Program-made: the position numbers and the translations under genes
From: Pseudomonas lopnurensis
GTDB lineage: Bacteria > Pseudomonadota > Gammaproteobacteria > Pseudomonadales > Pseudomonadaceae
Length of the DNA stretch: 60,327 nucleotides
Direction of reading: 5' to 3'
Assembly: GCF_015070855.1 (NCBI RefSeq)
Contig: NZ_JADDIX010000070.1
Coordinates: 1 to 60,327 of the forward strand
Shown: piece by piece, positions 1 to 60,327 of the stretch
Layout: each line of letters begins with the position of its first letter
Position numbering within the stretch: position 1 is the first letter of the stretch
Notes under the pieces: generated by a model
Told to the model about the DNA's origin: nothing
What the model saw: only the letters and a program-made list of their open reading frames with translations
Database searches by the model: none

Positions 1-767
1 GCGATGTACAGCTGCGGCGCGACGATCTTGCCGGTCTGGCCGACCTGCATGTCGTTCGGCACGAAACCGGCATCGACCGCGGCACGCGAGGCGCCGACTG
101 CCGCGCCGAGCTTGTCGGCCAGCGAGTACAGGTGCTTGAAGTTCTCGCCGTTCTGCATGCCGCGACCACCGGAAACGACGATCTTGGCAGCGGTCAGTTC
201 GGGACGGTCGGACTTGGCCAGCTCTTCGCCGACGAAGGCGGACTTGCCGGCGTCACCAGTGCCGGCGATCTGCTCGACCACAGCCGAACCACCGGTGGCA
301 TTCACGGCATCGAAGCCGGTGGCACGCACGGTGATGACCTTGATCGCGGCGCTGGACTGCACGGTCGCGATGGCGTTACCCGCGTAGATCGGGCGCTTGA
401 AGGTGTCCGGGCTTTCCACCGAAATGATTTCGGAAATCTGGTCGACGTCCAGCTGGGCGGCGACGCGCGGCAGGAAGTTCTTGCCGTTGGTGGTGGCAGC
501 CGCCAGCACGTGGCTGTAATTGGATGCCAGGCCGGCGATCAGCGGCGCGACGTTTTCCGGCAGTTGGTTGGCGTAGGCGGCATCGTCGGCGACCAGCACC
601 TTGGCCACGCCTTCGATCTGCGCGGCCGCCTCGCCGATGGCGCCGCAGCCGCTACCGGCCACCAGCACGTGGATGTCTCCGCCGATCTTGGCAGCGGCAG
701 CGACGGTGTTCAGAGTAGCGGCCGCGAGGACGGCATTGTTGTGTTCAGCGATAACCAGGATAGCCAT
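1..767 (-). CDS. etfA: Electron transfer flavoprotein alpha subunit (3' end outside window)
   Basis: The alpha subunit of the ETF heterodimer carries FAD and passes electrons from acyl-CoA dehydrogenases to ETF:ubiquinone oxidoreductase. The visible ~255 residues begin [10 protein letters not shown] and show the usual N-terminal alpha/beta domain. They end in the start of the FAD domain, with the conserved VVSGGRGM motif near residue 210 and [11 protein letters not shown] just after. The final ~55 residues lie beyond base 1. The start codon (765-767) directly abuts the etfB stop codon, so the two are translationally linked. It closes a nine-gene minus-strand operon of beta-oxidation and transport genes, so it probably serves the acyl-CoA dehydrogenase at 10718-11872. 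Whether a second, housekeeping etfBA exists elsewhere cannot be seen here. Confidence 0.95.
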
Positions 768-1517
768 TTAGATTACCTTCGCCTCGTTCTTCAATTTCTC
801 GACCAGTTCAGCCACGGACTTGACCTTGATGCCGGCGCTGCGGCCGGCCGGCGCTTCGACTTTCAGGGTCTTCACGGTGGAAGTGGTGGTGACGCCCAGC
901 GCATCGGGGGTCAGCACTTCCAGCGGCTTCTTCTTGGCCTTCATGATGTTCGGCAGCGAGGCGTAGCGCGGCTCGTTCAGGCGCAGGTCGGTGGTGACGA
1001 TCGCCGGCAGGTTCAGCGCAACGGTCTGCAGGCCGCCGTCGATTTCGCGAGTGACGTTGACCTTGTCGCCCGCCACTTCCACCTTCGAGGCGAAGGTGCC
1101 CTGGGCGTAACCGGTCAGTGCGCCGAGCATCTGCCCGGTCTGGTTGTTGTCGCTGTCGATCGCCTGCTTGCCGAGGATGACCAGTTGCGGCTGCTCCTTG
1201 TCGACCACCGCCTTGAGCAACTTGGCCACGGCCAGGGAATTCAGTTCCTCGCTGGACTCGACCAGCACGGCGCGGTCGGCGCCCAGTGCCAGCGCGGTGC
1301 GCAGTTGCTCCTGGGCAGCGGTCGGACCGATGGAGACGACAACGATTTCGCTCGCCACGCCCTTCTCTTTCAGGCGCACGGCTTCTTCCACGGCGATTTC
1401 GCAGAAGGGGTTCATCGACATCTTGACGTTGGCGAGATCGACGCCGGACTCGTCCGCCTTGACGCGAACCTTGACGTTGTAGTCGACCACTCTTTTGACT
1501 GTTACCAATATTTTCAT
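768..1517 (-). CDS. etfB: Electron transfer flavoprotein beta subunit
   Basis: The beta subunit of ETF (249 aa, normal length) binds AMP and docks with the alpha subunit. The protein starts [14 protein letters not shown] and contains the family features [17 protein letters not shown] (about residue 35) and [10 protein letters not shown] (about 90). A longer in-frame start at 1559 exists, but the start at 1517 is preferred because GGAGACC lies just upstream and the family N-terminus begins there. It lies 38 bp after tctA. Placement at the end of a transporter/beta-oxidation operon suggests a pathway-dedicated ETF. Confidence 0.96.
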
Positions 1518-1555
1518 AAGGTCTCCGATTGCAGGCACCACAGAGGTGGCGGCGA

Positions 1556-3031
1556 TCAATGGGTGCGTAGCGATTGCAGGTAGCGGCGCAAGGCAAAGCC
1601 CAGGGAGAGCACCGTCAGGGCTATGAAGAACCAGTCGATGGGGCCACGAACGAACACATCGAAACTGTTATTGCTGATCAGCAGGGAACGACGGAAGTTG
1701 TCTTCCAGCATCGGCCCCAGGATGAAACCGATCAGAAATGGCGCCGAGGCGAATCCGGTACGGTTGAAGATGAAGCCGACCAGGCCGAACACCAGCATGA
1801 CCGCGATATCGAAGGTGCTGTTGTTCACCGCGTAGGCGCCGTAGATGCAGAACATCAGCACGATGGGGAACAGGATCTGCTTGGGCACATCGGCAATTCG
1901 GGAGAAATACCGGATCGCCAGTTTGCCGGTACCGAACAACACCACGGAGCTGAGCATGATGCCGCAGAACAGGGCATAGATCAGGTTCATGTTTTCCTGG
2001 AACAGGATCGGTCCGGGCGTCAGTCCATGGATCATGAAGGCGCCGAGGATGATCGCGGTGATCACGTCGCCGGGGATGCCCAATGACAGCAGCGGAATCA
2101 TGGTCGCACCGGCGACCGCGTTGTTGCCCGATTCGGCCGCGGCCACACCTTCCACTTCACCCTTGCCGAAATTGTCCCGGTTGGGGGAATTACGGCGTGC
2201 TTCCGAATAGGAGATGAACGAGGCGGCCGTCGCGCCAGTGCCCGGAATGGCACCGATGATCACGCCGATGAAGCTGCCTCGAATGATGCTGCGCATGCTG
2301 CCTTTGAGTTCCTGCCAGGTCAGGTCGGCACCGGTCACGGCGGTCTGGATGTGCTCACGGGCCCGCGATAGATAGAACTCGAGTATCTCGGGAATGGCGA
2401 ATAGACCAATCAACAGTGGGATGAAGTTGATGCGATCCATCAGGTTGTAATTGTCGAAGGTCAGGCGCTCGGTACCGTAGACCGGGTCCATGCCAACCAG
2501 CGCGAGTATCACACCTATAGCAGCAGCGACCAGTCCCTTCATCACCGAATCACCTGAAACGGAAATGATGATGGTCAGCGAGAAGCAGATCAGCCAGAAA
2601 TACTCCGGCGGCCCGAAGCTGAGCGCCAGCTTGGCCAGGTAACCGGCCAGGAAGATCAGCGACAGATTGGAGATGAAGTCGGCGATACAGGACGCGTACA
2701 GCGCCATGGACAGCGCTTTCTTGGCTTCACCCTTCTGCGCCATCGGGTAACCGTCCAGCAGCGTGCTGGCCGACGCCGGGGAACCGGGGGTGCGGATCAG
2801 GATGGCGGTGATCGATCCGCCATACATGCCGCCCTTGTAGATCCCGACCAGCAGCAGGATCGCGGTGACCGGCTCCATGCCGAAGGTGAACGGCAGGGCC
2901 AGGGCGACCGCCATGGTCGCGGTCAGCCCGGGAATGGCACCGATCACGACGCCAATCACCACGCCGAGCGCGATCATCAGGATGTTTTCCACGCTCAGGA
3001 AAAGGCTGAGCACCTCGAGCATCTGGTCCAT
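1556..3031 (-). CDS. tctA: Tripartite tricarboxylate transporter large permease (TctA family)
   Basis: The large membrane subunit of a TTT-family importer, 491 aa, the usual size (about 500). The hydrophobic sequence is consistent with about 11-12 membrane segments and carries the TctA hallmarks [14 protein letters not shown] (about residues 31-45), [12 protein letters not shown] (about 63-75) and [13 protein letters not shown] in the second half. It works with TctB and the periplasmic binding protein TctC, encoded just upstream, to import carboxylates using the ion gradient. The family transports citrate, other tri- and dicarboxylates and aromatic acids, so the name does not fix the substrate. 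Linkage to CoA-transferase and beta-oxidation genes suggests a dicarboxylate or similar organic acid. Confidence 0.93.
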
Positions 3032-3055
3032 TTCATAGTCTCATCAAGCGGGTAC

Positions 3056-3562
3056 TCAATATCCCCAGAGCGACCCATAAGGCAGGGGAACATTCAGGCC
3101 ATAGTCGAAGGCCAGGCAGATACCGACCGGCATCGCGACACCCAGCAGATAGATGCCGATGCGCCTGACGCCCATGGCGACGAACAGCAACATCGTGGCC
3201 AGCACGCCACAGACCGCCGCGCCCAGCAGTTCCAGCCCGAAGTAGTAGACGGCGAAGGCCAGCAATGGCAGCAGCCATTGACGGACCGGCAGGTCCCGCA
3301 GTTTGCTGTACTTTTCTACCCGCTCACGCTCCGGGCCGAACAGCGTGCCTAGCACCAGGCCGATACCAAGCAACAGAATCAACCACCCCATGATCTGAGG
3401 AAGGATCAGGGGCGACAGTAGAGGTGACTGAAGCCTGCGTGGCTCCACGATGTACTCTGGAACCAGGTAAAACAGAAACGTCAGGGATGTCGCGATCAGA
3501 GCCAGACTGACAGCGGCGTCGGCGCTGGCAAGCCTGGACAGGCGAATAGCAGTGTTTTTCAT
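3056..3562 (-). CDS. tctB: Tripartite tricarboxylate transporter small permease (TctB family)
   Basis: A 168-aa membrane protein with four predicted helices, at about residues 17-33, 52-72, 95-125 and 130-150. This is the size and layout of TctB, the small membrane subunit of TTT transporters. TctB proteins are poorly conserved, so the call rests on topology and position between tctC and tctA, with 24 bp to tctA and 58 bp from tctC. No function independent of the transporter is expected. Confidence 0.88.
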   Translation of the reverse strand: MKNTAIRLSRLASADAAVSLALIATSLTFLFYLVPEYIVEPRRLQSPLLSPLILPQIMGWLILLLGIGLVLGTLFGPERERVEKYSKLRDLPVRQWLLPLLAFAVYYFGLELLGAAVCGVLATMLLFVAMGVRRIGIYLLGVAMPVGICLAFDYGLNVPLPYGSLWGY

Positions 3563-3620
3563 AAATCTACCCAGTCAGACAGGGGCGTCGCACGGCGACG
3601 CCCTGCGAAGCTGCAGTGGT

Positions 3621-4604
3621 TTATTCGCCGAGGCCGGCGGCCTCGACCAGATCAGCCCACTGCTTGATATCCCGCTCGACCATGGCCTTGAACGCGTCAC
3701 CCGACTCCTTGCCGGCGACAGCGCCCAGCTGAGGCAGGAAGTCCTTGAACGCCTGGCTTTGCATGACATTGGTGACTGCGACCTGCAATTTTTCGTAGGC
3801 CTCGTCGGACATCGATGCGCTGCCGATGAGACCGAACCAGGCCGACGTCGCGAAGTCGGACAAGCCTTGTTCGGCACCGGCGGACTTCACGGTCGGCACG
3901 TCCGGCAGGAAGGGCGACGCCTCGCTGGTGGTGACTGCCAGTACGCGCAGCTGCCCGGACTTGATCATCGGATAGACCGTCGGCAGGTTCTCGAATGAAA
4001 AGTCGACATCGCCCGACAGCAGTGCCGGAAGCGCCTCGCCACTGCCACGGAACGGAACGTGGGTCATTTGGGGCGCGCCGATCTTGGCTTTGAACAGTTC
4101 CCCCGACATATGGATGGAGCTGCCGATACCGGGCGAGCTGTAGGATGTCTTCTCGGTTTTCGCGGCTTGCAAGAACTCCTCGAAGGCCTGGAACCTGCTC
4201 TTGGCCGGTACGACCAGGACGTTGGGGATGTCGATGACGTTCTGAATGAAGCGGAAGTCCTTTACCGGGTCATAGGACAGCGGGTACAGGCTCGCGCCAA
4301 CGGTGTGCCCCGGCGAGGCCATCAGTACGCGGTAATCGGCATCGCGCTTGGAAACCCGGGCCAGCTGCGCGGTGGCAACCGTGGTACCGGCACCCGGGCG
4401 GTTCTCGACGATCACGGTCACACCCAGTTCCGTGCCCAGCAGGTCGGCCACCCGGCGGGACAGGATATCCGTGGTACCGCCGGCGGCATACGGAACGACC
4501 AGCGTGATGTTCTTGGACGGCCAATCGGCAGCCTGGGCGCTCGCGCCGAGCAGCGGGAGGAACACGGCAGTGCTCGCCACCAGCATTTTCATCAACTTGT
4601 TCAT
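3621..4604 (-). CDS. tctC: Tripartite tricarboxylate transporter periplasmic solute-binding protein (TctC/Bug family)
   Basis: A 327-aa Bug-family periplasmic receptor. A Sec signal peptide is evident (residues 1-25, cleavage after GASAQA). The mature protein shows the family landmarks: ITLVVPYAAGGTTD (about 33-46), VENRPGAGT (about 66-74), HVPFRGSGEALPALLSGDVD (about 182-200) and the late PDVPTV motif. It captures the substrate and presents it to TctAB. It sits 103 bp downstream of the CoA-transferase gene and 58 bp before tctB, all on the same strand. The ligand cannot be read from the sequence; the family binds carboxylates. Confidence 0.92.
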   Translation of the reverse strand: MNKLMKMLVASTAVFLPLLGASAQAADWPSKNITLVVPYAAGGTTDILSRRVADLLGTELGVTVIVENRPGAGTTVATAQLARVSKRDADYRVLMASPGHTVGASLYPLSYDPVKDFRFIQNVIDIPNVLVVPAKSRFQAFEEFLQAAKTEKTSYSSPGIGSSIHMSGELFKAKIGAPQMTHVPFRGSGEALPALLSGDVDFSFENLPTVYPMIKSGQLRVLAVTTSEASPFLPDVPTVKSAGAEQGLSDFATSAWFGLIGSASMSDEAYEKLQVAVTNVMQSQAFKDFLPQLGAVAGKESGDAFKAMVERDIKQWADLVEAAGLGE

Positions 4605-4707
4605 ATTATCTCTCTTGTGGTTGCGTATTTGATGGCCCGGCGCAGTCGCAACATGACCGGGCGAACGTCCAGCTCAGGCAGTGAGCCAGTACCGGTTAAC
4701 GGATGAG

Positions 4708-5940
4708 TTATTCGAGCTGTTCGATGACCCCCTTGTTCTTCAGCAGCTCCAGCGCATCGGCTGAAAGTCCAAGCCGGGACTTCAGCACCTGCTCCGTGTG
4801 TTCACCGAGCATCGGTGCCGGCCGCTGGTACTCGACCGGGGTATCGGAAAGCTTCACCGGGCTGCCGACCATCCTGAAGTCCGGGTTCCTGGCGTGCGGG
4901 ATGTTGACCAGCATGTCGCGGGCCAGCACTTGCGGCTCGGCCAGGGCACGGCCGATGTCGTTGATCACGCCGACCGGCACCTTTGCCGCGTGAATCCGGC
5001 TCACCCAGTTGTCGGCGGTATCCTTCAGGAAGCGCTGGGCGAGCAACCCGACGATGGCCTCGCGGTTGCGCACGCGATCGGCGTTCTTGGTGAAGCGCGG
5101 GTCCAGCGGCAGTTCCGGCAGGTCGATGGCATCGCACAGGGCGACGAACTGGGTGTCGTTACCGCAAGCGATGATGAAATCCATGTCGCTGGCGGTGAAC
5201 ACCTGATACGGCACGATGTTCACGTGGGCATTGCCCTGCCGCCCCGGCGAGCGGCCGGTGCTCAGGTAGTTCTGGCTCTGGTTGCCCAGCGCCGCCACCT
5301 GCACATCCAACAGCGCCATGTCGCAATGCTGGCCGCGACCGGTCTTTTCACGGGCGAGCAACGCGGCCTGGATCGCGATGGTCGAATACAGACCAGTCAT
5401 CACGTCGGCCACGGCCACGCCCACCTTCTGCGGGCCGGCACCCGGCACACCGTCCTTCTCGCCGGTGACGCTCATCAGGCCGCCCATGCCCTGGATGATG
5501 AAGTCGTAGCCGGGCTCCTCGGCGCGCGGGCCGGTCTGGCCGAAACCGGTGATCGAGCAGTAGACCAGACGCGGATTGAGCTTGGACAGGCTGTCGTAGT
5601 CCAGCCCGTACTTGGCCAGCGAGCCGGCCTTGTAGTTCTCGATCAGCACGTCGGAGGTGGCGGCCAGCGCGCGCACCAGCTCCTGGCCTTCCGGCGTGGC
5701 GATGTTGACGGCCACCGACAGCTTGTTGCGGTTGGTGGACTGGTAATAGGACGCCTCGAGGCTGTTCTCGCCGTCCGGAGTTTTCATGTAGGGCGGGCCC
5801 CAGCCACGGGTGTCGTCACCCACGCGCGGACGCTCGACCTTGATCACTTCGGCGCCCAGGTCGGCCAGAACCTGGCCGCACCAGGGACCAGCCAATACAC
5901 GACTCAGGTCCAGCACCCGAATCCCACTCAATGCACCCAT
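4708..5940 (-). CDS. Class III (CaiB/BaiF family) CoA-transferase
   Basis: A 410-aa class III CoA-transferase that moves CoA between acids through an aspartyl-thioester intermediate. The start LSGIRVLDLSRVLAGPW and RVGDDTRGWGPP (about 40-50) are typical of the branch that includes succinyl-CoA:glutarate CoA-transferases. By alignment in the mind to formyl-CoA transferase, the catalytic aspartate should be Asp179 in the VGVAVADVMTG segment. Placed between the thiolase and the binding-protein gene, it probably activates the imported acid using succinyl-CoA or acetyl-CoA made by the pathway. The acyl acceptor is inferred, not shown. Confidence 0.9.
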   Translation of the reverse strand: MGALSGIRVLDLSRVLAGPWCGQVLADLGAEVIKVERPRVGDDTRGWGPPYMKTPDGENSLEASYYQSTNRNKLSVAVNIATPEGQELVRALAATSDVLIENYKAGSLAKYGLDYDSLSKLNPRLVYCSITGFGQTGPRAEEPGYDFIIQGMGGLMSVTGEKDGVPGAGPQKVGVAVADVMTGLYSTIAIQAALLAREKTGRGQHCDMALLDVQVAALGNQSQNYLSTGRSPGRQGNAHVNIVPYQVFTASDMDFIIACGNDTQFVALCDAIDLPELPLDPRFTKNADRVRNREAIVGLLAQRFLKDTADNWVSRIHAAKVPVGVINDIGRALAEPQVLARDMLVNIPHARNPDFRMVGSPVKLSDTPVEYQRPAPMLGEHTEQVLKSRLGLSADALELLKNKGVIEQLE

Positions 5941-6011
5941 GTCTCTTACCTTTCCAACGCGGCCGACGCGGAACGCCGCCGGCCTGGTTCACATGGCCAA
6001 AGGCCTTTTGC

Positions 6012-7214
6012 TCAGACGCGCTCGATGACCATGGCCAGGCCCTGGCCGACACCGATGCACAGGCTGACGACCGCATAGCGCTTGCCGCTGCGCTGCAGTT
6101 CACGCGAGGTGGACAGCGCCAGACGCGCGCCAGAAGCCCCCAGCGGGTGGCCCACGGCGATGGCGCCACCGTTGGGATTGACGCGCGGGTCGTCGAAGGC
6201 CACGCCCAGGCCCTTCAGGCAGCCCAGCACCTGGGAGGCGAAGGCTTCGTTGATTTCGATGATGTCCATGTCGGCCAGGCTCAGGCCAGCGCGGGCCACT
6301 GCCTTGTTGATGGCTTCCACCGGACCGATACCCATGATGCGTGGCTCGACGCCGGCAGCTGCGGCCGAAAGAATGCGCGCCATCGGCTTGAGGCCGTGCT
6401 TCTCGCCGGCGGCCTGACTGCCGATCAGCAGCGCGGCGGCGCCGTCGTTCACGCCCGAGGCGTTACCGGCGGTGACCACGCCGTCTTCGAACAGCGGGCG
6501 CAGCCTGGCCAGTGCGGCCATGTCGGATTGCGGACGCGGATGCTCGTCCTCGGCGATCACGCTCGGCGGGGTCTTGCGGCCGGTCGGCACGCTCACCGGC
6601 AGGATCTCCTCGGTGAAGAAACCCGCCTGGCGGGCGGCTTCGAACTTGGCTTGCGACGCGGCGGCGAAGGTGTCGGCCGCTTCACGGCTGATGCCGAATT
6701 CGCGGGCCACGTTGTCGCCGGTCTGCGGCATGCTGTCGTTGCCGAACTGCTCGATGAGCTTCGGGTTCGGGAAGCGCGCGCCGATGGTGCTGTCGTACAC
6801 CGTGAAGTCGCGGCTATAGGCCTTTTCGGCCTTGGCCATGACGAACGGGGCGCGTGACATGCTTTCCACGCCGCCGGCCACGAACAGCTCGCCCTCGTCG
6901 CAGGTGACGGCGCGGGCGGCATCGATGACCGCGGCCAGGCCGCTGGCGCACAGACGGTTGACGGTCTGGCCGGGCACGCTGACCGGCAGGCCGGAGAGCA
7001 GCACGGCATGACGGGCGATGTTACGGCTGTCCTCGCCGGCCTGGTTGGTATTGCCGAGGATCAGATCGTCGACGGCGGCGCCGTCGATGCCGGTACGGGC
7101 GATCAGCTCGCGGATCACGTCGGCAATCAGATCATCCGGGCGAACCGGCGCCAGACCACCGCCGTGGCGTCCGAAGGGTGTACGCAGGCCTGCGTAGATG
7201 TAGGCGTTCAGCAT
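6012..7214 (-). CDS. Acetyl-CoA acyltransferase (thiolase; 3-oxoadipyl-CoA thiolase-like)
   Basis: A 400-aa degradative thiolase with a complete active site: nucleophile Cys89 in NRLCASG, His356 in GGAIAVGHPLG, and Cys386 in SLCIGVGQG, plus NEAFA. The N-terminus (AYIYAGLRTPFGRHGG) and overall length resemble the PcaF/PaaJ 3-oxoadipyl-CoA thiolases, which release succinyl-CoA and acetyl-CoA. The GGSG substitutes seen here are within family range. It follows the 3-hydroxyacyl-CoA dehydrogenase by 23 bp, with AGAGG before the start. Substrate preference (dicarboxylyl versus plain 3-ketoacyl-CoA) is inferred from this resemblance and from the adjacent CoA-transferase. Confidence 0.9.
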   Translation of the reverse strand: MLNAYIYAGLRTPFGRHGGGLAPVRPDDLIADVIRELIARTGIDGAAVDDLILGNTNQAGEDSRNIARHAVLLSGLPVSVPGQTVNRLCASGLAAVIDAARAVTCDEGELFVAGGVESMSRAPFVMAKAEKAYSRDFTVYDSTIGARFPNPKLIEQFGNDSMPQTGDNVAREFGISREAADTFAAASQAKFEAARQAGFFTEEILPVSVPTGRKTPPSVIAEDEHPRPQSDMAALARLRPLFEDGVVTAGNASGVNDGAAALLIGSQAAGEKHGLKPMARILSAAAAGVEPRIMGIGPVEAINKAVARAGLSLADMDIIEINEAFASQVLGCLKGLGVAFDDPRVNPNGGAIAVGHPLGASGARLALSTSRELQRSGKRYAVVSLCIGVGQGLAMVIERV

Positions 7215-7237
7215 GACGATACCTCTATGGAAAGCGG

Positions 7238-8767
7238 TTAAACGGCGGACGGCTCATCCAGGCGCAACGACAGCCCCAGCTGAGCACGACGACGCAGCCA
7301 GGGGCTCGGGCGGTAACGCGGGTCATTGGTCACGCTCACCATGCGCTCGAGTATGGTCAGCAGGCGACGCGGGCCGAGGTTGTCGCCCCAGGCCAGCGGG
7401 CCCTGCGGATAACCCAGCCCCAGACGTACGGCCTGGTCGATGTCCTCGGGGCTGGCGATCCGCTGCTGGGCGATGTCGCAGGCCAGGTTGACCACCATGG
7501 CCAGCACGCGCTGGGCCACGAAGCCGACACTGTCGCGGATCACGGTGACGCCCACGCCATCGCGGGCGAACAGCGCATGGGCGGCAGCGCGCATGTCCGG
7601 ACGGGTGGCCGGATTCATCATCAGCGTGCGGTGGCGAGACAGGTCGGTCAGCAGATCAATGCACAGGGTACGCGCGGCATCCACGCCGAAACGGCTGGTG
7701 GCGGTGGTGGCGTCATCGCCGTAGGGCGCGATCAGGCACAGCGCCTGCTCGGAAGGATGATCGCCCTCCTCCACCTGCGCACCCAGCGCATCGAGCAGCC
7801 CAACCAACTTTTGCCGGTCGACCGCGTTCTCGCTGGCGACCCACACCGGCGGCAACTGCTCGACGCTCGGCACCGGTTGCGGTTGCGGCGCATCGACCAT
7901 CTGGCCGTTCTGATAGCGGTAGAAGCCCTGCCCCACCTTGCGGCCCACGCGACCGGCCACCAGCATCTGGCGGGTCAGCGGCGACGGCGTGTAGCGCGGG
8001 TCGTGGTAGAACTGGTTGAAGATGGATTCCATCACCGGATGGGAAACGTCCAGCGCGGTGAGGTCGAACAGCTCCAGCGGGCCCATGCGGAAACCGGCGC
8101 CCTCACGCAGGATGCGGTCCACCTCGCCTTGCTGGGCGACACCCTCGCCGAGGATCTTCAGGGCTTCGGTGCCGTAGGCACGGCCGGCGTGGTTGACGAT
8201 GAAACCGGGAGTGTCCTTGGCGCGCACACCGGTGTGCCCCATGCGCCGGGCCAGCTCCAGCAGGGCATCGCTGACGGCCGGATCAGTGGCGATGCCGTCG
8301 ATGACTTCCACCACCTTCATCAACGGAACGGGGTTGAAGAAGTGAAAGCCGGCGACCCGCTGCGGATGCCGGCAGGCGGTGGCGATGGCGCTCACCGACA
8401 GCGACGAGGTGTTGGTCGCCAGGATGCACTCGGCGTCGACGATGCCTTCCAGCTGGGTCAGCAGGCCACGCTTGGCATCCAGATTCTCGACGATGGCTTC
8501 CACCACCATGTCGCAATCGGCGAGTTCCTCGATGGCGGCGACCGGCTTGAGCAGCGCCAGGGCAGCGTCGGCGGCGTCCTGGGCGATCTTGCCCTTGGCC
8601 ACCAGTTTGCCGAGGGTGGCCGCGAGATTGTCGCGCGCGGTCGAGGCAGCGCCTTCACGGGCATCGTACAGACGCACTTGCACGCCAGCCTGCGCCGCGA
8701 TCTGGGCGATGCCGGCACCCATAACGCCGGTGCCGACCAGCCCCATGATGTTGATCGAGCGAGCCAT
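7238..8767 (-). CDS. 3-hydroxyacyl-CoA dehydrogenase, PaaH/PaaC type
   Basis: A 509-aa NAD-dependent 3-hydroxyacyl-CoA dehydrogenase. It has an N-terminal Rossmann domain with GLVGTGVMGAGIA (residues 9-21) and the catalytic His142-Glu154 pair in FHFFNPVPLMKVVEVI. Two C-terminal dehydrogenase domains follow (about 190-290 and 400-500, the second with RVLAMVVNLACDIA and LGYPQGPLAWGD). This long double-C-domain form is typical of PaaH/DcaH enzymes acting on 3-hydroxyadipyl-CoA and relatives, rather than of the short ~290-aa butyryl enzymes. The gene begins 2 bp after the enoyl-CoA hydratase stop codon, so translation is coupled. Confidence 0.9.
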   Translation of the reverse strand: MARSINIMGLVGTGVMGAGIAQIAAQAGVQVRLYDAREGAASTARDNLAATLGKLVAKGKIAQDAADAALALLKPVAAIEELADCDMVVEAIVENLDAKRGLLTQLEGIVDAECILATNTSSLSVSAIATACRHPQRVAGFHFFNPVPLMKVVEVIDGIATDPAVSDALLELARRMGHTGVRAKDTPGFIVNHAGRAYGTEALKILGEGVAQQGEVDRILREGAGFRMGPLELFDLTALDVSHPVMESIFNQFYHDPRYTPSPLTRQMLVAGRVGRKVGQGFYRYQNGQMVDAPQPQPVPSVEQLPPVWVASENAVDRQKLVGLLDALGAQVEEGDHPSEQALCLIAPYGDDATTATSRFGVDAARTLCIDLLTDLSRHRTLMMNPATRPDMRAAAHALFARDGVGVTVIRDSVGFVAQRVLAMVVNLACDIAQQRIASPEDIDQAVRLGLGYPQGPLAWGDNLGPRRLLTILERMVSVTNDPRYRPSPWLRRRAQLGLSLRLDEPSAV

Positions 8768-8769
8768 GT

Positions 8770-9555
8770 TTATTTCCCGCAGTAGGTGGGTTTACGCTTC
8801 TCGAAGAAGGCGGCGGCGCCTTCCTTCTGATCAGCGGAATCGAACAGCAGCTGGAACGCCTTGCGCTCCAGGGTCAGTGCACTGTCCAGCGGCAGATCGG
8901 CGCCGGCCAGCATCACTTCCTTGATCTGTTGCACCGCCAGCGGCGGCAGCGCGGCGATCTCGCTGGCCAGGGCCAGGGCGCGCCCAAGGGTCTGATCGTC
9001 CGGCACCACTTCGCTGACCATGCCAATGGCCAATGCCTCGGGCGCCTTGACCATGCAGCCGGTCAAGGCGATGCGCATGGCCTGGAACTTGCCGACCGCG
9101 CGAATCAGGCGCTGGGTACCACCGGCGCCCGGCATCAGGCCGAGCTTGACTTCCGGCTGGGCGAAGCGGGCCGACTCGCCGGCCACGATGATGTCGCAGT
9201 GCATCGCCAGTTCGCAGCCGCCGCCCAGGGCGAAGCCGTTGACGGCAGCGATGACCGGCTTCGGGCAGCGGGCAATCGGCTCCCACAGCAGCTCGGTGTG
9301 ACGGCCATACATCTCGATCGGCGAGGCGCTGGCAAACTCCTTGATGTCCGCCCCCGCCACGAAGAACTGCTCGCCCCCGGTAAGCACGACGGCGCGAATG
9401 TCGTCGCGCCGGGCGAGCGCGCGGAAGTACTCGGCCAGCTGATGGCGAACGGCTGCATTGAGCGCGTTCTTGGCGTCGGGACGGCTGATACGCACGAGGG
9501 CGACACCGTCGGCCGGGTACTCCAGCAGCACGACTGGATCGATTGGTTGACTCAT
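8770..9555 (-). CDS. Enoyl-CoA hydratase/isomerase
   Basis: A 261-aa crotonase-fold enzyme hydrating 2-enoyl-CoA to 3-hydroxyacyl-CoA. The oxyanion and acid/base motifs are intact: AGADIKEF (67-74), NGFALGGGCELA with Glu115, and FAQPEVKLGLMPGAGGTQRL with Glu135. The start at 9555 (MSQPIDPV) is preferred over the longer frame from 9582 because CCGGAG stands 7-8 bases upstream and the family begins there. It is the first gene of the nine-gene minus-strand operon. An IclR-type palindrome at 9584-9600 lies about 30 bp upstream of the start codon. Confidence 0.92.
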   Translation of the reverse strand: MSQPIDPVVLLEYPADGVALVRISRPDAKNALNAAVRHQLAEYFRALARRDDIRAVVLTGGEQFFVAGADIKEFASASPIEMYGRHTELLWEPIARCPKPVIAAVNGFALGGGCELAMHCDIIVAGESARFAQPEVKLGLMPGAGGTQRLIRAVGKFQAMRIALTGCMVKAPEALAIGMVSEVVPDDQTLGRALALASEIAALPPLAVQQIKEVMLAGADLPLDSALTLERKAFQLLFDSADQKEGAAAFFEKRKPTYCGK

Positions 9556-9583
9556 TTCGGCTCCGGTTTGATCATGCAACAAT

Positions 9584-9600
9584 GCCCGCTATGCGAAATT
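9584..9600. promoter_or_regulatory. Putative IclR-type operator, operon side
   Basis: The core CGCTATGCGAA, read on the other strand as TTCGCATAGCG, is an IclR-family style palindrome. A near copy lies at 9745-9763. This copy is about 30 bp from the start codon of the minus-strand catabolic operon, so binding could block or activate that promoter. Assignment to the adjacent regulator is inferred. Confidence 0.55.
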
Positions 9601-9744
9601 CCATTCCACGCTTTGACCAAATAATAGGTTCCAACTTCGTTTTTTGTAAATGTCGCTTCTTGTAGATACGTCGTTATCCTCAGCAAAGGCCCATTGCACG
9701 GACGTTTGAGAGACAAAAAACTTTCCGCATGTCGCAGTTGCCGA

Positions 9745-9763
9745 ATGTCCGCTATGCGGAATA
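9745..9763. promoter_or_regulatory. Putative IclR-type operator, regulator side
   Basis: CCGC-TAT-GCGG inverted repeat within TTCCGCATAGCGGAC (opposite strand). It repeats the core of the 9584-9600 site and lies about 45 bp before the iclR start. A third, weaker half-match (TTCCGCAT) is at 9723-9730. The pair fits a divergent promoter controlled by one dimeric or tetrameric IclR protein. Confidence 0.55.
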
Positions 9764-9804
9764 CAATTTCGAAAACTTGATTTTATGAAAATGGAGGCTC
9801 TACC

Positions 9805-10653
9805 ATGCAACGCAAGATCAAGGATCGGTCCCCGGACAAGGACGCAGCTTCGGAGATCGAACGGGTACTGATCGATCCGATGTCGACCCTCGAGGAGGAG
9901 GAAAAGGATCGCCAGTTCGTCACCGCTCTAGCCCGGGGCCTGGAGTTGCTGCGCTGCTTCAGCCCGCGTGAAAGCGTGCTGAGCAATCAGGAGCTGGCCC
10001 GCAAGGCCAACCTGCCGCGGCCGACCGTCAGCCGGCTGACTTACACGCTGACGCGCCTGGGCTATCTGAAGCAGTTGCCCCAGGGCAAATACCAGCTGGA
10101 CGTCGGTGTGATGTCGTTCGGCTACGGGATGCTCTCCAACCTGTCGATTCGGGCTGTGGCGCATCCGCTGATGGAACAGTTGGCCAACCACGCCAGTGCG
10201 GCGGTGGCGATGGCGGCTCGGGACCGGCTACAGATGGTTTACCTGGACGTCGTGCACGGTCAGGGCAACCTCACGATGCGGCGCCAGGTGGGGACCCATC
10301 TGCCCCTGCATCTCAGCTCGGCGGGACGTGCATGTCTGGCCGGCCTGCCGGAAAGCGAATGTGATTTTCTGCTGGACCACATCCGTACCCGGCATGCGGA
10401 GGAATGGCCGAAGGTCCGCAAGAGCCTGGAAAAGGCCTTCCGGGACTACGCCGACTATGGCTATTGCCTGTCGATTGGCGAATGGCACCGGGATGTGAAT
10501 GCGGTTGCCGTGCCCATGGTGCATGCGCAACACGGGCTGCTGGTTTTCAACTGCGGCGGCCCGAGTTTCCAGCTCTCGCGCGAAAAGCTGGAAGAGGACA
10601 TCGGACCGCGACTGGTCCACATGGTGAGCAACATCGAGGCCAGCACCCGCTGA
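9805..10653 (+). CDS. IclR family transcriptional regulator
   Basis: A 282-aa IclR protein. The N-terminal winged helix spans about residues 38-100: ALARGLELLRCF, then ELARKANLPRPTVSRLTYTL as the recognition helix, then YQLDVGVMSFGYG. A GAF-like effector domain follows (about 110-275), with LSSAGRACLAGLP as a family landmark. The unusually long acidic N-terminal extension (about 35 residues) precedes the DNA-binding domain. GGAGG is well placed upstream. It resembles PcaR/PcaU/DcaR-type regulators of aromatic and dicarboxylate catabolism. Its position between the divergent catabolic operon and the acyl-CoA dehydrogenase gene makes it the obvious pathway regulator; whether it activates or represses is unknown. 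Confidence 0.92.
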   Translation: MQRKIKDRSPDKDAASEIERVLIDPMSTLEEEEKDRQFVTALARGLELLRCFSPRESVLSNQELARKANLPRPTVSRLTYTLTRLGYLKQLPQGKYQLDVGVMSFGYGMLSNLSIRAVAHPLMEQLANHASAAVAMAARDRLQMVYLDVVHGQGNLTMRRQVGTHLPLHLSSAGRACLAGLPESECDFLLDHIRTRHAEEWPKVRKSLEKAFRDYADYGYCLSIGEWHRDVNAVAVPMVHAQHGLLVFNCGGPSFQLSREKLEEDIGPRLVHMVSNIEASTR

Positions 10654-10717
10654 TGGAGATGCGGGTCGTGCCTCGTCGACATGACGCGTCCGACCATCGG
10701 ACCCCCGAGGAGCACAC

Positions 10718-11872
10718 ATGATCCGCGATCCGGAAACTCTGCAAATCCTGCTGGATTCCATCCGCCAGTTCGTCAACGAAGCGCTGATCCCGCGCGAAAA
10801 CGAGGTCGCCGAAACCGACTCGATGCCGGTGGACATCGTCGAGCAGATGAAGGAAATGGGCCTGTTCGGCCTGACCATTCCGGAGGATTTCGGCGGTCTG
10901 GGCGTGACCATGGAAGAGGAAGTGAACATCGCTTTCGAACTGGGCCGCACGTCCCCGGCGTTCCGCTCCTATATCGGCACCAACAACGGCATTGGCTCCA
11001 TCGGCATCCTGCTCGACGGCACCGAGGAGCAGAAGGCCAGGTACCTGCCCAAACTGGCAGCCGGCGAGTTCCTCAGCGCCTTCTGCCTGACCGAGCCGGA
11101 CTCCGGCTCCGATGCCGCCTCCCTGAAGACCACCGCCGTGCGCGACGGTGAGTTCTACGTCATCAACGGCACCAAGCGTTTCATCACCAACGCACCGCAA
11201 GCCGGCATCTTCACCGTGATGGCTCGAACCAACCGTGAAATCAAGGGCGCCGGTGGCATCAGCTCGTTCATCGTCGAGGCCAACACGCCTGGTGTCACCG
11301 TCGGCAAGCGCGACCACAAGATGGGCCAGAAAGGCGCCCACACCGCCGACGTGATTTTCGAGAACGTCCGCGTGCCGGCCGGGAACCTGATCGGCGGCAA
11401 GGAAGGCGTCGGCTTCAAGACAGCCATGAAAGTGCTCGACAAAGGCCGTCTGCATATCGCCGCGCTCTCCGTGGGCGCCGCCGAACGCATGCTCGCCGAC
11501 TCGCTGCAGTACGCCATCGAACGCAAGCAGTTCGGCCAGCCCATCGCCGAGTTCCAGCTGATCCAGGGCATGCTGGCCGACAGCAAGGCCGAGATCTACG
11601 CCGCCCGCTGTATGGTGCTGGACGCCGCGCGCAAGCGCGACGAAGGCCTGAACGTGAGCACCGAAGCCTCCTGCGCCAAGATGTTCGCCACCGAGATGTG
11701 CGGTCGCGTGGCCGACCGAGGCGTGCAGATCCACGGTGGCGCCGGCTATGTCAGCGAATATGCCATCGAGCGCTTCTACCGCGACGTGCGGCTGTTCCGC
11801 CTGTACGAGGGCACGACCCAGATCCAGCAGGTCATCATCGCCCGCAACATGATCCGCGAAGCACAGCGCTGA
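10718..11872 (+). CDS. Acyl-CoA dehydrogenase
   Basis: A 384-aa FAD acyl-CoA dehydrogenase introducing the first double bond of beta-oxidation. It contains LTEPDSGSDAASL (about 125-137, FAD/substrate binding), the middle beta domain with FITNAP, RKQFGQPIAEFQLIQ (about 270), and catalytic Glu364 in RLYEGTTQIQ. GAGGAG precedes the start. It lies 64 bp downstream of iclR and is probably co-transcribed with it. The rest of the pathway (hydratase, dehydrogenase, thiolase, ETF) lies on the divergent operon, which otherwise lacks this step, so the enzyme probably completes that route. The substrate is inferred to be the CoA ester made by the class III CoA-transferase. Confidence 0.93.
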   Translation: MIRDPETLQILLDSIRQFVNEALIPRENEVAETDSMPVDIVEQMKEMGLFGLTIPEDFGGLGVTMEEEVNIAFELGRTSPAFRSYIGTNNGIGSIGILLDGTEEQKARYLPKLAAGEFLSAFCLTEPDSGSDAASLKTTAVRDGEFYVINGTKRFITNAPQAGIFTVMARTNREIKGAGGISSFIVEANTPGVTVGKRDHKMGQKGAHTADVIFENVRVPAGNLIGGKEGVGFKTAMKVLDKGRLHIAALSVGAAERMLADSLQYAIERKQFGQPIAEFQLIQGMLADSKAEIYAARCMVLDAARKRDEGLNVSTEASCAKMFATEMCGRVADRGVQIHGGAGYVSEYAIERFYRDVRLFRLYEGTTQIQQVIIARNMIREAQR

Positions 11873-11886
11873 CAGCCGAGCCTGTC

Positions 11887-12792
11887 TCAGCCCGGGCCGG
11901 AGGCCAGCCGCGCCGCAATGAAGTCTACGAAGGCCTTGATCTTCGGCAGCGGCTGTCGGCTGGAAGGCCACAAAATACTGAGCGTACGCCGGTCCTGGAT
12001 ATAGCTATCCAACAACGGGACCAGGCGTTGCTGCTCGATGGCCTCAGCCACGATGAAGTCCGGCAGGCAAGCAATGCCCTGCCCGGCTTCAGCCATCGCC
12101 AGCAGCGGGTCCACCGCATTGGTGACGGCGGTCTGCGGCAGATCCAGGCTCAGGCATTTGTCGCCAGCGAACAGGGGCCAGGCGTCCAGCTTGCCGCTGG
12201 ACGGGTAGCGGTAGTGAAGGCAGGCATGCGCTGCCAGGTCTGCAGGGACCGTGGGCTCGCCACGGCGCGCGAGGTAGTCCGGCGTGGCGACCAACCGATG
12301 GCTGAAGCCATTGAGCCTGCGCATCATCAAGCGGGAATCCTGCACTTCGCCGATGCGCATCACCGCATCGAAGCCTTCCTCGATGACATTAACCAGGCGG
12401 TCGCTGAAATCCAATTCCAGTTCTACCGCGGGATACGCCTGTTGGAAGGCGATCAGATGCGGCATCAAGCGCATGCCCAGTTGCGGCAGGCTGATGCGCA
12501 GCTTGCCCTGGGGATTGCCGGCTGCTTGAGTCAGTTCGCGCTCAGCCACTTCCAGCTCGGCAAAGATGCGGTGGCAGCGCTCGAGGAACAAGGCGCCCTC
12601 GGCCGTGAGGGTGATCGCCCGGGTCGAGCGATGAAAAAGCCGCACCCCGAGGCGTTCCTCGAGACGGGTCACGGCCTTGCCGATGGCCGATGAAGACAGC
12701 TCCAGCCGCCGCCCGGCCTCGGTGAAGCTGCGCGCTTCGGCCGCATGAACAAAGGCGGACAGCGCACCGAGCTGGTCCATCTTGGCGCTCAT
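11887..12792 (-). CDS. LysR family transcriptional regulator
   Basis: A 301-aa LTTR. The N-terminal winged helix-turn-helix (about 8-65) contains ARSFTEAGRRLELSSSAIGKAVTRLEERLGVRLFHRSTR, followed by the periplasmic-binding-protein-like effector domain. AAGGATG precedes the start at 12790-12792. It is divergent from the luciferase-like monooxygenase at 12927 with a 134-bp AT-rich gap, the classical arrangement for a LysR gene and its target. It converges on the acyl-CoA dehydrogenase gene, with only 14 bp between the stops. The effector is unknown. Confidence 0.9.
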   Translation of the reverse strand: MSAKMDQLGALSAFVHAAEARSFTEAGRRLELSSSAIGKAVTRLEERLGVRLFHRSTRAITLTAEGALFLERCHRIFAELEVAERELTQAAGNPQGKLRISLPQLGMRLMPHLIAFQQAYPAVELELDFSDRLVNVIEEGFDAVMRIGEVQDSRLMMRRLNGFSHRLVATPDYLARRGEPTVPADLAAHACLHYRYPSSGKLDAWPLFAGDKCLSLDLPQTAVTNAVDPLLAMAEAGQGIACLPDFIVAEAIEQQRLVPLLDSYIQDRRTLSILWPSSRQPLPKIKAFVDFIAARLASGPG

Positions 12793-12926
12793 GGATTACA
12801 TCCTTTTGTTCCTCAATGTTTGGAATTCTAGCTTATTTTTCTTTTCTGCCTAGCCGCCTATAGTCCCCGGCATCCTGATCCGCGGCCGCGTTACCGTGGG
12901 TCGCTCGTTCTTCTCGCGAGGTTTCC

Positions 12927-13943
12927 ATGCCGTCCACCGCTTCCTATCCAGCATTACCCAAGGAGCTTGCCGAACACCGCGGGTATGCCCGCGTGTTCCA
13001 ACCCGGACATCTGACCTTCGGTTTTATCGCTCCACTGGAAAGCTATCCCGACAGCCCCGGTCCCACCTTGGCGGACCATGGCGCCATGGCGCGCAAAGTC
13101 GACCAGGCCGGCTTTTCGGCCATCTGGCTGCGGGACGTGCCGTTCTACGATCCCAACTTCGGTGACGTCGGCCAGATAATCGACCCGATGGTGTATGCCG
13201 GTTACCTGGCCGCCATCACGGAAAACATCGCCATCGGCACCGCCGGCATCGTTCTACCACTGCGCGACCCCTTGATTGTCGCCAAGCAGGCCGCCAGCGT
13301 GGACCAGTTGCTGGGTGGCCGTTTCATTCTCGGCCTGGCCACTGGCGATCGCCCGATCGAATACCCGGCATTCGGCAGTGATTTCGATAACCGCGCCGAG
13401 CGCTTCCGCGATGCCCTGGCGGTGGTGCGTGCCGCCACCGAGCGCGCCTGGCCCGTTCATGGCTCGGCCTACTACGGTGAACTGACCGGCAACCTGGACC
13501 TGGTACCGAAGCCCGCGGCGCCGCGCCTGCCGACGGTGGTTGTGGGCATGGCGGGCCAGACCATGGAGTGGATCGCGCAGAACACCGACGGCGTGCTGTG
13601 GTACCTCACCGATCCGGCGAAGATTCCCGACATCGTCAACCGCTGGCACCTGGCAAGCCAGGGGCAACCCTTCAAGCCCTACGGCTACGGCACCTTCTTC
13701 GATCTGGATGCCGACCCTGACCTGCCCCTGCAACCCGGCCGCGTGATGCGGGCCGGGCGCAACACCCTGATCGACCTGTGGCGCCGCCAGCAGGACCAGG
13801 GCGTCGCGCATGTAGCCTTGAACTTCAAGCCGCAGCGCCGCCCCGCCTCAGAGGTGATCGACGAGATGGGCGAGTACATCCTGCCGCATTTTCCCAGCCT
13901 GGCGCCGTCCCTGACGCCCCCATCCGCGCAACGGAGTCGTTGA
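12927..13943 (+). CDS. Luciferase-like (LLM class) flavin-dependent oxidoreductase
   Basis: A 338-aa TIM-barrel flavin enzyme of the bacterial luciferase superfamily. Visible hallmarks are ADHGAMARKVDQAGFSAIWLRDVPFYDP (about 50-75), GTAGIVLPLRDPLIVAKQAASVDQLLGGRFILGLATGDRP (about 108-148) and PVVVGMAGQT-like sequence in the second half. GAGG precedes the start. Such enzymes use FMNH2 from a partner reductase to monooxygenate or desulfonate small organics. It heads a plus-strand run of four genes (LLM, two TIM-barrel isomerases, LLM) with 1-58 bp gaps, likely one operon controlled by the divergent LysR gene. The substrate is not recognisable. Confidence 0.85.
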   Translation: MPSTASYPALPKELAEHRGYARVFQPGHLTFGFIAPLESYPDSPGPTLADHGAMARKVDQAGFSAIWLRDVPFYDPNFGDVGQIIDPMVYAGYLAAITENIAIGTAGIVLPLRDPLIVAKQAASVDQLLGGRFILGLATGDRPIEYPAFGSDFDNRAERFRDALAVVRAATERAWPVHGSAYYGELTGNLDLVPKPAAPRLPTVVVGMAGQTMEWIAQNTDGVLWYLTDPAKIPDIVNRWHLASQGQPFKPYGYGTFFDLDADPDLPLQPGRVMRAGRNTLIDLWRRQQDQGVAHVALNFKPQRRPASEVIDEMGEYILPHFPSLAPSLTPPSAQRSR

Positions 13944-13944
13944 C

Positions 13945-14745
13945 ATGCGACATGCTGCTCACGCCATGGATTTCATTTTCCAGACCAGGCTCGGCACTTA
14001 CCCACTGGCGGTGCAGTGCGAAATGCTCGCCGAACTGGGGTACCAGGGCATGACCGTTTCGTCCTGGAGTCCGGAGCTCAAGGAGCTGCCGAAGGTCAAG
14101 GCGGATTGGGGGCTCGATGTCGGCGGCGTCTATGCCATCTACCGCCAGGGACTGGAGGACTGGCTTGTCACGCTGTTCGAATCCATCGAAGGTTGCAGCA
14201 CCATCGAACTGGCCCTGCATTCGGGCGACAAGGTTCAGCAGCAGGACCTCCGGATGCTCGAGCGCTTGCTGCCGATCTGCGAGCGTCGCGACCTGCAGAT
14301 CGCGCTGTACCCCCATATCCGCTACGGCATGCAGACCACTACCGAAGCGGTGCAGCTGTGCGAGCGCTTCGACCACCCGCGCCTGGGCATTGTGTTCAAC
14401 GGCTATCACTGGTTCGCCATCCAGGAAGGCGAGCTGGAACAGCGGCTGGACGCACTTTGGCCCTGGCTTAAACAGGTGAACATCGCCGGCTGCCGGCTCT
14501 CGCCGTTGGGCTGGGGTGGCGCGGCGACCATCGAGCCCCTTGATGAAGGTGAAATGGACAATTTCGTGCTGCTGGGCGCGCTCGAACGCCGCGGCTACAC
14601 GGGTCATGTCGGCTTCCTCGGCTGGGAAAGCATGGGCGGCGATGTGCATGGCAATCTCCATCGCTCGCTCACCGCCTTCCGTTCCATGGAGCAGCGCCTG
14701 GCGCGCAATCCTCATTGGGCGCTGATGACGGACTTCCCCCGTTGA
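13945..14745 (+). CDS. Sugar phosphate isomerase/epimerase family protein (xylose isomerase-like TIM barrel), copy 1
   Basis: A 266-aa AP-endonuclease-2/xylose-isomerase-like TIM barrel. Family features include the MDFIFQTRLGTYPLAVQCEMLAELGY start, ERRDLQIALYPH (about 112-124), FNGYHWFA (about 150) and SPLGWGG (about 185). Acidic and histidine residues in these strands are probable metal ligands. It starts 2 bp after the stop of the LLM gene, with CGGAG eight bases before ATG. It is a clear paralogue of the next gene, sharing GYHW, SPLGWGG and many aligned positions. It probably acts on a hydroxylated or sugar-like intermediate in the same pathway; the reaction is unknown. Confidence 0.8.
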   Translation: MRHAAHAMDFIFQTRLGTYPLAVQCEMLAELGYQGMTVSSWSPELKELPKVKADWGLDVGGVYAIYRQGLEDWLVTLFESIEGCSTIELALHSGDKVQQQDLRMLERLLPICERRDLQIALYPHIRYGMQTTTEAVQLCERFDHPRLGIVFNGYHWFAIQEGELEQRLDALWPWLKQVNIAGCRLSPLGWGGAATIEPLDEGEMDNFVLLGALERRGYTGHVGFLGWESMGGDVHGNLHRSLTAFRSMEQRLARNPHWALMTDFPR

Positions 14746-14756
14746 AGGCCGCAGCA

Positions 14757-15578
14757 ATGGATACGCCGATGAGAAATCCCATCCATGCCCTGGATTCGTT
14801 CTTCTACACCTCCATGGGCGTCTACAGCTTCCAGGCCCAGTGCGAGATGGTCGCGGAGGTTGGCTACGACGCCATCACCGTCGCCGCCTGGGGCGGGCAG
14901 CCGCTGACCGATCTTTCGCAACTGAAGCACGTCAAGGCCAAGCACGGCCTGGATATCGCGGCGCTGTACATGGTGCTGCATGAAGGGCGCAACGACGAAG
15001 TGGTCCGGCGACTCGTCGAGTCCGTCGAGGGCGTGGAGCTGATCGAACTGGCGGTGCAGACCTCGGTCAACGGCGTGCCGGCGATTCTGAAGGTGATCGA
15101 CAGCTTGTTGCCCATCGTCGAGCGCCGCGGCCTGCGATTGGCCCTCTACCCGCATCGCAACCACGTCACGCAAACCACCTCCCAGGTCGTGGAGCTGTGC
15201 AACTACTACAGCCACCCGCAGCTGGGCGCAGTGTTCAACGGCTACCACTGGTACGCCAGCCAGGAAGGTGATCTGCAGGGCCGGCTGGATGCCATGCGCC
15301 CTTGGCTGATGCAGGTCACCACCTCAGGTTCGGCGCTTTCGCCGCTGGGCTGGGGCGGCGTGGCCACCATGGAGCCGCCCGATCGTGGCGAGCTGGACAA
15401 TTTCGCCCTGCTCGGCGTCCTGGCACGCATGGGCTACGCCGGGCGAATCGGCGTGCTCGGCTGGGATTACGGCGGCGACGTCTACCTGAAATTGCAGCGT
15501 TCCCTGCATGCCATGCACGGTATCCAGCAGCGCCTGGCGACCCACCCGAGCTGGGCGGACCTCCCGCTCAAGCGTTAA
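14757..15578 (+). CDS. Sugar phosphate isomerase/epimerase family protein (TIM barrel), copy 2
   Basis: A 273-aa paralogue of the preceding gene in the same fold: DSFFYTSMGVYSFQAQCEMVAEVGYD, ERRGLRLALYPHRNH, FNGYHWYA and SPLGWGG all align to it. The start at 14757 (MDTPMRN) is chosen over the frame opening at 14715, which would overlap the upstream gene by 31 bp; a further ATG at 14769 is also possible. GAAGG precedes 14757. The tandem duplication suggests two successive or alternative isomerisations, or a heteromer. The function is not recognised. Confidence 0.78.
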   Translation: MDTPMRNPIHALDSFFYTSMGVYSFQAQCEMVAEVGYDAITVAAWGGQPLTDLSQLKHVKAKHGLDIAALYMVLHEGRNDEVVRRLVESVEGVELIELAVQTSVNGVPAILKVIDSLLPIVERRGLRLALYPHRNHVTQTTSQVVELCNYYSHPQLGAVFNGYHWYASQEGDLQGRLDAMRPWLMQVTTSGSALSPLGWGGVATMEPPDRGELDNFALLGVLARMGYAGRIGVLGWDYGGDVYLKLQRSLHAMHGIQQRLATHPSWADLPLKR

Positions 15579-15636
15579 CCCTGGGACGGCGCTGCGATTG
15601 ACGCCAGCCCTCGCGCTTTATCCAACTGGAGTTCTT

Positions 15637-16623
15637 ATGACCGCACTGTCCGTGCTTGACCTCATGATGATCGGCGAAGGCAAAGGCTTCGCCGATACCC
15701 TTGAAGACGCTCGTCGACTGGCCCGCCATGTCGAACAGCATGGCTACAACCGCTACTGGATCGCCGAGCACCATGATCTGCCCGGCATCGGTTCGATGGC
15801 CACGCCGCTGATCATTCAGCACTTGGCCGCCTCGACCAGCACGCTGCGCGTGGGCGCGGGCGGCGTGATGCTGCCCAATCACTCGCCGCTGATCGTGGCC
15901 GAACAGTTTGGCACCTTGCACACGTTGTTCCCCGGGCGCATCGACCTTGGCGTCGGACGCGCACCGGGCGGTGGCGGCCCGACCGTACGCGCCATTCGTG
16001 GCATCAGCCAGGAGCGGGACTTCCCCCAGGACGTGCAGCGGGTGCTCGATTACCTGGAGGACAATGGCAAGGAACCGGTACGCGCGCTGCCGGGTCGGCA
16101 CGATGTGCCGGTCTGGGTATTGGGCTCGAGTTTGCAAGGCGCTGATCTGGCTGCGCGGATGGGCCTGCCGTACGCCTTTGCCTCACACTTCGCCCCGCAG
16201 ATGCTGATGCACGCACTGGCGCATTACCGGGACAATTTCCGCCCTTCCGTTTACCTGGACAAGCCCTACGCCATGGCGGGGGTCAACGTGATTGCCGCCG
16301 ATACCCGCGCCGAGGCGCAGTACCTGGCCAGTTCCCATCAGCAATGGGTGGTGAAACTGCACGCCGGCCGTCCAGGGTTGCTGCCGGCTCCGGAAGAAGG
16401 CTACCTAGCAACGATCACGCCCATGGATCGACAGGGACTGGATCAGGCCATGGCCTGTACCGCTATCGGTGACAAGCAGGAAGTCGGCGCCTGGCTGCGG
16501 CAGTTCATCGCCACCACCGGCGCGGACGAACTGATGATCGATGCGCGCATCTACGATCCGGTCGCGCGTTGCCGCTCCTATCAACTGGCGGCGGAGTCGA
16601 TTGAAGACCTGTTGACTCGCTGA
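15637..16623 (+). CDS. Luciferase-like (LLM class) flavin-dependent oxidoreductase, MsnO8-like group
   Basis: A 328-aa luciferase-superfamily protein. It begins LSVLDLMMIGEGKGFADTLEDARRLARHVEQHGYNRYWIAEHHDLPGIG, where the WIAEHH motif is typical of this subgroup. RVGAGGVMLPNHSPLIVAEQFGTLHTLFPGRIDLGVGRAPGG (about 70-112) follows. The start at 15637 is preferred over the in-frame opening at 15508 because that region overlaps the previous gene and an ACTGGAG stands before 15637. It ends the four-gene cluster, and a strong hairpin follows. It differs clearly from the LLM enzyme at 12927, so the two are not recent duplicates. Confidence 0.83.
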   Translation: MTALSVLDLMMIGEGKGFADTLEDARRLARHVEQHGYNRYWIAEHHDLPGIGSMATPLIIQHLAASTSTLRVGAGGVMLPNHSPLIVAEQFGTLHTLFPGRIDLGVGRAPGGGGPTVRAIRGISQERDFPQDVQRVLDYLEDNGKEPVRALPGRHDVPVWVLGSSLQGADLAARMGLPYAFASHFAPQMLMHALAHYRDNFRPSVYLDKPYAMAGVNVIAADTRAEAQYLASSHQQWVVKLHAGRPGLLPAPEEGYLATITPMDRQGLDQAMACTAIGDKQEVGAWLRQFIATTGADELMIDARIYDPVARCRSYQLAAESIEDLLTR

Positions 16624-16628
16624 CGGCC

Positions 16629-16664
16629 CTGCGGAGGCGCGGCCTAAAAGGTCGTCCTCCGCAG
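16629..16664 (+). terminator. Strong GC hairpin after the LLM/TIM-barrel cluster
   Basis: The arms CTGCGGAGG and CCTCCGCAG (nine perfect pairs) enclose a second short stem CCT-AAA-AGG. The hairpin lies 6 bp after the LLM stop codon. No U-run follows, so it may be a pause or protective hairpin rather than a full intrinsic terminator. Confidence 0.5.
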
Positions 16665-16688
16665 CGCCCATAGCCGCCTGGCAAGGCG

Positions 16689-16775
16689 TCAGAGGATATC
16701 GTCCACCACCCCACCATCGACCCGCAGTGCGGCGCCGCTGGTGGCAGACGCCTGGTTGGAGCAGACATCTACGGG
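16689..16775 (-). pseudogene. C-terminal remnant of a short-chain dehydrogenase
   Basis: The minus strand reads, up to a TGA at 16689-16691, a 28-residue segment ending SGAALRVDGGVVDDIL. This is the characteristic SDR C-terminus (G-x-x-L-x-V-D-G-G). No start codon or the remaining ~220 residues are present, since the adjacent monooxygenase gene begins within 10 bp. It is therefore a deletion remnant. It probably once formed an operon with the ABM monooxygenase gene. Confidence 0.65.
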
Positions 16776-16784
16776 ACCACCGTC

Positions 16785-17141
16785 TCAGGTGCGGGTAAAG
16801 CCATCGAACGAGTTCATGTAGACCGCCCCGAAGGCGTCCAGGTGCTTACGGGTGGGCTCGTCCGGGCTGCCATAAACCAGAAGGCTGGTGATCGTCACCA
16901 GTTCGAGAAACTTCTCGCCGAACGGCGCGAAGGTCTGCTCGATATGGCTGACCACCGCGTCCGCTCGGTAGCGCTCGATGATGTGCACAACCGTGTGGTC
17001 GTCGTTGACGCTGTATTCGTACATCAGCGTGCCCGGCTCCTGGCTGGTCGCGGCAACGATTTCGGCAACCAGTCGCTTGAACTCGGGGAAGTGTTCCGGC
17101 GCCAGGCTGAGGGTGAAAATGTTGATGACTTCGTCTTTCAT
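16785..17141 (-). CDS. ABM-domain protein (putative quinol monooxygenase, antibiotic biosynthesis monooxygenase family)
   Basis: A 118-aa dimeric alpha+beta-barrel protein. The N-terminus INIFTLSLAPEHFPEFKRLVAEIVAATSQEPGTLMYEYSV, with the central PGTLMYEY motif and HIIERYRADAVVSHI, fits the ABM (YgiN-like) family. YgiN-type members act on quinols without cofactors; others degrade haem or aromatics. AGAGGAC precedes the start. The gene is divergent from a LysR regulator with a 147-bp gap, a likely regulator-target pair. The SDR remnant directly downstream suggests it was once part of a longer operon. Confidence 0.8.
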   Translation of the reverse strand: MKDEVINIFTLSLAPEHFPEFKRLVAEIVAATSQEPGTLMYEYSVNDDHTVVHIIERYRADAVVSHIEQTFAPFGEKFLELVTITSLLVYGSPDEPTRKHLDAFGAVYMNSFDGFTRT

Positions 17142-17258
17142 GGTTTGTCCTCTGTCGTGAGTAAGCCAACGCCTGTTCGGGATACGAGCGCGCTGCTGGG
17201 TTGGACGTCATGCTAAGGTAGAGCCTCACGCCGATAAACAGACTGGAAATCACAGATA

Positions 17259-17277
17259 GGTAGCATTCATCGCTACC
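17259..17277. promoter_or_regulatory. Palindrome before the LysR gene
   Basis: GGTAGC-N7-GCTACC, perfect six-base arms, ends 11 bp before the LysR start and about 118 bp from the divergent ABM gene. LysR proteins bind such dyads to autoregulate. Assignment is by position only. Confidence 0.35.
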
Positions 17278-17288
17278 AGGAAATTGTA

Positions 17289-18188
17289 ATGACCTCAGAA
17301 GACTCGTTCAGCGGCATCCACATTTTTCTGGCCACCGCTCGTTCCGCGACCTTCACCGAGGCAGCCGAGCGGTTGGGCCTCTCCAAATCCGCCGTGGGCA
17401 AGGCGATCGCCCGTTTGGAAGCGAGGGTTGGCACGAGCCTGTTCTATCGGTCGACGAGACGACTATCCCTCTCCCCCGACGGCGAAGCCTACTTCACGGT
17501 ATGGTCCGCTGCCCTGGAGGAGATCAAGGCCACCGAGAGCAACCTCGGCAACCGGCTCGGCGTGCCGGCCGGGCGCCTGCGTGTGGATATGCCGGTAGCC
17601 TTCGGTAAACAGGTGGTATTGCCGATTCTGCTGGACATGAGCAAGCGCTTCCCACAGTTGCAGCTGACCCTGACCTTCAGCGACCAACTGGTGGACCTGA
17701 CCGAAGAAGGTATCGATTTGGCCATTCGCTTTGGCAGCGTCGACAGCGTGCCCGGATTGGTCGCCAGGCGTCTCACCGCACACCGATGGGTGACCTGTGC
17801 GTCGCCGGGTTACCTGGAACAAAACGGCACGCCCTTGACGCTGGAAGACATGACCCGGCATCGCGCCATCGTGGGCTATCGCCGCGGCAGTCTGATGCCA
17901 TGGAAGATGACCAAGGACGGGCAAGCCGTGAAGTTCTCGCCGCCACCGACATACCAATTTGACGACGCGGAAGCCATGATCGAGGCCACACGAGCAGGGC
18001 TCGGGATCTGCCAGATGCCGTTATGCCTGTTTGAAAAAGATATCGAAACGCAGGCGGTCGTTCCGCTGCTCGAACCATTCGAACCTGCCCCGGTAGAGGT
18101 TCACGCGCTGTGGTCGAAAAGCAATCACCTGCGACCCAAGATCCGTTATCTGGTCGATGAGTTGCTGAAGCTACATGGCCACGCTTAA
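17289..18188 (+). CDS. LysR family transcriptional regulator
   Basis: A 299-aa LTTR. The HTH (about 10-68) contains ARSATFTEAAERLGLSKSAVGKAIARLEARVGTSLFYRSTRRLSL, and an effector domain with SDQLVDLTEEGIDLAIRFG follows. AGGA lies nine bases before the ATG. It is divergent from the ABM monooxygenase gene, its probable target, and converges with the NimT/CynX transporter gene 120 bp away. The effector is unknown. Confidence 0.9.
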   Translation: MTSEDSFSGIHIFLATARSATFTEAAERLGLSKSAVGKAIARLEARVGTSLFYRSTRRLSLSPDGEAYFTVWSAALEEIKATESNLGNRLGVPAGRLRVDMPVAFGKQVVLPILLDMSKRFPQLQLTLTFSDQLVDLTEEGIDLAIRFGSVDSVPGLVARRLTAHRWVTCASPGYLEQNGTPLTLEDMTRHRAIVGYRRGSLMPWKMTKDGQAVKFSPPPTYQFDDAEAMIEATRAGLGICQMPLCLFEKDIETQAVVPLLEPFEPAPVEVHALWSKSNHLRPKIRYLVDELLKLHGHA

Positions 18189-18307
18189 TTAGTGCAAAAC
18201 GCGGTCTATCATCCCGACCGGCGCTGGTTTGATGGGTGCAGGCTGGCTACCGCTACAGCCCCGGCCCATTGACTGCGCAGCCTCCGGGGCCGTCACCGGG
18301 ACTTCGC

Positions 18308-19504
18308 TTACTCGCTCACATACCGCTTACGACCTGCCAGAACCGCGAAGATGATCTGGAGGCATCCGGCCCCCAGCAAGACCATCATGGGGACATGCCA
18401 GCTTCCGGTAAGCCCGCGCAAGTAACCCGCCAAGAACGGACCGCATGCTCCAAGTCCGTAGCCTATGCATTGCCCCATCGCCGACAACGAACTGGCCTGA
18501 TGGTGATCGCGGGCGCGCAAGCTGAACAGGCTGAGACAGGTGACCATCGACATTCCGGCGCCTACTCCAGCGAATAGCAGCCACACGAGAGACATTGCTG
18601 GAGCCATCAGCAATCCGGCCACTCCGATCACAATCGCGGCGGAACAGATGAAACCCAGCAGGCGCTGGTCATGCATACGCTTTATCGCCACCGACGTGGC
18701 TAAATTGGCCAGCACTGCAATCGCTTGATAGGCAAATAAATAAGCTCCAGCCTTTACAGCCCCGATGCCTACGGACGCCGCCATCGCTGGAAACCAATCG
18801 ATAAGGGTATAAAACGTCAATGTTTGCAACGCCATGAACATCGAGACTTGCCAGGCGATCCCGCTGCGCCATACGGTGCTGCGGCCCACAGGCGGCGCCC
18901 CCAGGACAATCGAGTCGGCGCTCCTGGCATGCGGCCACCAGCAGAAAGCGGCGATCAGGGCGAGACCGAACCAGATTCCCAGCGACACTTTCCATGCGTA
19001 ATCCGTGAGTTCCGACAACGGTGCCGCGAGCCCGCTGGCCAATGCAGCCATCAAGGCCATCGTTGCCGCATAGAGGCCCACGCACAAGGCGGTGTGGCTG
19101 GGAAAATCGCGCTTGACCAGCGGCACGACGAGTACGTTGGCCACCGCAATGCCACCCCCAATCAGCAGGGTCCCGAGCCACAAGCCGCTGTAGAGGCCCG
19201 TCGAACGGACCAGGCAACCCAGGGCAATTATGCCCAGCGCTCCGAACAGCGCATGCTCCAGGCTGATACGCCGGGTCAACCAGGGGGCCAGGGGGGAGGC
19301 GCATGCAAAAATGAGCAACGGCAGCGCATTGAGCAATCCCGCAGCAGCCGGCGTCAATCCGAAGTAGTCCTGCACCTGCGAGAGGACGGGGCCGAGCGAT
19401 GTGATGGGGGCGCGCAAATTCGCTGCGATGAGCAAGATGCCCAAAAGCAGGGATGAGCCAAAAAAGGAGGTTTCGACGCGAGCAACCGACGAGGAGTTTG
19501 ACAT
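18308..19504 (-). CDS. Major facilitator superfamily transporter, CynX/NimT family
   Basis: A 398-aa MFS protein with 12 predicted helices. The sequence LIAANLRAPITSLGPVLSQVQDYFGLTPAAAGLLNALPLLIFACASPLAP (about 27-75) is the signature of the CynX/NimT branch, first described for cyanate and for 2-nitroimidazole efflux. GLGACGPFLAGYL near residue 355 is also typical. No strong ribosome-binding site is visible before the start at 19504. The gene stands alone, flanked by a converging LysR gene and a 332-bp non-coding gap. Substrate and direction of transport cannot be deduced. Confidence 0.85.
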   Translation of the reverse strand: MSNSSSVARVETSFFGSSLLLGILLIAANLRAPITSLGPVLSQVQDYFGLTPAAAGLLNALPLLIFACASPLAPWLTRRISLEHALFGALGIIALGCLVRSTGLYSGLWLGTLLIGGGIAVANVLVVPLVKRDFPSHTALCVGLYAATMALMAALASGLAAPLSELTDYAWKVSLGIWFGLALIAAFCWWPHARSADSIVLGAPPVGRSTVWRSGIAWQVSMFMALQTLTFYTLIDWFPAMAASVGIGAVKAGAYLFAYQAIAVLANLATSVAIKRMHDQRLLGFICSAAIVIGVAGLLMAPAMSLVWLLFAGVGAGMSMVTCLSLFSLRARDHHQASSLSAMGQCIGYGLGACGPFLAGYLRGLTGSWHVPMMVLLGAGCLQIIFAVLAGRKRYVSE

Positions 19505-19836
19505 TGCTAACCACGCACAACAGGGGGATACAGATATCCCGAGTGTGCGTTGGTTGACGTTAACGCTTACGCAATGCGCTTATCCGCGCAATGTCTGAAC
19601 CGGATTCTAGCAAAGGTGGAAAACCGGATGCAACGCCATCGCTCAGCGGGAGCCTGCCTGCAGTCGGACATCTTCCGAATAAGGCTCATGTAGTTGTTCC
19701 ACCACAAGGAACAGAGTTATTTGAGTTTATGCAACCGCCCAGTGGCTGAAACCGGTGTTGAACATCGCCTGAATTGGCGAGTGGCCTCCTTGCCGAGGTT
19801 ACGCTCGACCGGAGTCGCGCGGTTTCAGCCCCGAAG
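19505..19836. other. Intergenic region with no recognisable gene
   Basis: This 332-bp stretch lies between the CynX/NimT start and the tetR stop. Only a weak 61-codon minus frame is open and it has no recognisable protein pattern. The part next to 19504 must hold the transporter promoter; I see no convincing terminator or repeat. Confidence 0.5.
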
Positions 19837-20457
19837 CTAGTTGTGGACAGCGAATCGTCCGACAAACGCATCCACCGCTAATCGAACCCAGCGATCCAGT
19901 TGCTCTGCGGACGGCCGTGAACCGGGATGCAGCAGGCACTCCATCTGCCCTTCGGTGCGAACCATGCTGACAAACAGCGAGGCTGCTGCCTCGATGCCAA
20001 TGGCATGGACGTCAATCTCGCCCGTCACGGAGGCTTCGCTCAAGCGTTCCGACACCATCGCGATGACGACTTTGGGCCCGGCCAGGTAGAACCTGCGACC
20101 GGCATCCGGAAAACGAGGCGCCTCAGCGACGACTACGCGGAAGAGCGCCACTCCCACCTCGGCCAGAACGATCTCGAGATAGGCCCGCCCTATGTCCTCC
20201 AGCGTTTTCCTGATATCCCCCGGGGCAGGCTGTATCGCATGGATGGTCGATGCCATCGACGCGCATTGGCGTTCGATGACCGCGACAAACATGGCCTCCT
20301 TGCTGGGAAAGCATTCATACATCGTCTTCTTCGAAACGCCGGCTTCGCGCTGGATCATGTCCGTGGTCGCAGCGCTGAAGCCATGGGTCAGGAACACGGT
20401 CGTAGCCGCATCGAGAACCGCGAGGGACTTGTCGATCGGACAGGCAGGCTTGCTCAT
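19837..20457 (-). CDS. TetR family transcriptional regulator of the adjacent efflux operon
   Basis: A 206-aa TetR protein. The N-terminal three-helix DNA-binding domain includes LDAATTVFLTHGFSAATTDMIQREAGVSKKTMYECFPSKEAMF (about 12-56), and an all-helical ligand domain follows. The start at 20457 (MSKPACPID) is preferred over the frame opening at 20523, which would run through the operator-like palindrome at 20487-20500. It is divergent from an outer-membrane factor/MFS/membrane-fusion operon. Matching palindromes lie in its own promoter, in the efflux promoter and before the SDR at 25203, so it probably represses all three. The inducer is unknown. Confidence 0.9.
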   Translation of the reverse strand: MSKPACPIDKSLAVLDAATTVFLTHGFSAATTDMIQREAGVSKKTMYECFPSKEAMFVAVIERQCASMASTIHAIQPAPGDIRKTLEDIGRAYLEIVLAEVGVALFRVVVAEAPRFPDAGRRFYLAGPKVVIAMVSERLSEASVTGEIDVHAIGIEAAASLFVSMVRTEGQMECLLHPGSRPSAEQLDRWVRLAVDAFVGRFAVHN

Positions 20458-20486
20458 ACGAAAACCAAATCTGTTTTCGCCGGAGT

Positions 20487-20500
20487 ATACCGACCGGTAT
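20487..20500. promoter_or_regulatory. TetR-type operator at the tetR promoter
   Basis: ATACCGACCGGTAT, an imperfect inverted repeat, lies 30 bp upstream of the tetR start. It shares the ACCG(A/N)CGGT core with sites at 20574-20587 and 25149-25170, consistent with autoregulation. Confidence 0.6.
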
Positions 20501-20545
20501 CTGCTACCCGCAAAGCAATTCACCCAATCGGTGCATGCCTTTTTA

Positions 20546-20587
20546 TTGACTGAATGTTTTTTTGCTCATTAGAATACCGATCGGTTT
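20546..20587 (+). promoter_or_regulatory. Sigma-70 promoter with overlapping TetR operator for the efflux operon
   Basis: TTGACT (20546-20551) and TAGAAT (20570-20575) with an 18-bp spacer form a good sigma-70 promoter. The palindrome ATACCGATCGGTTT (20574-20587, core ACCGATCGGT perfect) overlaps the end of the -10 and the expected start site. Repressor bound here would block initiation. Confidence 0.6.
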
Positions 20588-20667
20588 CCACCCCTTCTCA
20601 TCATCTCCCGTGTCCAAGAGCCCGGACGATCGAGACCTGCCCGCCCTGCACCTGCTTGAGAATATGA

Positions 20668-22140
20668 ATGAAAGCTGCGTCGTGCCTGTATCTCGCCCAG
20701 ATAGTTCCTGCCTTGGCGACCACCCTGTTGGTGGGGTGCGCAAGCGTAACGTCAGTCCAGTTGCCGTCCATTGATCCATCCGCAGCGCTGGCGTCCTACC
20801 GAGCACAGGTTGGCGATCAACCTGCCCTGAGCGAAGCACAAGCGCCCGTTCGCTGGTGGGAGTTGTTCAATGACCCCACGCTGTCGGCGATCGAGTCGGA
20901 GCTTGGCCAGAGCCTGGATATCCAGACGGCTGCGCTGCGTGTCGAGGAAAGCCGTGCTCAGCTGGGGTTGGCCGGTGCCTCCCGTTATCCGACTCTGGCC
21001 CTAGGGACCGGCTACTCACGCTCGGCAATCAGTGAAAACTCGCCGTCGCATCGATTGGGGGCCCCTACAAACGGCCAGGACATGTGGTCGTTGGGCCTGC
21101 AAGCGGGCTGGGAGCTCGACCTCTGGGGTTATCTGCGCCATACCCAAGCGTCCGCGCAGGCCAGGTTGGACGCGGCTTATTACGGGCGGGATGCCGTACT
21201 TACCTCGGTCTCGGCGGATGTAGCGCGCAACTATCTGTTGCTACGCGGCGTGCAGGCACAGGCCTCGTTGGTGGAAAAAAACCTCCGGATCGGACGAGAC
21301 CTGGTTCGCATGGCCGAAAGCCGCGAGCGCAACGGAGCCGCCACGCGTTTCGATGCGGCATCGGCGCGTGCCGATGCCGCCGGACTCGAAGCCCGCCTAA
21401 CCCAGCTGAATCACCAGCGAGATACGCTGATGAACGCGCTGGCGCTACTGCTTGGCAAACCACCGCGCGAACTGGATGAACGACTCACCTTCGCCGATCT
21501 GCCCTCGATGCCCTCGCGCCTACCGATCGGCGTACCTTCCGAACTGGCCCGTAATCGGCCAGATATTCTGCAGGCAGAAGCTCGGCTGCGAGCAGCAGTG
21601 GCGGATATCGACGCGGCAAAGGCCGATTTCTACCCACGCATCGGCCTGACCGGCGCACTTGGCGCGCAGGCGTTCGACCTCTCTGATCTGGGTAGCTGGG
21701 GCTCCAGGCACTATTCGGTAGGCCCCACGCTTTATCTGCCGATCTTCGACGGCGGACGGCTACGTAGCCAGTTGGCCTTGAGTGAAACCCGTCATCGCCT
21801 GGCTGGTATCGCCTATCAGCAAGTGGTGCTGCGCGCCTGGCACGAGGTGGACAATGCCCTTGGCGCTTATGCCAGCGAACTGGAGCGGCACCGGCAACTG
21901 CAGCGTGCGCTGGAGCAAAGCGAAATAGCCCTGGGCGTAGCACAACGCTCATACCAGGAAGGCTCGGCGGATTTCACGGCCGTACTGGTTGCTCGTCGTA
22001 GCCTGCTCGCCAATCAAGCCGAACTAAGCGACTGCGCGACTGCCTCCGCGCTTGCCGTCGTCTCGCTTTATAGAGCCTTGGGTGGCGGCTGGTCAGAGCA
22101 ATGGGCGGGCGACGCAGCAACGAACGGGGCCTCTTCATGA
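20668..22140 (+). CDS. Outer-membrane efflux lipoprotein (OprM/NodT family)
   Basis: A 490-aa TolC-like outer-membrane factor. A lipoprotein signal with lipobox LLVGC (Cys about residue 24) begins the protein. Two repeats of the outer-membrane efflux domain follow (about 65-270 and 285-475), with long helical hairpins. NRPDILQAEARLRAA (about 297-311) and LYLPIFDGGRLRSQLALSE (about 356-374) are family hallmarks. It is the exit duct for the MFS/membrane-fusion pair encoded next. Its stop overlaps the next gene by four bases. OprM-type ducts normally serve RND pumps, but with an EmrB-like partner they form EmrAB-type tripartite systems. Confidence 0.92.
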   Translation: MKAASCLYLAQIVPALATTLLVGCASVTSVQLPSIDPSAALASYRAQVGDQPALSEAQAPVRWWELFNDPTLSAIESELGQSLDIQTAALRVEESRAQLGLAGASRYPTLALGTGYSRSAISENSPSHRLGAPTNGQDMWSLGLQAGWELDLWGYLRHTQASAQARLDAAYYGRDAVLTSVSADVARNYLLLRGVQAQASLVEKNLRIGRDLVRMAESRERNGAATRFDAASARADAAGLEARLTQLNHQRDTLMNALALLLGKPPRELDERLTFADLPSMPSRLPIGVPSELARNRPDILQAEARLRAAVADIDAAKADFYPRIGLTGALGAQAFDLSDLGSWGSRHYSVGPTLYLPIFDGGRLRSQLALSETRHRLAGIAYQQVVLRAWHEVDNALGAYASELERHRQLQRALEQSEIALGVAQRSYQEGSADFTAVLVARRSLLANQAELSDCATASALAVVSLYRALGGGWSEQWAGDAATNGASS

Positions 22141-23702
22141 GTACTGCCGCACCCGCCTCGCCGCAACAGCCTGTGCTCACTGTGCGGCTCGCCGTCGGTC
22201 TATTGGGGGTGCTGCTGGCAGCGATGGTCGCGGGACTGAGCGGTCGCGTCCCGGCCCTGGTGCTCGTCGACGTGCAAGGCGGGCTAGGGTTTGCCAGAGA
22301 TGATGCGTCCTGGCTCACGACCGCCTATTCGGCAGGCGAGCTGGCGGCGATGCCGTTTGCCGCGTGGTTCGCGATCACGTTCTCGATGCGGCGCTTCCAC
22401 ATGACGATGCTCGCAGCAGCATTGGTGCTGGCGGCTGCCCTGCCGTTCATTCGCGACCTGAATGTGCTGATTGCCTTGCGCCTTCTTCACGGTATCTGTG
22501 CCGGTTCGCTGGTTCCGGTCCTCATGATGGCCGCTCTGCGTTTTCTGCCTACATCCATCCGGCTGCACGGTCTGGCGCTATTCGCCATGACTGCCACGCT
22601 CTCGCCGAATGTAGCCTTAGGACTTGCGACTTTAAGCGTGGACAAATTAGAGGATTGGCGTTGGGCCTACTGGCACATGCTGCCGCTGGGGCTGATTGCA
22701 ATGGGCATGGTCGGCTGGGGTATTCCCAAGATGCCTACGGCACTGCCGCGTCTGAAGCAGGCTGATTGGTTCGGCCTGTTCCTGGGTGTGCCTGGGTTGA
22801 TGCTTCTGGTGGTTGGCATCGATCAGGGGGTGCGTTTGGACTGGTTTCAGTCACCAATAATCGTTGCCGCTCTTGGCACGGGCGCGATCCTCACCAGCCT
22901 GTTTTTGATCAGCGAATGGCTTCATCCGGCTCCGTTCGTGGGGTTGGCACTTTTGAAGCGCCGCAACATCTGGCTAGGCTTCATCTCGCTCGCCGGACTG
23001 CTGGTCGTCATGTCCTCAGCCGTGAATCTCCCTGCCAACGCATTGGGTAGCCTTCATGACTTTCGGCTGGAGCAAAGCGCAAGACTCGGGCTAACGGTGG
23101 GATTGCCGCAACTGGTTCTCGGGTCTTGTGTAGCGCTGTTGCTGTATCGGCAATGGGTAGATGCACGCCACGTCTTCGCCATCGGGCTGGCCTGCATGGC
23201 TGGGGCGTGCTGGCTGGCTTCGGTCATCACGGATGAATGGATGGTGCAGCAATTCCTATGGCCGACTTTTCTTCATGTCATCGGCCAACCGATGGCGATG
23301 GTTGCCATGCTGTTTCTCGTCGTCAGCACGGTGCAGCCGATGGAGGGGCCCTTCCTTGCAGGATTGGTCAACATCGTGCGGGTGCTCAGTACCGTCGTAG
23401 CCGGGGCACTCGTTGGCCAGTTGACCGCTATTCGAAGCCGCTTCCATTTCGAATCGCTGCGGGACCAGGCAGGCAATCTGCTGCCGCAGTGGGCAGGCTT
23501 CGATTTTCCGCCAGGCGCCGTGATCGAGCAGGTCGCTAAACAGGCCAGTGTTCTAGCTACCGCCGACGTCTATCGCGCGATTGGGCTGCTGGCGCTCCTG
23601 CTGATTCCACTCGTCCTGAAGTTTCAACACATTCCGGCACCCAGGGTGCCCCGAATTTCCCCCTCCACCCCAGCCACCGTCCAGGCCGGGGTGGCCTCAT
23701 GA
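22137..23702 (+). CDS. MFS drug/H+ antiporter, DHA2 (EmrB-like) family
   Basis: A 521-aa protein with about 14 predicted helices, the DHA2 topology. The first half carries GLSGRVPALVLVDVQGGLGFARDDASWLTTAYSAGELAAMPFAAWFA, like the EmrB/FarB branch. An ATGA overlap with the preceding gene fixes the start at 22137; the frame opening at 22101 is less likely. It should pump hydrophobic compounds from the inner membrane into the channel formed by the fusion protein and the outer-membrane factor. The substrate is not readable; EmrB-like pumps handle uncouplers, fatty acids and antibiotics. Confidence 0.88.
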   Translation: MSTAAPASPQQPVLTVRLAVGLLGVLLAAMVAGLSGRVPALVLVDVQGGLGFARDDASWLTTAYSAGELAAMPFAAWFAITFSMRRFHMTMLAAALVLAAALPFIRDLNVLIALRLLHGICAGSLVPVLMMAALRFLPTSIRLHGLALFAMTATLSPNVALGLATLSVDKLEDWRWAYWHMLPLGLIAMGMVGWGIPKMPTALPRLKQADWFGLFLGVPGLMLLVVGIDQGVRLDWFQSPIIVAALGTGAILTSLFLISEWLHPAPFVGLALLKRRNIWLGFISLAGLLVVMSSAVNLPANALGSLHDFRLEQSARLGLTVGLPQLVLGSCVALLLYRQWVDARHVFAIGLACMAGACWLASVITDEWMVQQFLWPTFLHVIGQPMAMVAMLFLVVSTVQPMEGPFLAGLVNIVRVLSTVVAGALVGQLTAIRSRFHFESLRDQAGNLLPQWAGFDFPPGAVIEQVAKQASVLATADVYRAIGLLALLLIPLVLKFQHIPAPRVPRISPSTPATVQAGVAS

Positions 23703-23722
23703 ATTGAGCTAGTACGAATTAC

Positions 23723-24766
23723 ATGGCCAATAAACTGCGCTACCAAATCGTAATCGGAGTGATCGCTGCCGCAACCGTCGCGGGGGCAATTTTCATCCTC
23801 AATCGTCCCGAAGCCAACGCATCCGTGCAAAGCACCGATGATGCTTATGTCCGTGCCGATCTGACCGTGATCGTGCCCCAGGTTTCAGGCGTCATCATGG
23901 CGGTAACGGTAGATGACAACCAGCGGGTTCAAGCCGGCGAGCCGCTGCTGCGTATCGACGACAGAGCGCTGCGCATTGCGCTGGACGCTGCAACGGCCAC
24001 CATCGCCGGGCTTCAAGCGCAACTGGAGCTCCAACAGAGCCTGATCGAGCAAGCACGCGCTGTAGTGGCTGCATCCAGCGCCAAGCTCAAACTTGCCAAA
24101 AGAAACCTTACACGCTCGGCAAACCTGGCGCGGGATGGCTCGGGCACGGTGCAGGCACTGGAGTTGGCCGAGGCGGAATGGGCAACACAGCGCGCGGCCT
24201 ATGAACGGGATCGCGCCGGGCTGCGGTCGGCCGAGCAGCGAACGGCGATCCTGCAAGCTGACCTGGAGAAAGCCATGGCGGAAAAGGCGGACGCCAGCTT
24301 GAAGTTGTCCTATGCCAGCATCACCGCCCCGATCGCCGGCGTCGTCGCACAGCGCCATGCCCGGATAGGCGGTTATGCGCGCCAAGGCGAGCCGCTACTG
24401 ACGTTGGTCCCGCTGGATAAGATCTACATCGAGGCCAACTTCCGAGAGACCCAACTGGCCAACGTGCATGTCGGCCAGCCGGTGGATATCACCATCGATG
24501 CGCTACCGGGCGTTCAGCTCAAAGGCCACGTCGAGAGTCTAGGGGCGGCAAGCGGCGCGAGTTTTTCGCTGGTGCCGCCGCACAACGCCACGGGGAATTT
24601 CACCAAGATCGTGCAACGCCTGCCAGTGCGCATCCAGGTGGACGCAGGACAGGAGCAGGCGCGGCGGCTTCGTGTGGGCATGTCCGTGAGGCCAAGCGTC
24701 CACACCGATGCTGCTTCGGCTCAAGCGCCTACGCCTGCCACTGCGGCAGCGCAGGCCGAGTCCTAA
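23723..24766 (+). CDS. HlyD/EmrA-type membrane fusion protein
   Basis: A 347-aa periplasmic adaptor. One N-terminal membrane anchor (about residues 7-25) is followed by the lipoyl-like half-motif DDAYVRADLTVIVPQVSGVI (about 40-60) and a long helical hairpin (about 85-190). The second half has the typical ITAPIAGVVAQRHARIGGYARQGEPLLTLVPLDKIYIEANFRE (about 200-240). It bridges the DHA2 transporter and the outer-membrane factor. It lies 20 bp after the MFS gene; the ribosome-binding site is weak. Confidence 0.92.
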   Translation: MANKLRYQIVIGVIAAATVAGAIFILNRPEANASVQSTDDAYVRADLTVIVPQVSGVIMAVTVDDNQRVQAGEPLLRIDDRALRIALDAATATIAGLQAQLELQQSLIEQARAVVAASSAKLKLAKRNLTRSANLARDGSGTVQALELAEAEWATQRAAYERDRAGLRSAEQRTAILQADLEKAMAEKADASLKLSYASITAPIAGVVAQRHARIGGYARQGEPLLTLVPLDKIYIEANFRETQLANVHVGQPVDITIDALPGVQLKGHVESLGAASGASFSLVPPHNATGNFTKIVQRLPVRIQVDAGQEQARRLRVGMSVRPSVHTDAASAQAPTPATAAAQAES

Positions 24767-24794
24767 TAGATCCGCCGCCATTGTGAGGCTCGTC

Positions 24795-25115
24795 ATGAAC
24801 GGCTATCAGATAACATTTTTTACCCAACAGGATCGCGTGATCGGCAACCTGCCCGCCGGACAATGGTTGGTAGAGGAGGCTCGTCGCCTGGGGTTGCGCG
24901 GGGCCACCTTAAGCGGTGCCGTGGAGGGGCTGGGTCACGATGGCATCATCCACGCGATCAACCTCTTCGACCTTTCGGACCAACCCGTCCAAGTGACGCT
25001 GGTCGTTACCGAAGCGGAAGCGCAGATGTTCTTCGAGCATCTGACCCAGCAGCGCGTAAAGTTGTTCTATGTAAAGGTAGCCGCGGAGTTCGGAACGCTG
25101 GGCGCTGGTGATTAA
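24795..25115 (+). CDS. DUF190 family protein
   Basis: A 106-aa protein with the PII-like DUF190 pattern: start YQITFFTQQDRVIGNLPAGQWLVEEARRLGLRGATLSGAVEGLG, then QVTLVVTEAEAQMFFEHL. The family has a ferredoxin-like fold related to PII signalling proteins, and many members accompany crcB fluoride-channel genes. Here it follows the membrane fusion gene by 28 bp and is probably part of the efflux operon, an unusual neighbour. The start at 24795 (MNGYQITF) is preferred to the longer frame from 24708, which overlaps the upstream gene. The role is unknown; a regulatory or sensory subunit of the pump is a guess. Confidence 0.72.
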   Translation: MNGYQITFFTQQDRVIGNLPAGQWLVEEARRLGLRGATLSGAVEGLGHDGIIHAINLFDLSDQPVQVTLVVTEAEAQMFFEHLTQQRVKLFYVKVAAEFGTLGAGD

Positions 25116-25148
25116 GCCAGCTAATACCCTATCTTCGAATTTTTAAAA

Positions 25149-25170
25149 ACCGATACCGGTCTCGACCGGT
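25149..25170. promoter_or_regulatory. TetR-type operator before the SDR gene
   Basis: ACCGATACCGGTCTCGACCGGT contains two ACCGGT palindromes and an ACCGATACCGGT dyad, matching the core of the operators at 20487 and 20574. It ends 33 bp before the SDR start, suggesting the same TetR controls that gene. Confidence 0.5.
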
Positions 25171-25202
25171 TCGCCGACTGAGCCGTCGGCAATACGGAGG
25201 AA

Positions 25203-25943
25203 ATGATGAATATTGCTCAGAAGGTCGCTCTGGTTACCGGCGCAACTCGAGGCATTGGCTTCGAGACCGTACGTCAGTTGGCCGAGACCGGCGTCACCGT
25301 GCTGCTGGCCGGCCGTGATTCGCAGCGCACAGTTGTTGCTGCGGAGGCCCTCCAGGCCGATGGGCTTCCGGTCCAGCCGATCACCCTCGACGTGGCTCGC
25401 AGCGAGAGCATCGAGCAGGCGGTCAACGAGATCCAGTCGCGCTACGGCAAGCTGGATATTCTGGTCAACAATGCCGGCATCATGATCGATGCTGCGGAAA
25501 AGGCACCGTCCGCGCAGAGTCTCGCCACCTGGCGTGAGACCTTCGACACCAACCTGTTTGCCGTGGTGGAGCTGACTCAGGCGCTATTGCCACTGCTAAA
25601 GCAGGCCCCGGCCGCGCGCATCGTCAACCTGTCGAGCCAACTGGGTTCGCTGGGCTGGCACACCGATCCGGGCTCGCCGATCTACGACTTCAAGGCACCG
25701 GTGGCCTATAACGCCTCCAAGACAGCCATCAACGCCTGGACAGTTCACCTGGCCTACGAACTGCGCGATACGCCGATCAAGGTCAACGCGGTCCATCCTG
25801 GCTACGTGCAGACCGACATGAATGGCGGCGCGGGCGAGATCGACGTCCCCACCGGCGCCAAGAGCAGCGTGGAAATGGCACTGATCGACGAGCATGGCCC
25901 GTCGGGCAGCTTCACCCACATGGGCAAGACGCTGCCCTGGTAG
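25203..25943 (+). CDS. SDR family oxidoreductase
   Basis: A 246-aa classical short-chain dehydrogenase. It has cofactor motif TGATRGIG (residues 13-20), NNAG (about 90-93), catalytic Ser in IVNLSSQLGS, and YNASK (Tyr about 178, Lys about 182). ARG in the glycine-rich region and AGRDS after strand 2 suggest NADP preference. It has GGAGG before the tandem ATG codons at 25203/25206. A TetR-type operator lies upstream and an intrinsic terminator downstream, so it is a single-gene unit within the efflux regulon. It resembles carbonyl reductases; the substrate is not known. Confidence 0.9.
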   Translation: MMNIAQKVALVTGATRGIGFETVRQLAETGVTVLLAGRDSQRTVVAAEALQADGLPVQPITLDVARSESIEQAVNEIQSRYGKLDILVNNAGIMIDAAEKAPSAQSLATWRETFDTNLFAVVELTQALLPLLKQAPAARIVNLSSQLGSLGWHTDPGSPIYDFKAPVAYNASKTAINAWTVHLAYELRDTPIKVNAVHPGYVQTDMNGGAGEIDVPTGAKSSVEMALIDEHGPSGSFTHMGKTLPW

Positions 25944-25987
25944 GCATCCGCGCGACCGGCACGCCCGGCCCGTGATGAAATGAAAAG

Positions 25988-26014
25988 CGGCCGGTATCAC
26001 ACCGGCCGTTTTCT
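25988..26014 (+). terminator. Rho-independent terminator of the SDR gene
   Basis: CGGCCGGT-ATCAC-ACCGGCCG, eight perfect pairs with a five-base loop, is followed by TTTTCTT. It starts 45 bp after the SDR stop codon. Confidence 0.85.
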
Positions 26015-26126
26015 TCGTCTCTACTGTCGCTTCAGCATCACCAATCAGCCCGGCGCTTAAGTAACCCGCTCCGAGTGATCAAGCGCGGGCGCTATACTTG
26101 CCGCGTCGTCCTGGCTGCTCAAATCC

Positions 26127-27428
26127 TTAATGCAGCTTCAAGCGCGGCACCGTCCCCCGTCCCAGCCTGTCACCCAACATGCGAAGCAGCATTCGCCGGG
26201 TGCCATACAGCGCACGCTGATGCATGCGATACAGCGATACGTAGAACATCCGCGCCAGCCAGCCTTCGACCCTGAAGGTGCCCATTAGGTTGCCCATCAG
26301 GGTTCCCACCGCACCCGACTTCGACAGCGAAACCAGCGAGCCATAATCCCGGTAGCGATAGGCGGGCAGCGGGGACTTGCCCTGGATCCGCTTGGCGATC
26401 GAAATGGCCAGCAGCTCCGCCTGCTGATGCGCAGCCTGGGCCCTCGGGGGGACGGTACGTCCGTCACTGCCCTCGAGCGGGCAGGCGGCGCAATCGCCCA
26501 GCGCAAACACCGCATCGTCCAGCGTCGTCTGCAGTGTCGAACGCACCACCAGCTGGTTGAGGCGGTTGCTCTCCAGCCCACCGATGCCAGCCATGTATTC
26601 GGACACCTTGATGCCGGCCGCCCACACCTTCAGTTGCGCCCGGACGCGTGACCCATCGGCCAGCTGCATACCGTCGGCATCCACGTGGCGCACCGCCGAA
26701 CCGCAAAGGATGCGGACACCCATGCGGGTGAGCATCTGCTGCACCAAGGCGCTCACATACTCGGGCAGCGCCGGCAGCAGGCGCGGCCCCGCCTCGAGCA
26801 GAGTGACCTGCAGATTGCCGGGCGCAATGTTGTCCAGGCCGTAGGCCGCGAGTTGGGCCGAGGCGTTGCGCAGCTCAGCCGCCAGTTCCACGCCGGTAGC
26901 GCCACCGCCGACGATGGCGATTTCAAGCCGATGGGCCACCTCGCCGCGCGCCTGCGCCCCTACGTACTGACGCAACATGCGTTGCTGAAAGGCGATCGCC
27001 TCGTCCGGGGAATCGAGAAACAGGCAATGGTCCTTTGCGCCCGGGGTGCCGAAATCGTTGGTGCGGCTGCCGACCGCCAGTACCAGCGTGTCATAGGGTA
27101 GGCGTCTGCTTTCGGCAAACACCTCGCCATCAGGCCCGCACAACGGCGCGATCTCTACGTACTTGGCGCTGCGGTCGATACCACTGAATCGGCCCAGCTG
27201 GAACTCGAAATGGTTCCAGCTGGCCTGGGCGAGATAGTTCAGCTCGTCTTCGGCCGCATCCAGCGCCCCACAGGCGATTTCATGCAGCAGCGGCTTCCAC
27301 AGATGGGTCATCCGCATGTCCAGCAGGGTGATATGCGCCTGTCCCTTCCGCCCCAGCGTGCGCCCCAGGCGCGTAGCCAGCTCCAGCCCACCGGCTCCGC
27401 CGCCAACGATCACGACTCGATGTGTCAT
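26127..27428 (-). CDS. ndh: Type II NADH dehydrogenase (NDH-2)
   Basis: A 433-aa single-subunit, non-pumping NADH:quinone oxidoreductase. It has the N-terminal FAD motif VVIVGGGAGGLELA (residues 5-18), the LWKPLLHE motif (about 43-50) typical of NDH-2, the second dinucleotide motif IAIVGGGATGVELAAEL (about 172-188), AAGIKVS and the late FALGDCA. The C-terminal stretch with FRVEGWLARMFYVSLYRMHQRALYG is amphipathic and membrane-associating. It feeds NADH electrons to ubiquinone without proton pumping. It appears to be monocistronic. Confidence 0.92.
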   Translation of the reverse strand: MTHRVVIVGGGAGGLELATRLGRTLGRKGQAHITLLDMRMTHLWKPLLHEIACGALDAAEDELNYLAQASWNHFEFQLGRFSGIDRSAKYVEIAPLCGPDGEVFAESRRLPYDTLVLAVGSRTNDFGTPGAKDHCLFLDSPDEAIAFQQRMLRQYVGAQARGEVAHRLEIAIVGGGATGVELAAELRNASAQLAAYGLDNIAPGNLQVTLLEAGPRLLPALPEYVSALVQQMLTRMGVRILCGSAVRHVDADGMQLADGSRVRAQLKVWAAGIKVSEYMAGIGGLESNRLNQLVVRSTLQTTLDDAVFALGDCAACPLEGSDGRTVPPRAQAAHQQAELLAISIAKRIQGKSPLPAYRYRDYGSLVSLSKSGAVGTLMGNLMGTFRVEGWLARMFYVSLYRMHQRALYGTRRMLLRMLGDRLGRGTVPRLKLH

Positions 27429-27571
27429 TACCTACTCCAACTCCATCATGAATGCAGAGCCCAGGGCATTGCCGGCCTCAGGCGAACTTGGCGCGCCACA
27501 GGCGTCGAGACGGGATGGATCCTGACCAAGACTGGATCGTACTGGAGGGCCGAGCGCCCTTGAGCAAGCGA

Positions 27572-27616
27572 GGCTGCAAACGACCGCGGTGCACCTCAGC
27601 GCACCGCGTTGCAGCC
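27572..27616. terminator. Long bulged inverted repeat between the aldehyde dehydrogenase and ndh
   Basis: GGCTGCAA-N5-CGCGGTGC, eight-base loop, then GCACCGCG-TTGCAGCC: sixteen perfect pairs with a single five-base bulge on one side. It lies 40 bp after the aldehyde dehydrogenase stop (minus strand). No clear U-run follows, so termination is likely but unproven. Confidence 0.5.
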
Positions 27617-27655
27617 CCATGACAGCGTGCAGAGACTCGTCAGGATCCCACCCGC

Positions 27656-29107
27656 TTAGAACGGGTAGACCTGACGCGGATCCTCAAGAGTGACCCACTT
27701 GATCTCGGTGAACTCGTCGATCACCGCGCGGCCGTCAAAGCGGCCGTAGCCACTGTTCTTCATGCCGCCATAAGGCGCCTGCGGCTCGTTCTGCACGGTG
27801 GCACCGTTGACGTGTACGCAACCGGCCTGGATCCGCGAAGCCGCCGCCAGCGCGCGGGTGAGATTACTGCTGAACACCGCCGAGGACAGCCCGTACTCGG
27901 TGTCGTTGGCCACCCGGATCGCTTCCTCGTCCCCCTTGACCCGGACGATGGTGGTCACCGGGCCGAAGGTCTCCTCGTCATAGATGATCATGCCCGGCTT
28001 GACGTGATCGACGATAGTCGCCGGCATCCTCGCGCCGCTGGCCTCGCCGCCGGCCACCACCACAGCGCCCTTGGACACGGCATCCTGCAGCATGTGGTTG
28101 AGGCGCTCGCCGGAGCGTGCGTCGATCATCGGGCCGACCACGCAACCCGGTGCTTCACGCGGGTCGGATGCCATCAGGGCCTCGGCGCGCTCGGCGAAAC
28201 GTTGCACAAACTCGTCGGCAATCTTCTCATCGACAACGAAACGCTCGGTCGACATGCAGATCTGCCCCTGGTACAGAAAGCTGCCGAAGATGGCAGCATT
28301 GACCGCCCCTTCCAGGTCGGCATCGTCCAGCACCACGAACGGCGCCTTGCCGCCCAGCTCGAGCAGGCAGCGCTTGAGGTGGCGTGCCGATGTCTCGGCG
28401 ATGATGCGTCCGACCTTGGTCGAGCCGGTGAAGTTGACCCGGCGCACCGCCGGATGTGCGATCAATGTCTCGGTCACCGCGCCGGCGTCGGCCGCGGCCG
28501 AGGTGATGAAGTTGAGCACGCCGGCCGGAAGGCCCGCCTCGATAAAGCACGAAGCCAGCAATTCGTGGGTGCGCGGACTGTTCTCGGAGCCCTTGAAGAT
28601 CACCGGATTGCCACAGGCCAGCGGGTAGGCGATCGCGCGCGTGCCGAGCAGGATCGGCCCGTTCCACGGCACGATGCTCAGCACCACGCCCGCGGCCTGG
28701 CGCAAGGTCATCGACACGGTGCCCGGCTTGTCGGTGGGCAGCGTTTCGCCCTGGATCTGGGTGGTCAGCCCGGCCGCCTCGCGCAACAGTGAAGCCGAGC
28801 CCATCACATTGAAACCGGCCCACAGCGCGGAAGCGCCCACTTCCCTGGCCATCACATCGCTGAATTCCTTGACCTTGGCCTCCAGCAGATCCGCCGCCTT
28901 GAGCAGAATCGCGCGGCGTACGGAAGGTCCGCTCGCCGACCAACTGGCGAAAGCGGCGGCCGACGACGCGGCGATGGCCTTCGCGTCTTCCATGGTCGCA
29001 GCCGCGCCCGTGCTGATGAGCTCGCCAGTTAGCGGATGACGGCGCTCGAACGTGGCGCCGTTGGATGCCGGACGTGCGGCATTGTCGATGATCAACCGGG
29101 TTTGCAT
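27656..29107 (-). CDS. Aldehyde dehydrogenase (salicylaldehyde/vanillin/benzaldehyde dehydrogenase-like)
   Basis: A 483-aa NAD(P)-dependent aldehyde dehydrogenase oxidising an aldehyde to its acid. All catalytic elements are present: Asn149 in VPWNGP, Glu250 in LELGGKAP, Cys284 in QGQICMSTER, and the C-terminal EETFGPV. The sequence is closest in style to salicylaldehyde and vanillin dehydrogenases (SFLYQGQICMSTER, PYGGMKNSGYGRF). The start at 29107 (MQTRLII) follows AGAGAG; the longer frame to 29239 overlaps the neighbouring gene. It is transcribed with the zinc alcohol dehydrogenase 43 bp upstream, giving a two-step alcohol to acid conversion. Confidence 0.9.
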   Translation of the reverse strand: MQTRLIIDNAARPASNGATFERRHPLTGELISTGAAATMEDAKAIAASSAAAFASWSASGPSVRRAILLKAADLLEAKVKEFSDVMAREVGASALWAGFNVMGSASLLREAAGLTTQIQGETLPTDKPGTVSMTLRQAAGVVLSIVPWNGPILLGTRAIAYPLACGNPVIFKGSENSPRTHELLASCFIEAGLPAGVLNFITSAAADAGAVTETLIAHPAVRRVNFTGSTKVGRIIAETSARHLKRCLLELGGKAPFVVLDDADLEGAVNAAIFGSFLYQGQICMSTERFVVDEKIADEFVQRFAERAEALMASDPREAPGCVVGPMIDARSGERLNHMLQDAVSKGAVVVAGGEASGARMPATIVDHVKPGMIIYDEETFGPVTTIVRVKGDEEAIRVANDTEYGLSSAVFSSNLTRALAAASRIQAGCVHVNGATVQNEPQAPYGGMKNSGYGRFDGRAVIDEFTEIKWVTLEDPRQVYPF

Positions 29108-29150
29108 GTTCAGCTCTCTTATCGTGATGGGTTTTGTGCCCTGGCGGGCG

Positions 29151-30290
29151 TCACGCGCCCTGGGCGAAGCGCAGGATCGGCTTGATGGTGGTGCCGTTCT
29201 CGCTGTCGGCCATGGCCTGGTTGAGGTCTTCGAAGGCATAGAACTTCACCAGCCGGTCGAAGGGGAAACGCCCCTGGCGGTAGAGCTCGACCAGTTCCGG
29301 AATGAACGTCCGCGAGACCACATCGCCTTGCACGATGCCGATGATCCGGCGACCCGGGATCATCACGTCGTTGACATTGAAGGCCACCTCGGTGCCCTCC
29401 CGGGTGGCACCGACGATGCCGCAGGAACCGAGCAGGCCGAGGCTGTCGATGGCCTGGCGCAGCACCTCGGCGCGACCACTGCACTCCAGGGTGAAATCCG
29501 CGCCGCCGCCGGTCAGCTTGCGAACCTCGGCCACCGGATCGGTCTCGCGGCTGTTGAATACATGGGTAGCGCCCAGCTCCAGCGCCAGCGCCAGGCGCTC
29601 CGGATTGACGTCGACGGCGATGATCGAGGTGGCACCGGCCACGCGTGCGGCCATGATCGCCGCCAGCCCCACCGCGCCGGCACCGAAGGCGACGAATGAG
29701 GCGCCGGCATGGACCTTCAGCGCATTGAGGACCGCGCCCGAGCCGGTCTGGATGCCGCAGCCGAGCGGGCCGAGCAGCTCCAGCGGCACGTCCTTGCGGA
29801 CCTTGACCACGTTCAGTTCGTTGACCACCGAGTAGCTGGAGAACGATGACTGCCCGAAGAAGTGGTCGTGCAGTTCGCCGCCGTGGGCATCGCATGCCGA
29901 GGACGAGCCATCCAGACGGCCGCCGCCGAAGTTCAGCTGACCCATGTTCGCGCAATGTGCCGGATGACCGGTGGCGCAGGGCGCGCACAAGCCGCAGTAG
30001 GCGTACGTCAGCACCACGTGATCGCCCACCGCCACCGTGGTGACGGCGGCTCCGACCCGTTCCACCACGCCCGAGCCCTCGTGACCGAGGATCATCGGCA
30101 TCGCGGTCTTGTACAGCTGGTCCCGCACGACCATGTCGGTGTGGCAGACACCGCTGGCGACCATGCGTACCAGCACTTCGTTGGCGCGCGGCCCCTCCAG
30201 CGAGGCGTCCTCGAAAACCAAGGGCGATTGGGGCCGGCGCAATATGGCGGCGCGAATCGGCTGCCGCGCATGTTCCGCGTGACGGTCCAT
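29151..30290 (-). CDS. Zinc-dependent alcohol dehydrogenase (aryl-alcohol dehydrogenase-like)
   Basis: A 379-aa medium-chain dehydrogenase. The catalytic-zinc ligands Cys49 (GVCHTD), His70-Glu71 (GHEGSG) and Cys about 177 (GPLGCGIQTG) are present, as are four structural-zinc cysteines at 99, 102, 105 and 113. The cofactor motif is GAGAVGLAA. This is the benzyl/aryl-alcohol dehydrogenase (XylB/AreB-like) and class III-like branch. AGGAG precedes the start. Together with the downstream aldehyde dehydrogenase it should oxidise an aromatic or allylic alcohol to the acid. The divergent LysR gene probably controls the pair. Confidence 0.9.
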   Translation of the reverse strand: MDRHAEHARQPIRAAILRRPQSPLVFEDASLEGPRANEVLVRMVASGVCHTDMVVRDQLYKTAMPMILGHEGSGVVERVGAAVTTVAVGDHVVLTYAYCGLCAPCATGHPAHCANMGQLNFGGGRLDGSSSACDAHGGELHDHFFGQSSFSSYSVVNELNVVKVRKDVPLELLGPLGCGIQTGSGAVLNALKVHAGASFVAFGAGAVGLAAIMAARVAGATSIIAVDVNPERLALALELGATHVFNSRETDPVAEVRKLTGGGADFTLECSGRAEVLRQAIDSLGLLGSCGIVGATREGTEVAFNVNDVMIPGRRIIGIVQGDVVSRTFIPELVELYRQGRFPFDRLVKFYAFEDLNQAMADSENGTTIKPILRFAQGA

Positions 30291-30404
30291 AGCACTTCTC
30301 CTGAGTAAGGGTTTGCGTTGGATGGCTTGATGCCATCCGGCCGGTACGGACGAAAAGTCTGTCCGTCCGGCCCCCGCGCGTAAAACACTGTTTCCGTACC
30401 TTAC

Positions 30405-30419
30405 ATATCAATTCGATAT
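30405..30419. promoter_or_regulatory. LysR-type box in the divergent promoter
   Basis: ATATC-AATTC-GATAT is a dyad that satisfies the T-N11-A rule (T406, A418). It lies between the alcohol dehydrogenase start (30290) and the LysR start (30481). A second dyad, GAGATATCTC, is at 30468-30477 next to the LysR start. Confidence 0.55.
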
Positions 30420-30480
30420 ATGATCGACGAAAACAATGGCTATTACCCTGTACACCCCAGGCTAAGCGAGATATCTCGAT

Positions 30481-31416
30481 ATGGATCTGAAGCGACTTCG
30501 CTACTTCGTCACCGTTGCGCGGACCCGGAGCTTCGTGCGTGCGGCCAGAGCGCTAAACATTTCGCAGCCGCCCTTGAGCCAGCGCATTCAGGAGCTGGAA
30601 ACGGAGGTCGGCGCAGCGCTGCTCAACCGGGATTCGCGCCCGCTCACCCTGACCCCTGCCGGTCAGTTGCTGTATGACCAGGCGGTGGACATCCTGCGCC
30701 GTACCGACGCCATGGTTGCCAGCCTGGAGCGGATGCTGGGCAACCGTCGCCCGACCTTCACCTTTGGCATCGTCCCGGCGAACTTCCACGGGAATTTCGC
30801 CCTGATCATCCGCCAGTTTCGCGAGGCGATGCCCCTGCTGAGGGTACGGATCGTCGAAATGGACAGCCACCAACAGATCGAAGCGCTTCGCGAAGGCCGT
30901 ATCGATGCCGGGGTCAGCCGAGTCGACATCAACGCCGACGGCATTCGCTGCATCGTTCTCAAGCACGAGCCGATGCTAGCCGCGGTGCCGGCGGACCACC
31001 CGCTGGCTTCTCGGGACAGCCCGATGCAACTGGCCGAACTCAAGGACGAGTCCTTTCTCATCTACGCCAGCAATCCGCGACCCAGCCTGGCCGATCACAT
31101 CCTTGCGCAACTGGCCGAGCCGCAGATCGTGCTTTCCGACCCGCAGGAAGTGAACCAGTACGACACCGCGCTGTTGATGGTCGCAGCCGGCTGCGGGGTA
31201 TCGATCGTCCCGGCGTCGGCGCAACTGGTGCCGGTACCTGGCGTGGCCTACCGGCCCTTGGTCGAATCGATCACCTCGCCGGTGGTTCTGCGCCACCGCA
31301 GCGACGACGCTTCACCGGAATTGCAGACGCTCTTCTTCGTCATCGGGCGTTTTTTGTCCGAACGCGGCCATGAAGTCCCCGCCGAGCTCAGGCAGGACGG
31401 CCTGGAGCCCGCATAA
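30481..31416 (+). CDS. LysR family transcriptional regulator
   Basis: A 311-aa LTTR with the HTH at about 4-62 (DLKRLRYFVTVARTRSFVRAARALNISQPPLSQRIQELE), the CatR/BenM-like style where QPPLSQRI is the recognition helix. The effector domain follows. It is divergent from the alcohol/aldehyde dehydrogenase pair, with a LysR box between, so it is the likely inducer-responsive activator of aromatic alcohol oxidation. The start is set by the MDLKRLRYF family N-terminus; the ribosome-binding site is weak. Confidence 0.92.
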   Translation: MDLKRLRYFVTVARTRSFVRAARALNISQPPLSQRIQELETEVGAALLNRDSRPLTLTPAGQLLYDQAVDILRRTDAMVASLERMLGNRRPTFTFGIVPANFHGNFALIIRQFREAMPLLRVRIVEMDSHQQIEALREGRIDAGVSRVDINADGIRCIVLKHEPMLAAVPADHPLASRDSPMQLAELKDESFLIYASNPRPSLADHILAQLAEPQIVLSDPQEVNQYDTALLMVAAGCGVSIVPASAQLVPVPGVAYRPLVESITSPVVLRHRSDDASPELQTLFFVIGRFLSERGHEVPAELRQDGLEPA

Positions 31417-31446
31417 GACGATCGTTCTGTCCCGCATGCCTGCGGA

Positions 31447-32445
31447 TCAGTTCTCCAGAAAGCCGCGCAGGTCGCGTGTGAACTTGACCGGGTTCTTGAA
31501 CATCAGGAAATGATCGCCCTGCTCGGCCTTGCTGTAGACGAACAGCTGCGACTGCGGCAGCGTCTTGTGCATCCAGCGCTGGCTCGGCAGGTTGTTGCTG
31601 TACTCGCCCGAAAAGATCGCCACAGGGACATCGATCTTGTGTTGGATCACATCGCGCCAGTCATTGACGATGTGGTTGAACAGCACCCGGCCCACTGCCT
31701 CCGGATCGTTCTTGATGACGTGCTGGGCAAAGCTCGCCGAGTTCGCGTAATAGGGCGAGTCCATGAGCTGCGCACGCTGCCACGGCAGCAGATCGGTGAC
31801 CAGGGCGTTGAGCGGCTTGCCGCCGGTGAAGCCAGCGACCATGCGCTCGGGAGAGGTGGTCGTGCCGCCCGCATCCAGCCGTTCCTGCTCGGACCAGTCC
31901 AGGTGCGAGTAGATCGAGATCGGTTCGTCGACGAAGACCGCCTTGTCGATGCCGGAGGTGCCGAACAGATCGATGTAGCTCCACAGCACCGAGGCGCCCA
32001 TCGACCACCCAGCGTAGTTGGCCTTCTTCAGCTCGAGATGGTCCGCCAGCTCCTTCAGGTCCATCGAGAACCGGGAGATCCGGCCACCGTATTCCACGCG
32101 CTGGGACAGGCCCTGGTTGCGCGGATCCATGACATAGACGTGGTAATGCTGGCTGAGCAGGTACATCAGGTTGATATATTCCGCGCCATTGGCCGACCAG
32201 CCCGGAACGAACACCAACGGCTCGCCCTCGCCGGCCTCCCAATAGGAGATCCTGACGCCGTCGGAGGTGGTGAACGAATTGATCTGCAGCCCCTTGAAGT
32301 CCGAGAGCCTGGCAGGCAAGCCGTCGATCTTGTGGGGGAAGCCGTAGTCCTGGCCGAGCACCTTCAATGCCGACTCGGCCGAAGCATTGCAGGCAGCCAG
32401 CGCCAAACCGATAGCGCATACGGTTGCGAGCATGGGAATACGCAT
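31447..32445 (-). CDS. Alpha/beta-hydrolase, predicted exported lipoprotein
   Basis: A 332-aa alpha/beta-hydrolase with a Sec signal (residues 1-19) ending in the lipobox-like LAAC, so it may be lipid-anchored. The nucleophile elbow is GWSMG (about 140), the oxyanion region is VFVPGWSANG (about 75-84), and DPRNQGLS follows. The late GDHFLM supplies the catalytic histidine. It resembles non-haem peroxidase/esterase-type hydrolases. The start at 32445 follows GAGGAAAC; the upstream extension to 32496 is not supported. It converges with the LysR gene, 31 bp between the stops, and borders an IS66 remnant. Substrate unknown. Confidence 0.8.
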   Translation of the reverse strand: MRIPMLATVCAIGLALAACNASAESALKVLGQDYGFPHKIDGLPARLSDFKGLQINSFTTSDGVRISYWEAGEGEPLVFVPGWSANGAEYINLMYLLSQHYHVYVMDPRNQGLSQRVEYGGRISRFSMDLKELADHLELKKANYAGWSMGASVLWSYIDLFGTSGIDKAVFVDEPISIYSHLDWSEQERLDAGGTTTSPERMVAGFTGGKPLNALVTDLLPWQRAQLMDSPYYANSASFAQHVIKNDPEAVGRVLFNHIVNDWRDVIQHKIDVPVAIFSGEYSNNLPSQRWMHKTLPQSQLFVYSKAEQGDHFLMFKNPVKFTRDLRGFLEN

Positions 32446-32525
32446 GGGAAGTTTCCTCTGGACGTTGATGGGCAGTAGGCTCGTTTGAAGCGCCACTTTA
32501 AATCTGGACTACGTGGGGGCAAAAC

Positions 32526-33977
<1,452 letters not shown>

Positions 33978-34150
33978 GGGGTCGATGGTTGCTCCTTTGG
34001 GTCGTCCGATGCGTATACCTTTCGGCTGTCTTCCTCGTTGGCGTCCCGTTTTAATCGGAGCACCCACCGGGTGTCCATGGCGTGCCTCAACTTATGGCAG
34101 GAGCTTGCCGCAGCAATTGTACGAATGGAATCTGACACGCTCGCTGGTGC

Positions 34151-34561
34151 TCAGGCCGCCACTTGGCAAACGGCCTCCACATTCACTCCGTCAGGGCCCA
34201 ATACATAGGCCGCGTAATAACTCGAGTGGTAACGGGGCCTGATGCCCGGCGCCCCGTTGTCCTGTCCGCCAGCGGCCATGGCAGCGGCATGGAATGCGTC
34301 GACCGCTTCACGACTCTTCGCGATCAGCGCTATGTGTGCCCCGTGGCTGGGGACCGGAGCGGCATGCAGCCAGAGGAATGGCTTTCCTGCGGAACCGAAC
34401 CCCAATCGCCGAGGCGCCGATCGAGGGGGATCGGCCTCAACGCTCATCATCAATGTGATCCCCAGCGGTTCAAGTGCCCGCTCGTAGAAGGCGCGCGCCT
34501 GCGAAATGTCCGAAACACCGATGCCCACGTGATCGATTGCCGAACCAGCAAAGTTGCTCAT
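34151..34561 (-). CDS. VOC (glyoxalase/dioxygenase fold) family protein, copy 1
   Basis: A 136-aa VOC-fold protein: DHVGIGVSDISQARAFYERALEPLGI at the start, and SYYAAYVLGPDGVNVEAVCQ at the end with a possible metal-binding glutamate. GGAG precedes the start at 34561; the frame opening at 34747 runs through a tetR remnant and is rejected. It resembles the VOC gene at 35893-36294, with the same YYAA-VLxPDG-N/S-E end. It lies between the IS3 remnant and a decayed tetR. Members act as glyoxalases, dioxygenases or binding proteins; no activity can be assigned. Confidence 0.82.
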   Translation of the reverse strand: MSNFAGSAIDHVGIGVSDISQARAFYERALEPLGITLMMSVEADPPRSAPRRLGFGSAGKPFLWLHAAPVPSHGAHIALIAKSREAVDAFHAAAMAAGGQDNGAPGIRPRYHSSYYAAYVLGPDGVNVEAVCQVAA

Positions 34562-34687
34562 CAGGTAACTCCATAAAATGCCGGTCGCCCGGCAAGTTCG
34601 TAGGGCCGCCATCAACACCGAGCGGCGGTGCCAACCGCGCCGCGTGGTCGTTTCAGGAGCCAGCCAAGTACATGCGGAGACGACGAA

Positions 34688-34885
34688 ATGAACGAAAAAA
34701 AACCGGCAGCGCCGCCCCGCCTTCGACCGCGAGCAAGGGCTAGCCATCGCACAGGCCCTGTTTCACCAGCATGGTTTCGATGCGGTCGGCCTGTCCGACC
34801 TGACCGAGGTCATAACATCAAGCCGCCGAGCTTCCGCCGCCTGCTTCCCGTGAGTTCGAGGCAAGCGGCAGCGCTACGGAAGCCG
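34688..34885 (+). pseudogene. Broken TetR family regulator remnant
   Basis: After ATG at 34688 and an eight-A run (34695-34702), the next frame reads a TetR N-terminus: RQRRPAFDREQGLAIAQAL, FHQHGFDAVGLSDLTEVI. A further shift then gives IKPPSF, the usual TetR recognition-helix end. Removing one A would put the ATG in frame with it, so the A-run is the likely first lesion. The ligand domain is missing altogether. It stands divergent from the VOC gene, which it probably once regulated. Confidence 0.7.
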
Positions 34886-34918
34886 GAGTAAACGCATTGC
34901 CGCTCTCTCCCGAGCGAC

Positions 34919-35896
34919 TCAGTAATCAGTTACGGTCGTCCCCGCAATGCACTCGGCGAATCCGACGCCCAGCAGCTTAGCCGGCGTCTCGAAACCCGGC
35001 CGTCGCTCGCCACTCAATACCTGGCGCGCAGCCTCCACGGCAGCGATCGGCGTGTAGGTGTAGCCGTTGACGGTCTCGATCACTGAACGCGCAACGGTCC
35101 CGTCAGCGCCGGTCACTTCGGCCACTGCTCGGGCGCGATGGGCTTCACGCTGCTGAATGTCCGGGCCCTCAGGAAGCTGCGAGAGATCGCCTTCAGGAAA
35201 GGGATCGCCGGCGAAATGCACGAACATGGAAATGTTCGGGATGCCGGTGGAGTGCCAGCCGGTGACCAGGTCACCAAAGGAAAGCGGCGCGCACGGCACC
35301 GGGCCGTCGCCAAAATCGAAGTGGCGCGGCTGTGCATCGGGCGTCGGAACGAGCAGGCCGTCGACCCGCGCCAGCAGCCCAGCGCCAACGATCTCGGCGA
35401 CGCTCAGGGCCGACCCCCGCGACATCGAGCCCGCGACCTGCAGCGCCACGTTCAGCGACTGGGGATTGCGCACCCGTCGAGCGGCATGCACGGCCAGGCA
35501 GTCCGTCGGCACCACGTCCCAGCCGACGCCAGGCAGCAGCATGACGCCCGCCGCCGCGGCCTGCGCGCCGAGGCGCTCCGCCAGCCGATAGACGTCGATC
35601 TCGGCGGTGATGTCCAGGTAGTCGATGCCGGTGACGATGCACGCCTGCATCAGTGCAGCCGCCGTGCGCGCGAACGGTCCGGCGCAGTTCAGCAGCACGC
35701 CGATGTCCTCCAGCGATTGCGCCGGAAACACATCCGTGGCGAACACCCTGTACGGAACATCCAGCTGGCCGGCGAGTAGCGCCAGCCGCGTGCCGTCGCG
35801 CCCGGCGATCACCAGGTCGAGCCCCACTGCCTTCGCGCGTGCTGCGGCCATGCGGCCGGTATAGCCCGTGGCACCGTAGATCAGCAGTGCGCTCAT
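34919..35896 (-). CDS. Saccharopine dehydrogenase-like NADP-binding protein
   Basis: A 325-aa Rossmann-fold protein: LLIYGATGYTGRMAAARA (residues 4-21, G-x-T-G-x-T-G motif), NCAGPFARTAAALMQACI (about 70-87), YLDITAEIDVYR (about 93) and PGVGWDVVPTDCLA (about 122). This pattern fits the saccharopine dehydrogenase/trans-acting enoyl reductase family, whose members reduce enoyl or imine bonds. Its start codon overlaps the stop of the VOC gene (35893-36294) by four bases, so it is co-translated with it and with the SDR upstream. The substrate is unknown. Confidence 0.82.
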   Translation of the reverse strand: MSALLIYGATGYTGRMAAARAKAVGLDLVIAGRDGTRLALLAGQLDVPYRVFATDVFPAQSLEDIGVLLNCAGPFARTAAALMQACIVTGIDYLDITAEIDVYRLAERLGAQAAAAGVMLLPGVGWDVVPTDCLAVHAARRVRNPQSLNVALQVAGSMSRGSALSVAEIVGAGLLARVDGLLVPTPDAQPRHFDFGDGPVPCAPLSFGDLVTGWHSTGIPNISMFVHFAGDPFPEGDLSQLPEGPDIQQREAHRARAVAEVTGADGTVARSVIETVNGYTYTPIAAVEAARQVLSGERRPGFETPAKLLGVGFAECIAGTTVTDY

Positions 35897-36294
35897 GGGC
35901 TGTGCTGCCAGTTCTTGTAGACGAACTCGAGGCTGTAGCCATCGGGGTCGAGTACATTGGCGGCGTAATAGTCCGGGTCGTAATGCAGGCGCGGGCCGGG
36001 TGCGCCGTTATCGCTGGCGCCGCTCTCCATCGCCGCGGCATAGGCGCCATCGACCGCTGCCCGGCTGCTGGCGACGAAGCCGACATGAACGGCGCGCCCT
36101 TCGACCACGCCCTCGCGCAACCAGAAGAACATCCGCCCGTTGGCGCCGAAGCCTTTCAGGTCCGGATGACCGGGGGGGCCGTCCTTGCCGTCGTAATCGA
36201 GTCGCGTGGTGATGCCCAGTGGGGTCAGTGCCGCGTCGTAGAAACGCACGGAGCGCTCCAGGTCGCTGACGGAAATGAAAACATGATCGAGCAT
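35893..36294 (-). CDS. VOC family protein, copy 2
   Basis: A 133-aa VOC protein: LDHVFISVSDLERSVRFYDAALTPLGI at the N-terminus, FFWLREG in the middle, and DYYAANVLDPDGYSLEFV at the end. The start at 36294 matches the family N-terminus; the longer frame to 36465 lies inside the SDR gene. It is 16 bp downstream of that SDR and overlaps the saccharopine-dehydrogenase-like gene. It is paralogous to the VOC gene at 34151. Function unassigned. Confidence 0.84.
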   Translation of the reverse strand: MLDHVFISVSDLERSVRFYDAALTPLGITTRLDYDGKDGPPGHPDLKGFGANGRMFFWLREGVVEGRAVHVGFVASSRAAVDGAYAAAMESGASDNGAPGPRLHYDPDYYAANVLDPDGYSLEFVYKNWQHSP

Positions 36295-36310
36295 GGTGGG
36301 CCTCGCTGGT

Positions 36311-37054
36311 TCAGACGACATAACCGCCCGCGACCTCGATGGTCTGGGCATTGATCCAGGTGCTGTCCTCGGACAGCAGCATGGCGATGACGCGGGCGAC
36401 ATCGTCGGGCTCGCCCACCCGGCCGAGGGCGGTCTGCCCCGCCAGCAGCGCCTCGAACTCGTCATTCAGGCCGCCGCCCAGTTCGGTGCGAATCGCCCCG
36501 GGCGAGACGGAATTGGCCCGGATACGCCGCTCGCCAAATTCCTTTGCCATGTAGCGGGTCAGCACCTCCAGCCCGCCCTTGAAGGCCGCGTAGGGAGCGA
36601 CGCCGGCGGTCGCCACGCGGGTGGTGGCGCTGGTCAGACTGACGATGCTGGCGCCCTCTGCCAGCAACGGCAGCAACGCCTGCGTCAGGAAGAACGGACC
36701 CTTGAGGTGGACGCTCAGCAGGCCATCGAACTGCGCTTCGGTGACCGTCTCAAGACGATTGAACAGGCCATAGCCGGCGTTGTTGACCAAACCGCCGAGC
36801 GCGGTCGTGCCCCAAGTGGTCTTCAGTGTTAGCAGAACCGTTTCCCGAAAATTACCGAAACTGCCGACGTCCGCGACGTCGAGCTTGAGCGCAACGGCTT
36901 TACCGCCTGCCCCCTCGATACGCCGTACCACCGATTCGGCTGCGCCCGGATTGCTTTTATAAGTGAGGATGACCCCCATACCACGCCCGGCGCAGCATTC
37001 TGCGGCACTGGCACCGATTCCACGGCTGCCTCCGGTAATGACGATGACGCTCAT
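36311..37054 (-). CDS. SDR family oxidoreductase
   Basis: A 247-aa short-chain dehydrogenase. It shows ITGGSRGIGASAAE (residues 6-19), VNNAGYG (about 90), a SLTSATT serine region, and YAAFKGGLEV (Tyr and Lys of Y-x3-K). The C-terminus SEDSTWINAQTIEVAGGYVV is also typical. GGAG precedes the start. It leads a three-gene operon (SDR, VOC, saccharopine-dehydrogenase-like) and is divergent from the AraC regulator at 37185, its probable regulator. The substrate is unknown. Confidence 0.9.
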   Translation of the reverse strand: MSVIVITGGSRGIGASAAECCAGRGMGVILTYKSNPGAAESVVRRIEGAGGKAVALKLDVADVGSFGNFRETVLLTLKTTWGTTALGGLVNNAGYGLFNRLETVTEAQFDGLLSVHLKGPFFLTQALLPLLAEGASIVSLTSATTRVATAGVAPYAAFKGGLEVLTRYMAKEFGERRIRANSVSPGAIRTELGGGLNDEFEALLAGQTALGRVGEPDDVARVIAMLLSEDSTWINAQTIEVAGGYVV

Positions 37055-37184
37055 TATGGTGCTCCACTGTCAGTCAGATGAGCCGCCACAGTAAACTTCG
37101 CGTCTAGCACACACTCGGCCGTTCCTACCCCAATCCTGCCTATTTCTGCTTTTTGCTTGCCGCCGATATGCCGCCGGGATCAGC

Positions 37185-38150
37185 ATGCTCGTCATGAATG
37201 ACCAATTGAACGAGCTTCGCTCACTAACGTGCAGGGCACAGAACCGCCGCACGGAAACGGGCATCCCACGCGTGGCCATGGTCCAGGGTGAGATTCCTGA
37301 ACATTTACTGGCGGCCGTCTACGACCCGATGATCAACCTGATCCTGCAGGGCAGCAAATCGATGACCGTCGGCGACCGCACGCTGCGCTACGACCCGGCG
37401 ACCTATTTCGTCATGTCCATCGAATTGCCAGCGGTGGGTTCCGTGCATCCTGCCGATTCCGGCGAGCCCTACCTGGCGGTTAGCCTGACACTCGACCCGT
37501 CGGTGTTGACGACCCTGTTGGCTGATCTTCCCAAACCTGCCGGGCGTTACGAGAACGCCCCTGGGTTTTCGGTTGCTTCCGTTACGTCCGAGCTGATGGA
37601 TGCCTGGGTGCGCATGATGCGGCTGATGGACAATCCCGAGGCGATCACGGCTTTGGCACCGGTTTACGAACGCGAGATCCTGTACCGCGTCTTGCAGGGG
37701 CCCCATGGCTGGATGCTGCGTGAGATTGCGGCGCCGGATACTGCCATGGCGCGTGTGAGTCAGGCCATTCAGCGGATCCGTCAGGACTTCGCCGAGCCTA
37801 TCAGGGTGGAAACCCTCGCCCTCAAAGCCGCAATGAGCGTGTCGGCATTTCATCGTCACTTCAAAGCTGTGACCACATTGAGTCCGTTGCAGTATCAAAA
37901 ACGTGTTCGATTGCTGCAGGCTCGGACGCTTTTGGTGGCCGGAGCCAAAAGCGTCACTAGCGCTGCCTTTGCGGTCGGCTATGAGAGCGCGACACAGTTC
38001 AGCCGTGACTACGCGCGCGCATTCGGCCTTCCTCCTGGCCGAGATGCGGCAAGAATGCTGGGGGAGATAAGAAACGGAAGATCACAGCCAAATAATCAAC
38101 CGATGGCGGTGGCGTTGCAGCCAACGTCGCGCGATGCACGGACCGGATGA
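37185..38150 (+). CDS. AraC family transcriptional regulator
   Basis: A 321-aa AraC protein with an N-terminal AraC-type cupin domain (about 20-175; PRVAMVQGEIPEHLLAAVYDPMINLILQGSKSM is characteristic). The C-terminal double HTH spans about 195-290, with MSVSAFHRHFKAVTTLSPLQYQKRVRLLQAR and AAFAVGYESATQFSRDYARAFG. The last ~30 residues run into IS630-adjacent DNA and are atypical, so the tail may have been altered by a past insertion. It is divergent from the SDR/VOC operon. Confidence 0.88.
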   Translation: MLVMNDQLNELRSLTCRAQNRRTETGIPRVAMVQGEIPEHLLAAVYDPMINLILQGSKSMTVGDRTLRYDPATYFVMSIELPAVGSVHPADSGEPYLAVSLTLDPSVLTTLLADLPKPAGRYENAPGFSVASVTSELMDAWVRMMRLMDNPEAITALAPVYEREILYRVLQGPHGWMLREIAAPDTAMARVSQAIQRIRQDFAEPIRVETLALKAAMSVSAFHRHFKAVTTLSPLQYQKRVRLLQARTLLVAGAKSVTSAAFAVGYESATQFSRDYARAFGLPPGRDAARMLGEIRNGRSQPNNQPMAVALQPTSRDARTG

Positions 38151-38184
38151 TAGGTTCAGCCGTTTTGCCCATCGGAACCGCTTG

Positions 38185-38593
38185 GCGAAATATTGGTTAT
38201 GAACCTCGATAAAATGGCGGATAGCCATTTCCAGATCAGCCATGCTGCTGAAGCATCGCGACACAGTGCCCATCTTTCCAGTTGAGCCCCCTTCCACGGC
38301 GTTCAGCCATGAAGCGCTAGGGTCCTGTCTGGTTAGCCACTGGGCATTATGTTGTAGGAGCCAGCTTGCTGGCGATCATCGGCAATGGTGCTCGGGATCA
38401 CCAGCAAGGACCTGGCGTCCTCCAGCTCCTACGTTCGAAAGGCTCTTGCGCTTCTCCCGCGTCGCGGCAACGCAGGGATAAACGAACCGCCAAGGGACAG
38501 TCCGCTAGTCGGCGTGAAATGCAGCTTGAAACGGGGATGTTTCTCCAGCCATTCGCTGACGCCCGCAGTTCTGTGAGTCGAGTCCAGAATCAC
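38185..38593 (-). pseudogene. IS630-family transposase C-terminal remnant, interrupted
   Basis: From 38593 down to 38509 the minus strand reads [20 protein letters not shown], then FKLHFTPTS. From 38320 down to about 38185 it reads SASWLNAVEG, then LEMAIRHFIEVHN and FAKRFRWAK. Joined, these give HFTPTSASWLNAVEG in one frame, the conserved end of IS630 transposases. The 182-bp intervening segment is a separate insertion. Everything upstream of the first aspartate is missing, and the end merges with the AraC 3' region. The transposase is inactive. Confidence 0.8.
38321..38508. repeat. REP-bearing insertion element of about 182 bp with CGCTAG direct repeats
   Basis: The segment 38321-38502 separates two halves of an IS630 frame that rejoin perfectly when it is removed. 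CGCTAG occurs on both sides (38315-38320 and 38503-38508), as expected of a target duplication. The ends GGTCCTGTCTGG and, read inward from the right, GGACTGTCCCTTGG form an imperfect inverted repeat. Inside, GTAGGAGCCAGCTTGCTGGC (from 38354) and an inverted partner ending CTCCTAC at 38432 are Pseudomonas REP palindromes. It encodes no protein. Confidence 0.75.
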
Positions 38594-39510
38594 TCTTCAC
38601 TGGCCCGTGCCCACGGCGCGGCGGCGAAGCGTTCGGCCAGGTAGTCGATCAGCGCCTGCACGCGGATTGGGCGGCTGCGGCCCGGGGGGGTCACGATGTG
38701 CAGCGCGATCGGCTCCACCTGCCAGTCGTCCATCGCCGTCTCCAGCGCGCCCGATTGCAGGTCCTTCCAGGCCAGGAATTCCGGCTGTAGCGCGAGGCCA
38801 AGCCCCGCCCGCAAGGCCGGTGCCAGGGCCTCGGCATTGTTGGCCAGCAGCGATGCGGGTATCGCCTGGGCGAATTCGCCATGCCGCTTGTGGCGGAAAC
38901 GCCAGCCGCTGCCGCGCGAATAGCTGTATTGCAGTGTGCGATGCGCGGCCAGGTCGCGCGGGTGGCCGGGGCGCCCGTGGCGCTCAAAATAGGCCGGCGC
39001 GCCGACCAGCAGGATGCGCACGGTGCACAGGCGCCGGGCCAGCAGGCTGGAATCGGCCAGGGTCGAGATGCGCAGGGCCATGTCGAAGCCCTGGGCGACC
39101 AGGTCGATCAGCTCGTCGCTGAAATGAACGTCGAGCACCACGTCGGGGTGGCGCGCCATGAATTCCGGCAGCACCGGCGCCAGGTGCGAGACGCCGAACG
39201 ACATCGGCGCCGCGATCCGGATGGGCCCGCGCAGGCTGGTCGACTGCTCGGTCACCTCGGCCTCCACCGCCTCGCCCTCGGCCAGGATGCGGGCGGCGCG
39301 CTCCAGCGCGGCATGGCCGCTTTCGGTGAGCGACATTCGCCGCGAGGTCCGATGGAACAGCATGGTTTTCATGCGCCCTTCCAGGCGCGTGATGGCTTTG
39401 GAAACGGTGGCCTGCGACAGGCCGAGTTCGCCCGCGGCGCGGGCGAAGGAGCCCGTTTCCGCCACCTTGGCGAAGATCGCCCAGGCTTCGAGATCCGGCA
39501 ATTTCTTCAT
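38590..39510 (-). CDS. LysR family transcriptional regulator
   Basis: A 306-aa LTTR: the HTH (about 7-65) contains [45 protein letters not shown], and an effector domain follows. The start at 39510 ([10 protein letters not shown]) fits the family; the longer frame to 39633 would cover the LysR-type palindrome at 39595. It is divergent from a pirin gene, a common pairing in pseudomonads, and probably controls it. The stop codon abuts the IS630 remnant, but the C-terminus looks intact. Confidence 0.9.
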
Positions 39511-39594
39511 GGCGGTCCTGGAAATGATCCGATCACATCGATCCCATAGGATTCTCCCTAATCGGCATGAAGCCTGCCACACAGCACAACGAAA

Positions 39595-39615
39595 ATGGAA
39601 AGGATGGTTTTCCAT
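39595..39615. promoter_or_regulatory. LysR-type dyad between lysR and pirin
   Basis: ATGGAAA-N7-TTTCCAT, perfect seven-base arms, lies about 85 bp from the LysR start and 73 bp from the pirin start. It is the probable binding site of the LysR protein. Confidence 0.5.
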
Positions 39616-39687
39616 CAATTCCATTCTCAGCATTCGTGCGCCTGCCTATAGTGACGCCATCGAAACGTACTCGACCTGGAGGACAGC

Positions 39688-40392
39688 ATGATCGAACGTC
39701 GCCCCTTCGACAGCCTCGGTGGAGCCCACCACGGCTGGCTCGATGCCAAACATCACTTTTCCTTCGCCGGTTACCGCGACCCGGAGCGCGTGAACTGGGG
39801 TGCGCTGCGGGTCTGGAACGACGACACCATCGCCCCCGACACGGGCTTCCCGCCGCATCCGCACGCGGACATGGAAATCATCACCTATGTGCGCGAAGGG
39901 GCGATCACCCACGAGGACAACCTCGGCAACAAGGGCCGCACCGTGGCGGGTGACGTGCAGGTGATGAGTGCCGGCACCGGCATTCGTCACTCCGAGTACA
40001 ACCTCGAGCCGGGCATCACGCGGATCTTCCAGATCTGGATCGTTCCCGACCGCCGCGGCGAGCCGCCGGCCTGGGGCTCCAAGCCCTTCCCCAAGGGCGA
40101 CCGTTCCGGCCAGTTCCTGGCCCTGGCCAGCGGGGTGGACGGCGACGAGGACGCACTGCCGATCCGCACCGACGCACGGGTACTGGGCGCGACGCTGAAG
40201 GCCGGCGAAACGCTCGAGTACCACTTCGCCGACGCCAGCCGCTATGGCTACCTGGTGCCGGCCAAGGGCACGGTCGAGGTCAACGGCATGGCGCTGGAGA
40301 CGCGCGACGGCGCCGCGATCCACGGCGAGGAACTCATCCGCATCACCGCCAGTGAGGATGCCGAACTGGTGCTGGTGGACGCCGCCGGCTAG
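39688..40392 (+). CDS. Pirin family protein
   Basis: A 234-aa bicupin. The N-terminal cupin holds the metal motif PPHPHADMEIITYVREGAITHEDNLG (about residues 50-75), with three histidines and a glutamate positioned as in iron pirins. MSAGTGIRHSEYN (about 93-105) and FQIWIVPD are further landmarks. GGAGG precedes the start. Bacterial pirins include quercetinases and redox-responsive regulators; this protein may detoxify a phenolic, but no substrate can be assigned. It is probably under the divergent LysR gene. Confidence 0.92.
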   Translation: MIERRPFDSLGGAHHGWLDAKHHFSFAGYRDPERVNWGALRVWNDDTIAPDTGFPPHPHADMEIITYVREGAITHEDNLGNKGRTVAGDVQVMSAGTGIRHSEYNLEPGITRIFQIWIVPDRRGEPPAWGSKPFPKGDRSGQFLALASGVDGDEDALPIRTDARVLGATLKAGETLEYHFADASRYGYLVPAKGTVEVNGMALETRDGAAIHGEELIRITASEDAELVLVDAAG

Positions 40393-40402
40393 GCGGCAAT
40401 AC

Positions 40403-40627
40403 TCAGGGTGCAGGGGTTTGCGGCATCTCCTGCACCGGGCCGGGAATCGGTGGCGCTCGCACGTCCGCCAGCCGCGGCCCGACATGCCAGCGCAGATGGA
40501 AGGCGAACTCGAGAAAGTGGTATGTACCCCGGTTGTCAACGCGGATGCCGACGTCCAGAGCGAAGTGCTGCGTTTCCATCGGGCCGAAGGACGCCCGGTG
40601 GCGCGGCATTTGCTGGCGTTCAACCAT
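40403..40627 (-). CDS. Possible small hypothetical protein
   Basis: A 74-codon minus frame lying 75 bp downstream of the AsmA-like gene. The central segment, with DVGIRVDNRGTYHFLEFAFHLRWHVGP, looks protein-like (alternating hydrophobics) rather than random. There is no clear ribosome-binding site, and an opposing frame is also open. I do not recognise a family. It may be a gene or only an open frame in GC-rich DNA. Confidence 0.3.
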   Translation of the reverse strand: MVERQQMPRHRASFGPMETQHFALDVGIRVDNRGTYHFLEFAFHLRWHVGPRLADVRAPPIPGPVQEMPQTPAP

Positions 40628-40702
40628 CCGAGCGAAGGACGGGCATAGGCCTGGCTGTTGCCGTTCATTCGCGGCCGCGCTGGAGCCTCGCGGCGGCCAG
40701 CG

Positions 40703-42775
40703 CTATCGGGCCGGCAGTTTTTTCACCTGCTCCAGCAACGGCCCGCACTGGTCCGCCTGGCCGCCACTGGGTGCGACCAGGGCCAGCAGGCCGGCCACCG
40801 GGCCGACGGTGGCGCCCAGTACGATCATCCCCGCGCCACGCAGCGCCAGCGGGCCGGCGTGGACGCCCGGGCGCGGGCTCTTCAGGGTGCCCCGGACGTA
40901 CAGCGGCGAGCGCAGCGAAATGATGCGGATGCCCTTGGAGCGCGGCACGATGTTCATGTCGATGTTTTCGGTCCTGAAGTTGACCTGGCCGGTGACGTTG
41001 ATCACCGCATTCTCGGTATCCAGCACGAACAGCCGGGGCTCGGCCAGGCCATTCTTCATCCCCAGGTCGAGCACCGCGCAATTGATCTGCACCTCTTCAT
41101 CACCGAACAGGCGGCCGACCAGGTAGTTGCCGACGTTGAGCCCGGCCAGCTCCATCAGCCCGCGGCTCACGGTGCCATCGTTCATCAGCAGACGCAGTTC
41201 GCCGTTGGCGCTGCCGAGCAGGGCGGCGACGGAGTTGCCGGTGCCCTGGATATCGGCCTTGCCGTTCAGTTCGCCCAGGCTCTTGTGCATGCTCTCGACG
41301 TTGGCGAACAGTTGCCGCAGTTTGAGCGAACGGGCCTCCAGCCGCACCCGACCGGCCAGCGGCGTGCGCTGGCCGTCCAGGTGCACGTCGGTTTCCAGGC
41401 GCCCGCCGGCCAGGCCGAAGCTCAGCGGCTGCAGGCTCAGCACGCCATCGGCGAGCACCACGTGGGCGTTGAGGTCCTGGATGGGCAGGGCCTCGTCGTG
41501 AACGATGCGCTTGCCGACGAAACGCACGTCGGCGTCCATGTCGCGCCAGCGCTCGGTACGGAATTCCTCGACTGGCAGCGCCTTGTCCGCCGGCTGCCGG
41601 CTGGTTGCACCGCGTGCCTGGCGGGATTGCTCGGAATCGGCGCCGATCAGCGGCGCCAGGTCGGAGAAACGCAGCTGGTTGGACGTCAGCTCGCCGCTCA
41701 GCCGCGGGCGCGGCTCACCAGCGACGTAGCGGAGGTCGCCCTGGATGTCGCTGCCGCCGATACGGCCGTTGAACCCCTGGTAGTGGAACGAGGCGCCGTC
41801 CGGGTCCTGCAGGTCGGCGCGCAGGCGGCCATCGGTGGAATAGGCGCCGGTGTCGGGCAGGGTCACGCCGATCAGCGGGTAGAGGTTGCCCAGGCTGTCG
41901 CCGGACAGGCGCAAACGCAGGTCCAGCGCGCCGAGGTTGCGCGGATCGGTCAGGGTGCCTTCCACCGTCACCCGGGTCTTGCCGGCGCGCAGGTCGACCT
42001 GCAGCGGGAACGGCAGCGCCGCGTCCTGCAGCGCCAGCAGGCCGCCCACCCGGCCTTCGCCGGACACCGGCTGGCCACCATAGCGCCCTTCGGCATTCCA
42101 GGCGAAGGCGTAATCCTGGGTCGCCGCGCCCTGCAACTCGTTCTCTTCGCCTCCCCCGCCTTGGGCCGCACCGAGAATCTGGCTGTAAGGCATCGGCTCG
42201 CCCAGCGGCGTGACGTCGAGTTTCACTTCGGCGCGTGTCACCTGATCGTCGAGGCTGACGCGGCCCTGGTCGAAACCGATGGTGCCGATGTCCAGCACCC
42301 AGGCGGAGGGTTTCTCCTCTTCCGCTTCGTCGCTGGCGGCCAGGTTTTCGAAGGTCCAGTTGGCGCGGCCGTCGGCGAGCCGTTCGATGTGTGCCGACGG
42401 CCCGCCGAGGGTGATGGCCGGGATGCTCACGCGCTTGCCCAGCAGTGCCAGCGGGCGCAGGTCCGCCGCGACGCTGTCCAGGTGGATGAAATAAGGTGCC
42501 TGGCCCCACTCGGCATTGCCCAGGGTGATGTCTTCGGCGGTCAGGGTCGGATGCGGGAACCAGGCGCGCCAGCCGGGCAGTTCGCGGTCGCGCTGCCAGC
42601 GCACGTCGAGCTCGCCCTGGATGGCGAACGGCCGGCCAAGGGTATCTGACACCCGTTCGTTGAGGGTGGGCCTGAGCAGGTTCCAGTCGAAGGTGGCCAG
42701 CAGCACCACCAGCGCCACGGCCAGCACCGCCACGATTGCCAGGAACCACAGGAGAATGCCACGGGCTCGGCTCAT
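40703..42775 (-). CDS. AsmA family protein
   Basis: A 690-aa inner-membrane-anchored periplasmic protein. One N-terminal helix (about residues 6-27) is followed by an AsmA N-terminal domain (FDWNLLRPTLNERVSDTLGRPFAIQGELDVRW). The C-terminal AsmA domain contains GELNGKADIQGTGNSVAALLGSANGELRLLMNDGTVSRGLMELAGLN (about 490-540). AsmA-like proteins are repeat beta-groove proteins thought to carry phospholipid between membranes. The start at 42775 (MSRARGIL) follows GAGAG and gives the correct anchor. It is apparently monocistronic. Confidence 0.9.
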   Translation of the reverse strand: MSRARGILLWFLAIVAVLAVALVVLLATFDWNLLRPTLNERVSDTLGRPFAIQGELDVRWQRDRELPGWRAWFPHPTLTAEDITLGNAEWGQAPYFIHLDSVAADLRPLALLGKRVSIPAITLGGPSAHIERLADGRANWTFENLAASDEAEEEKPSAWVLDIGTIGFDQGRVSLDDQVTRAEVKLDVTPLGEPMPYSQILGAAQGGGGEENELQGAATQDYAFAWNAEGRYGGQPVSGEGRVGGLLALQDAALPFPLQVDLRAGKTRVTVEGTLTDPRNLGALDLRLRLSGDSLGNLYPLIGVTLPDTGAYSTDGRLRADLQDPDGASFHYQGFNGRIGGSDIQGDLRYVAGEPRPRLSGELTSNQLRFSDLAPLIGADSEQSRQARGATSRQPADKALPVEEFRTERWRDMDADVRFVGKRIVHDEALPIQDLNAHVVLADGVLSLQPLSFGLAGGRLETDVHLDGQRTPLAGRVRLEARSLKLRQLFANVESMHKSLGELNGKADIQGTGNSVAALLGSANGELRLLMNDGTVSRGLMELAGLNVGNYLVGRLFGDEEVQINCAVLDLGMKNGLAEPRLFVLDTENAVINVTGQVNFRTENIDMNIVPRSKGIRIISLRSPLYVRGTLKSPRPGVHAGPLALRGAGMIVLGATVGPVAGLLALVAPSGGQADQCGPLLEQVKKLPAR

Positions 42776-42911
42776 CGGTCTCTCGCTGTTGCGCTGTGTT
42801 CGTCTTTCTTCGACTGGCATGAGCCCCGATCGACTCCCCAGCGGCCTGGCGATTGCCCATGCGATGAGCCCGCCAGCCCTGTCAACATCGGCAGCGGATG
42901 GCTGCCCGCGC

Positions 42912-43349
42912 CTATTCTCCGCGGATGTACTGCTTGAGCTGCTGGATCAGGCTGTCCTGTTCGGCCATCGTTTCCTTGACCACGTCGCCGATGGAGAGCA
43001 GTCCGACGGTACGGCCCTCGTCGATCACGGGCAGATGGCGCAGATGCTTCTCGGTCATGATTTGCATGCACTCGCGAACGGTCTGCCGCGGTTCGACGGT
43101 GATGACCGTAGTGGTCATGATGGCGCTGACCGGGGTGGCGAACGAGGAGCGCCCCTTGAGCACCATCTTGCGGGCATAGTCGCGCTCGCTGACGATGCCG
43201 ACCAGCCGGCCCGAGCCATCCGCGACCGGCAGGGCGCCGACGTTCTTCTCGGCCATCAGCTTCAGTGCATCGAGCACCGAGTCCTCTGGGGCGATCACCA
43301 CCAGCCCCTGCATCTGCTTGGTACTGATTACCTGCGCAACCGTTTTCAT
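42912..43349 (-). CDS. CBS-domain protein (tandem CBS pair)
   Basis: A 145-aa protein of two CBS domains (about 8-65 and 75-135). The first has DALKLMAEKNVGALPVADGSGRLVGIVSERDYARKM; the second has MTEKHLRHLPVIDEGRTVGLLSIGDVV. CBS pairs bind adenine nucleotides and act as energy sensors or regulators. GGAG and a good spacer precede the start at 43349; the longer frame to 43541 lacks support. No partner domain is fused and the neighbours are unrelated, so the target is unknown. Confidence 0.9.
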   Translation of the reverse strand: MKTVAQVISTKQMQGLVVIAPEDSVLDALKLMAEKNVGALPVADGSGRLVGIVSERDYARKMVLKGRSSFATPVSAIMTTTVITVEPRQTVRECMQIMTEKHLRHLPVIDEGRTVGLLSIGDVVKETMAEQDSLIQQLKQYIRGE

Positions 43350-43578
43350 GGGACAGCTCCTTTCTTGTTGGCCGTAGCGGAAAACCGGCGCTGGGCGTTT
43401 CCTTGCCGAGCCAGCCGAAGCCAGAAGATATAGCGTTGCGGCCAGTGGCCAAAGCGTATTTTTCTCGACGGCGGCGAACCTTGTCCGCGGACAACTTCCA
43501 CGCCGGCCAGCGAAAACGATCAACCACGGTGACAAAGCCATCCACCCACGAGGCGGGGTGAATTCGGATCGTGGGCGA

Positions 43579-43899
43579 TCAGGACGCCAGCTTGAGCCCC
43601 ACCAACCCCGCCAGCACCAGCCCCACGCTGATCAACCGGGCGGGCGAGGCGCTTTCGCCGAAGAAGGCGATGCCAAGCAGCACGGTGCCGAGCGCACCGA
43701 TGCCGACCCAGATGGCGTAGGCGGTCCCGACCGGCAGCACCCTCATCGCCGCGGCGAGCAGGTAGAAGCTGGCGGCCATGGCGACAAGGGTGAGGAGGCT
43801 GGGAAGTGGACGGGTAAAGCCGTCGGAGGCCTTGAGGCCGATGGCCCAGGCGACTTCGAGCAGGCCGGCGATCAAAAGCATGAACCAGGCCGTATTCAT
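43579..43899 (-). CDS. gdx: Guanidinium exporter (SMR family Gdx/SugE)
   Basis: A 106-aa small multidrug resistance protein with four helices. [18 protein letters not shown] (residues 5-22) contains the essential Glu of SMR proteins and the Gdx-type W-x-x-[35 protein letters not shown] (about 68-99) is the SMR signature. Gdx proteins export guanidinium in exchange for protons. Assignment to Gdx rather than a quaternary-amine pump is supported by the guanidine-II riboswitch just upstream. The start at 43899 follows TGGAG; the longer frame to 43938 would include riboswitch sequence. Confidence 0.93.
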
Positions 43900-43919
43900 G
43901 GTTTTTGCTCCACGAAAAG

Positions 43920-43963
43920 GCAGGTCGTCCCACGTCAATCAGGCATCCGATGGGTCGTCCCAA
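43920..43963 (-). promoter_or_regulatory. Guanidine-II (mini-ykkC) riboswitch
   Basis: In the minus-strand leader two small hairpins carry the diagnostic ACGR loop: TGGG-ACGA-CCCA at 43962-43951 and GTGGG-ACGA-CCTGC at 43933-43920. The second ends about 20 bases before the gdx start codon. This is the mini-ykkC pattern of two ACGR hairpins close to the ribosome-binding site, where guanidinium binding opens translation. The linker of about 17 bases is within the known range. Confidence 0.88.
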
Positions 43964-44046
43964 CGGAGAGGTCGCGGCACCTTAGCACAGCCGGCAGCTT
44001 TTCAGAGCGGCTGACGCAGCGTCCACTCCGATCATTCGACGCCTCG

Positions 44047-45471
44047 TCATTCGCTCACGTCGACGGGGGCCTCCTCTTCGGAATGGCTGGGGTCGCGGCT
44101 GTCCAGCTGCAGGAACAGCGCAGCCGCCAGCATGGCCATGGCGCCAACGCTGAGGAAGGTCAGCTGGAAGGCCCTGAGCACCTCGTCGCCTTGCGCCCCG
44201 CTCACCGTGAACCCACCGAGCAGCGCGCCGGCCGTGGCCACGCCCAGGCTCATCGACAGTTGCACCACCACCGAGAGCAGGCTGTTGCCGCTGCTGGCGT
44301 CGGCATTGCTGAGGCCGATCAGGGTGACGGTGTTCATCGCAGTGAACTGCATCGAGTTGACCATGCCGATCAGGCCCAGGTGCAGCAGCAGGAGCAGCGT
44401 CGGGGTCTGCGCATCGATCGTCGCCAGGCTGGCGATGAGGCTGCCGAGCAGCAGCGTATTGCCGATCAGCAGCCGGCGATAACCGATGCGATCGATGATC
44501 GGCTTGGCCAGCGACTTCACCGCCATGGCCCCCAATGCCAGCGGAATCATGCTCATGCCCGCCTGCGCCGGCGAATACCCCAGCGCCACCTGCAGCAGCA
44601 GCGGCAGCAGGAACGGCAGCGCCCCGCCGCCGAGCCGCGCGAACAGATTGCCGAAGATGCCCACCGCGAAGCTGCGCGTATGGAACAGCGCCGGGCTGAA
44701 CAGCGGTGCGTCGATGCGCCCGGCACGCAGCCAGTAGGCGGCCATGCAGGCCACGCCGCCGAACAGCAGCAGGGTGACCCGCGCATGCGGCATGTGCATC
44801 TCGCCGAGCCCTTCCAGGGCAATGGTGATGAGCACCATCGCCGCGCCGAACAGCAGGAAGCCCAAGGTATCGAAGCGCACCCGCTCGGCGCCTTTCAGGT
44901 CCGGCATGAAACGGAACGCGGCGATGCAGCCGATCACGCCCACCGGCAGGTTGGTCAGGAATATCCAGTGCCAGGAGGCGTATTCCACCAGCCAGCCACC
45001 GAGGGTCGGCCCCAGCAACGGGCCGACCAGCCCGGGCAGCGCGATGAAGGCCATGATCCGTACGAACTCGCTGCGCGGATAGGCACGCAGCACCACCAGC
45101 CGCCCCACCGGCAGCATCAGCGCGCCACCGAGGGCCTGCAGCACCCGCGACGCCACCAGTTGGTTGAAGGTGCCCGACAGCGCGCAGAACAGCGAGCCCA
45201 GGGAGAACAGCACGATGGCGGCGACGAAGATGCGGCGGCTGCCGAAGCGATCGGCGATCCAGCCAGAGGCCGGAATGAGCAGGGCGACGGTGAGCATGTA
45301 GGCGATGACCACACCCTGCATGCGCAGCGGGTCCTCGGCGAGGTCGCGTGCCATCGCCGGCAGTGCGGTGTTGAGAATGGTGCCGTCCAGCGTCTGCATG
45401 AAGAACGCGACGGCCACCAGCCACGGCAGAATGCGGGCGGTGCGGGGGTCAAGCGGAACGGGCGGTTGCAT
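44047..45471 (-). CDS. MFS transporter, DHA2 family (MdtD-like)
   Basis: A 474-aa, 14-helix MFS protein. Motif A-like sequences are SGWIADRFGSRRIF (about 68-81) and VASRVLQALGGALMLPVGRLVVLRAYP (about 104-130). GPLLGPTLGGWLVEYASWHWIFLTNLPVG (about 150-178) is the DHA2 motif C region. The N-terminus WLVAVAFFMQTLDGTILNTALPAMARDL matches the MdtD/YegB group of multidrug transporters. It is divergent from ftrA across 257 bp that includes a Fur box. The substrate is unknown. Confidence 0.87.
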   Translation of the reverse strand: MQPPVPLDPRTARILPWLVAVAFFMQTLDGTILNTALPAMARDLAEDPLRMQGVVIAYMLTVALLIPASGWIADRFGSRRIFVAAIVLFSLGSLFCALSGTFNQLVASRVLQALGGALMLPVGRLVVLRAYPRSEFVRIMAFIALPGLVGPLLGPTLGGWLVEYASWHWIFLTNLPVGVIGCIAAFRFMPDLKGAERVRFDTLGFLLFGAAMVLITIALEGLGEMHMPHARVTLLLFGGVACMAAYWLRAGRIDAPLFSPALFHTRSFAVGIFGNLFARLGGGALPFLLPLLLQVALGYSPAQAGMSMIPLALGAMAVKSLAKPIIDRIGYRRLLIGNTLLLGSLIASLATIDAQTPTLLLLLHLGLIGMVNSMQFTAMNTVTLIGLSNADASSGNSLLSVVVQLSMSLGVATAGALLGGFTVSGAQGDEVLRAFQLTFLSVGAMAMLAAALFLQLDSRDPSHSEEEAPVDVSE

Positions 45472-45658
45472 GGAGTCCCCGGATGCAAAAGATCAATAGC
45501 TTAGAGGAACCGGCGCCACCGAGTTCGCCGAAGCGGCGGCGGCGCGCACCTGCGACAACAGGCCGCGCCCCGCGTGCAGAGCCCACCATAGCGGACGCTG
45601 GCAGCAAACGGAGCATCTCCCGGAGCACGCGTAACAAAATATTTCTTTCAAAATTGAC

Positions 45659-45677
45659 GAGAATCATTATCATTCTG
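45659..45677. promoter_or_regulatory. Fur box upstream of ftrABCD
   Basis: GAGAATCATTATCATTCTG matches the GATAAT-type Fur consensus closely, with the central ATCATTATCATT. A TTGACG lies directly before it (45654-45659), so Fur-Fe would cover the promoter. It is about 52 bp before ftrA and also faces the divergent MFS gene. Confidence 0.8.
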
Positions 45678-45728
45678 CGGCGCAAGTGCGACCCTCGCCC
45701 CGTCATTCCCACTTTTCCGGAGGCTCCA

Positions 45729-46262
45729 ATGCGCATCCCCGCTACCCTGGCCATCACCTCGCTGCTGCTCACCCCGCTCGCCCAGGCGAAGGAATATCCC
45801 ATCGGCGAGCCGCAACAGTGCGGCGGCATGGAGGTCGGCGCAGTGTACCTGCAGCCGGTCGAAATGGACCCACCCGGCATGATGCGCGCCGCGGCGGAAT
45901 CCGACGTGCATCTGGAGGCTGACATCGCCGCGACCGAGGACAATCGCAACGGCTGGCAGGAAGGCAGCTTCGTTCCCTACCTGAGCATCCACTACGCGCT
46001 GCGCAAGAATGGTTCGGACGAAGTGATCGAAGGCGACTTCCACCCGATGGTGGCCAACGACGGACCGCACTACGGCGACAACGTCAAGCTGCTCGGCCCC
46101 GGCAAATACCAGCTGACCTACAAGATCCTGCCGCCGGGCTCGGGTCACACCATGTTCGGCCGCCATACCGACAAGGAAACCGGCGTCGCGCCCTGGTTCG
46201 AAGGCTGCGAACTGAACTACGAGTTCACCTATGCCGGCATCGGCAAGAAGGGTGGCTACTGA
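45729..46262 (+). CDS. ftrA: Periplasmic iron-binding protein, P19/Tp34 type (FtrA)
   Basis: A 177-aa exported protein (signal peptide residues 1-20, cut after LAQA) of the Fe2+-transport P19 family. GGMEVGAVYLQPVEMDP (about 33-50), with its Met and Glu, and HLEADIAA (about 61) carry metal-site residues, and WFEGCELNYEFTYAG lies near the end. It captures periplasmic iron and delivers it to the Ftr1-type permease encoded two genes on. The start at 45729 follows GGAGG. The Fur box upstream predicts induction under iron limitation. Confidence 0.9.
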   Translation: MRIPATLAITSLLLTPLAQAKEYPIGEPQQCGGMEVGAVYLQPVEMDPPGMMRAAAESDVHLEADIAATEDNRNGWQEGSFVPYLSIHYALRKNGSDEVIEGDFHPMVANDGPHYGDNVKLLGPGKYQLTYKILPPGSGHTMFGRHTDKETGVAPWFEGCELNYEFTYAGIGKKGGY

Positions 46263-46600
46263 TGCGCCGCGCCGGGCGCTCGCTGCTCGGCGTCCTGCCG
46301 CTGCTCGCCGGGCTAGCGGGCCCGGCTCAGGCAGCGCTGCCGACGTACGAGCTGACCATCCGTGACGGCCATTTCGAGCCCGCCACCCTCGAGGTTCCGG
46401 CCCGTCAGCGCTTCAAGATCATCGTGCACAACGCCGGCAGCGGGCCGACCGAGTTCGAAAGCACGCCGCTGCGCGTCGAGAAGGTGCTGTCACCGGGCGT
46501 GACCTCCTTCGTCGTGATCCATCCGTTGAAACCGGGGCGCTATCCGTTCTTCGACGAGTTCCACCTGGATCTTCCCGAGGGCGAGATCGTCGCCAAGTAG
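46262..46600 (+). CDS. ftrB: Cupredoxin-domain iron transport protein (FtrB)
   Basis: A 112-aa secreted protein (signal about 1-24) with a single cupredoxin-like fold: YELTIRDGHFEPATLEVPARQRFKIIVHNAG and RYPFFDEFH. Classic type 1 copper ligands are not complete, as in FtrB proteins. It is thought to oxidise Fe2+ or help coupling of the FtrA/FtrC transfer. Its ATG shares one base with the ftrA stop. Confidence 0.85.
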   Translation: MRRAGRSLLGVLPLLAGLAGPAQAALPTYELTIRDGHFEPATLEVPARQRFKIIVHNAGSGPTEFESTPLRVEKVLSPGVTSFVVIHPLKPGRYPFFDEFHLDLPEGEIVAK

Positions 46601-46618
46601 TAAGAGGAGCACATCATC

Positions 46619-47476
46619 GTGGGCCAATCCATGTTCATCGTCTGGCGCGAAAGCGTCGAGGCCCTGTTGGTCATCGGCATCCTGCATGCCTGGCTGCGTC
46701 AGCAACCGGGCGCCGGCAAGGCCCTGCGCATGCTCTGGGCCGGCGTGGCCGCTGGCCTGGGGCTGGCGGTCGCGCTGGGCTGGGGCATCCTGCAGGCCGG
46801 GGACTGGCTCGCCGGCAGCGGCGGCGAGTGGTTCCAGTGCGCCATGCTGCTGGTCGCCAGCCTGCTGATCCTGCAGATGGTCGGCTGGATGCATCAGCAT
46901 GGCCGCACGCTGAAGACCAGCCTGCAGAACAGCGCCGCGGAAAAGCTCGGCCAGGGCAGCGGCTTCGGTCTGCTGTTGCTCGCCATGCTCGCGGTCGGCC
47001 GCGAAGGCAGCGAGACGGTGGTGTTCCTCTACGGCATCGGCAACCAGCAGCAAGGCCAGGACCTCACCCGCTTCGTCATCGGCGGCGTGCTGGGCTTCGT
47101 CCTCGCCCTGCTCAGTTACGCCGCCCTGCAGGCCGGCAGCCGCTACTTCAGCTGGCGACGGTTCTTCCAGGTCAGCGAGGTGATGTTGCTGCTGCTCGGT
47201 GGCGCCCTGCTGATGGCCGCGCTGGACCGTTTCAGCGGCCAGCTGATGGGCATGGACGTGCCGGAAGTGCTCTACAGCGTATTCGGCGACCCGCTCTGGG
47301 ACACGTCGGCCCTGCTGGATGACGGCAGCGCACTGGGCGGCACCCTCGCCGGCCTCACCGGCTATCGCGCCATGCCCTCGCTGGCCGCCGTGGTGATTCT
47401 GGGGTTGTATTGGCTCGCGGCATGGGCCTGGCTCAAACCCCGGGCACAGGTGCAGCTCGCTGCGAGGCCGGCGTGA
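46619..47476 (+). CDS. ftrC: Ftr1-type high-affinity iron permease (FtrC)
   Basis: A 285-aa seven-helix iron permease. Both R-E-x-x-E motifs needed for Fe3+ transport are present, RESVE at residues 10-14 and REGSE at 128-132. The GTG at 46619 is preferred over the ATG at 46631 because AGAGGAG lies at proper distance and the family N-terminus is MGQSMFIVWRESVE. It moves iron across the inner membrane with FtrA/FtrB delivering and FtrD feeding electrons. Confidence 0.92.
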   Translation: MGQSMFIVWRESVEALLVIGILHAWLRQQPGAGKALRMLWAGVAAGLGLAVALGWGILQAGDWLAGSGGEWFQCAMLLVASLLILQMVGWMHQHGRTLKTSLQNSAAEKLGQGSGFGLLLLAMLAVGREGSETVVFLYGIGNQQQGQDLTRFVIGGVLGFVLALLSYAALQAGSRYFSWRRFFQVSEVMLLLLGGALLMAALDRFSGQLMGMDVPEVLYSVFGDPLWDTSALLDDGSALGGTLAGLTGYRAMPSLAAVVILGLYWLAAWAWLKPRAQVQLAARPA

Positions 47477-48849
47477 TCGCCCAGGCGCCGTGGCTGGCGC
47501 GACTCGGCGATCTGCTGCGTCAGCATGCGAAGGCCATTCGCATGCTGCAGTGGCTGGTGGTGGGCTTCTACCTGACGCTGCTGGTGATCCCTGCCTTTCT
47601 CGACCTGCCGCCGGCCCAGGCCGGCATGCTCGACAACCTGACGGTACTGGCGCAGTTCATCTTCTGGGGCCTGTGGTGGCCCTTCGTGCTGCTGTCGATG
47701 ATCTTCTTCGGTCGACTGTGGTGCGGCGTACTCTGCCCCGAAGGCTCGCTCAGCGAGTGGATCAGCTGGCGCGGGCTGAACAGGGGCACGCCCCGCTGGA
47801 TTCGCTGGAGCGGCTGGCCTACCGTGGCGTTCATCCTGACCACCGTCTACGGCCAGTTGATCAGCGTCTACGACTATGCCCAAGCGGCATTGCTGATTCT
47901 CGGCGGCTCCACCGTCGCGGCGATGCTGGTGGGCTTTCTCTATGGCCGCGGCAAGCGCGTCTGGTGCCGGCACCTGTGCCCGGTCAGCGGCGTGTTCGCC
48001 TTGCTCGCCCGGCTGGCGCCGGTGCATTACAAGGTCGACGAGCAGCGCTGGCAGGAGAACCGCGAGCCGCACCTGCCGACGCCCAACTGTGCGCCACTGA
48101 TCGACATCCGCCGCATGCAGGGCAACAGCGACTGCCACGCCTGCGGCCGCTGCAGCGGCCAGCGCGGCGCGGTGCAGTTGAGCCCGCGTTCGCCCAACGC
48201 AGAAATCCTCATCGTCGGCGGTCAACAGCAAAGCGGTCACTGGGACAGCACCCTGCTGCTGTTCGGCATGATCGGCCTGGCCATGGGCGCCTTCCAGTGG
48301 ACCGTCAGCCCCTGGTTCATCGCCCTCAAGCAGACGGCGGCGGAGTGGCTGGTGGAGCGCGACATCTTCTGGCCGCTGGAGGCCAACGCGCCCTGGTGGC
48401 TGCTGACCCACTATCCGCAGGCCAACGACGCCTTCACCTGGCTCGACGGGGCGGTGATCCTCGGCTACATCTTCGGCGCCTCTCTGCTGATCGGCGGCAC
48501 GCTGTGGCTGCTGCTGCGCGGGGCGGTGCGTCTGCTGCGCCGAGGCGACAACGTCTTCCAGCACCTGGCACTGGCATTGACCCCGCTCGGCGGCGCCGGG
48601 CTGTTCCTCGGCCTTTCCGCCACCACGGTGAAATTGCTGCGCTACGAAGGCTTCCTGCTGGCCTGGGCGCAGCCGGCGCGCGCCGCGCTGCTGCTCGGCG
48701 CCATCGCCTGGAGCCTGTATCTGGCCTGGAACGTGATCGGCCGCCACGGCGCCAACGGCCTGCGCCGCCTGCTGGCATTCGCCTGCGTCGGCACCGGCTG
48801 CGCGCTGGTGGGCTACGGCTGGTGGCTGCAGTTCTGGGGCTGGAGCTGA
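47473..48849 (+). CDS. ftrD: Membrane polyferredoxin of the Ftr iron system (FtrD)
   Basis: A 458-aa NapH/RdxA-like membrane ferredoxin with about seven helices. Iron-sulfur cysteine clusters are seen in RLWCGVLCPEGS (about 92-103), RVWCRHLCPVSG (about 165-176) and CHACGRC (about 220-226). It is thought to pass electrons that keep the Ftr cycle running. GTG at 47473 overlaps the ftrC stop codon (GTGA). A REP doublet follows 12 bp after the stop. Confidence 0.85.
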   Translation: MIAQAPWLARLGDLLRQHAKAIRMLQWLVVGFYLTLLVIPAFLDLPPAQAGMLDNLTVLAQFIFWGLWWPFVLLSMIFFGRLWCGVLCPEGSLSEWISWRGLNRGTPRWIRWSGWPTVAFILTTVYGQLISVYDYAQAALLILGGSTVAAMLVGFLYGRGKRVWCRHLCPVSGVFALLARLAPVHYKVDEQRWQENREPHLPTPNCAPLIDIRRMQGNSDCHACGRCSGQRGAVQLSPRSPNAEILIVGGQQQSGHWDSTLLLFGMIGLAMGAFQWTVSPWFIALKQTAAEWLVERDIFWPLEANAPWWLLTHYPQANDAFTWLDGAVILGYIFGASLLIGGTLWLLLRGAVRLLRRGDNVFQHLALALTPLGGAGLFLGLSATTVKLLRYEGFLLAWAQPARAALLLGAIAWSLYLAWNVIGRHGANGLRRLLAFACVGTGCALVGYGWWLQFWGWS

Positions 48850-48861
48850 TTCGTTACGAGT

Positions 48862-48926
48862 GGTGGGCTGAAGCCCACCCTACCTCCCCGCTCCGCAACC
48901 ACCTGTAGGGTGGGCTTCAGCCCACC
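48862..48926. repeat. REP doublet (REPIN-like)
   Basis: GGTGGGCTGAAGCCCACC (48862-48879) and its inverted partner GGTGGGCTTCAGCCCACC (48909-48926), both followed or preceded by the CTAC/GTAG flank, form two palindromes in opposite orientation 25 bp apart. The same 18-base palindrome recurs at 53335-53352. It lies between ftrD and the converging nrdG gene and may form a terminator for both. Confidence 0.85.
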
Positions 48927-48979
48927 GAAAACCGCTACCGGGTCGCACCGACTGCCAGCCATGCGGGTCGGCTCGCGCC

Positions 48980-49675
48980 TCAGCCGCGCAGCACGAACAA
49001 GGGAAACAGTCGCCCCAGTCGGTCCCAGAGCTTCTGCTGGTCGTAAGGCGCGCGGTTTTCGGCCAGGGCGTCGTCGAGCATCTTTGCCGTCCGCACGCAC
49101 TGCACGGCAAAGCGTTCTACGCCCCGCTTGCGCAACCGCTGCGCCATGTCCCAGAGGCGCTCGGTATCCAATAGCTGCCAGTGCACGGTGGTGCGGCATT
49201 CGTGATCCACGCCGCTTTCCAACAAGGCCTCCAGGCTTTTCCAGTTGGCCTCGCCACTGCCCTGCACACCGGTGATCGCCGTGCAGTGCTCAGGCAGTGC
49301 CTTGACGTCGAATCCCACCCAGTCCACCAGCGGCAGAATCTGCCGGAACAGCTTCGGCTTGATCCCGGCGCTGTGCAGGCCGACCTTGAAGCCCAGCGCG
49401 CGCACCTGGGCGATCGCCTCCGGCAAAGCGGTCTGCAGGGTCGGCTCGCCACCACTGAACACCACCGCTTCGAGCAGGCCGACGCGCTGCTCGAGGAAGG
49501 CGAGAATCTCCGCCCAGGGCTTTTCCCCGCTGCCGCAGGCGGGGATCAGTTGCGGGTTGTGACAGTAGCGACAGCGCCAGCCGCAGCCCTGGCAGAACAG
49601 CACGCAGGCCAGATGATCGGGATAGTCCAGGGTGGTCAGGGGGACCAGCCCCCCGACCCGTAGTGCTGCGGTCAC
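48980..49675 (-). CDS. nrdG: Anaerobic ribonucleotide reductase activating enzyme (radical SAM)
   Basis: A 231-aa radical-SAM activase that generates the glycyl radical on NrdD. The CxxxCxxC cluster motif is CGWRCRYCHN (Cys31, 35, 38), and FSGGEPTLQ (about 78-86) binds SAM. The GTG at 49675 is chosen: it overlaps the stop of the upstream 51-aa gene (GTGA), and the family starts near VGGLVPLTTLDYPD. It is the third gene of nrdD - tail - nrdG, under an FNR-type box at 51965. Confidence 0.93.
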   Translation of the reverse strand: MTAALRVGGLVPLTTLDYPDHLACVLFCQGCGWRCRYCHNPQLIPACGSGEKPWAEILAFLEQRVGLLEAVVFSGGEPTLQTALPEAIAQVRALGFKVGLHSAGIKPKLFRQILPLVDWVGFDVKALPEHCTAITGVQGSGEANWKSLEALLESGVDHECRTTVHWQLLDTERLWDMAQRLRKRGVERFAVQCVRTAKMLDDALAENRAPYDQQKLWDRLGRLFPLFVLRG

Positions 49676-49827
49676 CGCGCCGCCGCTTCGGTGAAATGCT
49701 GACGCTCGCGGTGCTCGGACTGCTTGCCCGGATTGAACGCGGCGACCGGGCGGTGATAGCCCATCACGCGGGTCCAGACTTCGCAGCGCTGGCGTTGGCC
49801 TTCGGGCAGTTGGGTCGCTTGGCTCAT
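49672..49827 (-). CDS. Separate glycyl-radical tail of class III ribonucleotide reductase (NrdD C-terminal piece)
   Basis: A 51-aa protein corresponding to the end of usual NrdD chains. Residues 14-45 read RCEVWTRVMGYHRPVAAF and NPGKQSEHRERQ, with the glycyl-radical site expected at Gly23 in RVMGY. Its own start follows GGAGCGACACC, and the stop overlaps the nrdG start. The upstream nrdD chain ends just before this segment, after the zinc-finger cysteines. The two products must work together, or a radical subunit is supplied in trans, as GrcA does for pyruvate formate-lyase. The assignment is by motif; the split is seen directly. Confidence 0.8.
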   Translation of the reverse strand: MSQATQLPEGQRQRCEVWTRVMGYHRPVAAFNPGKQSEHRERQHFTEAAAR

Positions 49828-49869
49828 GGTGTCGCTCCGTTGCTGGGGTGGAAGAACAGTCGTAGGCGA

Positions 49870-51879
49870 TCAGGCGCAGCAGCCCTGTTGTTTTTGCAGC
49901 AGCGCCTCGTCGCATTTCGGGCAGAACTCGTGCTCGCCGGCCAGGTAGCCGTGCACCGGGCAGATCGAGAAGGTCGGCGTCACCGTCAGGTACGGCAGGC
50001 GGAAACGGCCGAGGGCGTTGCGCACCAGCGTCTTGCAGGCCTGCGCCGAGGAAACCCGTTCGGCCATGTACAGGTGCAGCACGGTGCCGCCGGTGTACTT
50101 GCACTGCAGTTCGTCCTGCAGCTGCAGCGCCTCGAAGGGGTCGTCGGTGTAGCCCACCGGCAGTTGCGACGAGTTGGTGTAGTACGGCGCCTCCGGCGTA
50201 CCGGCCTGGAGAATGCCGGGAAAGCGCTTCCTGTCTTCCCTGGCGAAACGGTAGGTGGTGCCCTCGGCCGGCGTCGCCTCGAGGTTGTAGAGATGCCCGG
50301 TGTCTTCCTGGAACTGCACCAGCCGCGCCCGCACATGGTCGAGCAGCTCGATCGCCAGCGCCCGGCCGGCCGCCGTGTGCAGTCCCTCGCTGTCGTCGGT
50401 GAAGTTGCGCACCATCTCGTGCAGGCCGTTCACACCGATGGTGGAGAAGTGGTTGCGCAGGGTGCCGAGGTAGCGCTTGGTATAGGGATAGAGCCCGGCA
50501 TCCATATGCTGCTGGATGACCTTGCGCTTGACTTCCAGGCTCTGCCGGGCCAGCTCCAGCAACGCATCCAGATGCTCCAGCAGCGCGCCCTTATCGTCCT
50601 GATGCAGATAGCCCAGGCGTGCGCAGTTGATGGTCACCACGCCGAGCGAGCCGGTCTGCTCGGCCGAGCCGAACAAGCCGCCGCCACGCTTGAGCAGCTC
50701 GCGCACGTCCAGCTGCAGGCGGCAGCACATCGAGCGCACCTGGTTGGGCTGCATGTCCGAGTTGAGGAAGTTCTGGAAGTACGGCAGGCCGTAGCGCGCG
50801 GTCATCTCGAACAGGCGCTCGGCGTTCTCGCTGTCCCAGGGGAAGTCGTGGGTGATGTTGTAGGTCGGGATCGGGAAGGTGAACACCCGACCGAGGCCGT
50901 CACCGGCCTGCATCACCTCGATGTAGGCACGGTTGATCAACTCCATCTCGGCCTGCAGCTCGCCGTAGGCGAAGGGCATTTCCTCGCCGCCGATATAGGG
51001 GATCTGCTCGCGCAGGTCCTCGGGGCAGACCCAGTCGAAGGTCAGGTTGGTGAACGGCGTCTGCGTGCCCCAGCGCGACGGCACGTTGAGGTTGTAGATG
51101 AACTCCTGGATCGCCTGGCGCACCTCGTCAAAACCGAGGCGGTCCTTGCGCACGAACGGCGCGAGGTAGGTATCGAAGCTGCTGAACGCCTGGGCACCGG
51201 CCCACTCGTTCTGCAGCGTGCCGAGGAAGTTGACCATCTGCCCCAGCGCGCTGGACAGGTGCCTGGGCGGCCCCGCCTCGACCCGTCCGGGAATGCCGTT
51301 GAAACCCTCATTGAGCAGCGTGCGCAGCGACCAGCCCGCGCAATAGCCGGCGAGCATGTCCAGATCGTGGATATGCAGGTCGCCTTCGCGGTGCGCCGCG
51401 CCAATCGCCTGGCTGTAGACCTCGTCCAGCCAGTAGTTGGCGGTGACCTTGCCGGACACGTTGAGGATCAGTCCACCCAGCGAGTAGCCCTGGTTGGCAT
51501 TGGCGCGCACCCGCCAGTCCTCGCGCGACAGGTATTCGTTCATCGAGGCGGCGACGTCCACCAGCGTCTTGCGGTCGCGGCGCAGGCGGCCGTGGCGCTC
51601 GCGGTAGACGATGTAGGCGCGCGCGGTATCGTAGTGGCCGGCCTGCATCAGGACGTGCTCGACCCGGTCCTGCACCTGTTCGACCTCGACCACCCGCTGG
51701 TCGGCCAGTTGCGCCAGCACCGCGTCGGTCAGCCTCCGGGCGGCGGCGGCGCCGAACTCGCCGGTAGCCGCGCCCGCCGCCTCGATCGCGCGGCTGATCT
51801 TGTCCAGCTCGAACGTTACCAGGCGCCCGTCGCGCTTGCGCAGCGAAGCCGGTCGATTCATTTCAGCCTGCCAGGGCAT
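49870..51879 (-). CDS. nrdD: Anaerobic (class III) ribonucleoside-triphosphate reductase large chain
   Basis: A 669-aa O2-sensitive reductase making dNTPs during anaerobic growth. It has an N-terminal ATP-cone (SLRKRDGRLVTFELDKISRAIEAA), the catalytic barrel (FNLDWVCPEDLREQIPYIGGEE-like region) and the zinc finger CPVHGYLAGEHEFCPKC near the C-terminus. The chain stops about 15 residues later, lacking the R-V-x-G-Y glycyl loop, which lies in the next gene. The start at 51879 is chosen because GGAGG stands five bases upstream; 51897 and 51861 are in-frame alternatives. An FNR-type box lies 86 bp upstream. Confidence 0.93.
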   Translation of the reverse strand: MPWQAEMNRPASLRKRDGRLVTFELDKISRAIEAAGAATGEFGAAAARRLTDAVLAQLADQRVVEVEQVQDRVEHVLMQAGHYDTARAYIVYRERHGRLRRDRKTLVDVAASMNEYLSREDWRVRANANQGYSLGGLILNVSGKVTANYWLDEVYSQAIGAAHREGDLHIHDLDMLAGYCAGWSLRTLLNEGFNGIPGRVEAGPPRHLSSALGQMVNFLGTLQNEWAGAQAFSSFDTYLAPFVRKDRLGFDEVRQAIQEFIYNLNVPSRWGTQTPFTNLTFDWVCPEDLREQIPYIGGEEMPFAYGELQAEMELINRAYIEVMQAGDGLGRVFTFPIPTYNITHDFPWDSENAERLFEMTARYGLPYFQNFLNSDMQPNQVRSMCCRLQLDVRELLKRGGGLFGSAEQTGSLGVVTINCARLGYLHQDDKGALLEHLDALLELARQSLEVKRKVIQQHMDAGLYPYTKRYLGTLRNHFSTIGVNGLHEMVRNFTDDSEGLHTAAGRALAIELLDHVRARLVQFQEDTGHLYNLEATPAEGTTYRFAREDRKRFPGILQAGTPEAPYYTNSSQLPVGYTDDPFEALQLQDELQCKYTGGTVLHLYMAERVSSAQACKTLVRNALGRFRLPYLTVTPTFSICPVHGYLAGEHEFCPKCDEALLQKQQGCCA

Positions 51880-51964
51880 CGCAGCCTCCACCACCATATG
51901 TAGTTAAATTAAATATCGATAACACAATATGGTGTGACTTTAGGCGCTGACGACGAATATCGAA

Positions 51965-51978
51965 TTGACCGGAGTCAA
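51965..51978. promoter_or_regulatory. FNR/ANR/DNR box for nrdD
   Basis: TTGAC-CGGA-GTCAA, eight of ten consensus positions of TTGAT-N4-ATCAA with perfect symmetry. It is 86 bp from the nrdD start codon, allowing activation from about -41. Confidence 0.7.
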
Positions 51979-52031
51979 GCTCGCCAAAGCAATCGGCAAT
52001 CGAACGGACGGCAGCCCCAAGATGGCCGGAC

Positions 52032-52045
52032 TTGTCTGTGGTCAA
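52032..52045. promoter_or_regulatory. FNR-like box for the divergent CRP/FNR regulator gene
   Basis: TTGTC-TGTG-GTCAA, a fair FNR-type dyad, 71 bp before the start of the regulator at 52117. It may serve autoregulation or control by ANR. Confidence 0.5.
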
Positions 52046-52116
52046 GGAACCCGTAGGCCCCCGCCTCCTAGGATGCAGCCTCAATAGACCCGGTTGCGCA
52101 CCCCCGGGGAGGAATC

Positions 52117-52794
52117 ATGCTCACCGAAAAATCCCTTGTCGCCGAGCTACGCCGCCACCATCTGTTCAGCCGGCTGCCGGAGGCGGCGTTACAGGAGGTG
52201 TGTGCCTCGGCCAACCTGAAACGCCTGCCAACGGGCGCCTCGCTGTTTCACCAAGGGGACAGGGCCGACCGCTTCTACTTCCTCTTCAGCGGCCAGATCA
52301 AACTGCATCGCGTGGTCTGCGACGGCCAGGAGAAGCTGGTGGAGGTGATGCGCGCCGGCGAGTCGTTCGCCGAAGCCCTGCTGTTCAAGGGCACGCCCTG
52401 CTACCCGGTGAGCGCCACCGCACTCAAGGCCAGCCTGGTGGCGAGCCTGAACGGCCCGCACTATCGGCGCCTGCTCGAACAGCATCCGGACATCTGCCTG
52501 GACATCCTCGCGACCCTGAGCATCCGCCTGCACCAGCGCATGACCGAGATCGACACCCTCACCCTGGCCAATGCCAGCCACCGCGTGGTGCGCTTTCTCG
52601 CCCAGTCGCAGCACGACGACAGCGGGGTGATCATGCTCGACGTGCCCAAGCGGCTGATCGCCTCGAAGCTGGGCATCCAACCGGAAACCTTCTCGCGCAT
52701 CCTGCATCGGCTGATCGATGCCGGGACCATCTCGGTACAGCGACGGCGCATCGAGATTCTCGACAACCGCAAGCTCGCCGCCTATGACGAATGA
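52117..52794 (+). CDS. dnrS: CRP/FNR family regulator, DNR-like (probably DnrS)
   Basis: A 225-aa DNR-type protein: cyclic-nucleotide-like sensor domain (about 15-125, LPTGASLFHQGDRADRFYFLFSGQIKL), a dimer helix, and a winged helix (about 155-220). The recognition helix in SKLGIQPETFSRILHRL is nearly identical to that of DNR (QPETFSRI). No FNR-type N-terminal cysteine cluster is present, so it is not an O2-sensing FNR; DNR proteins use haem to sense NO. GGAGG precedes the start. It lies divergent from nrdD, which is how I recall dnrS of P. stutzeri being placed; the symbol is inferred from that. Confidence 0.82.
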   Translation: MLTEKSLVAELRRHHLFSRLPEAALQEVCASANLKRLPTGASLFHQGDRADRFYFLFSGQIKLHRVVCDGQEKLVEVMRAGESFAEALLFKGTPCYPVSATALKASLVASLNGPHYRRLLEQHPDICLDILATLSIRLHQRMTEIDTLTLANASHRVVRFLAQSQHDDSGVIMLDVPKRLIASKLGIQPETFSRILHRLIDAGTISVQRRRIEILDNRKLAAYDE

Positions 52795-52819
52795 TCTACG
52801 GCGAAACGCCCCAGCGTTC

Positions 52820-52833
52820 TTGATTACTGTCAA
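52820..52833 (+). promoter_or_regulatory. FNR/ANR/DNR box for the DGC-domain gene
   Basis: TTGAT-TACT-GTCAA differs from the consensus by one base. Its centre is about 67 bp before the ATG at 52894, leaving room for a start site about 41 bp downstream. Confidence 0.75.
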
Positions 52834-52893
52834 AGCCGGTCAGCGCCGTGCTTTGGACAATGGCCCGCGTCACGAGCCCGCCTGGAACCTGCA

Positions 52894-53280
52894 ATGACCG
52901 CCACCACACGCCTGCCCTTGGTCTATTCCTGCTCCGGTTGTTCGAACGTCGCCCAGTTGGCCAACACCCTGGCGGTGCGCCTCGACCGCGCCGGATTCGC
53001 GGAAATGTCCTGCATCGCCGGCGTCGGCGGCCGGGTCGCCGCGCTGGTAAGAAAGGCCAATTCCAGGCGCCCGATTCTCGCCATCGACGGCTGCCCGATG
53101 CACTGCGCGCGCGCCTGCCTGGCGCAGCACGGCGTCAGCCCGGACGTACATATCACCCTCAGCAGCTACGGCCTGCGCAAACGCTACCGGGAAGACTGCA
53201 GCGAGGAAGAGATCAGCGCGCTGTTCGAGGACATGAAGGACATCATCGCCAGCGACCGGATGCAGCTGCGTGTGGGGTGA
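52894..53280 (+). CDS. Putative zinc-binding protein with DGC domain
   Basis: A 128-aa DGC family protein: LVYSCSGCSNVAQLANTLAVRLDR (about 9-32) with two N-terminal cysteines, AEMSCIAGVGG (about 38), and the name-giving IDGCPMHCARACL (about 66-78). Six or more cysteines could bind zinc or another metal. Members cluster with denitrification and other anaerobic redox genes, but no activity is established. The FNR box upstream fits anaerobic expression. Its downstream flank is a REP island. Confidence 0.8.
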   Translation: MTATTRLPLVYSCSGCSNVAQLANTLAVRLDRAGFAEMSCIAGVGGRVAALVRKANSRRPILAIDGCPMHCARACLAQHGVSPDVHITLSSYGLRKRYREDCSEEEISALFEDMKDIIASDRMQLRVG

Positions 53281-53334
53281 CATCCATCGAAGTTGACGGC
53301 GGTCCGATGCACTCAGAGAAGTGCGAATCTTCCT

Positions 53335-53407
53335 GGTGGGCTTCAGCCCACCGGGCGAACCAAAGGAAAAGAAGCGCCGATGGTTCCCACGCTCCCGCGT
53401 GGGAACC
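53335..53407. repeat. Two different REP palindromes
   Basis: GGTGGGCTTCAGCCCACC at 53335-53352 repeats the palindrome of the 48862-48926 doublet. GGTTCCCACGCTCCCGCGTGGGAACC at 53382-53407 is a second type, with ten-base arms GGTTCCCACG/CGTGGGAACC. They occupy the converging gap between the DGC gene and ubiT. Confidence 0.85.
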
Positions 53408-53474
53408 TAGACCGAGGTGATGCGCCCTGCGACACAGAGCTTCACCAGTAGCGCGCGCTCGGCATTTCCCTCGA

Positions 53475-53969
53475 TCAGGCCCTGGCCGCCTGCGCCCGAC
53501 TGGCCGCGGCCACTTCTTCCCCCGCTCCCTGCAGCAGCTTCCACAGCCAGCTCGGCAGGGTGTCGGGGTCGAGGCTGTCGATCAGGTTCTTGATCGCCAG
53601 GCCCAGTTCGGTGTCGCCCTCGATGACCAAGCGGCGGCGGAAGAACAGCGTGTCCGGGTCTTCCTGACGGCTGGCCAGCAACAGGAACTCGCGCCAGTTG
53701 CCGCGGATGGTCACCTCGACCGGCGCCTGCGCCGCGATGCGCAGCCTCTCGCGCTCGCAGGTCAGGCACCAGGCCAGGCCGAGGTCGGCGACTTCGAGCT
53801 TCATCCAGTGGCCGTCAAGCACGTCGAAGGCACCGTCGCTCAGTGCTTCGGCGAATACCTGGTTGAGGCTGCGCTCCAGCGTCAGGCGCTGGAGCAGGAA
53901 TGGCGTCTTGGCCGCAAGTGGCAGCAGCCGCCCGCCGAGGCTCACCAGATGGGCGCGCGGGTTCAGCAT
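53475..53969 (-). CDS. ubiT: Anaerobic ubiquinone biosynthesis SCP2-domain protein
   Basis: A 164-aa SCP2-like lipid-carrier protein: DGHWMKLEVADLGLAWCL and VEVTIRGNWREFLLLASRQEDPDTLFFRRRLVIEGDTELGL are the SCP2 core, followed by LSWLWKLL-like tail. UbiT binds ubiquinone precursors in the O2-independent pathway. The start at 53969 (MLNPRAHLV) overlaps the ubiV stop by seven bases; the longer frame to 54014 is not supported. It is the last gene of ubiU-ubiV-ubiT. Confidence 0.9.
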   Translation of the reverse strand: MLNPRAHLVSLGGRLLPLAAKTPFLLQRLTLERSLNQVFAEALSDGAFDVLDGHWMKLEVADLGLAWCLTCERERLRIAAQAPVEVTIRGNWREFLLLASRQEDPDTLFFRRRLVIEGDTELGLAIKNLIDSLDPDTLPSWLWKLLQGAGEEVAAASRAQAARA

Positions 53970-54853
53970 AATCCGGCCTCCTCGGCACGCAGCATGCCCG
54001 GCCGACCATGCCAATACCCATTGCAGCCGTCCACCGCCAGCGGCGGCAGCGCGCCCTTGCGCACCGCATCGAAGGCGCCGATCACCTCTTCCATGCCGGC
54101 CGCACGCGGGCTCAGGCGCAGCAGGTCGGCGCCGCTATCGACCAGGCCCGGGTAGTCGGACAGCAGGTTGCTGACCGTGGCGGACATGGTCTGGATACCG
54201 TTGATGGTGAACAGCGCCTCGCCCTCCTGGCTGAGTAGCGGGATGCCCTCGGGATAGTTCTGGCAGCAGAACTGGCAGTCGTCCTTCGGCCGGTTCTCGG
54301 CGCGGGCGGTGAAGCAGCGCGCCGAATAGGCCAGCGGCAGGTGGCCGTAGGCGAAGACCTCGATTTCCGGCAGCGTGACGTCCAGTTCCTGCAGCTGCGC
54401 GCGGGCACTCCTGATCAGCGCACCGGAAGCCTCCACCGGCGGCACCCAGCGGGTCATGCCGCTGGCCACCAGTTCGGCCAGCGCGTGGCCGTTGTAGAGG
54501 TTCAACGCCGGCCCGCCGACGAAGGGCAACTTGCGCTCGGACATCAGTTGCACCGCACCCATGTCGTTGGCTTCCACCAGCAGCTCGCCGTTGTCGCACA
54601 GGCGACGCAGGCTGGACAGCTCGGAAGCGGCCTCGACCAGGGTCAGGCCGGACAGCACCAGTTGCGCCGACGAGGCTTCGGCCAGGTCGCGGGCCAGCCC
54701 CAGCCAGTCGTCGAGCATCATGGCGCGGCGCTTGGAACAGACGGTCTCACCGAGGTAGATCACATCCAGCGGCTGGCTGGCCATGTTGGCGTAGAAGTCC
54801 AGCGTCTGCTGGCGATCCCAGTAGAACAGCACCGGGCCCAGAGAAAGTTTCAT
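53963..54853 (-). CDS. ubiV: O2-independent ubiquinone hydroxylase subunit UbiV (U32 family)
   Basis: A 296-aa U32 protein. The four [4Fe-4S] cysteines sit at 39, 180, 193 and 197, exactly the E. coli UbiV positions. GYGHLPLAYSARC-like sequence and CQFCC frame the cluster. With UbiU it carries out hydroxylations of the ubiquinone ring without O2. The start at 54853 (MKLSLGPVLFY) follows GAGGAG; an alternative ATG at 54871 lies only 18 bp upstream. It starts 14 bp after ubiU. Confidence 0.95.
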   Translation of the reverse strand: MKLSLGPVLFYWDRQQTLDFYANMASQPLDVIYLGETVCSKRRAMMLDDWLGLARDLAEASSAQLVLSGLTLVEAASELSSLRRLCDNGELLVEANDMGAVQLMSERKLPFVGGPALNLYNGHALAELVASGMTRWVPPVEASGALIRSARAQLQELDVTLPEIEVFAYGHLPLAYSARCFTARAENRPKDDCQFCCQNYPEGIPLLSQEGEALFTINGIQTMSATVSNLLSDYPGLVDSGADLLRLSPRAAGMEEVIGAFDAVRKGALPPLAVDGCNGYWHGRPGMLRAEEAGLC

Positions 54854-54867
54854 GGGTGACTCCTCGT

Positions 54868-55863
54868 TCATTGCCAGGCCCGGTGATAGGCACCCAGGGT
54901 GGTTTGCGAGCCTTCGGAAAGGCCGTCCAGCACCTGCCGCCAGCCGGGTTCGACCGCATAGCGCTGCGGCGCCTTCAGGTAGCTGTCCAGCGCGGCGCGC
55001 CAGACGCGGGTGACCTGTTCGACGTAAGCCGGGCTGCGCTGGCGGCCCTCGATCTTCATCGCGGTGACGCCGATGGCGGCGAGTTCGGGAATCAGATCCA
55101 AGGTGTTCAGGCTGGTCGGCTCTTCCAGCGCGTGAAAACGCTGGCCGTTGACCATGAAGCGACCCTTGCACAGCGTCGGGTAGCCGGCCGACTCGCCCTC
55201 GGCGTAGCGGTCGATCAGCACGTCGTTCAGCCGCGAGGTCAGCCCCTCGGGTTCCTCGCTCCAGCGCACCGCCTTGGCCGGCGAGCAGACGCCGCAGAGG
55301 TTCGGCGACTCACCGGTGAGATAGGAAGACAGGTGGCAACGGCCCTCGGCCATGATGCACAGGCTGCCGAAGGCGAATACTTCGATCGGCACCGGGCTGC
55401 TCGCCGCGACCTGCTTGACCTGCTTGAGCGAGAGTACCCGCGGCAGCACGGCACGGTTGATGCCGTAGCGCTCCTGATAGAACGCCAGCGCCGCGGCGTT
55501 GGTCGCCGAGCCCTGTACCGAAAGGTGCAGATTGAGCCTGGGATGGCGCTTGCTGGCGTAGCCGAGCACACCGGGGTCGGCGGCGATCAGCGCATCGACG
55601 CCGAGGTCGGCGGCCTGGTCCACGGCACGCTGCCAGCGACTCCAGCCTTCGGGCTGGGCATAGGTATTGACGGCGATATACAGCTGCCGGCCCCTCTCGC
55701 GGATCAGCTGCAGGCCCTTGTCGAGCTGCTTCTCATCGAGATTGAGACCGGCGAAATGGCGGGCGTTGGTGTCGTCGCGAAATCCGACGTAGATGGCATC
55801 GGCGCCCTGCTGGACGGCGGCCTTGAGCGCGGGCAGGCTTCCTGCCGGGCAGACCAGGTGCAT
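54868..55863 (-). CDS. ubiU: O2-independent ubiquinone hydroxylase subunit UbiU (U32 family)
   Basis: A 331-aa U32 protein, the same length as E. coli UbiU. Cluster cysteines occupy 169, 176, 193 and 232, identical to E. coli numbering (SLCIMAEGRC, CGVC, TLCKGRF). The N-terminus MHLVCPAGSLPALKAAVQQGAD sets the start at 55863. With UbiV it supplies ubiquinone under anoxia, when denitrification needs it. An FNR-type box at 55973 fits anaerobic induction. Confidence 0.95.
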   Translation of the reverse strand: MHLVCPAGSLPALKAAVQQGADAIYVGFRDDTNARHFAGLNLDEKQLDKGLQLIRERGRQLYIAVNTYAQPEGWSRWQRAVDQAADLGVDALIAADPGVLGYASKRHPRLNLHLSVQGSATNAAALAFYQERYGINRAVLPRVLSLKQVKQVAASSPVPIEVFAFGSLCIMAEGRCHLSSYLTGESPNLCGVCSPAKAVRWSEEPEGLTSRLNDVLIDRYAEGESAGYPTLCKGRFMVNGQRFHALEEPTSLNTLDLIPELAAIGVTAMKIEGRQRSPAYVEQVTRVWRAALDSYLKAPQRYAVEPGWRQVLDGLSEGSQTTLGAYHRAWQ

Positions 55864-55972
55864 GACAACTCCTAGACATTCGGGTACATGCGCGCCACGC
55901 ACGGACGGCGCGGCGGTCGTTCGGCTGAACGGAAAACAGCCGGCAGTCTAGGCAGCTGACCAGTGGCCAGCA

Positions 55973-55986
55973 TTGATAGGGGTCAA
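55973..55986 (-). promoter_or_regulatory. FNR/ANR/DNR box for ubiUVT
   Basis: TTGAT-AGGG-GTCAA, nine of ten consensus positions. Its centre is about 116 bp upstream of the ubiU start, which leaves a leader of about 75 bases for a class II promoter. Confidence 0.75.
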
Positions 55987-56067
55987 GATTGCCCGGACGT
56001 CGCGACTGCGACGAAAGGCAGCACGAATGATTCCGCCAGTAGCCACGGGGCTGGCGGAAAGAATGCC

Positions 56068-56277
56068 TCAGATGCCCTCGTCGCCCTCGAACTCCTCGGT
56101 GGCGCGGGCCACCATCTGCCGCCACGCGCCCGACTCCTCGCCGAGCAGGCGGATGGCCTTGAGGCTGGCGGCGAAGGCGTCACGGTAGTGCAACGGATTG
56201 TTTTCGCTGGCGGCGCGTTCGGCGAAGGCCTGCGCCTCGCTCAGCAACGCTTCGAATTCGTTCTGGTTCAGGGCCAT
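56068..56277 (-). CDS. Small hypothetical protein between norR and ubiU
   Basis: A 69-aa acidic, helical protein (MALNQNEFEALLSEAQAF at the start, then ASLKAIRLLGEE and GAWRQMVARA). GGAGAGCCC precedes the start, so it looks real. No cysteine cluster, membrane segment or known motif is visible. It starts 73 bp downstream of the norR stop, on the same strand, and may be read through from it. I do not recognise a family. Confidence 0.7.
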   Translation of the reverse strand: MALNQNEFEALLSEAQAFAERAASENNPLHYRDAFAASLKAIRLLGEESGAWRQMVARATEEFEGDEGI

Positions 56278-56350
56278 TGGGCTCTCCTCGACGGGTGATG
56301 TGAGGTTAGACCATGGCTGGTCGTCTGCGACTCTCGTCGGCCGACGGGCG

Positions 56351-57877
56351 CTACTTGAGCTTCAGCCGCCGTGCCAGCTTGTGCAGGTTGCTCGGATCGA
56401 CCTCCAGCAGGCGCGCGGCCTGCGCCCAGTTCTCGCCACTGGCCTCCAGCGCCCGGACGATGGCCTGGCGCTGGGCGGCATCGACGGTGTGGCGCAGCGG
56501 AAGCACCTCGTCGGCGATTACCGGTTCGTCGGCCACCTGCGGCACTGCCACGCCGATGGCATGGCTGTCCAGGTCCAGCAGATCGGGCTCCAGGGTGAGG
56601 ATCTCGCTGCGCGACGCGCCGCGGCTGAGCAGGCGCAGCGCCGCGCGACTGACCACGTGCTCCAGCTCGCGCACGTTGCCCGGCCAGGAGTAGCCCAGCA
56701 GCGCACGCTCGGCGGCCGGCGACAGGCGCATGCTGCGCAGCCCCAGGCGGGCGCGATTGAGCTCGAGGAAGTGTCCGGCGAGGATCAGCACGTCGTTGCC
56801 GCGCTCGCGCAAGGGCGGAATCGGCGCCGGGTAGACCGACAGACGATGATAGAGATCGGCGCGGAAGTGCCCGTCGCGCACGCTGTCGCGCAGATTGCGG
56901 TTGGTCGCGGCGATGATCCGCACGTCCACCTGCCGCGGCTTGTCCGCACCGAGCCGCTGGATCTCGCCGTTCTGCAGGGTGCGCAGCAGCTTGGCCTGCA
57001 CCGTCAGTGGCAGTTCGCCGACCTCGTCGAGCAGCAGCGTGCCGCCGTTGGCAGCGTCGAAACGGCCGGGGCGATCGGTGGTGGCGCCGGAGAAGGCGCC
57101 CTTGACGTGCCCGAACAGCTCGCTTTCGGCCAGCGATTCGGGCAGCGCCGCGCAATTGACATGCACCAGCGGTTTGTTGCGCCGCCGCGAATGACGGTGC
57201 AGCCAGCGGGCGAACAGCTCCTTGCCGACGCCGGTTTCACCCAGCAGCAGCACCGGCAGTTCGGAATCGGCCACCACCTGCAGTTCGCGTAACAGCTCGC
57301 GGATCACGCCGCTCTGGCCGAGAATCTCACCGTCGCCATGATCCAGCGTGGTTTCCATCACATCGCTGCGCGCCAGGCGCAGGCCGCGATTCTCATGTTC
57401 CAGGCGGGTCACCCGTACGGCGGCCTCGATCACCAGCGTGAAGCGCTGCAGGTCGCAGCGGGCGTCGTCGTCGAAGGTGCCGGCATGCAATGCATCGAGG
57501 GTCAGCGCGCCCCACAGCTTGCCCTCGACGTACAGGCTGACGCCCATGCAGTCGTGCACCGGCAACGGCTCGCCGACATGTTCGTCGAGCAGACCGTCGT
57601 AGGGGTCGGGCAAGCGGCTGTCCGGCTCGAACCAGGTCGGCTCGCGCTGCGAGAGGATCGCCGCCAGACGCGGGTGCTGGGCGACGACGAAGCGCCGGCC
57701 GAGCGCCTCCTGCACCAGCCCGACCGCTGCCAGTGGACGCAGGCTGTCTTCGTCCAGGCGCAGCAGCACCACCGCACCGCAGTGGAAATGTCGATGCAGC
57801 GTCTGCACCAGGCGCTGCAGGCGCACGGCGTTGGGCAGTTCGGTGGTCAGATCGGCAAGCAGTGCGTCGGCCATCAT
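56351..57877 (-). CDS. norR: Nitric oxide-responsive sigma-54 activator NorR
   Basis: A 508-aa three-domain activator. The N-terminal GAF domain (about 10-170) contains candidate iron ligands Asp94 (DPYDGL), Cys110 (VHDCMG) and Asp128 (TLDA), matching NorR's mononuclear iron site. The AAA+ domain has Walker A GETGVGKE, the sigma-54 contact loop as GAFSGA instead of GAFTGA, and Walker B TLLLDEVGEL. The C-terminal Fis-type HTH is at about 460-505. Starts at 57910, 57877 and 57874 are all possible; 57877 is chosen from protein layout. It is divergent from ytfE/dnrN, its target. Confidence 0.93.
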   Translation of the reverse strand: MMADALLADLTTELPNAVRLQRLVQTLHRHFHCGAVVLLRLDEDSLRPLAAVGLVQEALGRRFVVAQHPRLAAILSQREPTWFEPDSRLPDPYDGLLDEHVGEPLPVHDCMGVSLYVEGKLWGALTLDALHAGTFDDDARCDLQRFTLVIEAAVRVTRLEHENRGLRLARSDVMETTLDHGDGEILGQSGVIRELLRELQVVADSELPVLLLGETGVGKELFARWLHRHSRRRNKPLVHVNCAALPESLAESELFGHVKGAFSGATTDRPGRFDAANGGTLLLDEVGELPLTVQAKLLRTLQNGEIQRLGADKPRQVDVRIIAATNRNLRDSVRDGHFRADLYHRLSVYPAPIPPLRERGNDVLILAGHFLELNRARLGLRSMRLSPAAERALLGYSWPGNVRELEHVVSRAALRLLSRGASRSEILTLEPDLLDLDSHAIGVAVPQVADEPVIADEVLPLRHTVDAAQRQAIVRALEASGENWAQAARLLEVDPSNLHKLARRLKLK

Positions 57878-57896
57878 GGTGCTGGATACCCTCAGG

Positions 57897-57932
57897 GTTT
57901 TTAAAACCATAAACGCTTCGGGTCATTTCCAC
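57897..57932. promoter_or_regulatory. Two NorR-type GT-N7-AC sites
   Basis: GT-TTTTAAA-AC at 57897-57907 and GT-CATTTCC-AC at 57922-57932 match the NorR enhancer half-site pattern. They lie 43-78 bp upstream of the -24 element of the ytfE promoter, a suitable enhancer position. NorR normally needs three sites; a third is not obvious. Confidence 0.6.
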
Positions 57933-57974
57933 CAGCCACACCCCGCAATCGCCCGTTTCCGGCGGCCCGGTGCC

Positions 57975-57989
57975 TGGCATGGCTGTTGC
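57975..57989 (+). promoter_or_regulatory. Sigma-54 (-24/-12) promoter of ytfE/dnrN
   Basis: TGGCATGGCTGTTGC has GG and GC ten bases apart and matches the TGGCACG-N4-TTGC consensus at all but one position. Transcription should begin near 58001, about 22 bases before the ATG at 58023. Confidence 0.85.
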
Positions 57990-58022
57990 GATGGTCGAGT
58001 CATGTTCCTCAGGACCGCTGCC

Positions 58023-58739
58023 ATGACCACCGACCTTATCGACCAGACACTCGGCAATCTTGCCTGTTCGGTGCCGGGTGCCACCCGTGTATTCCGTCAG
58101 TTTCGCCTGGACTTCTGCTGCGCCGGCGACGTTTCGCTGCGCGAGGCCGCCGCGCGAATCGATATCGATCCGCAGATGATCGCCGGTGCATTGCTGGCAC
58201 TGGAACCTGATACCACCGAGCAGGACTGGCGCAGCGTGCCAGCCGGAAAGCTGATCGAGTACATCCTGGCGCGCTTTCACGAGCGCCATCGCGACCAGTT
58301 CCCGGAGCTGATCCGTCTCGCCAGCCGTGTCGAGCAGGTGCACGGCAACCGCCCGGAATGCCCCAACGGGCTCGCCGAACACCTCTGGCACATGCAACAG
58401 GCGCTGGAGAGCCACATGCTCAAGGAAGAGCAGGTCCTCTTCCCGATGCTGCAGCGCGGCATGCGCTTGCCGCAGGCACAGGGGCCGATCTCGGTGATGC
58501 GCTACGAGCACGAGGAACACGGCAACTCGCTGGTGCAACTGGCGCTGCTGACCAACGACATCACCCCGCCGGCCAATGCCTGCAACACCTGGCGCGCGCT
58601 GTACCGCGGGCTGGAGGAGCTGCGGGACGACCTGATGCTGCATATCCATCTGGAGAACAACGTGCTGTTCCGTAACGCCGAGGGCTCCGGCCCGGGCGAC
58701 CAGACGACCGATCAAGGCAGCGAGGCGGCCCGCTCATGA
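58023..58739 (+). CDS. ytfE: Iron-sulfur cluster repair di-iron protein (RIC; YtfE/DnrN)
   Basis: A 238-aa YtfE/ScdA/DnrN protein. The short N-terminal domain carries the conserved DFCCAGD (Cys32-Cys33). The C-terminal hemerythrin-like four-helix bundle provides His and Glu ligands (FHERHRDQFPEL, LWHMQQALESHMLKEEQVLFPML, MRYEHEEHG, LMLHIHLEN). It repairs clusters damaged by NO. The start at 58023 matches the family, and the NorR-controlled sigma-54 promoter is directly upstream. It overlaps the next gene by four bases. In P. stutzeri this gene is called dnrN. Confidence 0.93.
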   Translation: MTTDLIDQTLGNLACSVPGATRVFRQFRLDFCCAGDVSLREAAARIDIDPQMIAGALLALEPDTTEQDWRSVPAGKLIEYILARFHERHRDQFPELIRLASRVEQVHGNRPECPNGLAEHLWHMQQALESHMLKEEQVLFPMLQRGMRLPQAQGPISVMRYEHEEHGNSLVQLALLTNDITPPANACNTWRALYRGLEELRDDLMLHIHLENNVLFRNAEGSGPGDQTTDQGSEAARS

Positions 58740-59257
58740 AGCAGTACCTGCAACCGCTCGGCTGGGGCCTGGCGATGGCCTCGGTCGTCGCCCTGGCCAG
58801 CAACTTCGCCCTCGCTGTGGTCGTCGCTACCGCGCAGGCCGCCACGGTCCACCAGCACCGCCAGCACGCCCAGCCGACAGTGGCCAGTGATGCGCTACCC
58901 GGCGAGCGCTGGGCTACCGATGAGGCCTTGCGCGAAGGCATGACCCGCGTCCACGAGGCGGTACAACGCAGCCTGCCGAGCGATCCGGGTCAGCCGTTCG
59001 ATGAGCAATCGGCAGCCGCGCTGCAACGCGAGATCGAAGCCGCGACCGCTTACCTGATCGCCAACTGTCGGCTGCCGGAAGCCGCCGACGCCAGCCTGCA
59101 CGGTCTGCTGAGCGATCTGCTCGAGGGCGCCGAGGCACTATCCGATGCCGAGCAGCGTGAAGCGGGCCTGCAACGCATCTTCGCTGCACTGGAACGCTAT
59201 ACACAGCTGTTCGCCGAACCGGTCTGGCGTGACGGCTTCCTCGCCCACCCGCATTGA
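58736..59257 (+). CDS. Hypothetical exported protein downstream of ytfE/dnrN
   Basis: A 173-aa protein with an N-terminal hydrophobic segment (about 7-36) that could be a signal peptide or anchor, followed by a His-rich VHQHRQHAQ stretch and an otherwise helical acidic domain. It overlaps ytfE by four bases (ATGA), so the two are translated together under NorR. It may be the gene called dnrO in P. stutzeri, which I could not check. No motif reveals a function; the histidines could bind a metal. Confidence 0.75.
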   Translation: MKQYLQPLGWGLAMASVVALASNFALAVVVATAQAATVHQHRQHAQPTVASDALPGERWATDEALREGMTRVHEAVQRSLPSDPGQPFDEQSAAALQREIEAATAYLIANCRLPEAADASLHGLLSDLLEGAEALSDAEQREAGLQRIFAALERYTQLFAEPVWRDGFLAHPH

Positions 59258-59338
59258 GCATGCAGGCAGCGAATGGCTCTTCGCATGCGTTAGGCTGGGC
59301 CGACATTCATTGTTGTTAATCGAGACAGGACGCCTTGC

Positions 59339-60022
59339 ATGGTGCTTCACCGCGTACACCACCAGATCCTTCGCAGCCACCACCTGTTCGAGCCGCTGGA
59401 GGAAGAGCAGATGGAAGAGCTGCTCAACACCAGCCAGTTGCTCAACCTGGACAAGGGCGACAACCTGTTCCACCAGGGCGAGCCGGCGCACCACTTCTAC
59501 TTCGTCATCTCCGGCGCGGTTAAGGTCTATCGCCTGACGCCGGACGGCCAGGAAAAGGTCTTCGAGGTGATCGGCAATCGCCAGACCTTCGCCGAAGCCA
59601 TGATGCTGATGGACACGCCCAACTATGTGGCCTCGGCCCAGGCGGTCTGCCCGTCGCAGGTCTACCGCTTCTCCAATGCCGCCTACATGCGCCTGCTGGA
59701 AGCCAATCAGCGGCTCACCTTCGCCCTGCTCGGCAAGCTCTGCGTGCGTCTGCACCAGCGCATCAACGAGATCGAGACGCTGTCGCTGAAGAACGCCACG
59801 CACCGTGTGGTTCGTTACCTGCTGACGCAACTGGCGCGGACGAAGGACGACAGCAACAGTTTCGAACTGCCGATGGCAAAGCAACTGGTCGCCGGGCACC
59901 TGTCGATCCAGCCGGAAACCTTTTCGCGGATCATCCGGCGCCTGATCGACGAGGGCATCATCACCCAGGAAGGCCGCCAGATCGCCATTCTCGACCGCCA
60001 GCGGCTCGAGCAGTTCGAGTAA
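59339..60022 (+). CDS. dnr: Dissimilatory nitrate respiration regulator (DNR)
   Basis: A 227-aa CRP/FNR regulator lacking the FNR cysteine cluster and extremely similar to P. aeruginosa DNR: HHLFEPL, NLDKGDNLFHQGEPAHHFYFVISG, DTPNYVA, EIETLSLKNATHRVVRYLL, KQLVAGHLSIQPETFSRI. DNR senses NO through haem and activates nitrite, NO and N2O reductase genes. ACAGGA precedes the start. It shares the recognition helix with the regulator at 52117, so both probably bind the same boxes. Confidence 0.93.
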   Translation: MVLHRVHHQILRSHHLFEPLEEEQMEELLNTSQLLNLDKGDNLFHQGEPAHHFYFVISGAVKVYRLTPDGQEKVFEVIGNRQTFAEAMMLMDTPNYVASAQAVCPSQVYRFSNAAYMRLLEANQRLTFALLGKLCVRLHQRINEIETLSLKNATHRVVRYLLTQLARTKDDSNSFELPMAKQLVAGHLSIQPETFSRIIRRLIDEGIITQEGRQIAILDRQRLEQFE

Positions 60023-60067
60023 GTACGGGCAAGGCCCACGGCTTTGCCGGACCAGAGGAACGCCACC

Positions 60068-60259
60068 ATGCCCCAGTGCCTGTACTGCCAACAGGACCAT
60101 CCGCCACAGGAAACCGAATGCGGCAACTGCGGCATGCCCCTGCCGGCACGCGCCGACAGCGCCCCGCAACGCCGCCAGCGGCGCTTCCTCTGGTTCTGCA
60201 TCGCCCTCAGCATCTTCTGCGCAGTGATGATCGTCTGGCTGCCGCGCTACCTGTTCTGA
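60068..60259 (+). CDS. dnrP: DnrP-like small zinc-ribbon membrane protein
   Basis: A 63-aa protein: a CxxC zinc ribbon (CLYC about 4-7, CGNC about 18-21), a basic linker and one membrane helix (about 41-61). Small genes of this layout follow dnr in pseudomonads and are annotated dnrP. It lies 45 bp after dnr. No function is established. The start at 60068 is preferred over the frame to 60044 because of the ribbon at the N-terminus. Confidence 0.7.
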   Translation: MPQCLYCQQDHPPQETECGNCGMPLPARADSAPQRRQRRFLWFCIALSIFCAVMIVWLPRYLF

Positions 60260-60261
60260 CC

Positions 60262-60291
60262 GTAGGGTGGATCACGCTTCACCGATCCACC
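60262..60291. repeat. REP-like palindrome after dnrP
   Basis: GTAGGGTGGATCACGCTTCACCGATCCACC: GTGGATC and GATCCAC-type arms around a short loop, of the GTAGGGTGG family of intergenic palindromes. It lies just after the dnrP stop and may act as a terminator. Confidence 0.65.
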
Positions 60292-60327
60292 GGGCGGCAT
60301 CGCGGTGGATGTAAAAAGCGACATCCA

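Follow-up and report, generated by a model that had tools for sequence, protein, structure and literature searches.

A probable adipate catabolic operon of Pseudomonas lopnurensis carrying an extra copy of the host etfBA genes

The described system closest to the locus analysed here is the cluster ORF4277-4282 of Pseudomonas jessenii GO3, proposed to carry out the beta-oxidation of adipate, with four caprolactam-induced products and adipate as a proposed intermediate (PMC6061476). Its CoA-transferase, thiolase and 3-hydroxyacyl-CoA dehydrogenase genes are given as 1238, 1202 and 1541 bp, and its acyl-CoA dehydrogenase (ACAD), ORF4282, is listed at 1154 bp, compared with 1155 bp here (PMC6061476). 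The dcaAKIJP genes of Acinetobacter baylyi, described as used in engineered Pseudomonas, include the uptake genes DcaKP. DcaIJ is a two-subunit class I CoA-transferase. In the chn route, a cyclohexanone monooxygenase (CHMO) and an aldehyde dehydrogenase lead to adipate. This cyclohexanol (chn) pathway is named for Acinetobacter sp. NCIMB 9871 in the P. jessenii report (PMC6061476). AdpC (RPA4515) of Rhodopseudomonas palustris is described as a binding protein of the tripartite tricarboxylate transporter (TTT) type for C6-C8 or C6-C9 diacids, adipate included. Concerted evolution of the electron transfer flavoprotein (ETF) is known in Burkholderiales, where etfA and etfB paralogues are reported to be more alike within than between species (Wang and Chen, PMC6053082, where the genes are printed as eftA/eftB); the main text of that paper never names Pseudomonas.

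We analysed a stretch of 60,327 nucleotides (the window) from P. lopnurensis, the first base of which is base 1 of contig C69. The unit at its start is very likely an adipate catabolic operon with an additional etfBA copy of the host's general ETF, the coding core of which has been overwritten by the host. At the level of sequence, this reading draws on the gene content, the synteny in relatives, the family assignments of the thiolase and the CHMO, the identity of the etfBA copies and their conversion pattern.

Gene content of the operon

The earlier note had described nine closely spaced minus-strand genes facing a divergent iclR and ACAD, and all eleven were found on the strands that it gave, with gaps of 0-103 bp between the genes of the minus-strand run. 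The features are as follows.

3..767, minus strand: etfA, ETF alpha subunit, first 255 aa (Pfam PF01012 and PF00766)
768..1517, minus strand: etfB, ETF beta subunit, 249 aa (PF01012, scanned from 1523)
1556..3031, minus strand: tctA, large membrane subunit of a TTT transporter (PF01970, 516 bits)
3056..3562, minus strand: tctB, small membrane subunit of the TTT transporter (PF07331, 45 bits, gathering score 29.1)
3621..4604, minus strand: tctC, TTT periplasmic solute-binding protein (PF03401, 180 bits)
4708..5940, minus strand: class III CoA-transferase, proposed succinyl-CoA:adipate CoA-transferase (PF02515, 437 bits)
6012..7214, minus strand: 3-oxoadipyl-CoA thiolase (NF006001 equivalog, 762 bits, cut-off 622)
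7238..8767, minus strand: 3-hydroxyacyl-CoA dehydrogenase, PaaH-like, 509 aa (NF006124 subfamily, 765 bits, cut-off 508)
8770..9555, minus strand: enoyl-CoA hydratase (NF006007 subfamily, 440 bits, cut-off 355)
9805..10653, plus strand: IclR-family regulator, PcaR/PcaU/PobR-like (PF01614, PF09339)
10718..11872, plus strand: ACAD, proposed adipyl-CoA dehydrogenase, 384 aa (NCBIfam and PDB acyl-CoA dehydrogenases)
11887..12792, minus strand: LysR-family regulator, role in the unit uncertain (NCBIfam LysR models, all those listed below cut-off)

The start codon of etfB is likely the one at 1517 rather than the start of the open reading frame at 1559, and etfA is truncated by the contig end. A draft assembly can be interrupted by etfBA repeats right at an operon of this kind, as is the case here. 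The LysR gene lies directly beyond the ACAD and, counting hits over at least 50% of the query, has relatives (87% and 75%) near the ACAD in two other loci, L039 and L048.

The best NCBIfam model for the CoA-transferase was succinate--glutarate CoA-transferase (NF052585), with 509 bits against a cut-off of 750, and the PDB succinate--hydroxymethylglutarate CoA-transferase was matched with 341 bits. The thiolase fell below two further 3-oxoadipyl-CoA thiolase models (NF006551, 563 bits for a cut-off of 605; TIGR02430, pcaF, 550 for 597), the dehydrogenase below the PaaH model TIGR02279 (458 bits, cut-off 669), the hydratase below the PaaF model (286 bits, cut-off 371) and the IclR regulator below TIGR02431 (127 bits, cut-off 285), while the 1155-bp ACAD gene matches no NCBIfam model above cut-off. 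With the CoA-transferase, PaaH, PaaF, PcaF, PcaR and ACAD models all below cut-off, the sequence does not fix the exact substrates.

Relatives were counted in 80 named loci that had been retrieved with the CoA-transferase, keeping hits of at least 50% identity over at least 50% of the query length and dropping weaker rows. An ACAD relative was found alongside the CoA-transferase in 51 of the 80, the combination of ACAD, IclR, hydratase and dehydrogenase in 42, that of ACAD, hydratase, dehydrogenase and etfB in 12, and relatives of all six core genes (order not counted) in 32. Since core relatives recur in 42 and 12 of these loci, the gene arrangement goes beyond chance.

The three tct genes form a complete set, PF01970, PF07331 and PF03401 all being above the gathering score. 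This transporter is an uncommon component, present in five of the eight same-genus genomes with the CoA-transferase and in a single one of the 80 named loci. Of the PDB relatives of TctC, Bug27, which binds quinolinate according to PMC11452294, gave a higher score (171 bits) than AdpC (5oei, 147 bits), the latter match being at the family level only. In an alignment read by eye, TctC has a Tyr where the docking Phe of AdpC appears to align.

Adipate as the likely substrate and the cyclohexanone link

The substrate would be adipate, as the earlier note had suggested, or another diacid of about C6; the thiolase above NF006001, the linked CHMO cluster and the six-gene parallel in P. jessenii all point to it. 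Adipate would be imported by the TTT transporter or formed intracellularly from cyclohexanone by the linked cluster of contig C7. The class III CoA-transferase would then pass CoA from succinyl-CoA to adipate, and the divergent ACAD, together with the hydratase, the dehydrogenase and the 3-oxoadipyl-CoA thiolase, would complete one turn of beta-oxidation to acetyl-CoA and succinyl-CoA, the latter renewing the CoA donor. The genes are presumably co-expressed, with IclR as the likely local regulator. The protein families fit the same note's scheme of activation by a CoA-transferase, with succinyl-CoA as the presumed donor, a single beta-oxidation turn and a TTT transporter within the operon.

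It is very probable that the operon runs on into contig C7, a join deduced through the contig ends, and this contig bears a CHMO cluster (782 bits for the CHMO assignment). A cluster of this type is contiguous with the unit in two same-genus genomes (G023 and G050) and in four named Pseudomonas loci. Near the unit, a CHMO relative was found in six of the 80 named loci (L038, L045, L047, L050, L071 and L072), counting hits that covered at least 45% of the query in one comparison and at least 50% in another. Adipate is supported because the operon context outside the window includes the CHMO cluster, and here it is probably made from cyclohexanone. Of the 42 named loci with the core, 36 showed no CHMO within the fetched stretch, and none was found near the operon in G043 and G047, the two best genomes for gene conversion (see below).

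The range of acids could be wider. AdpC is described as binding diacids from C6 up to C8 or C9, so the TTT transporter need not be strict, and a beta-proteobacterial RB-TnSeq study reports diacid genes with phenotypes across several chain lengths. The unit might thus handle longer diacids (C7-C10) or a broad mixture, adipate being one substrate among several. However, the sole thiolase equivalog above cut-off, and the best one, is 3-oxoadipyl-CoA thiolase, the linked CHMO cluster leads to a C6 acid, and the genome encodes, apart from this unit, a pim-like operon (C15/C74) whose PimD-like ACAD scores 350 bits, below the cut-off of 653. We consider the wider range unlikely. Much less probable still is a role in aromatic catabolism, of the phenylacetate or beta-ketoadipate type, with the ACAD and the TTT transporter as accidental neighbours. 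PaaH, PaaF, PcaF and PcaR are among the nearest curated names, but all these models are below cut-off; moreover, aromatic routes start from an unsaturated or 3-oxo acid, which makes an ACAD unnecessary. The recurrence of the ACAD next to the CoA-transferase, together with the scores of the Paa- and Pca-named models, led us to reject this role. Glutarate was ruled out as the substrate by a separate pair in the genome, a CoA-transferase (55% identical) adjoining a glutaryl-CoA dehydrogenase (476 bits); this paralogue also misses the NF052585 cut-off (534 against 750 bits).

Copies of etfBA and their conversion pattern

The etfBA genes of the window showed 0 mismatches over 1490 bp among three to four contigs (C15, C44, C69 and C7), as read from a 100-contig draft in which small differences between copies could have been collapsed. 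The same 255 aa of EtfA are present on four contigs, and from the contig ends we deduce three near-identical copies in the genome, the window's being one of them. The copy on C44 adjoins the gene for ETF-QO; ETF-QO beside five housekeeping etfBA copies was confirmed, and so was the OprB porin. The second, pim-like operon of this genome has the same etfBA core.

The earlier note had taken the operon pair for a dedicated ETF. If this means a specialised ETF, the evidence does not support it: the operon etfBA is an additional copy that matches the etfBA next to ETF-QO without a difference over 1490 bp. Two observations favour a pair truly specialised for the ACAD of the unit: it stands last in the operon, and operon and host copies are only 87.7, 89.2 and 82.6% identical in G023, G050 and G026. 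Against this, the protein of the window matches the housekeeping ETF in all of the 255 sequenced aa of EtfA and departs from it in EtfB only within the first nine residues, and in several genomes the copies cluster by genome in the tree. We regard a dedicated ETF as improbable. The operon etfBA would rather be an additional dose of the host's general ETF, placed under operon control.

Comparison of G043 and G047 is the clearest case. Their nine operon genes average 98.5% identity, whereas the operon etfBA is only 93.1% identical, close to the value for the housekeeping etfBA (93.5%), and each operon copy is 98.5 (G043) and 98.2% (G047) identical to the housekeeping copy of its own genome. Identity between operon and own housekeeping copies is at least 96% in 6 of 16 genomes and lower (82-92%) in the other 10. 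From one set of 15 genomes, five stay outside this count: G056 and G068, where copies are cut, G069, which gave short pieces only, and G061 and G070, which do not belong to Pseudomonas (in G061, three of four copies are also cut). The tree had 42 rows, with G026a_op, G037b, G037c, G054b, G024 and G052 among those omitted by choice, and a single clade of the five operon etfBA copies was rejected by the AU test (p 4e-35). Along etfBA, highly similar blocks and less similar ones occur, for example in G058. The pattern agrees with conversion of the operon copy by that of the host, pronounced in 6 of the 16 genomes and weaker or absent in 10. It is not universal, the operon copy not being close to the host's own in these ten.

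Recent duplication of the housekeeping copy into each operon, with no conversion, likewise predicts grouping by genome. But etfBA begins with nine codons and ends with ~20-40 nt that are specific to the locus and common to different species at the same locus, the position in the operon is the same with and without homogenised cores, and identity varies in blocks. We rejected duplication in favour of conversion on the locus-specific ends, and its probability appears slightly lower even than that of a dedicated ETF. Under gene conversion, the operon would keep its own gene ends while the host housekeeping etfBA overwrites the coding core, as in P. lopnurensis and several further hosts; the operon ETF would thereby stay matched to the host, which may be why conversion persists.

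Furthermore, moving beta-oxidation operons may carry etfBA as a landing copy, the core of which is rewritten by the ETF genes of each new host while the locus-specific ends are kept, matching the electron-transfer partner after horizontal transfer. This proposal is about as likely as not. Since the pim-like operon has the same core, such rewriting, if true, could be a general route matching transferred flavoprotein pathways to the host ETF-QO. Literature on ETF plus gene conversion gave nothing on the topic among the matches listed, apart from the paper on concerted evolution (PMC6053082), and ETF concerted evolution inside a catabolic operon seems to be new.

Significance and comparison with known systems

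Adipate is a monomer of nylon and polyester, and native adipate operons that join transport, activation and ETF provide useful components for plastic upcycling, where the TTT version offers a second choice besides the DcaKP uptake genes of engineered Pseudomonas. The ETF result concerns the way in which oxidation pathways, once transferred, are linked to the host respiratory chain: an accessory ETF copy can be kept uniform with that of the host rather than specialising. It is also a warning for annotation, as an operon's "own ETF" need not mean a dedicated one.

The combination was not recognised in the earlier note, yet its six-gene core was published in 2018 for P. jessenii (PMC6061476), and both make-up and order match that adipate cluster. 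Judged from the published order and lengths, the CoA-transferase, thiolase, dehydrogenase, hydratase, IclR and ACAD follow each other in the same way. Unlike the operon here, the P. jessenii cluster, as far as its description goes, mentions neither a TTT transporter nor etfBA, and its neighbour cluster is described as making adipate from caprolactam, whereas here it would come from cyclohexanone. The dca system, compared by description, shares adipate uptake and entry into beta-oxidation, but uses DcaKP and DcaIJ in place of the TTT transporter and the class III PF02515 enzyme. TctC belongs to the same TTT binding-protein family as AdpC; AdpC is described as an orphan, while tctC stands with tctBA inside a catabolic operon. 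The C7 cluster resembles chn in the cyclohexanone monooxygenase and aldehyde dehydrogenase toward adipate, and differs from it in a regulator of the sigma54-dependent type and in that genes of the C7 type adjoin the adipate operon in relatives. Finally, as in Burkholderiales, ETF paralogues of one genome resemble each other more than their same-locus orthologues elsewhere, at 96% or more in 6 of the 16 genomes, but here the case involves Pseudomonas and the genus of the window, with one copy in a catabolic operon and with locus-specific ends.

Gene content and proposed pathway

All eleven genes claimed in the earlier note were found on the strands given there, as judged by ORF coordinates and family searches, and the intergenic gaps in the minus-strand run from etfA to the hydratase are 0-103 bp.

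Genes of the unit and the gene that follows it
3-767, minus, etfA, cut by the contig end
768-1517, minus, etfB
1556-3031, minus, tctA
3056-3562, minus, tctB
3621-4604, minus, tctC
4708-5940, minus, class III CoA-transferase
6012-7214, minus, thiolase
7238-8767, minus, PaaH-like 3-hydroxyacyl-CoA dehydrogenase
8770-9555, minus, enoyl-CoA hydratase
9805-10653, plus, iclR
10718-11872, plus, acyl-CoA dehydrogenase (ACAD)
11887-12792, LysR gene, next after the ACAD

The thiolase scored 762 bits with the curated 3-oxoadipyl-CoA thiolase model NF006001 (cut-off 622) and fell below the cut-off in two other models of this enzyme (563 of 605 and 550 of 597 bits). For the CoA-transferase the nearest model was succinate--glutarate (509 bits, under its cut-off of 750). 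Further on, 12927-16623 holds an LLM-class oxidoreductase (TIGR03571, over cut-off), an ORF that by reading resembles a luciferase-type monooxygenase and, between them, two related ORFs resembling TIM-barrel isomerases.

Adipate would be imported by the tripartite tricarboxylate transporter (TTT) encoded by the tct genes, or formed inside the cell, and the CoA-transferase would activate it with succinyl-CoA as donor. ACAD, hydratase, dehydrogenase and thiolase would then yield acetyl-CoA and succinyl-CoA, so that the donor would be regenerated, while electrons would pass from the ACAD to ETF and ETF-QO. The observed part of this scheme is the gene content, from which we infer every reaction.

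Probable continuation of the operon and the cyclohexanone link

The window contig (C69) breaks off within etfA. In the draft assembly of this genome (100 contigs), C15, C44, C69 and C7 have 1490 bp in common with 0 mismatches, and this etfBA stretch is entered by three contigs (C15, C44 and C69) and left by three (C7, C48 and C74). The first nine codons of etfB, 5' of the stretch, differ among C15, C44 and C69, and upstream of etfB similarity among these three is absent. At the other side, the etfA 3' end of C7 agrees with the operon copy of G043, a genome of the same genus, and that of C48 with the housekeeping (general host) copies of G043 and G047; therefore, judging from these matches, the window likely continues into C7. 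On C44 ETF-QO is divergent from etfBA, and on C74 the etfA end runs on into a 3-hydroxyacyl-CoA dehydrogenase gene. A third etfBA copy lies in a pim-like operon (L009 and L010 on C15, L026 on C74, a link between contigs that we infer) with a cyclohexanecarboxylate-CoA ligase-like protein (758 bits, cut-off 792), a PimD-like ACAD (under cut-off), a FadJ-like protein, a PaaH-like dehydrogenase and a second 3-oxoadipyl-CoA thiolase (695 bits, cut-off 622).

Genes found on C7
Sigma54-type regulator (DhaR model, 276 bits, under cut-off)
SDR
Cyclohexanone monooxygenase, CHMO (782 bits to 6er9)
Aldehyde dehydrogenase (920 bits to the succinate-semialdehyde dehydrogenase model, cut-off 828)
Second SDR
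OprB-family porin (407 bits)

Oxidation of cyclohexanone leads to adipate. Two genomes of the genus, G023 and G050, have the CoA-transferase, tct genes, etfBA and CHMO (97% identical to that of C7) on one contig within ~11 kb; G043 and G047 carry the operon without CHMO. Among the best 80 named loci a CHMO relative was close to the unit in six, namely four from Pseudomonas in which etfBA is followed by the same regulator (L038, L045, L047 and L050), one from Sphingobium (L071) and one from an Acinetobacter MAG (L072), and was not found in the fetched stretch of the others. In G039 (contig C57) a more distant CoA-transferase (52%) lies ~4 kb from a CHMO 58% identical, which hints at an older or recurring linkage. 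The window's genome has a second class III CoA-transferase, 55% identical, beside a glutaryl-CoA dehydrogenase (476 bits), so glutarate has a separate route.

Distribution of the unit and its transporter

Scanning named genomes with the CoA-transferase gave at least 80 such loci, of which the best 80 were used, counting relatives at a minimum of 50% identity over at least 50% of the length. An ACAD accompanied it in 51, ACAD, IclR, hydratase and dehydrogenase together in 42, all six core genes (these plus thiolase and CoA-transferase) in 32, and ACAD, hydratase, dehydrogenase and etfB in 12. tctA was found in one, Halomonas sp. 54_146 (L033), and weak tctC relatives (28-40%) in three more (L096, L099 and L104). 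Of the 42 loci with these four core genes, 33 have an MFS permease relative (at least 55% identity); among all 80 it occurs in 51, including the one that supplied the permease query. Within the genus, 8 of 56 genomes, own genome counted, carry a CoA-transferase of at least 76% identity, and five of them (own, G023, G043, G047 and G050) have tct between it and etfB. The operon of G026 has no tct there, in G021 the etfB match directly adjoins the CoA-transferase, and in G048 the CoA-transferase alone matched among the unit genes searched, etfB not being found in the fetched stretch around it. On this distribution the tct genes seem to reflect a change of transporter in a few lineages rather than a feature that defines the unit.

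The differing surroundings in G023, G043 and G050 (by eye) and the patchy occurrence (8/56) suggest that the operon is mobile. By eye, Pseudomonas marincola (L035) and G026 (L149) have equal ORF lengths and N-termini over ~12 kb of the operon stretch, and downstream of it L035 has ORFs resembling recombinases and transposases; this suggests an island that moved horizontally. Also by eye, window 34919-38150, near a transposase-like ORF (33291-33977), and the stretch downstream of the G023 CHMO cluster (L143, 12716-15884) share ORFs that are alike at the N-terminus: a Rossmann-fold protein, an SDR and a regulator-like protein.

Proposed conversion of the operon etfBA and known systems

etfB is present in 55 of 56 genus genomes, with 2-4 copies in 10 besides our own. 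The housekeeping etfBA adjoins ETF-QO in G043, G047, G023, G050 and the window's genome. In the aligned copies the ends are locus-specific and the cores, in several genomes, genome-specific. The start of housekeeping etfB (ribosome-binding region and first nine codons, synonymous sites too) is almost invariant among the copies shown (L011 near 16695 on C44 and the equivalent place elsewhere), operon copies differing, and could be a regulatory element that overlaps the start codon.

In a tree of 42 etfBA cores, copies from one genome cluster together for the window's genome, G043, G047 and G015; the two G003 copies join two nearly identical ones, from G050 and G017; and G023 and G050 each have two copies joined, their operon copies not among these. 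The assemblies of G003, G015, G023, G043, G047 and G050 have one to five contigs each. An AU test, with the identical rows of our genome left free, rejected a single clade of the five operon copies (p 4e-35). Between G043 and G047 the nine operon genes are 98.5% identical on average, the operon etfBA 93.1% and the housekeeping etfBA 93.5%, while operon and housekeeping etfBA within each genome are 98.5% (G043) and 98.2% (G047) identical. On these sequence comparisons the conversion is from host to operon, because in the reverse case the housekeeping copies should show roughly the same identity as the operon genes.

Both copies were measured in 16 genomes, over the whole pair in G060, G026 and G062 and without the first 40 aligned positions in the others; in the genomes that came from the named loci, only the start sequence served to recognise the housekeeping copy. 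Identity was at least 96% in six (window 100, a value that depends on the 100-contig draft, G043 98.5, G047 98.2, G065 97.4, G066 97.1, G063 96.6) and lower in ten (G058 92.2, G059 92.2, G067 92.1, G057 91.6, G060 89.2, G050 89.2, G023 87.7, G064 85.4, G026 82.6, G062 82.1), some of which, e.g. G058, have stretches of high and of low identity. G064 and G065 are 95.6% alike in operon etfBA and 86.9% in the housekeeping copies, which fits recent transfer, still unconverted, in G064.

In Burkholderiales, ETF genes are already known to undergo concerted evolution (PMC6053082); among the papers listed, with few subscription journals, we recognised no report of this, or of ETF gene conversion, in Pseudomonas or in catabolic operons. 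The window TctC matches AdpC, a known adipate-binding TTT protein, at family level only, and Bug27 scores higher. The adipate core of the unit is already known: the same six genes form the P. jessenii cluster proposed for adipate after caprolactam induction (PMC6061476). The apparently new elements are the operon's TTT variant and, within a catabolic unit, an ETF copy overwritten by the host.
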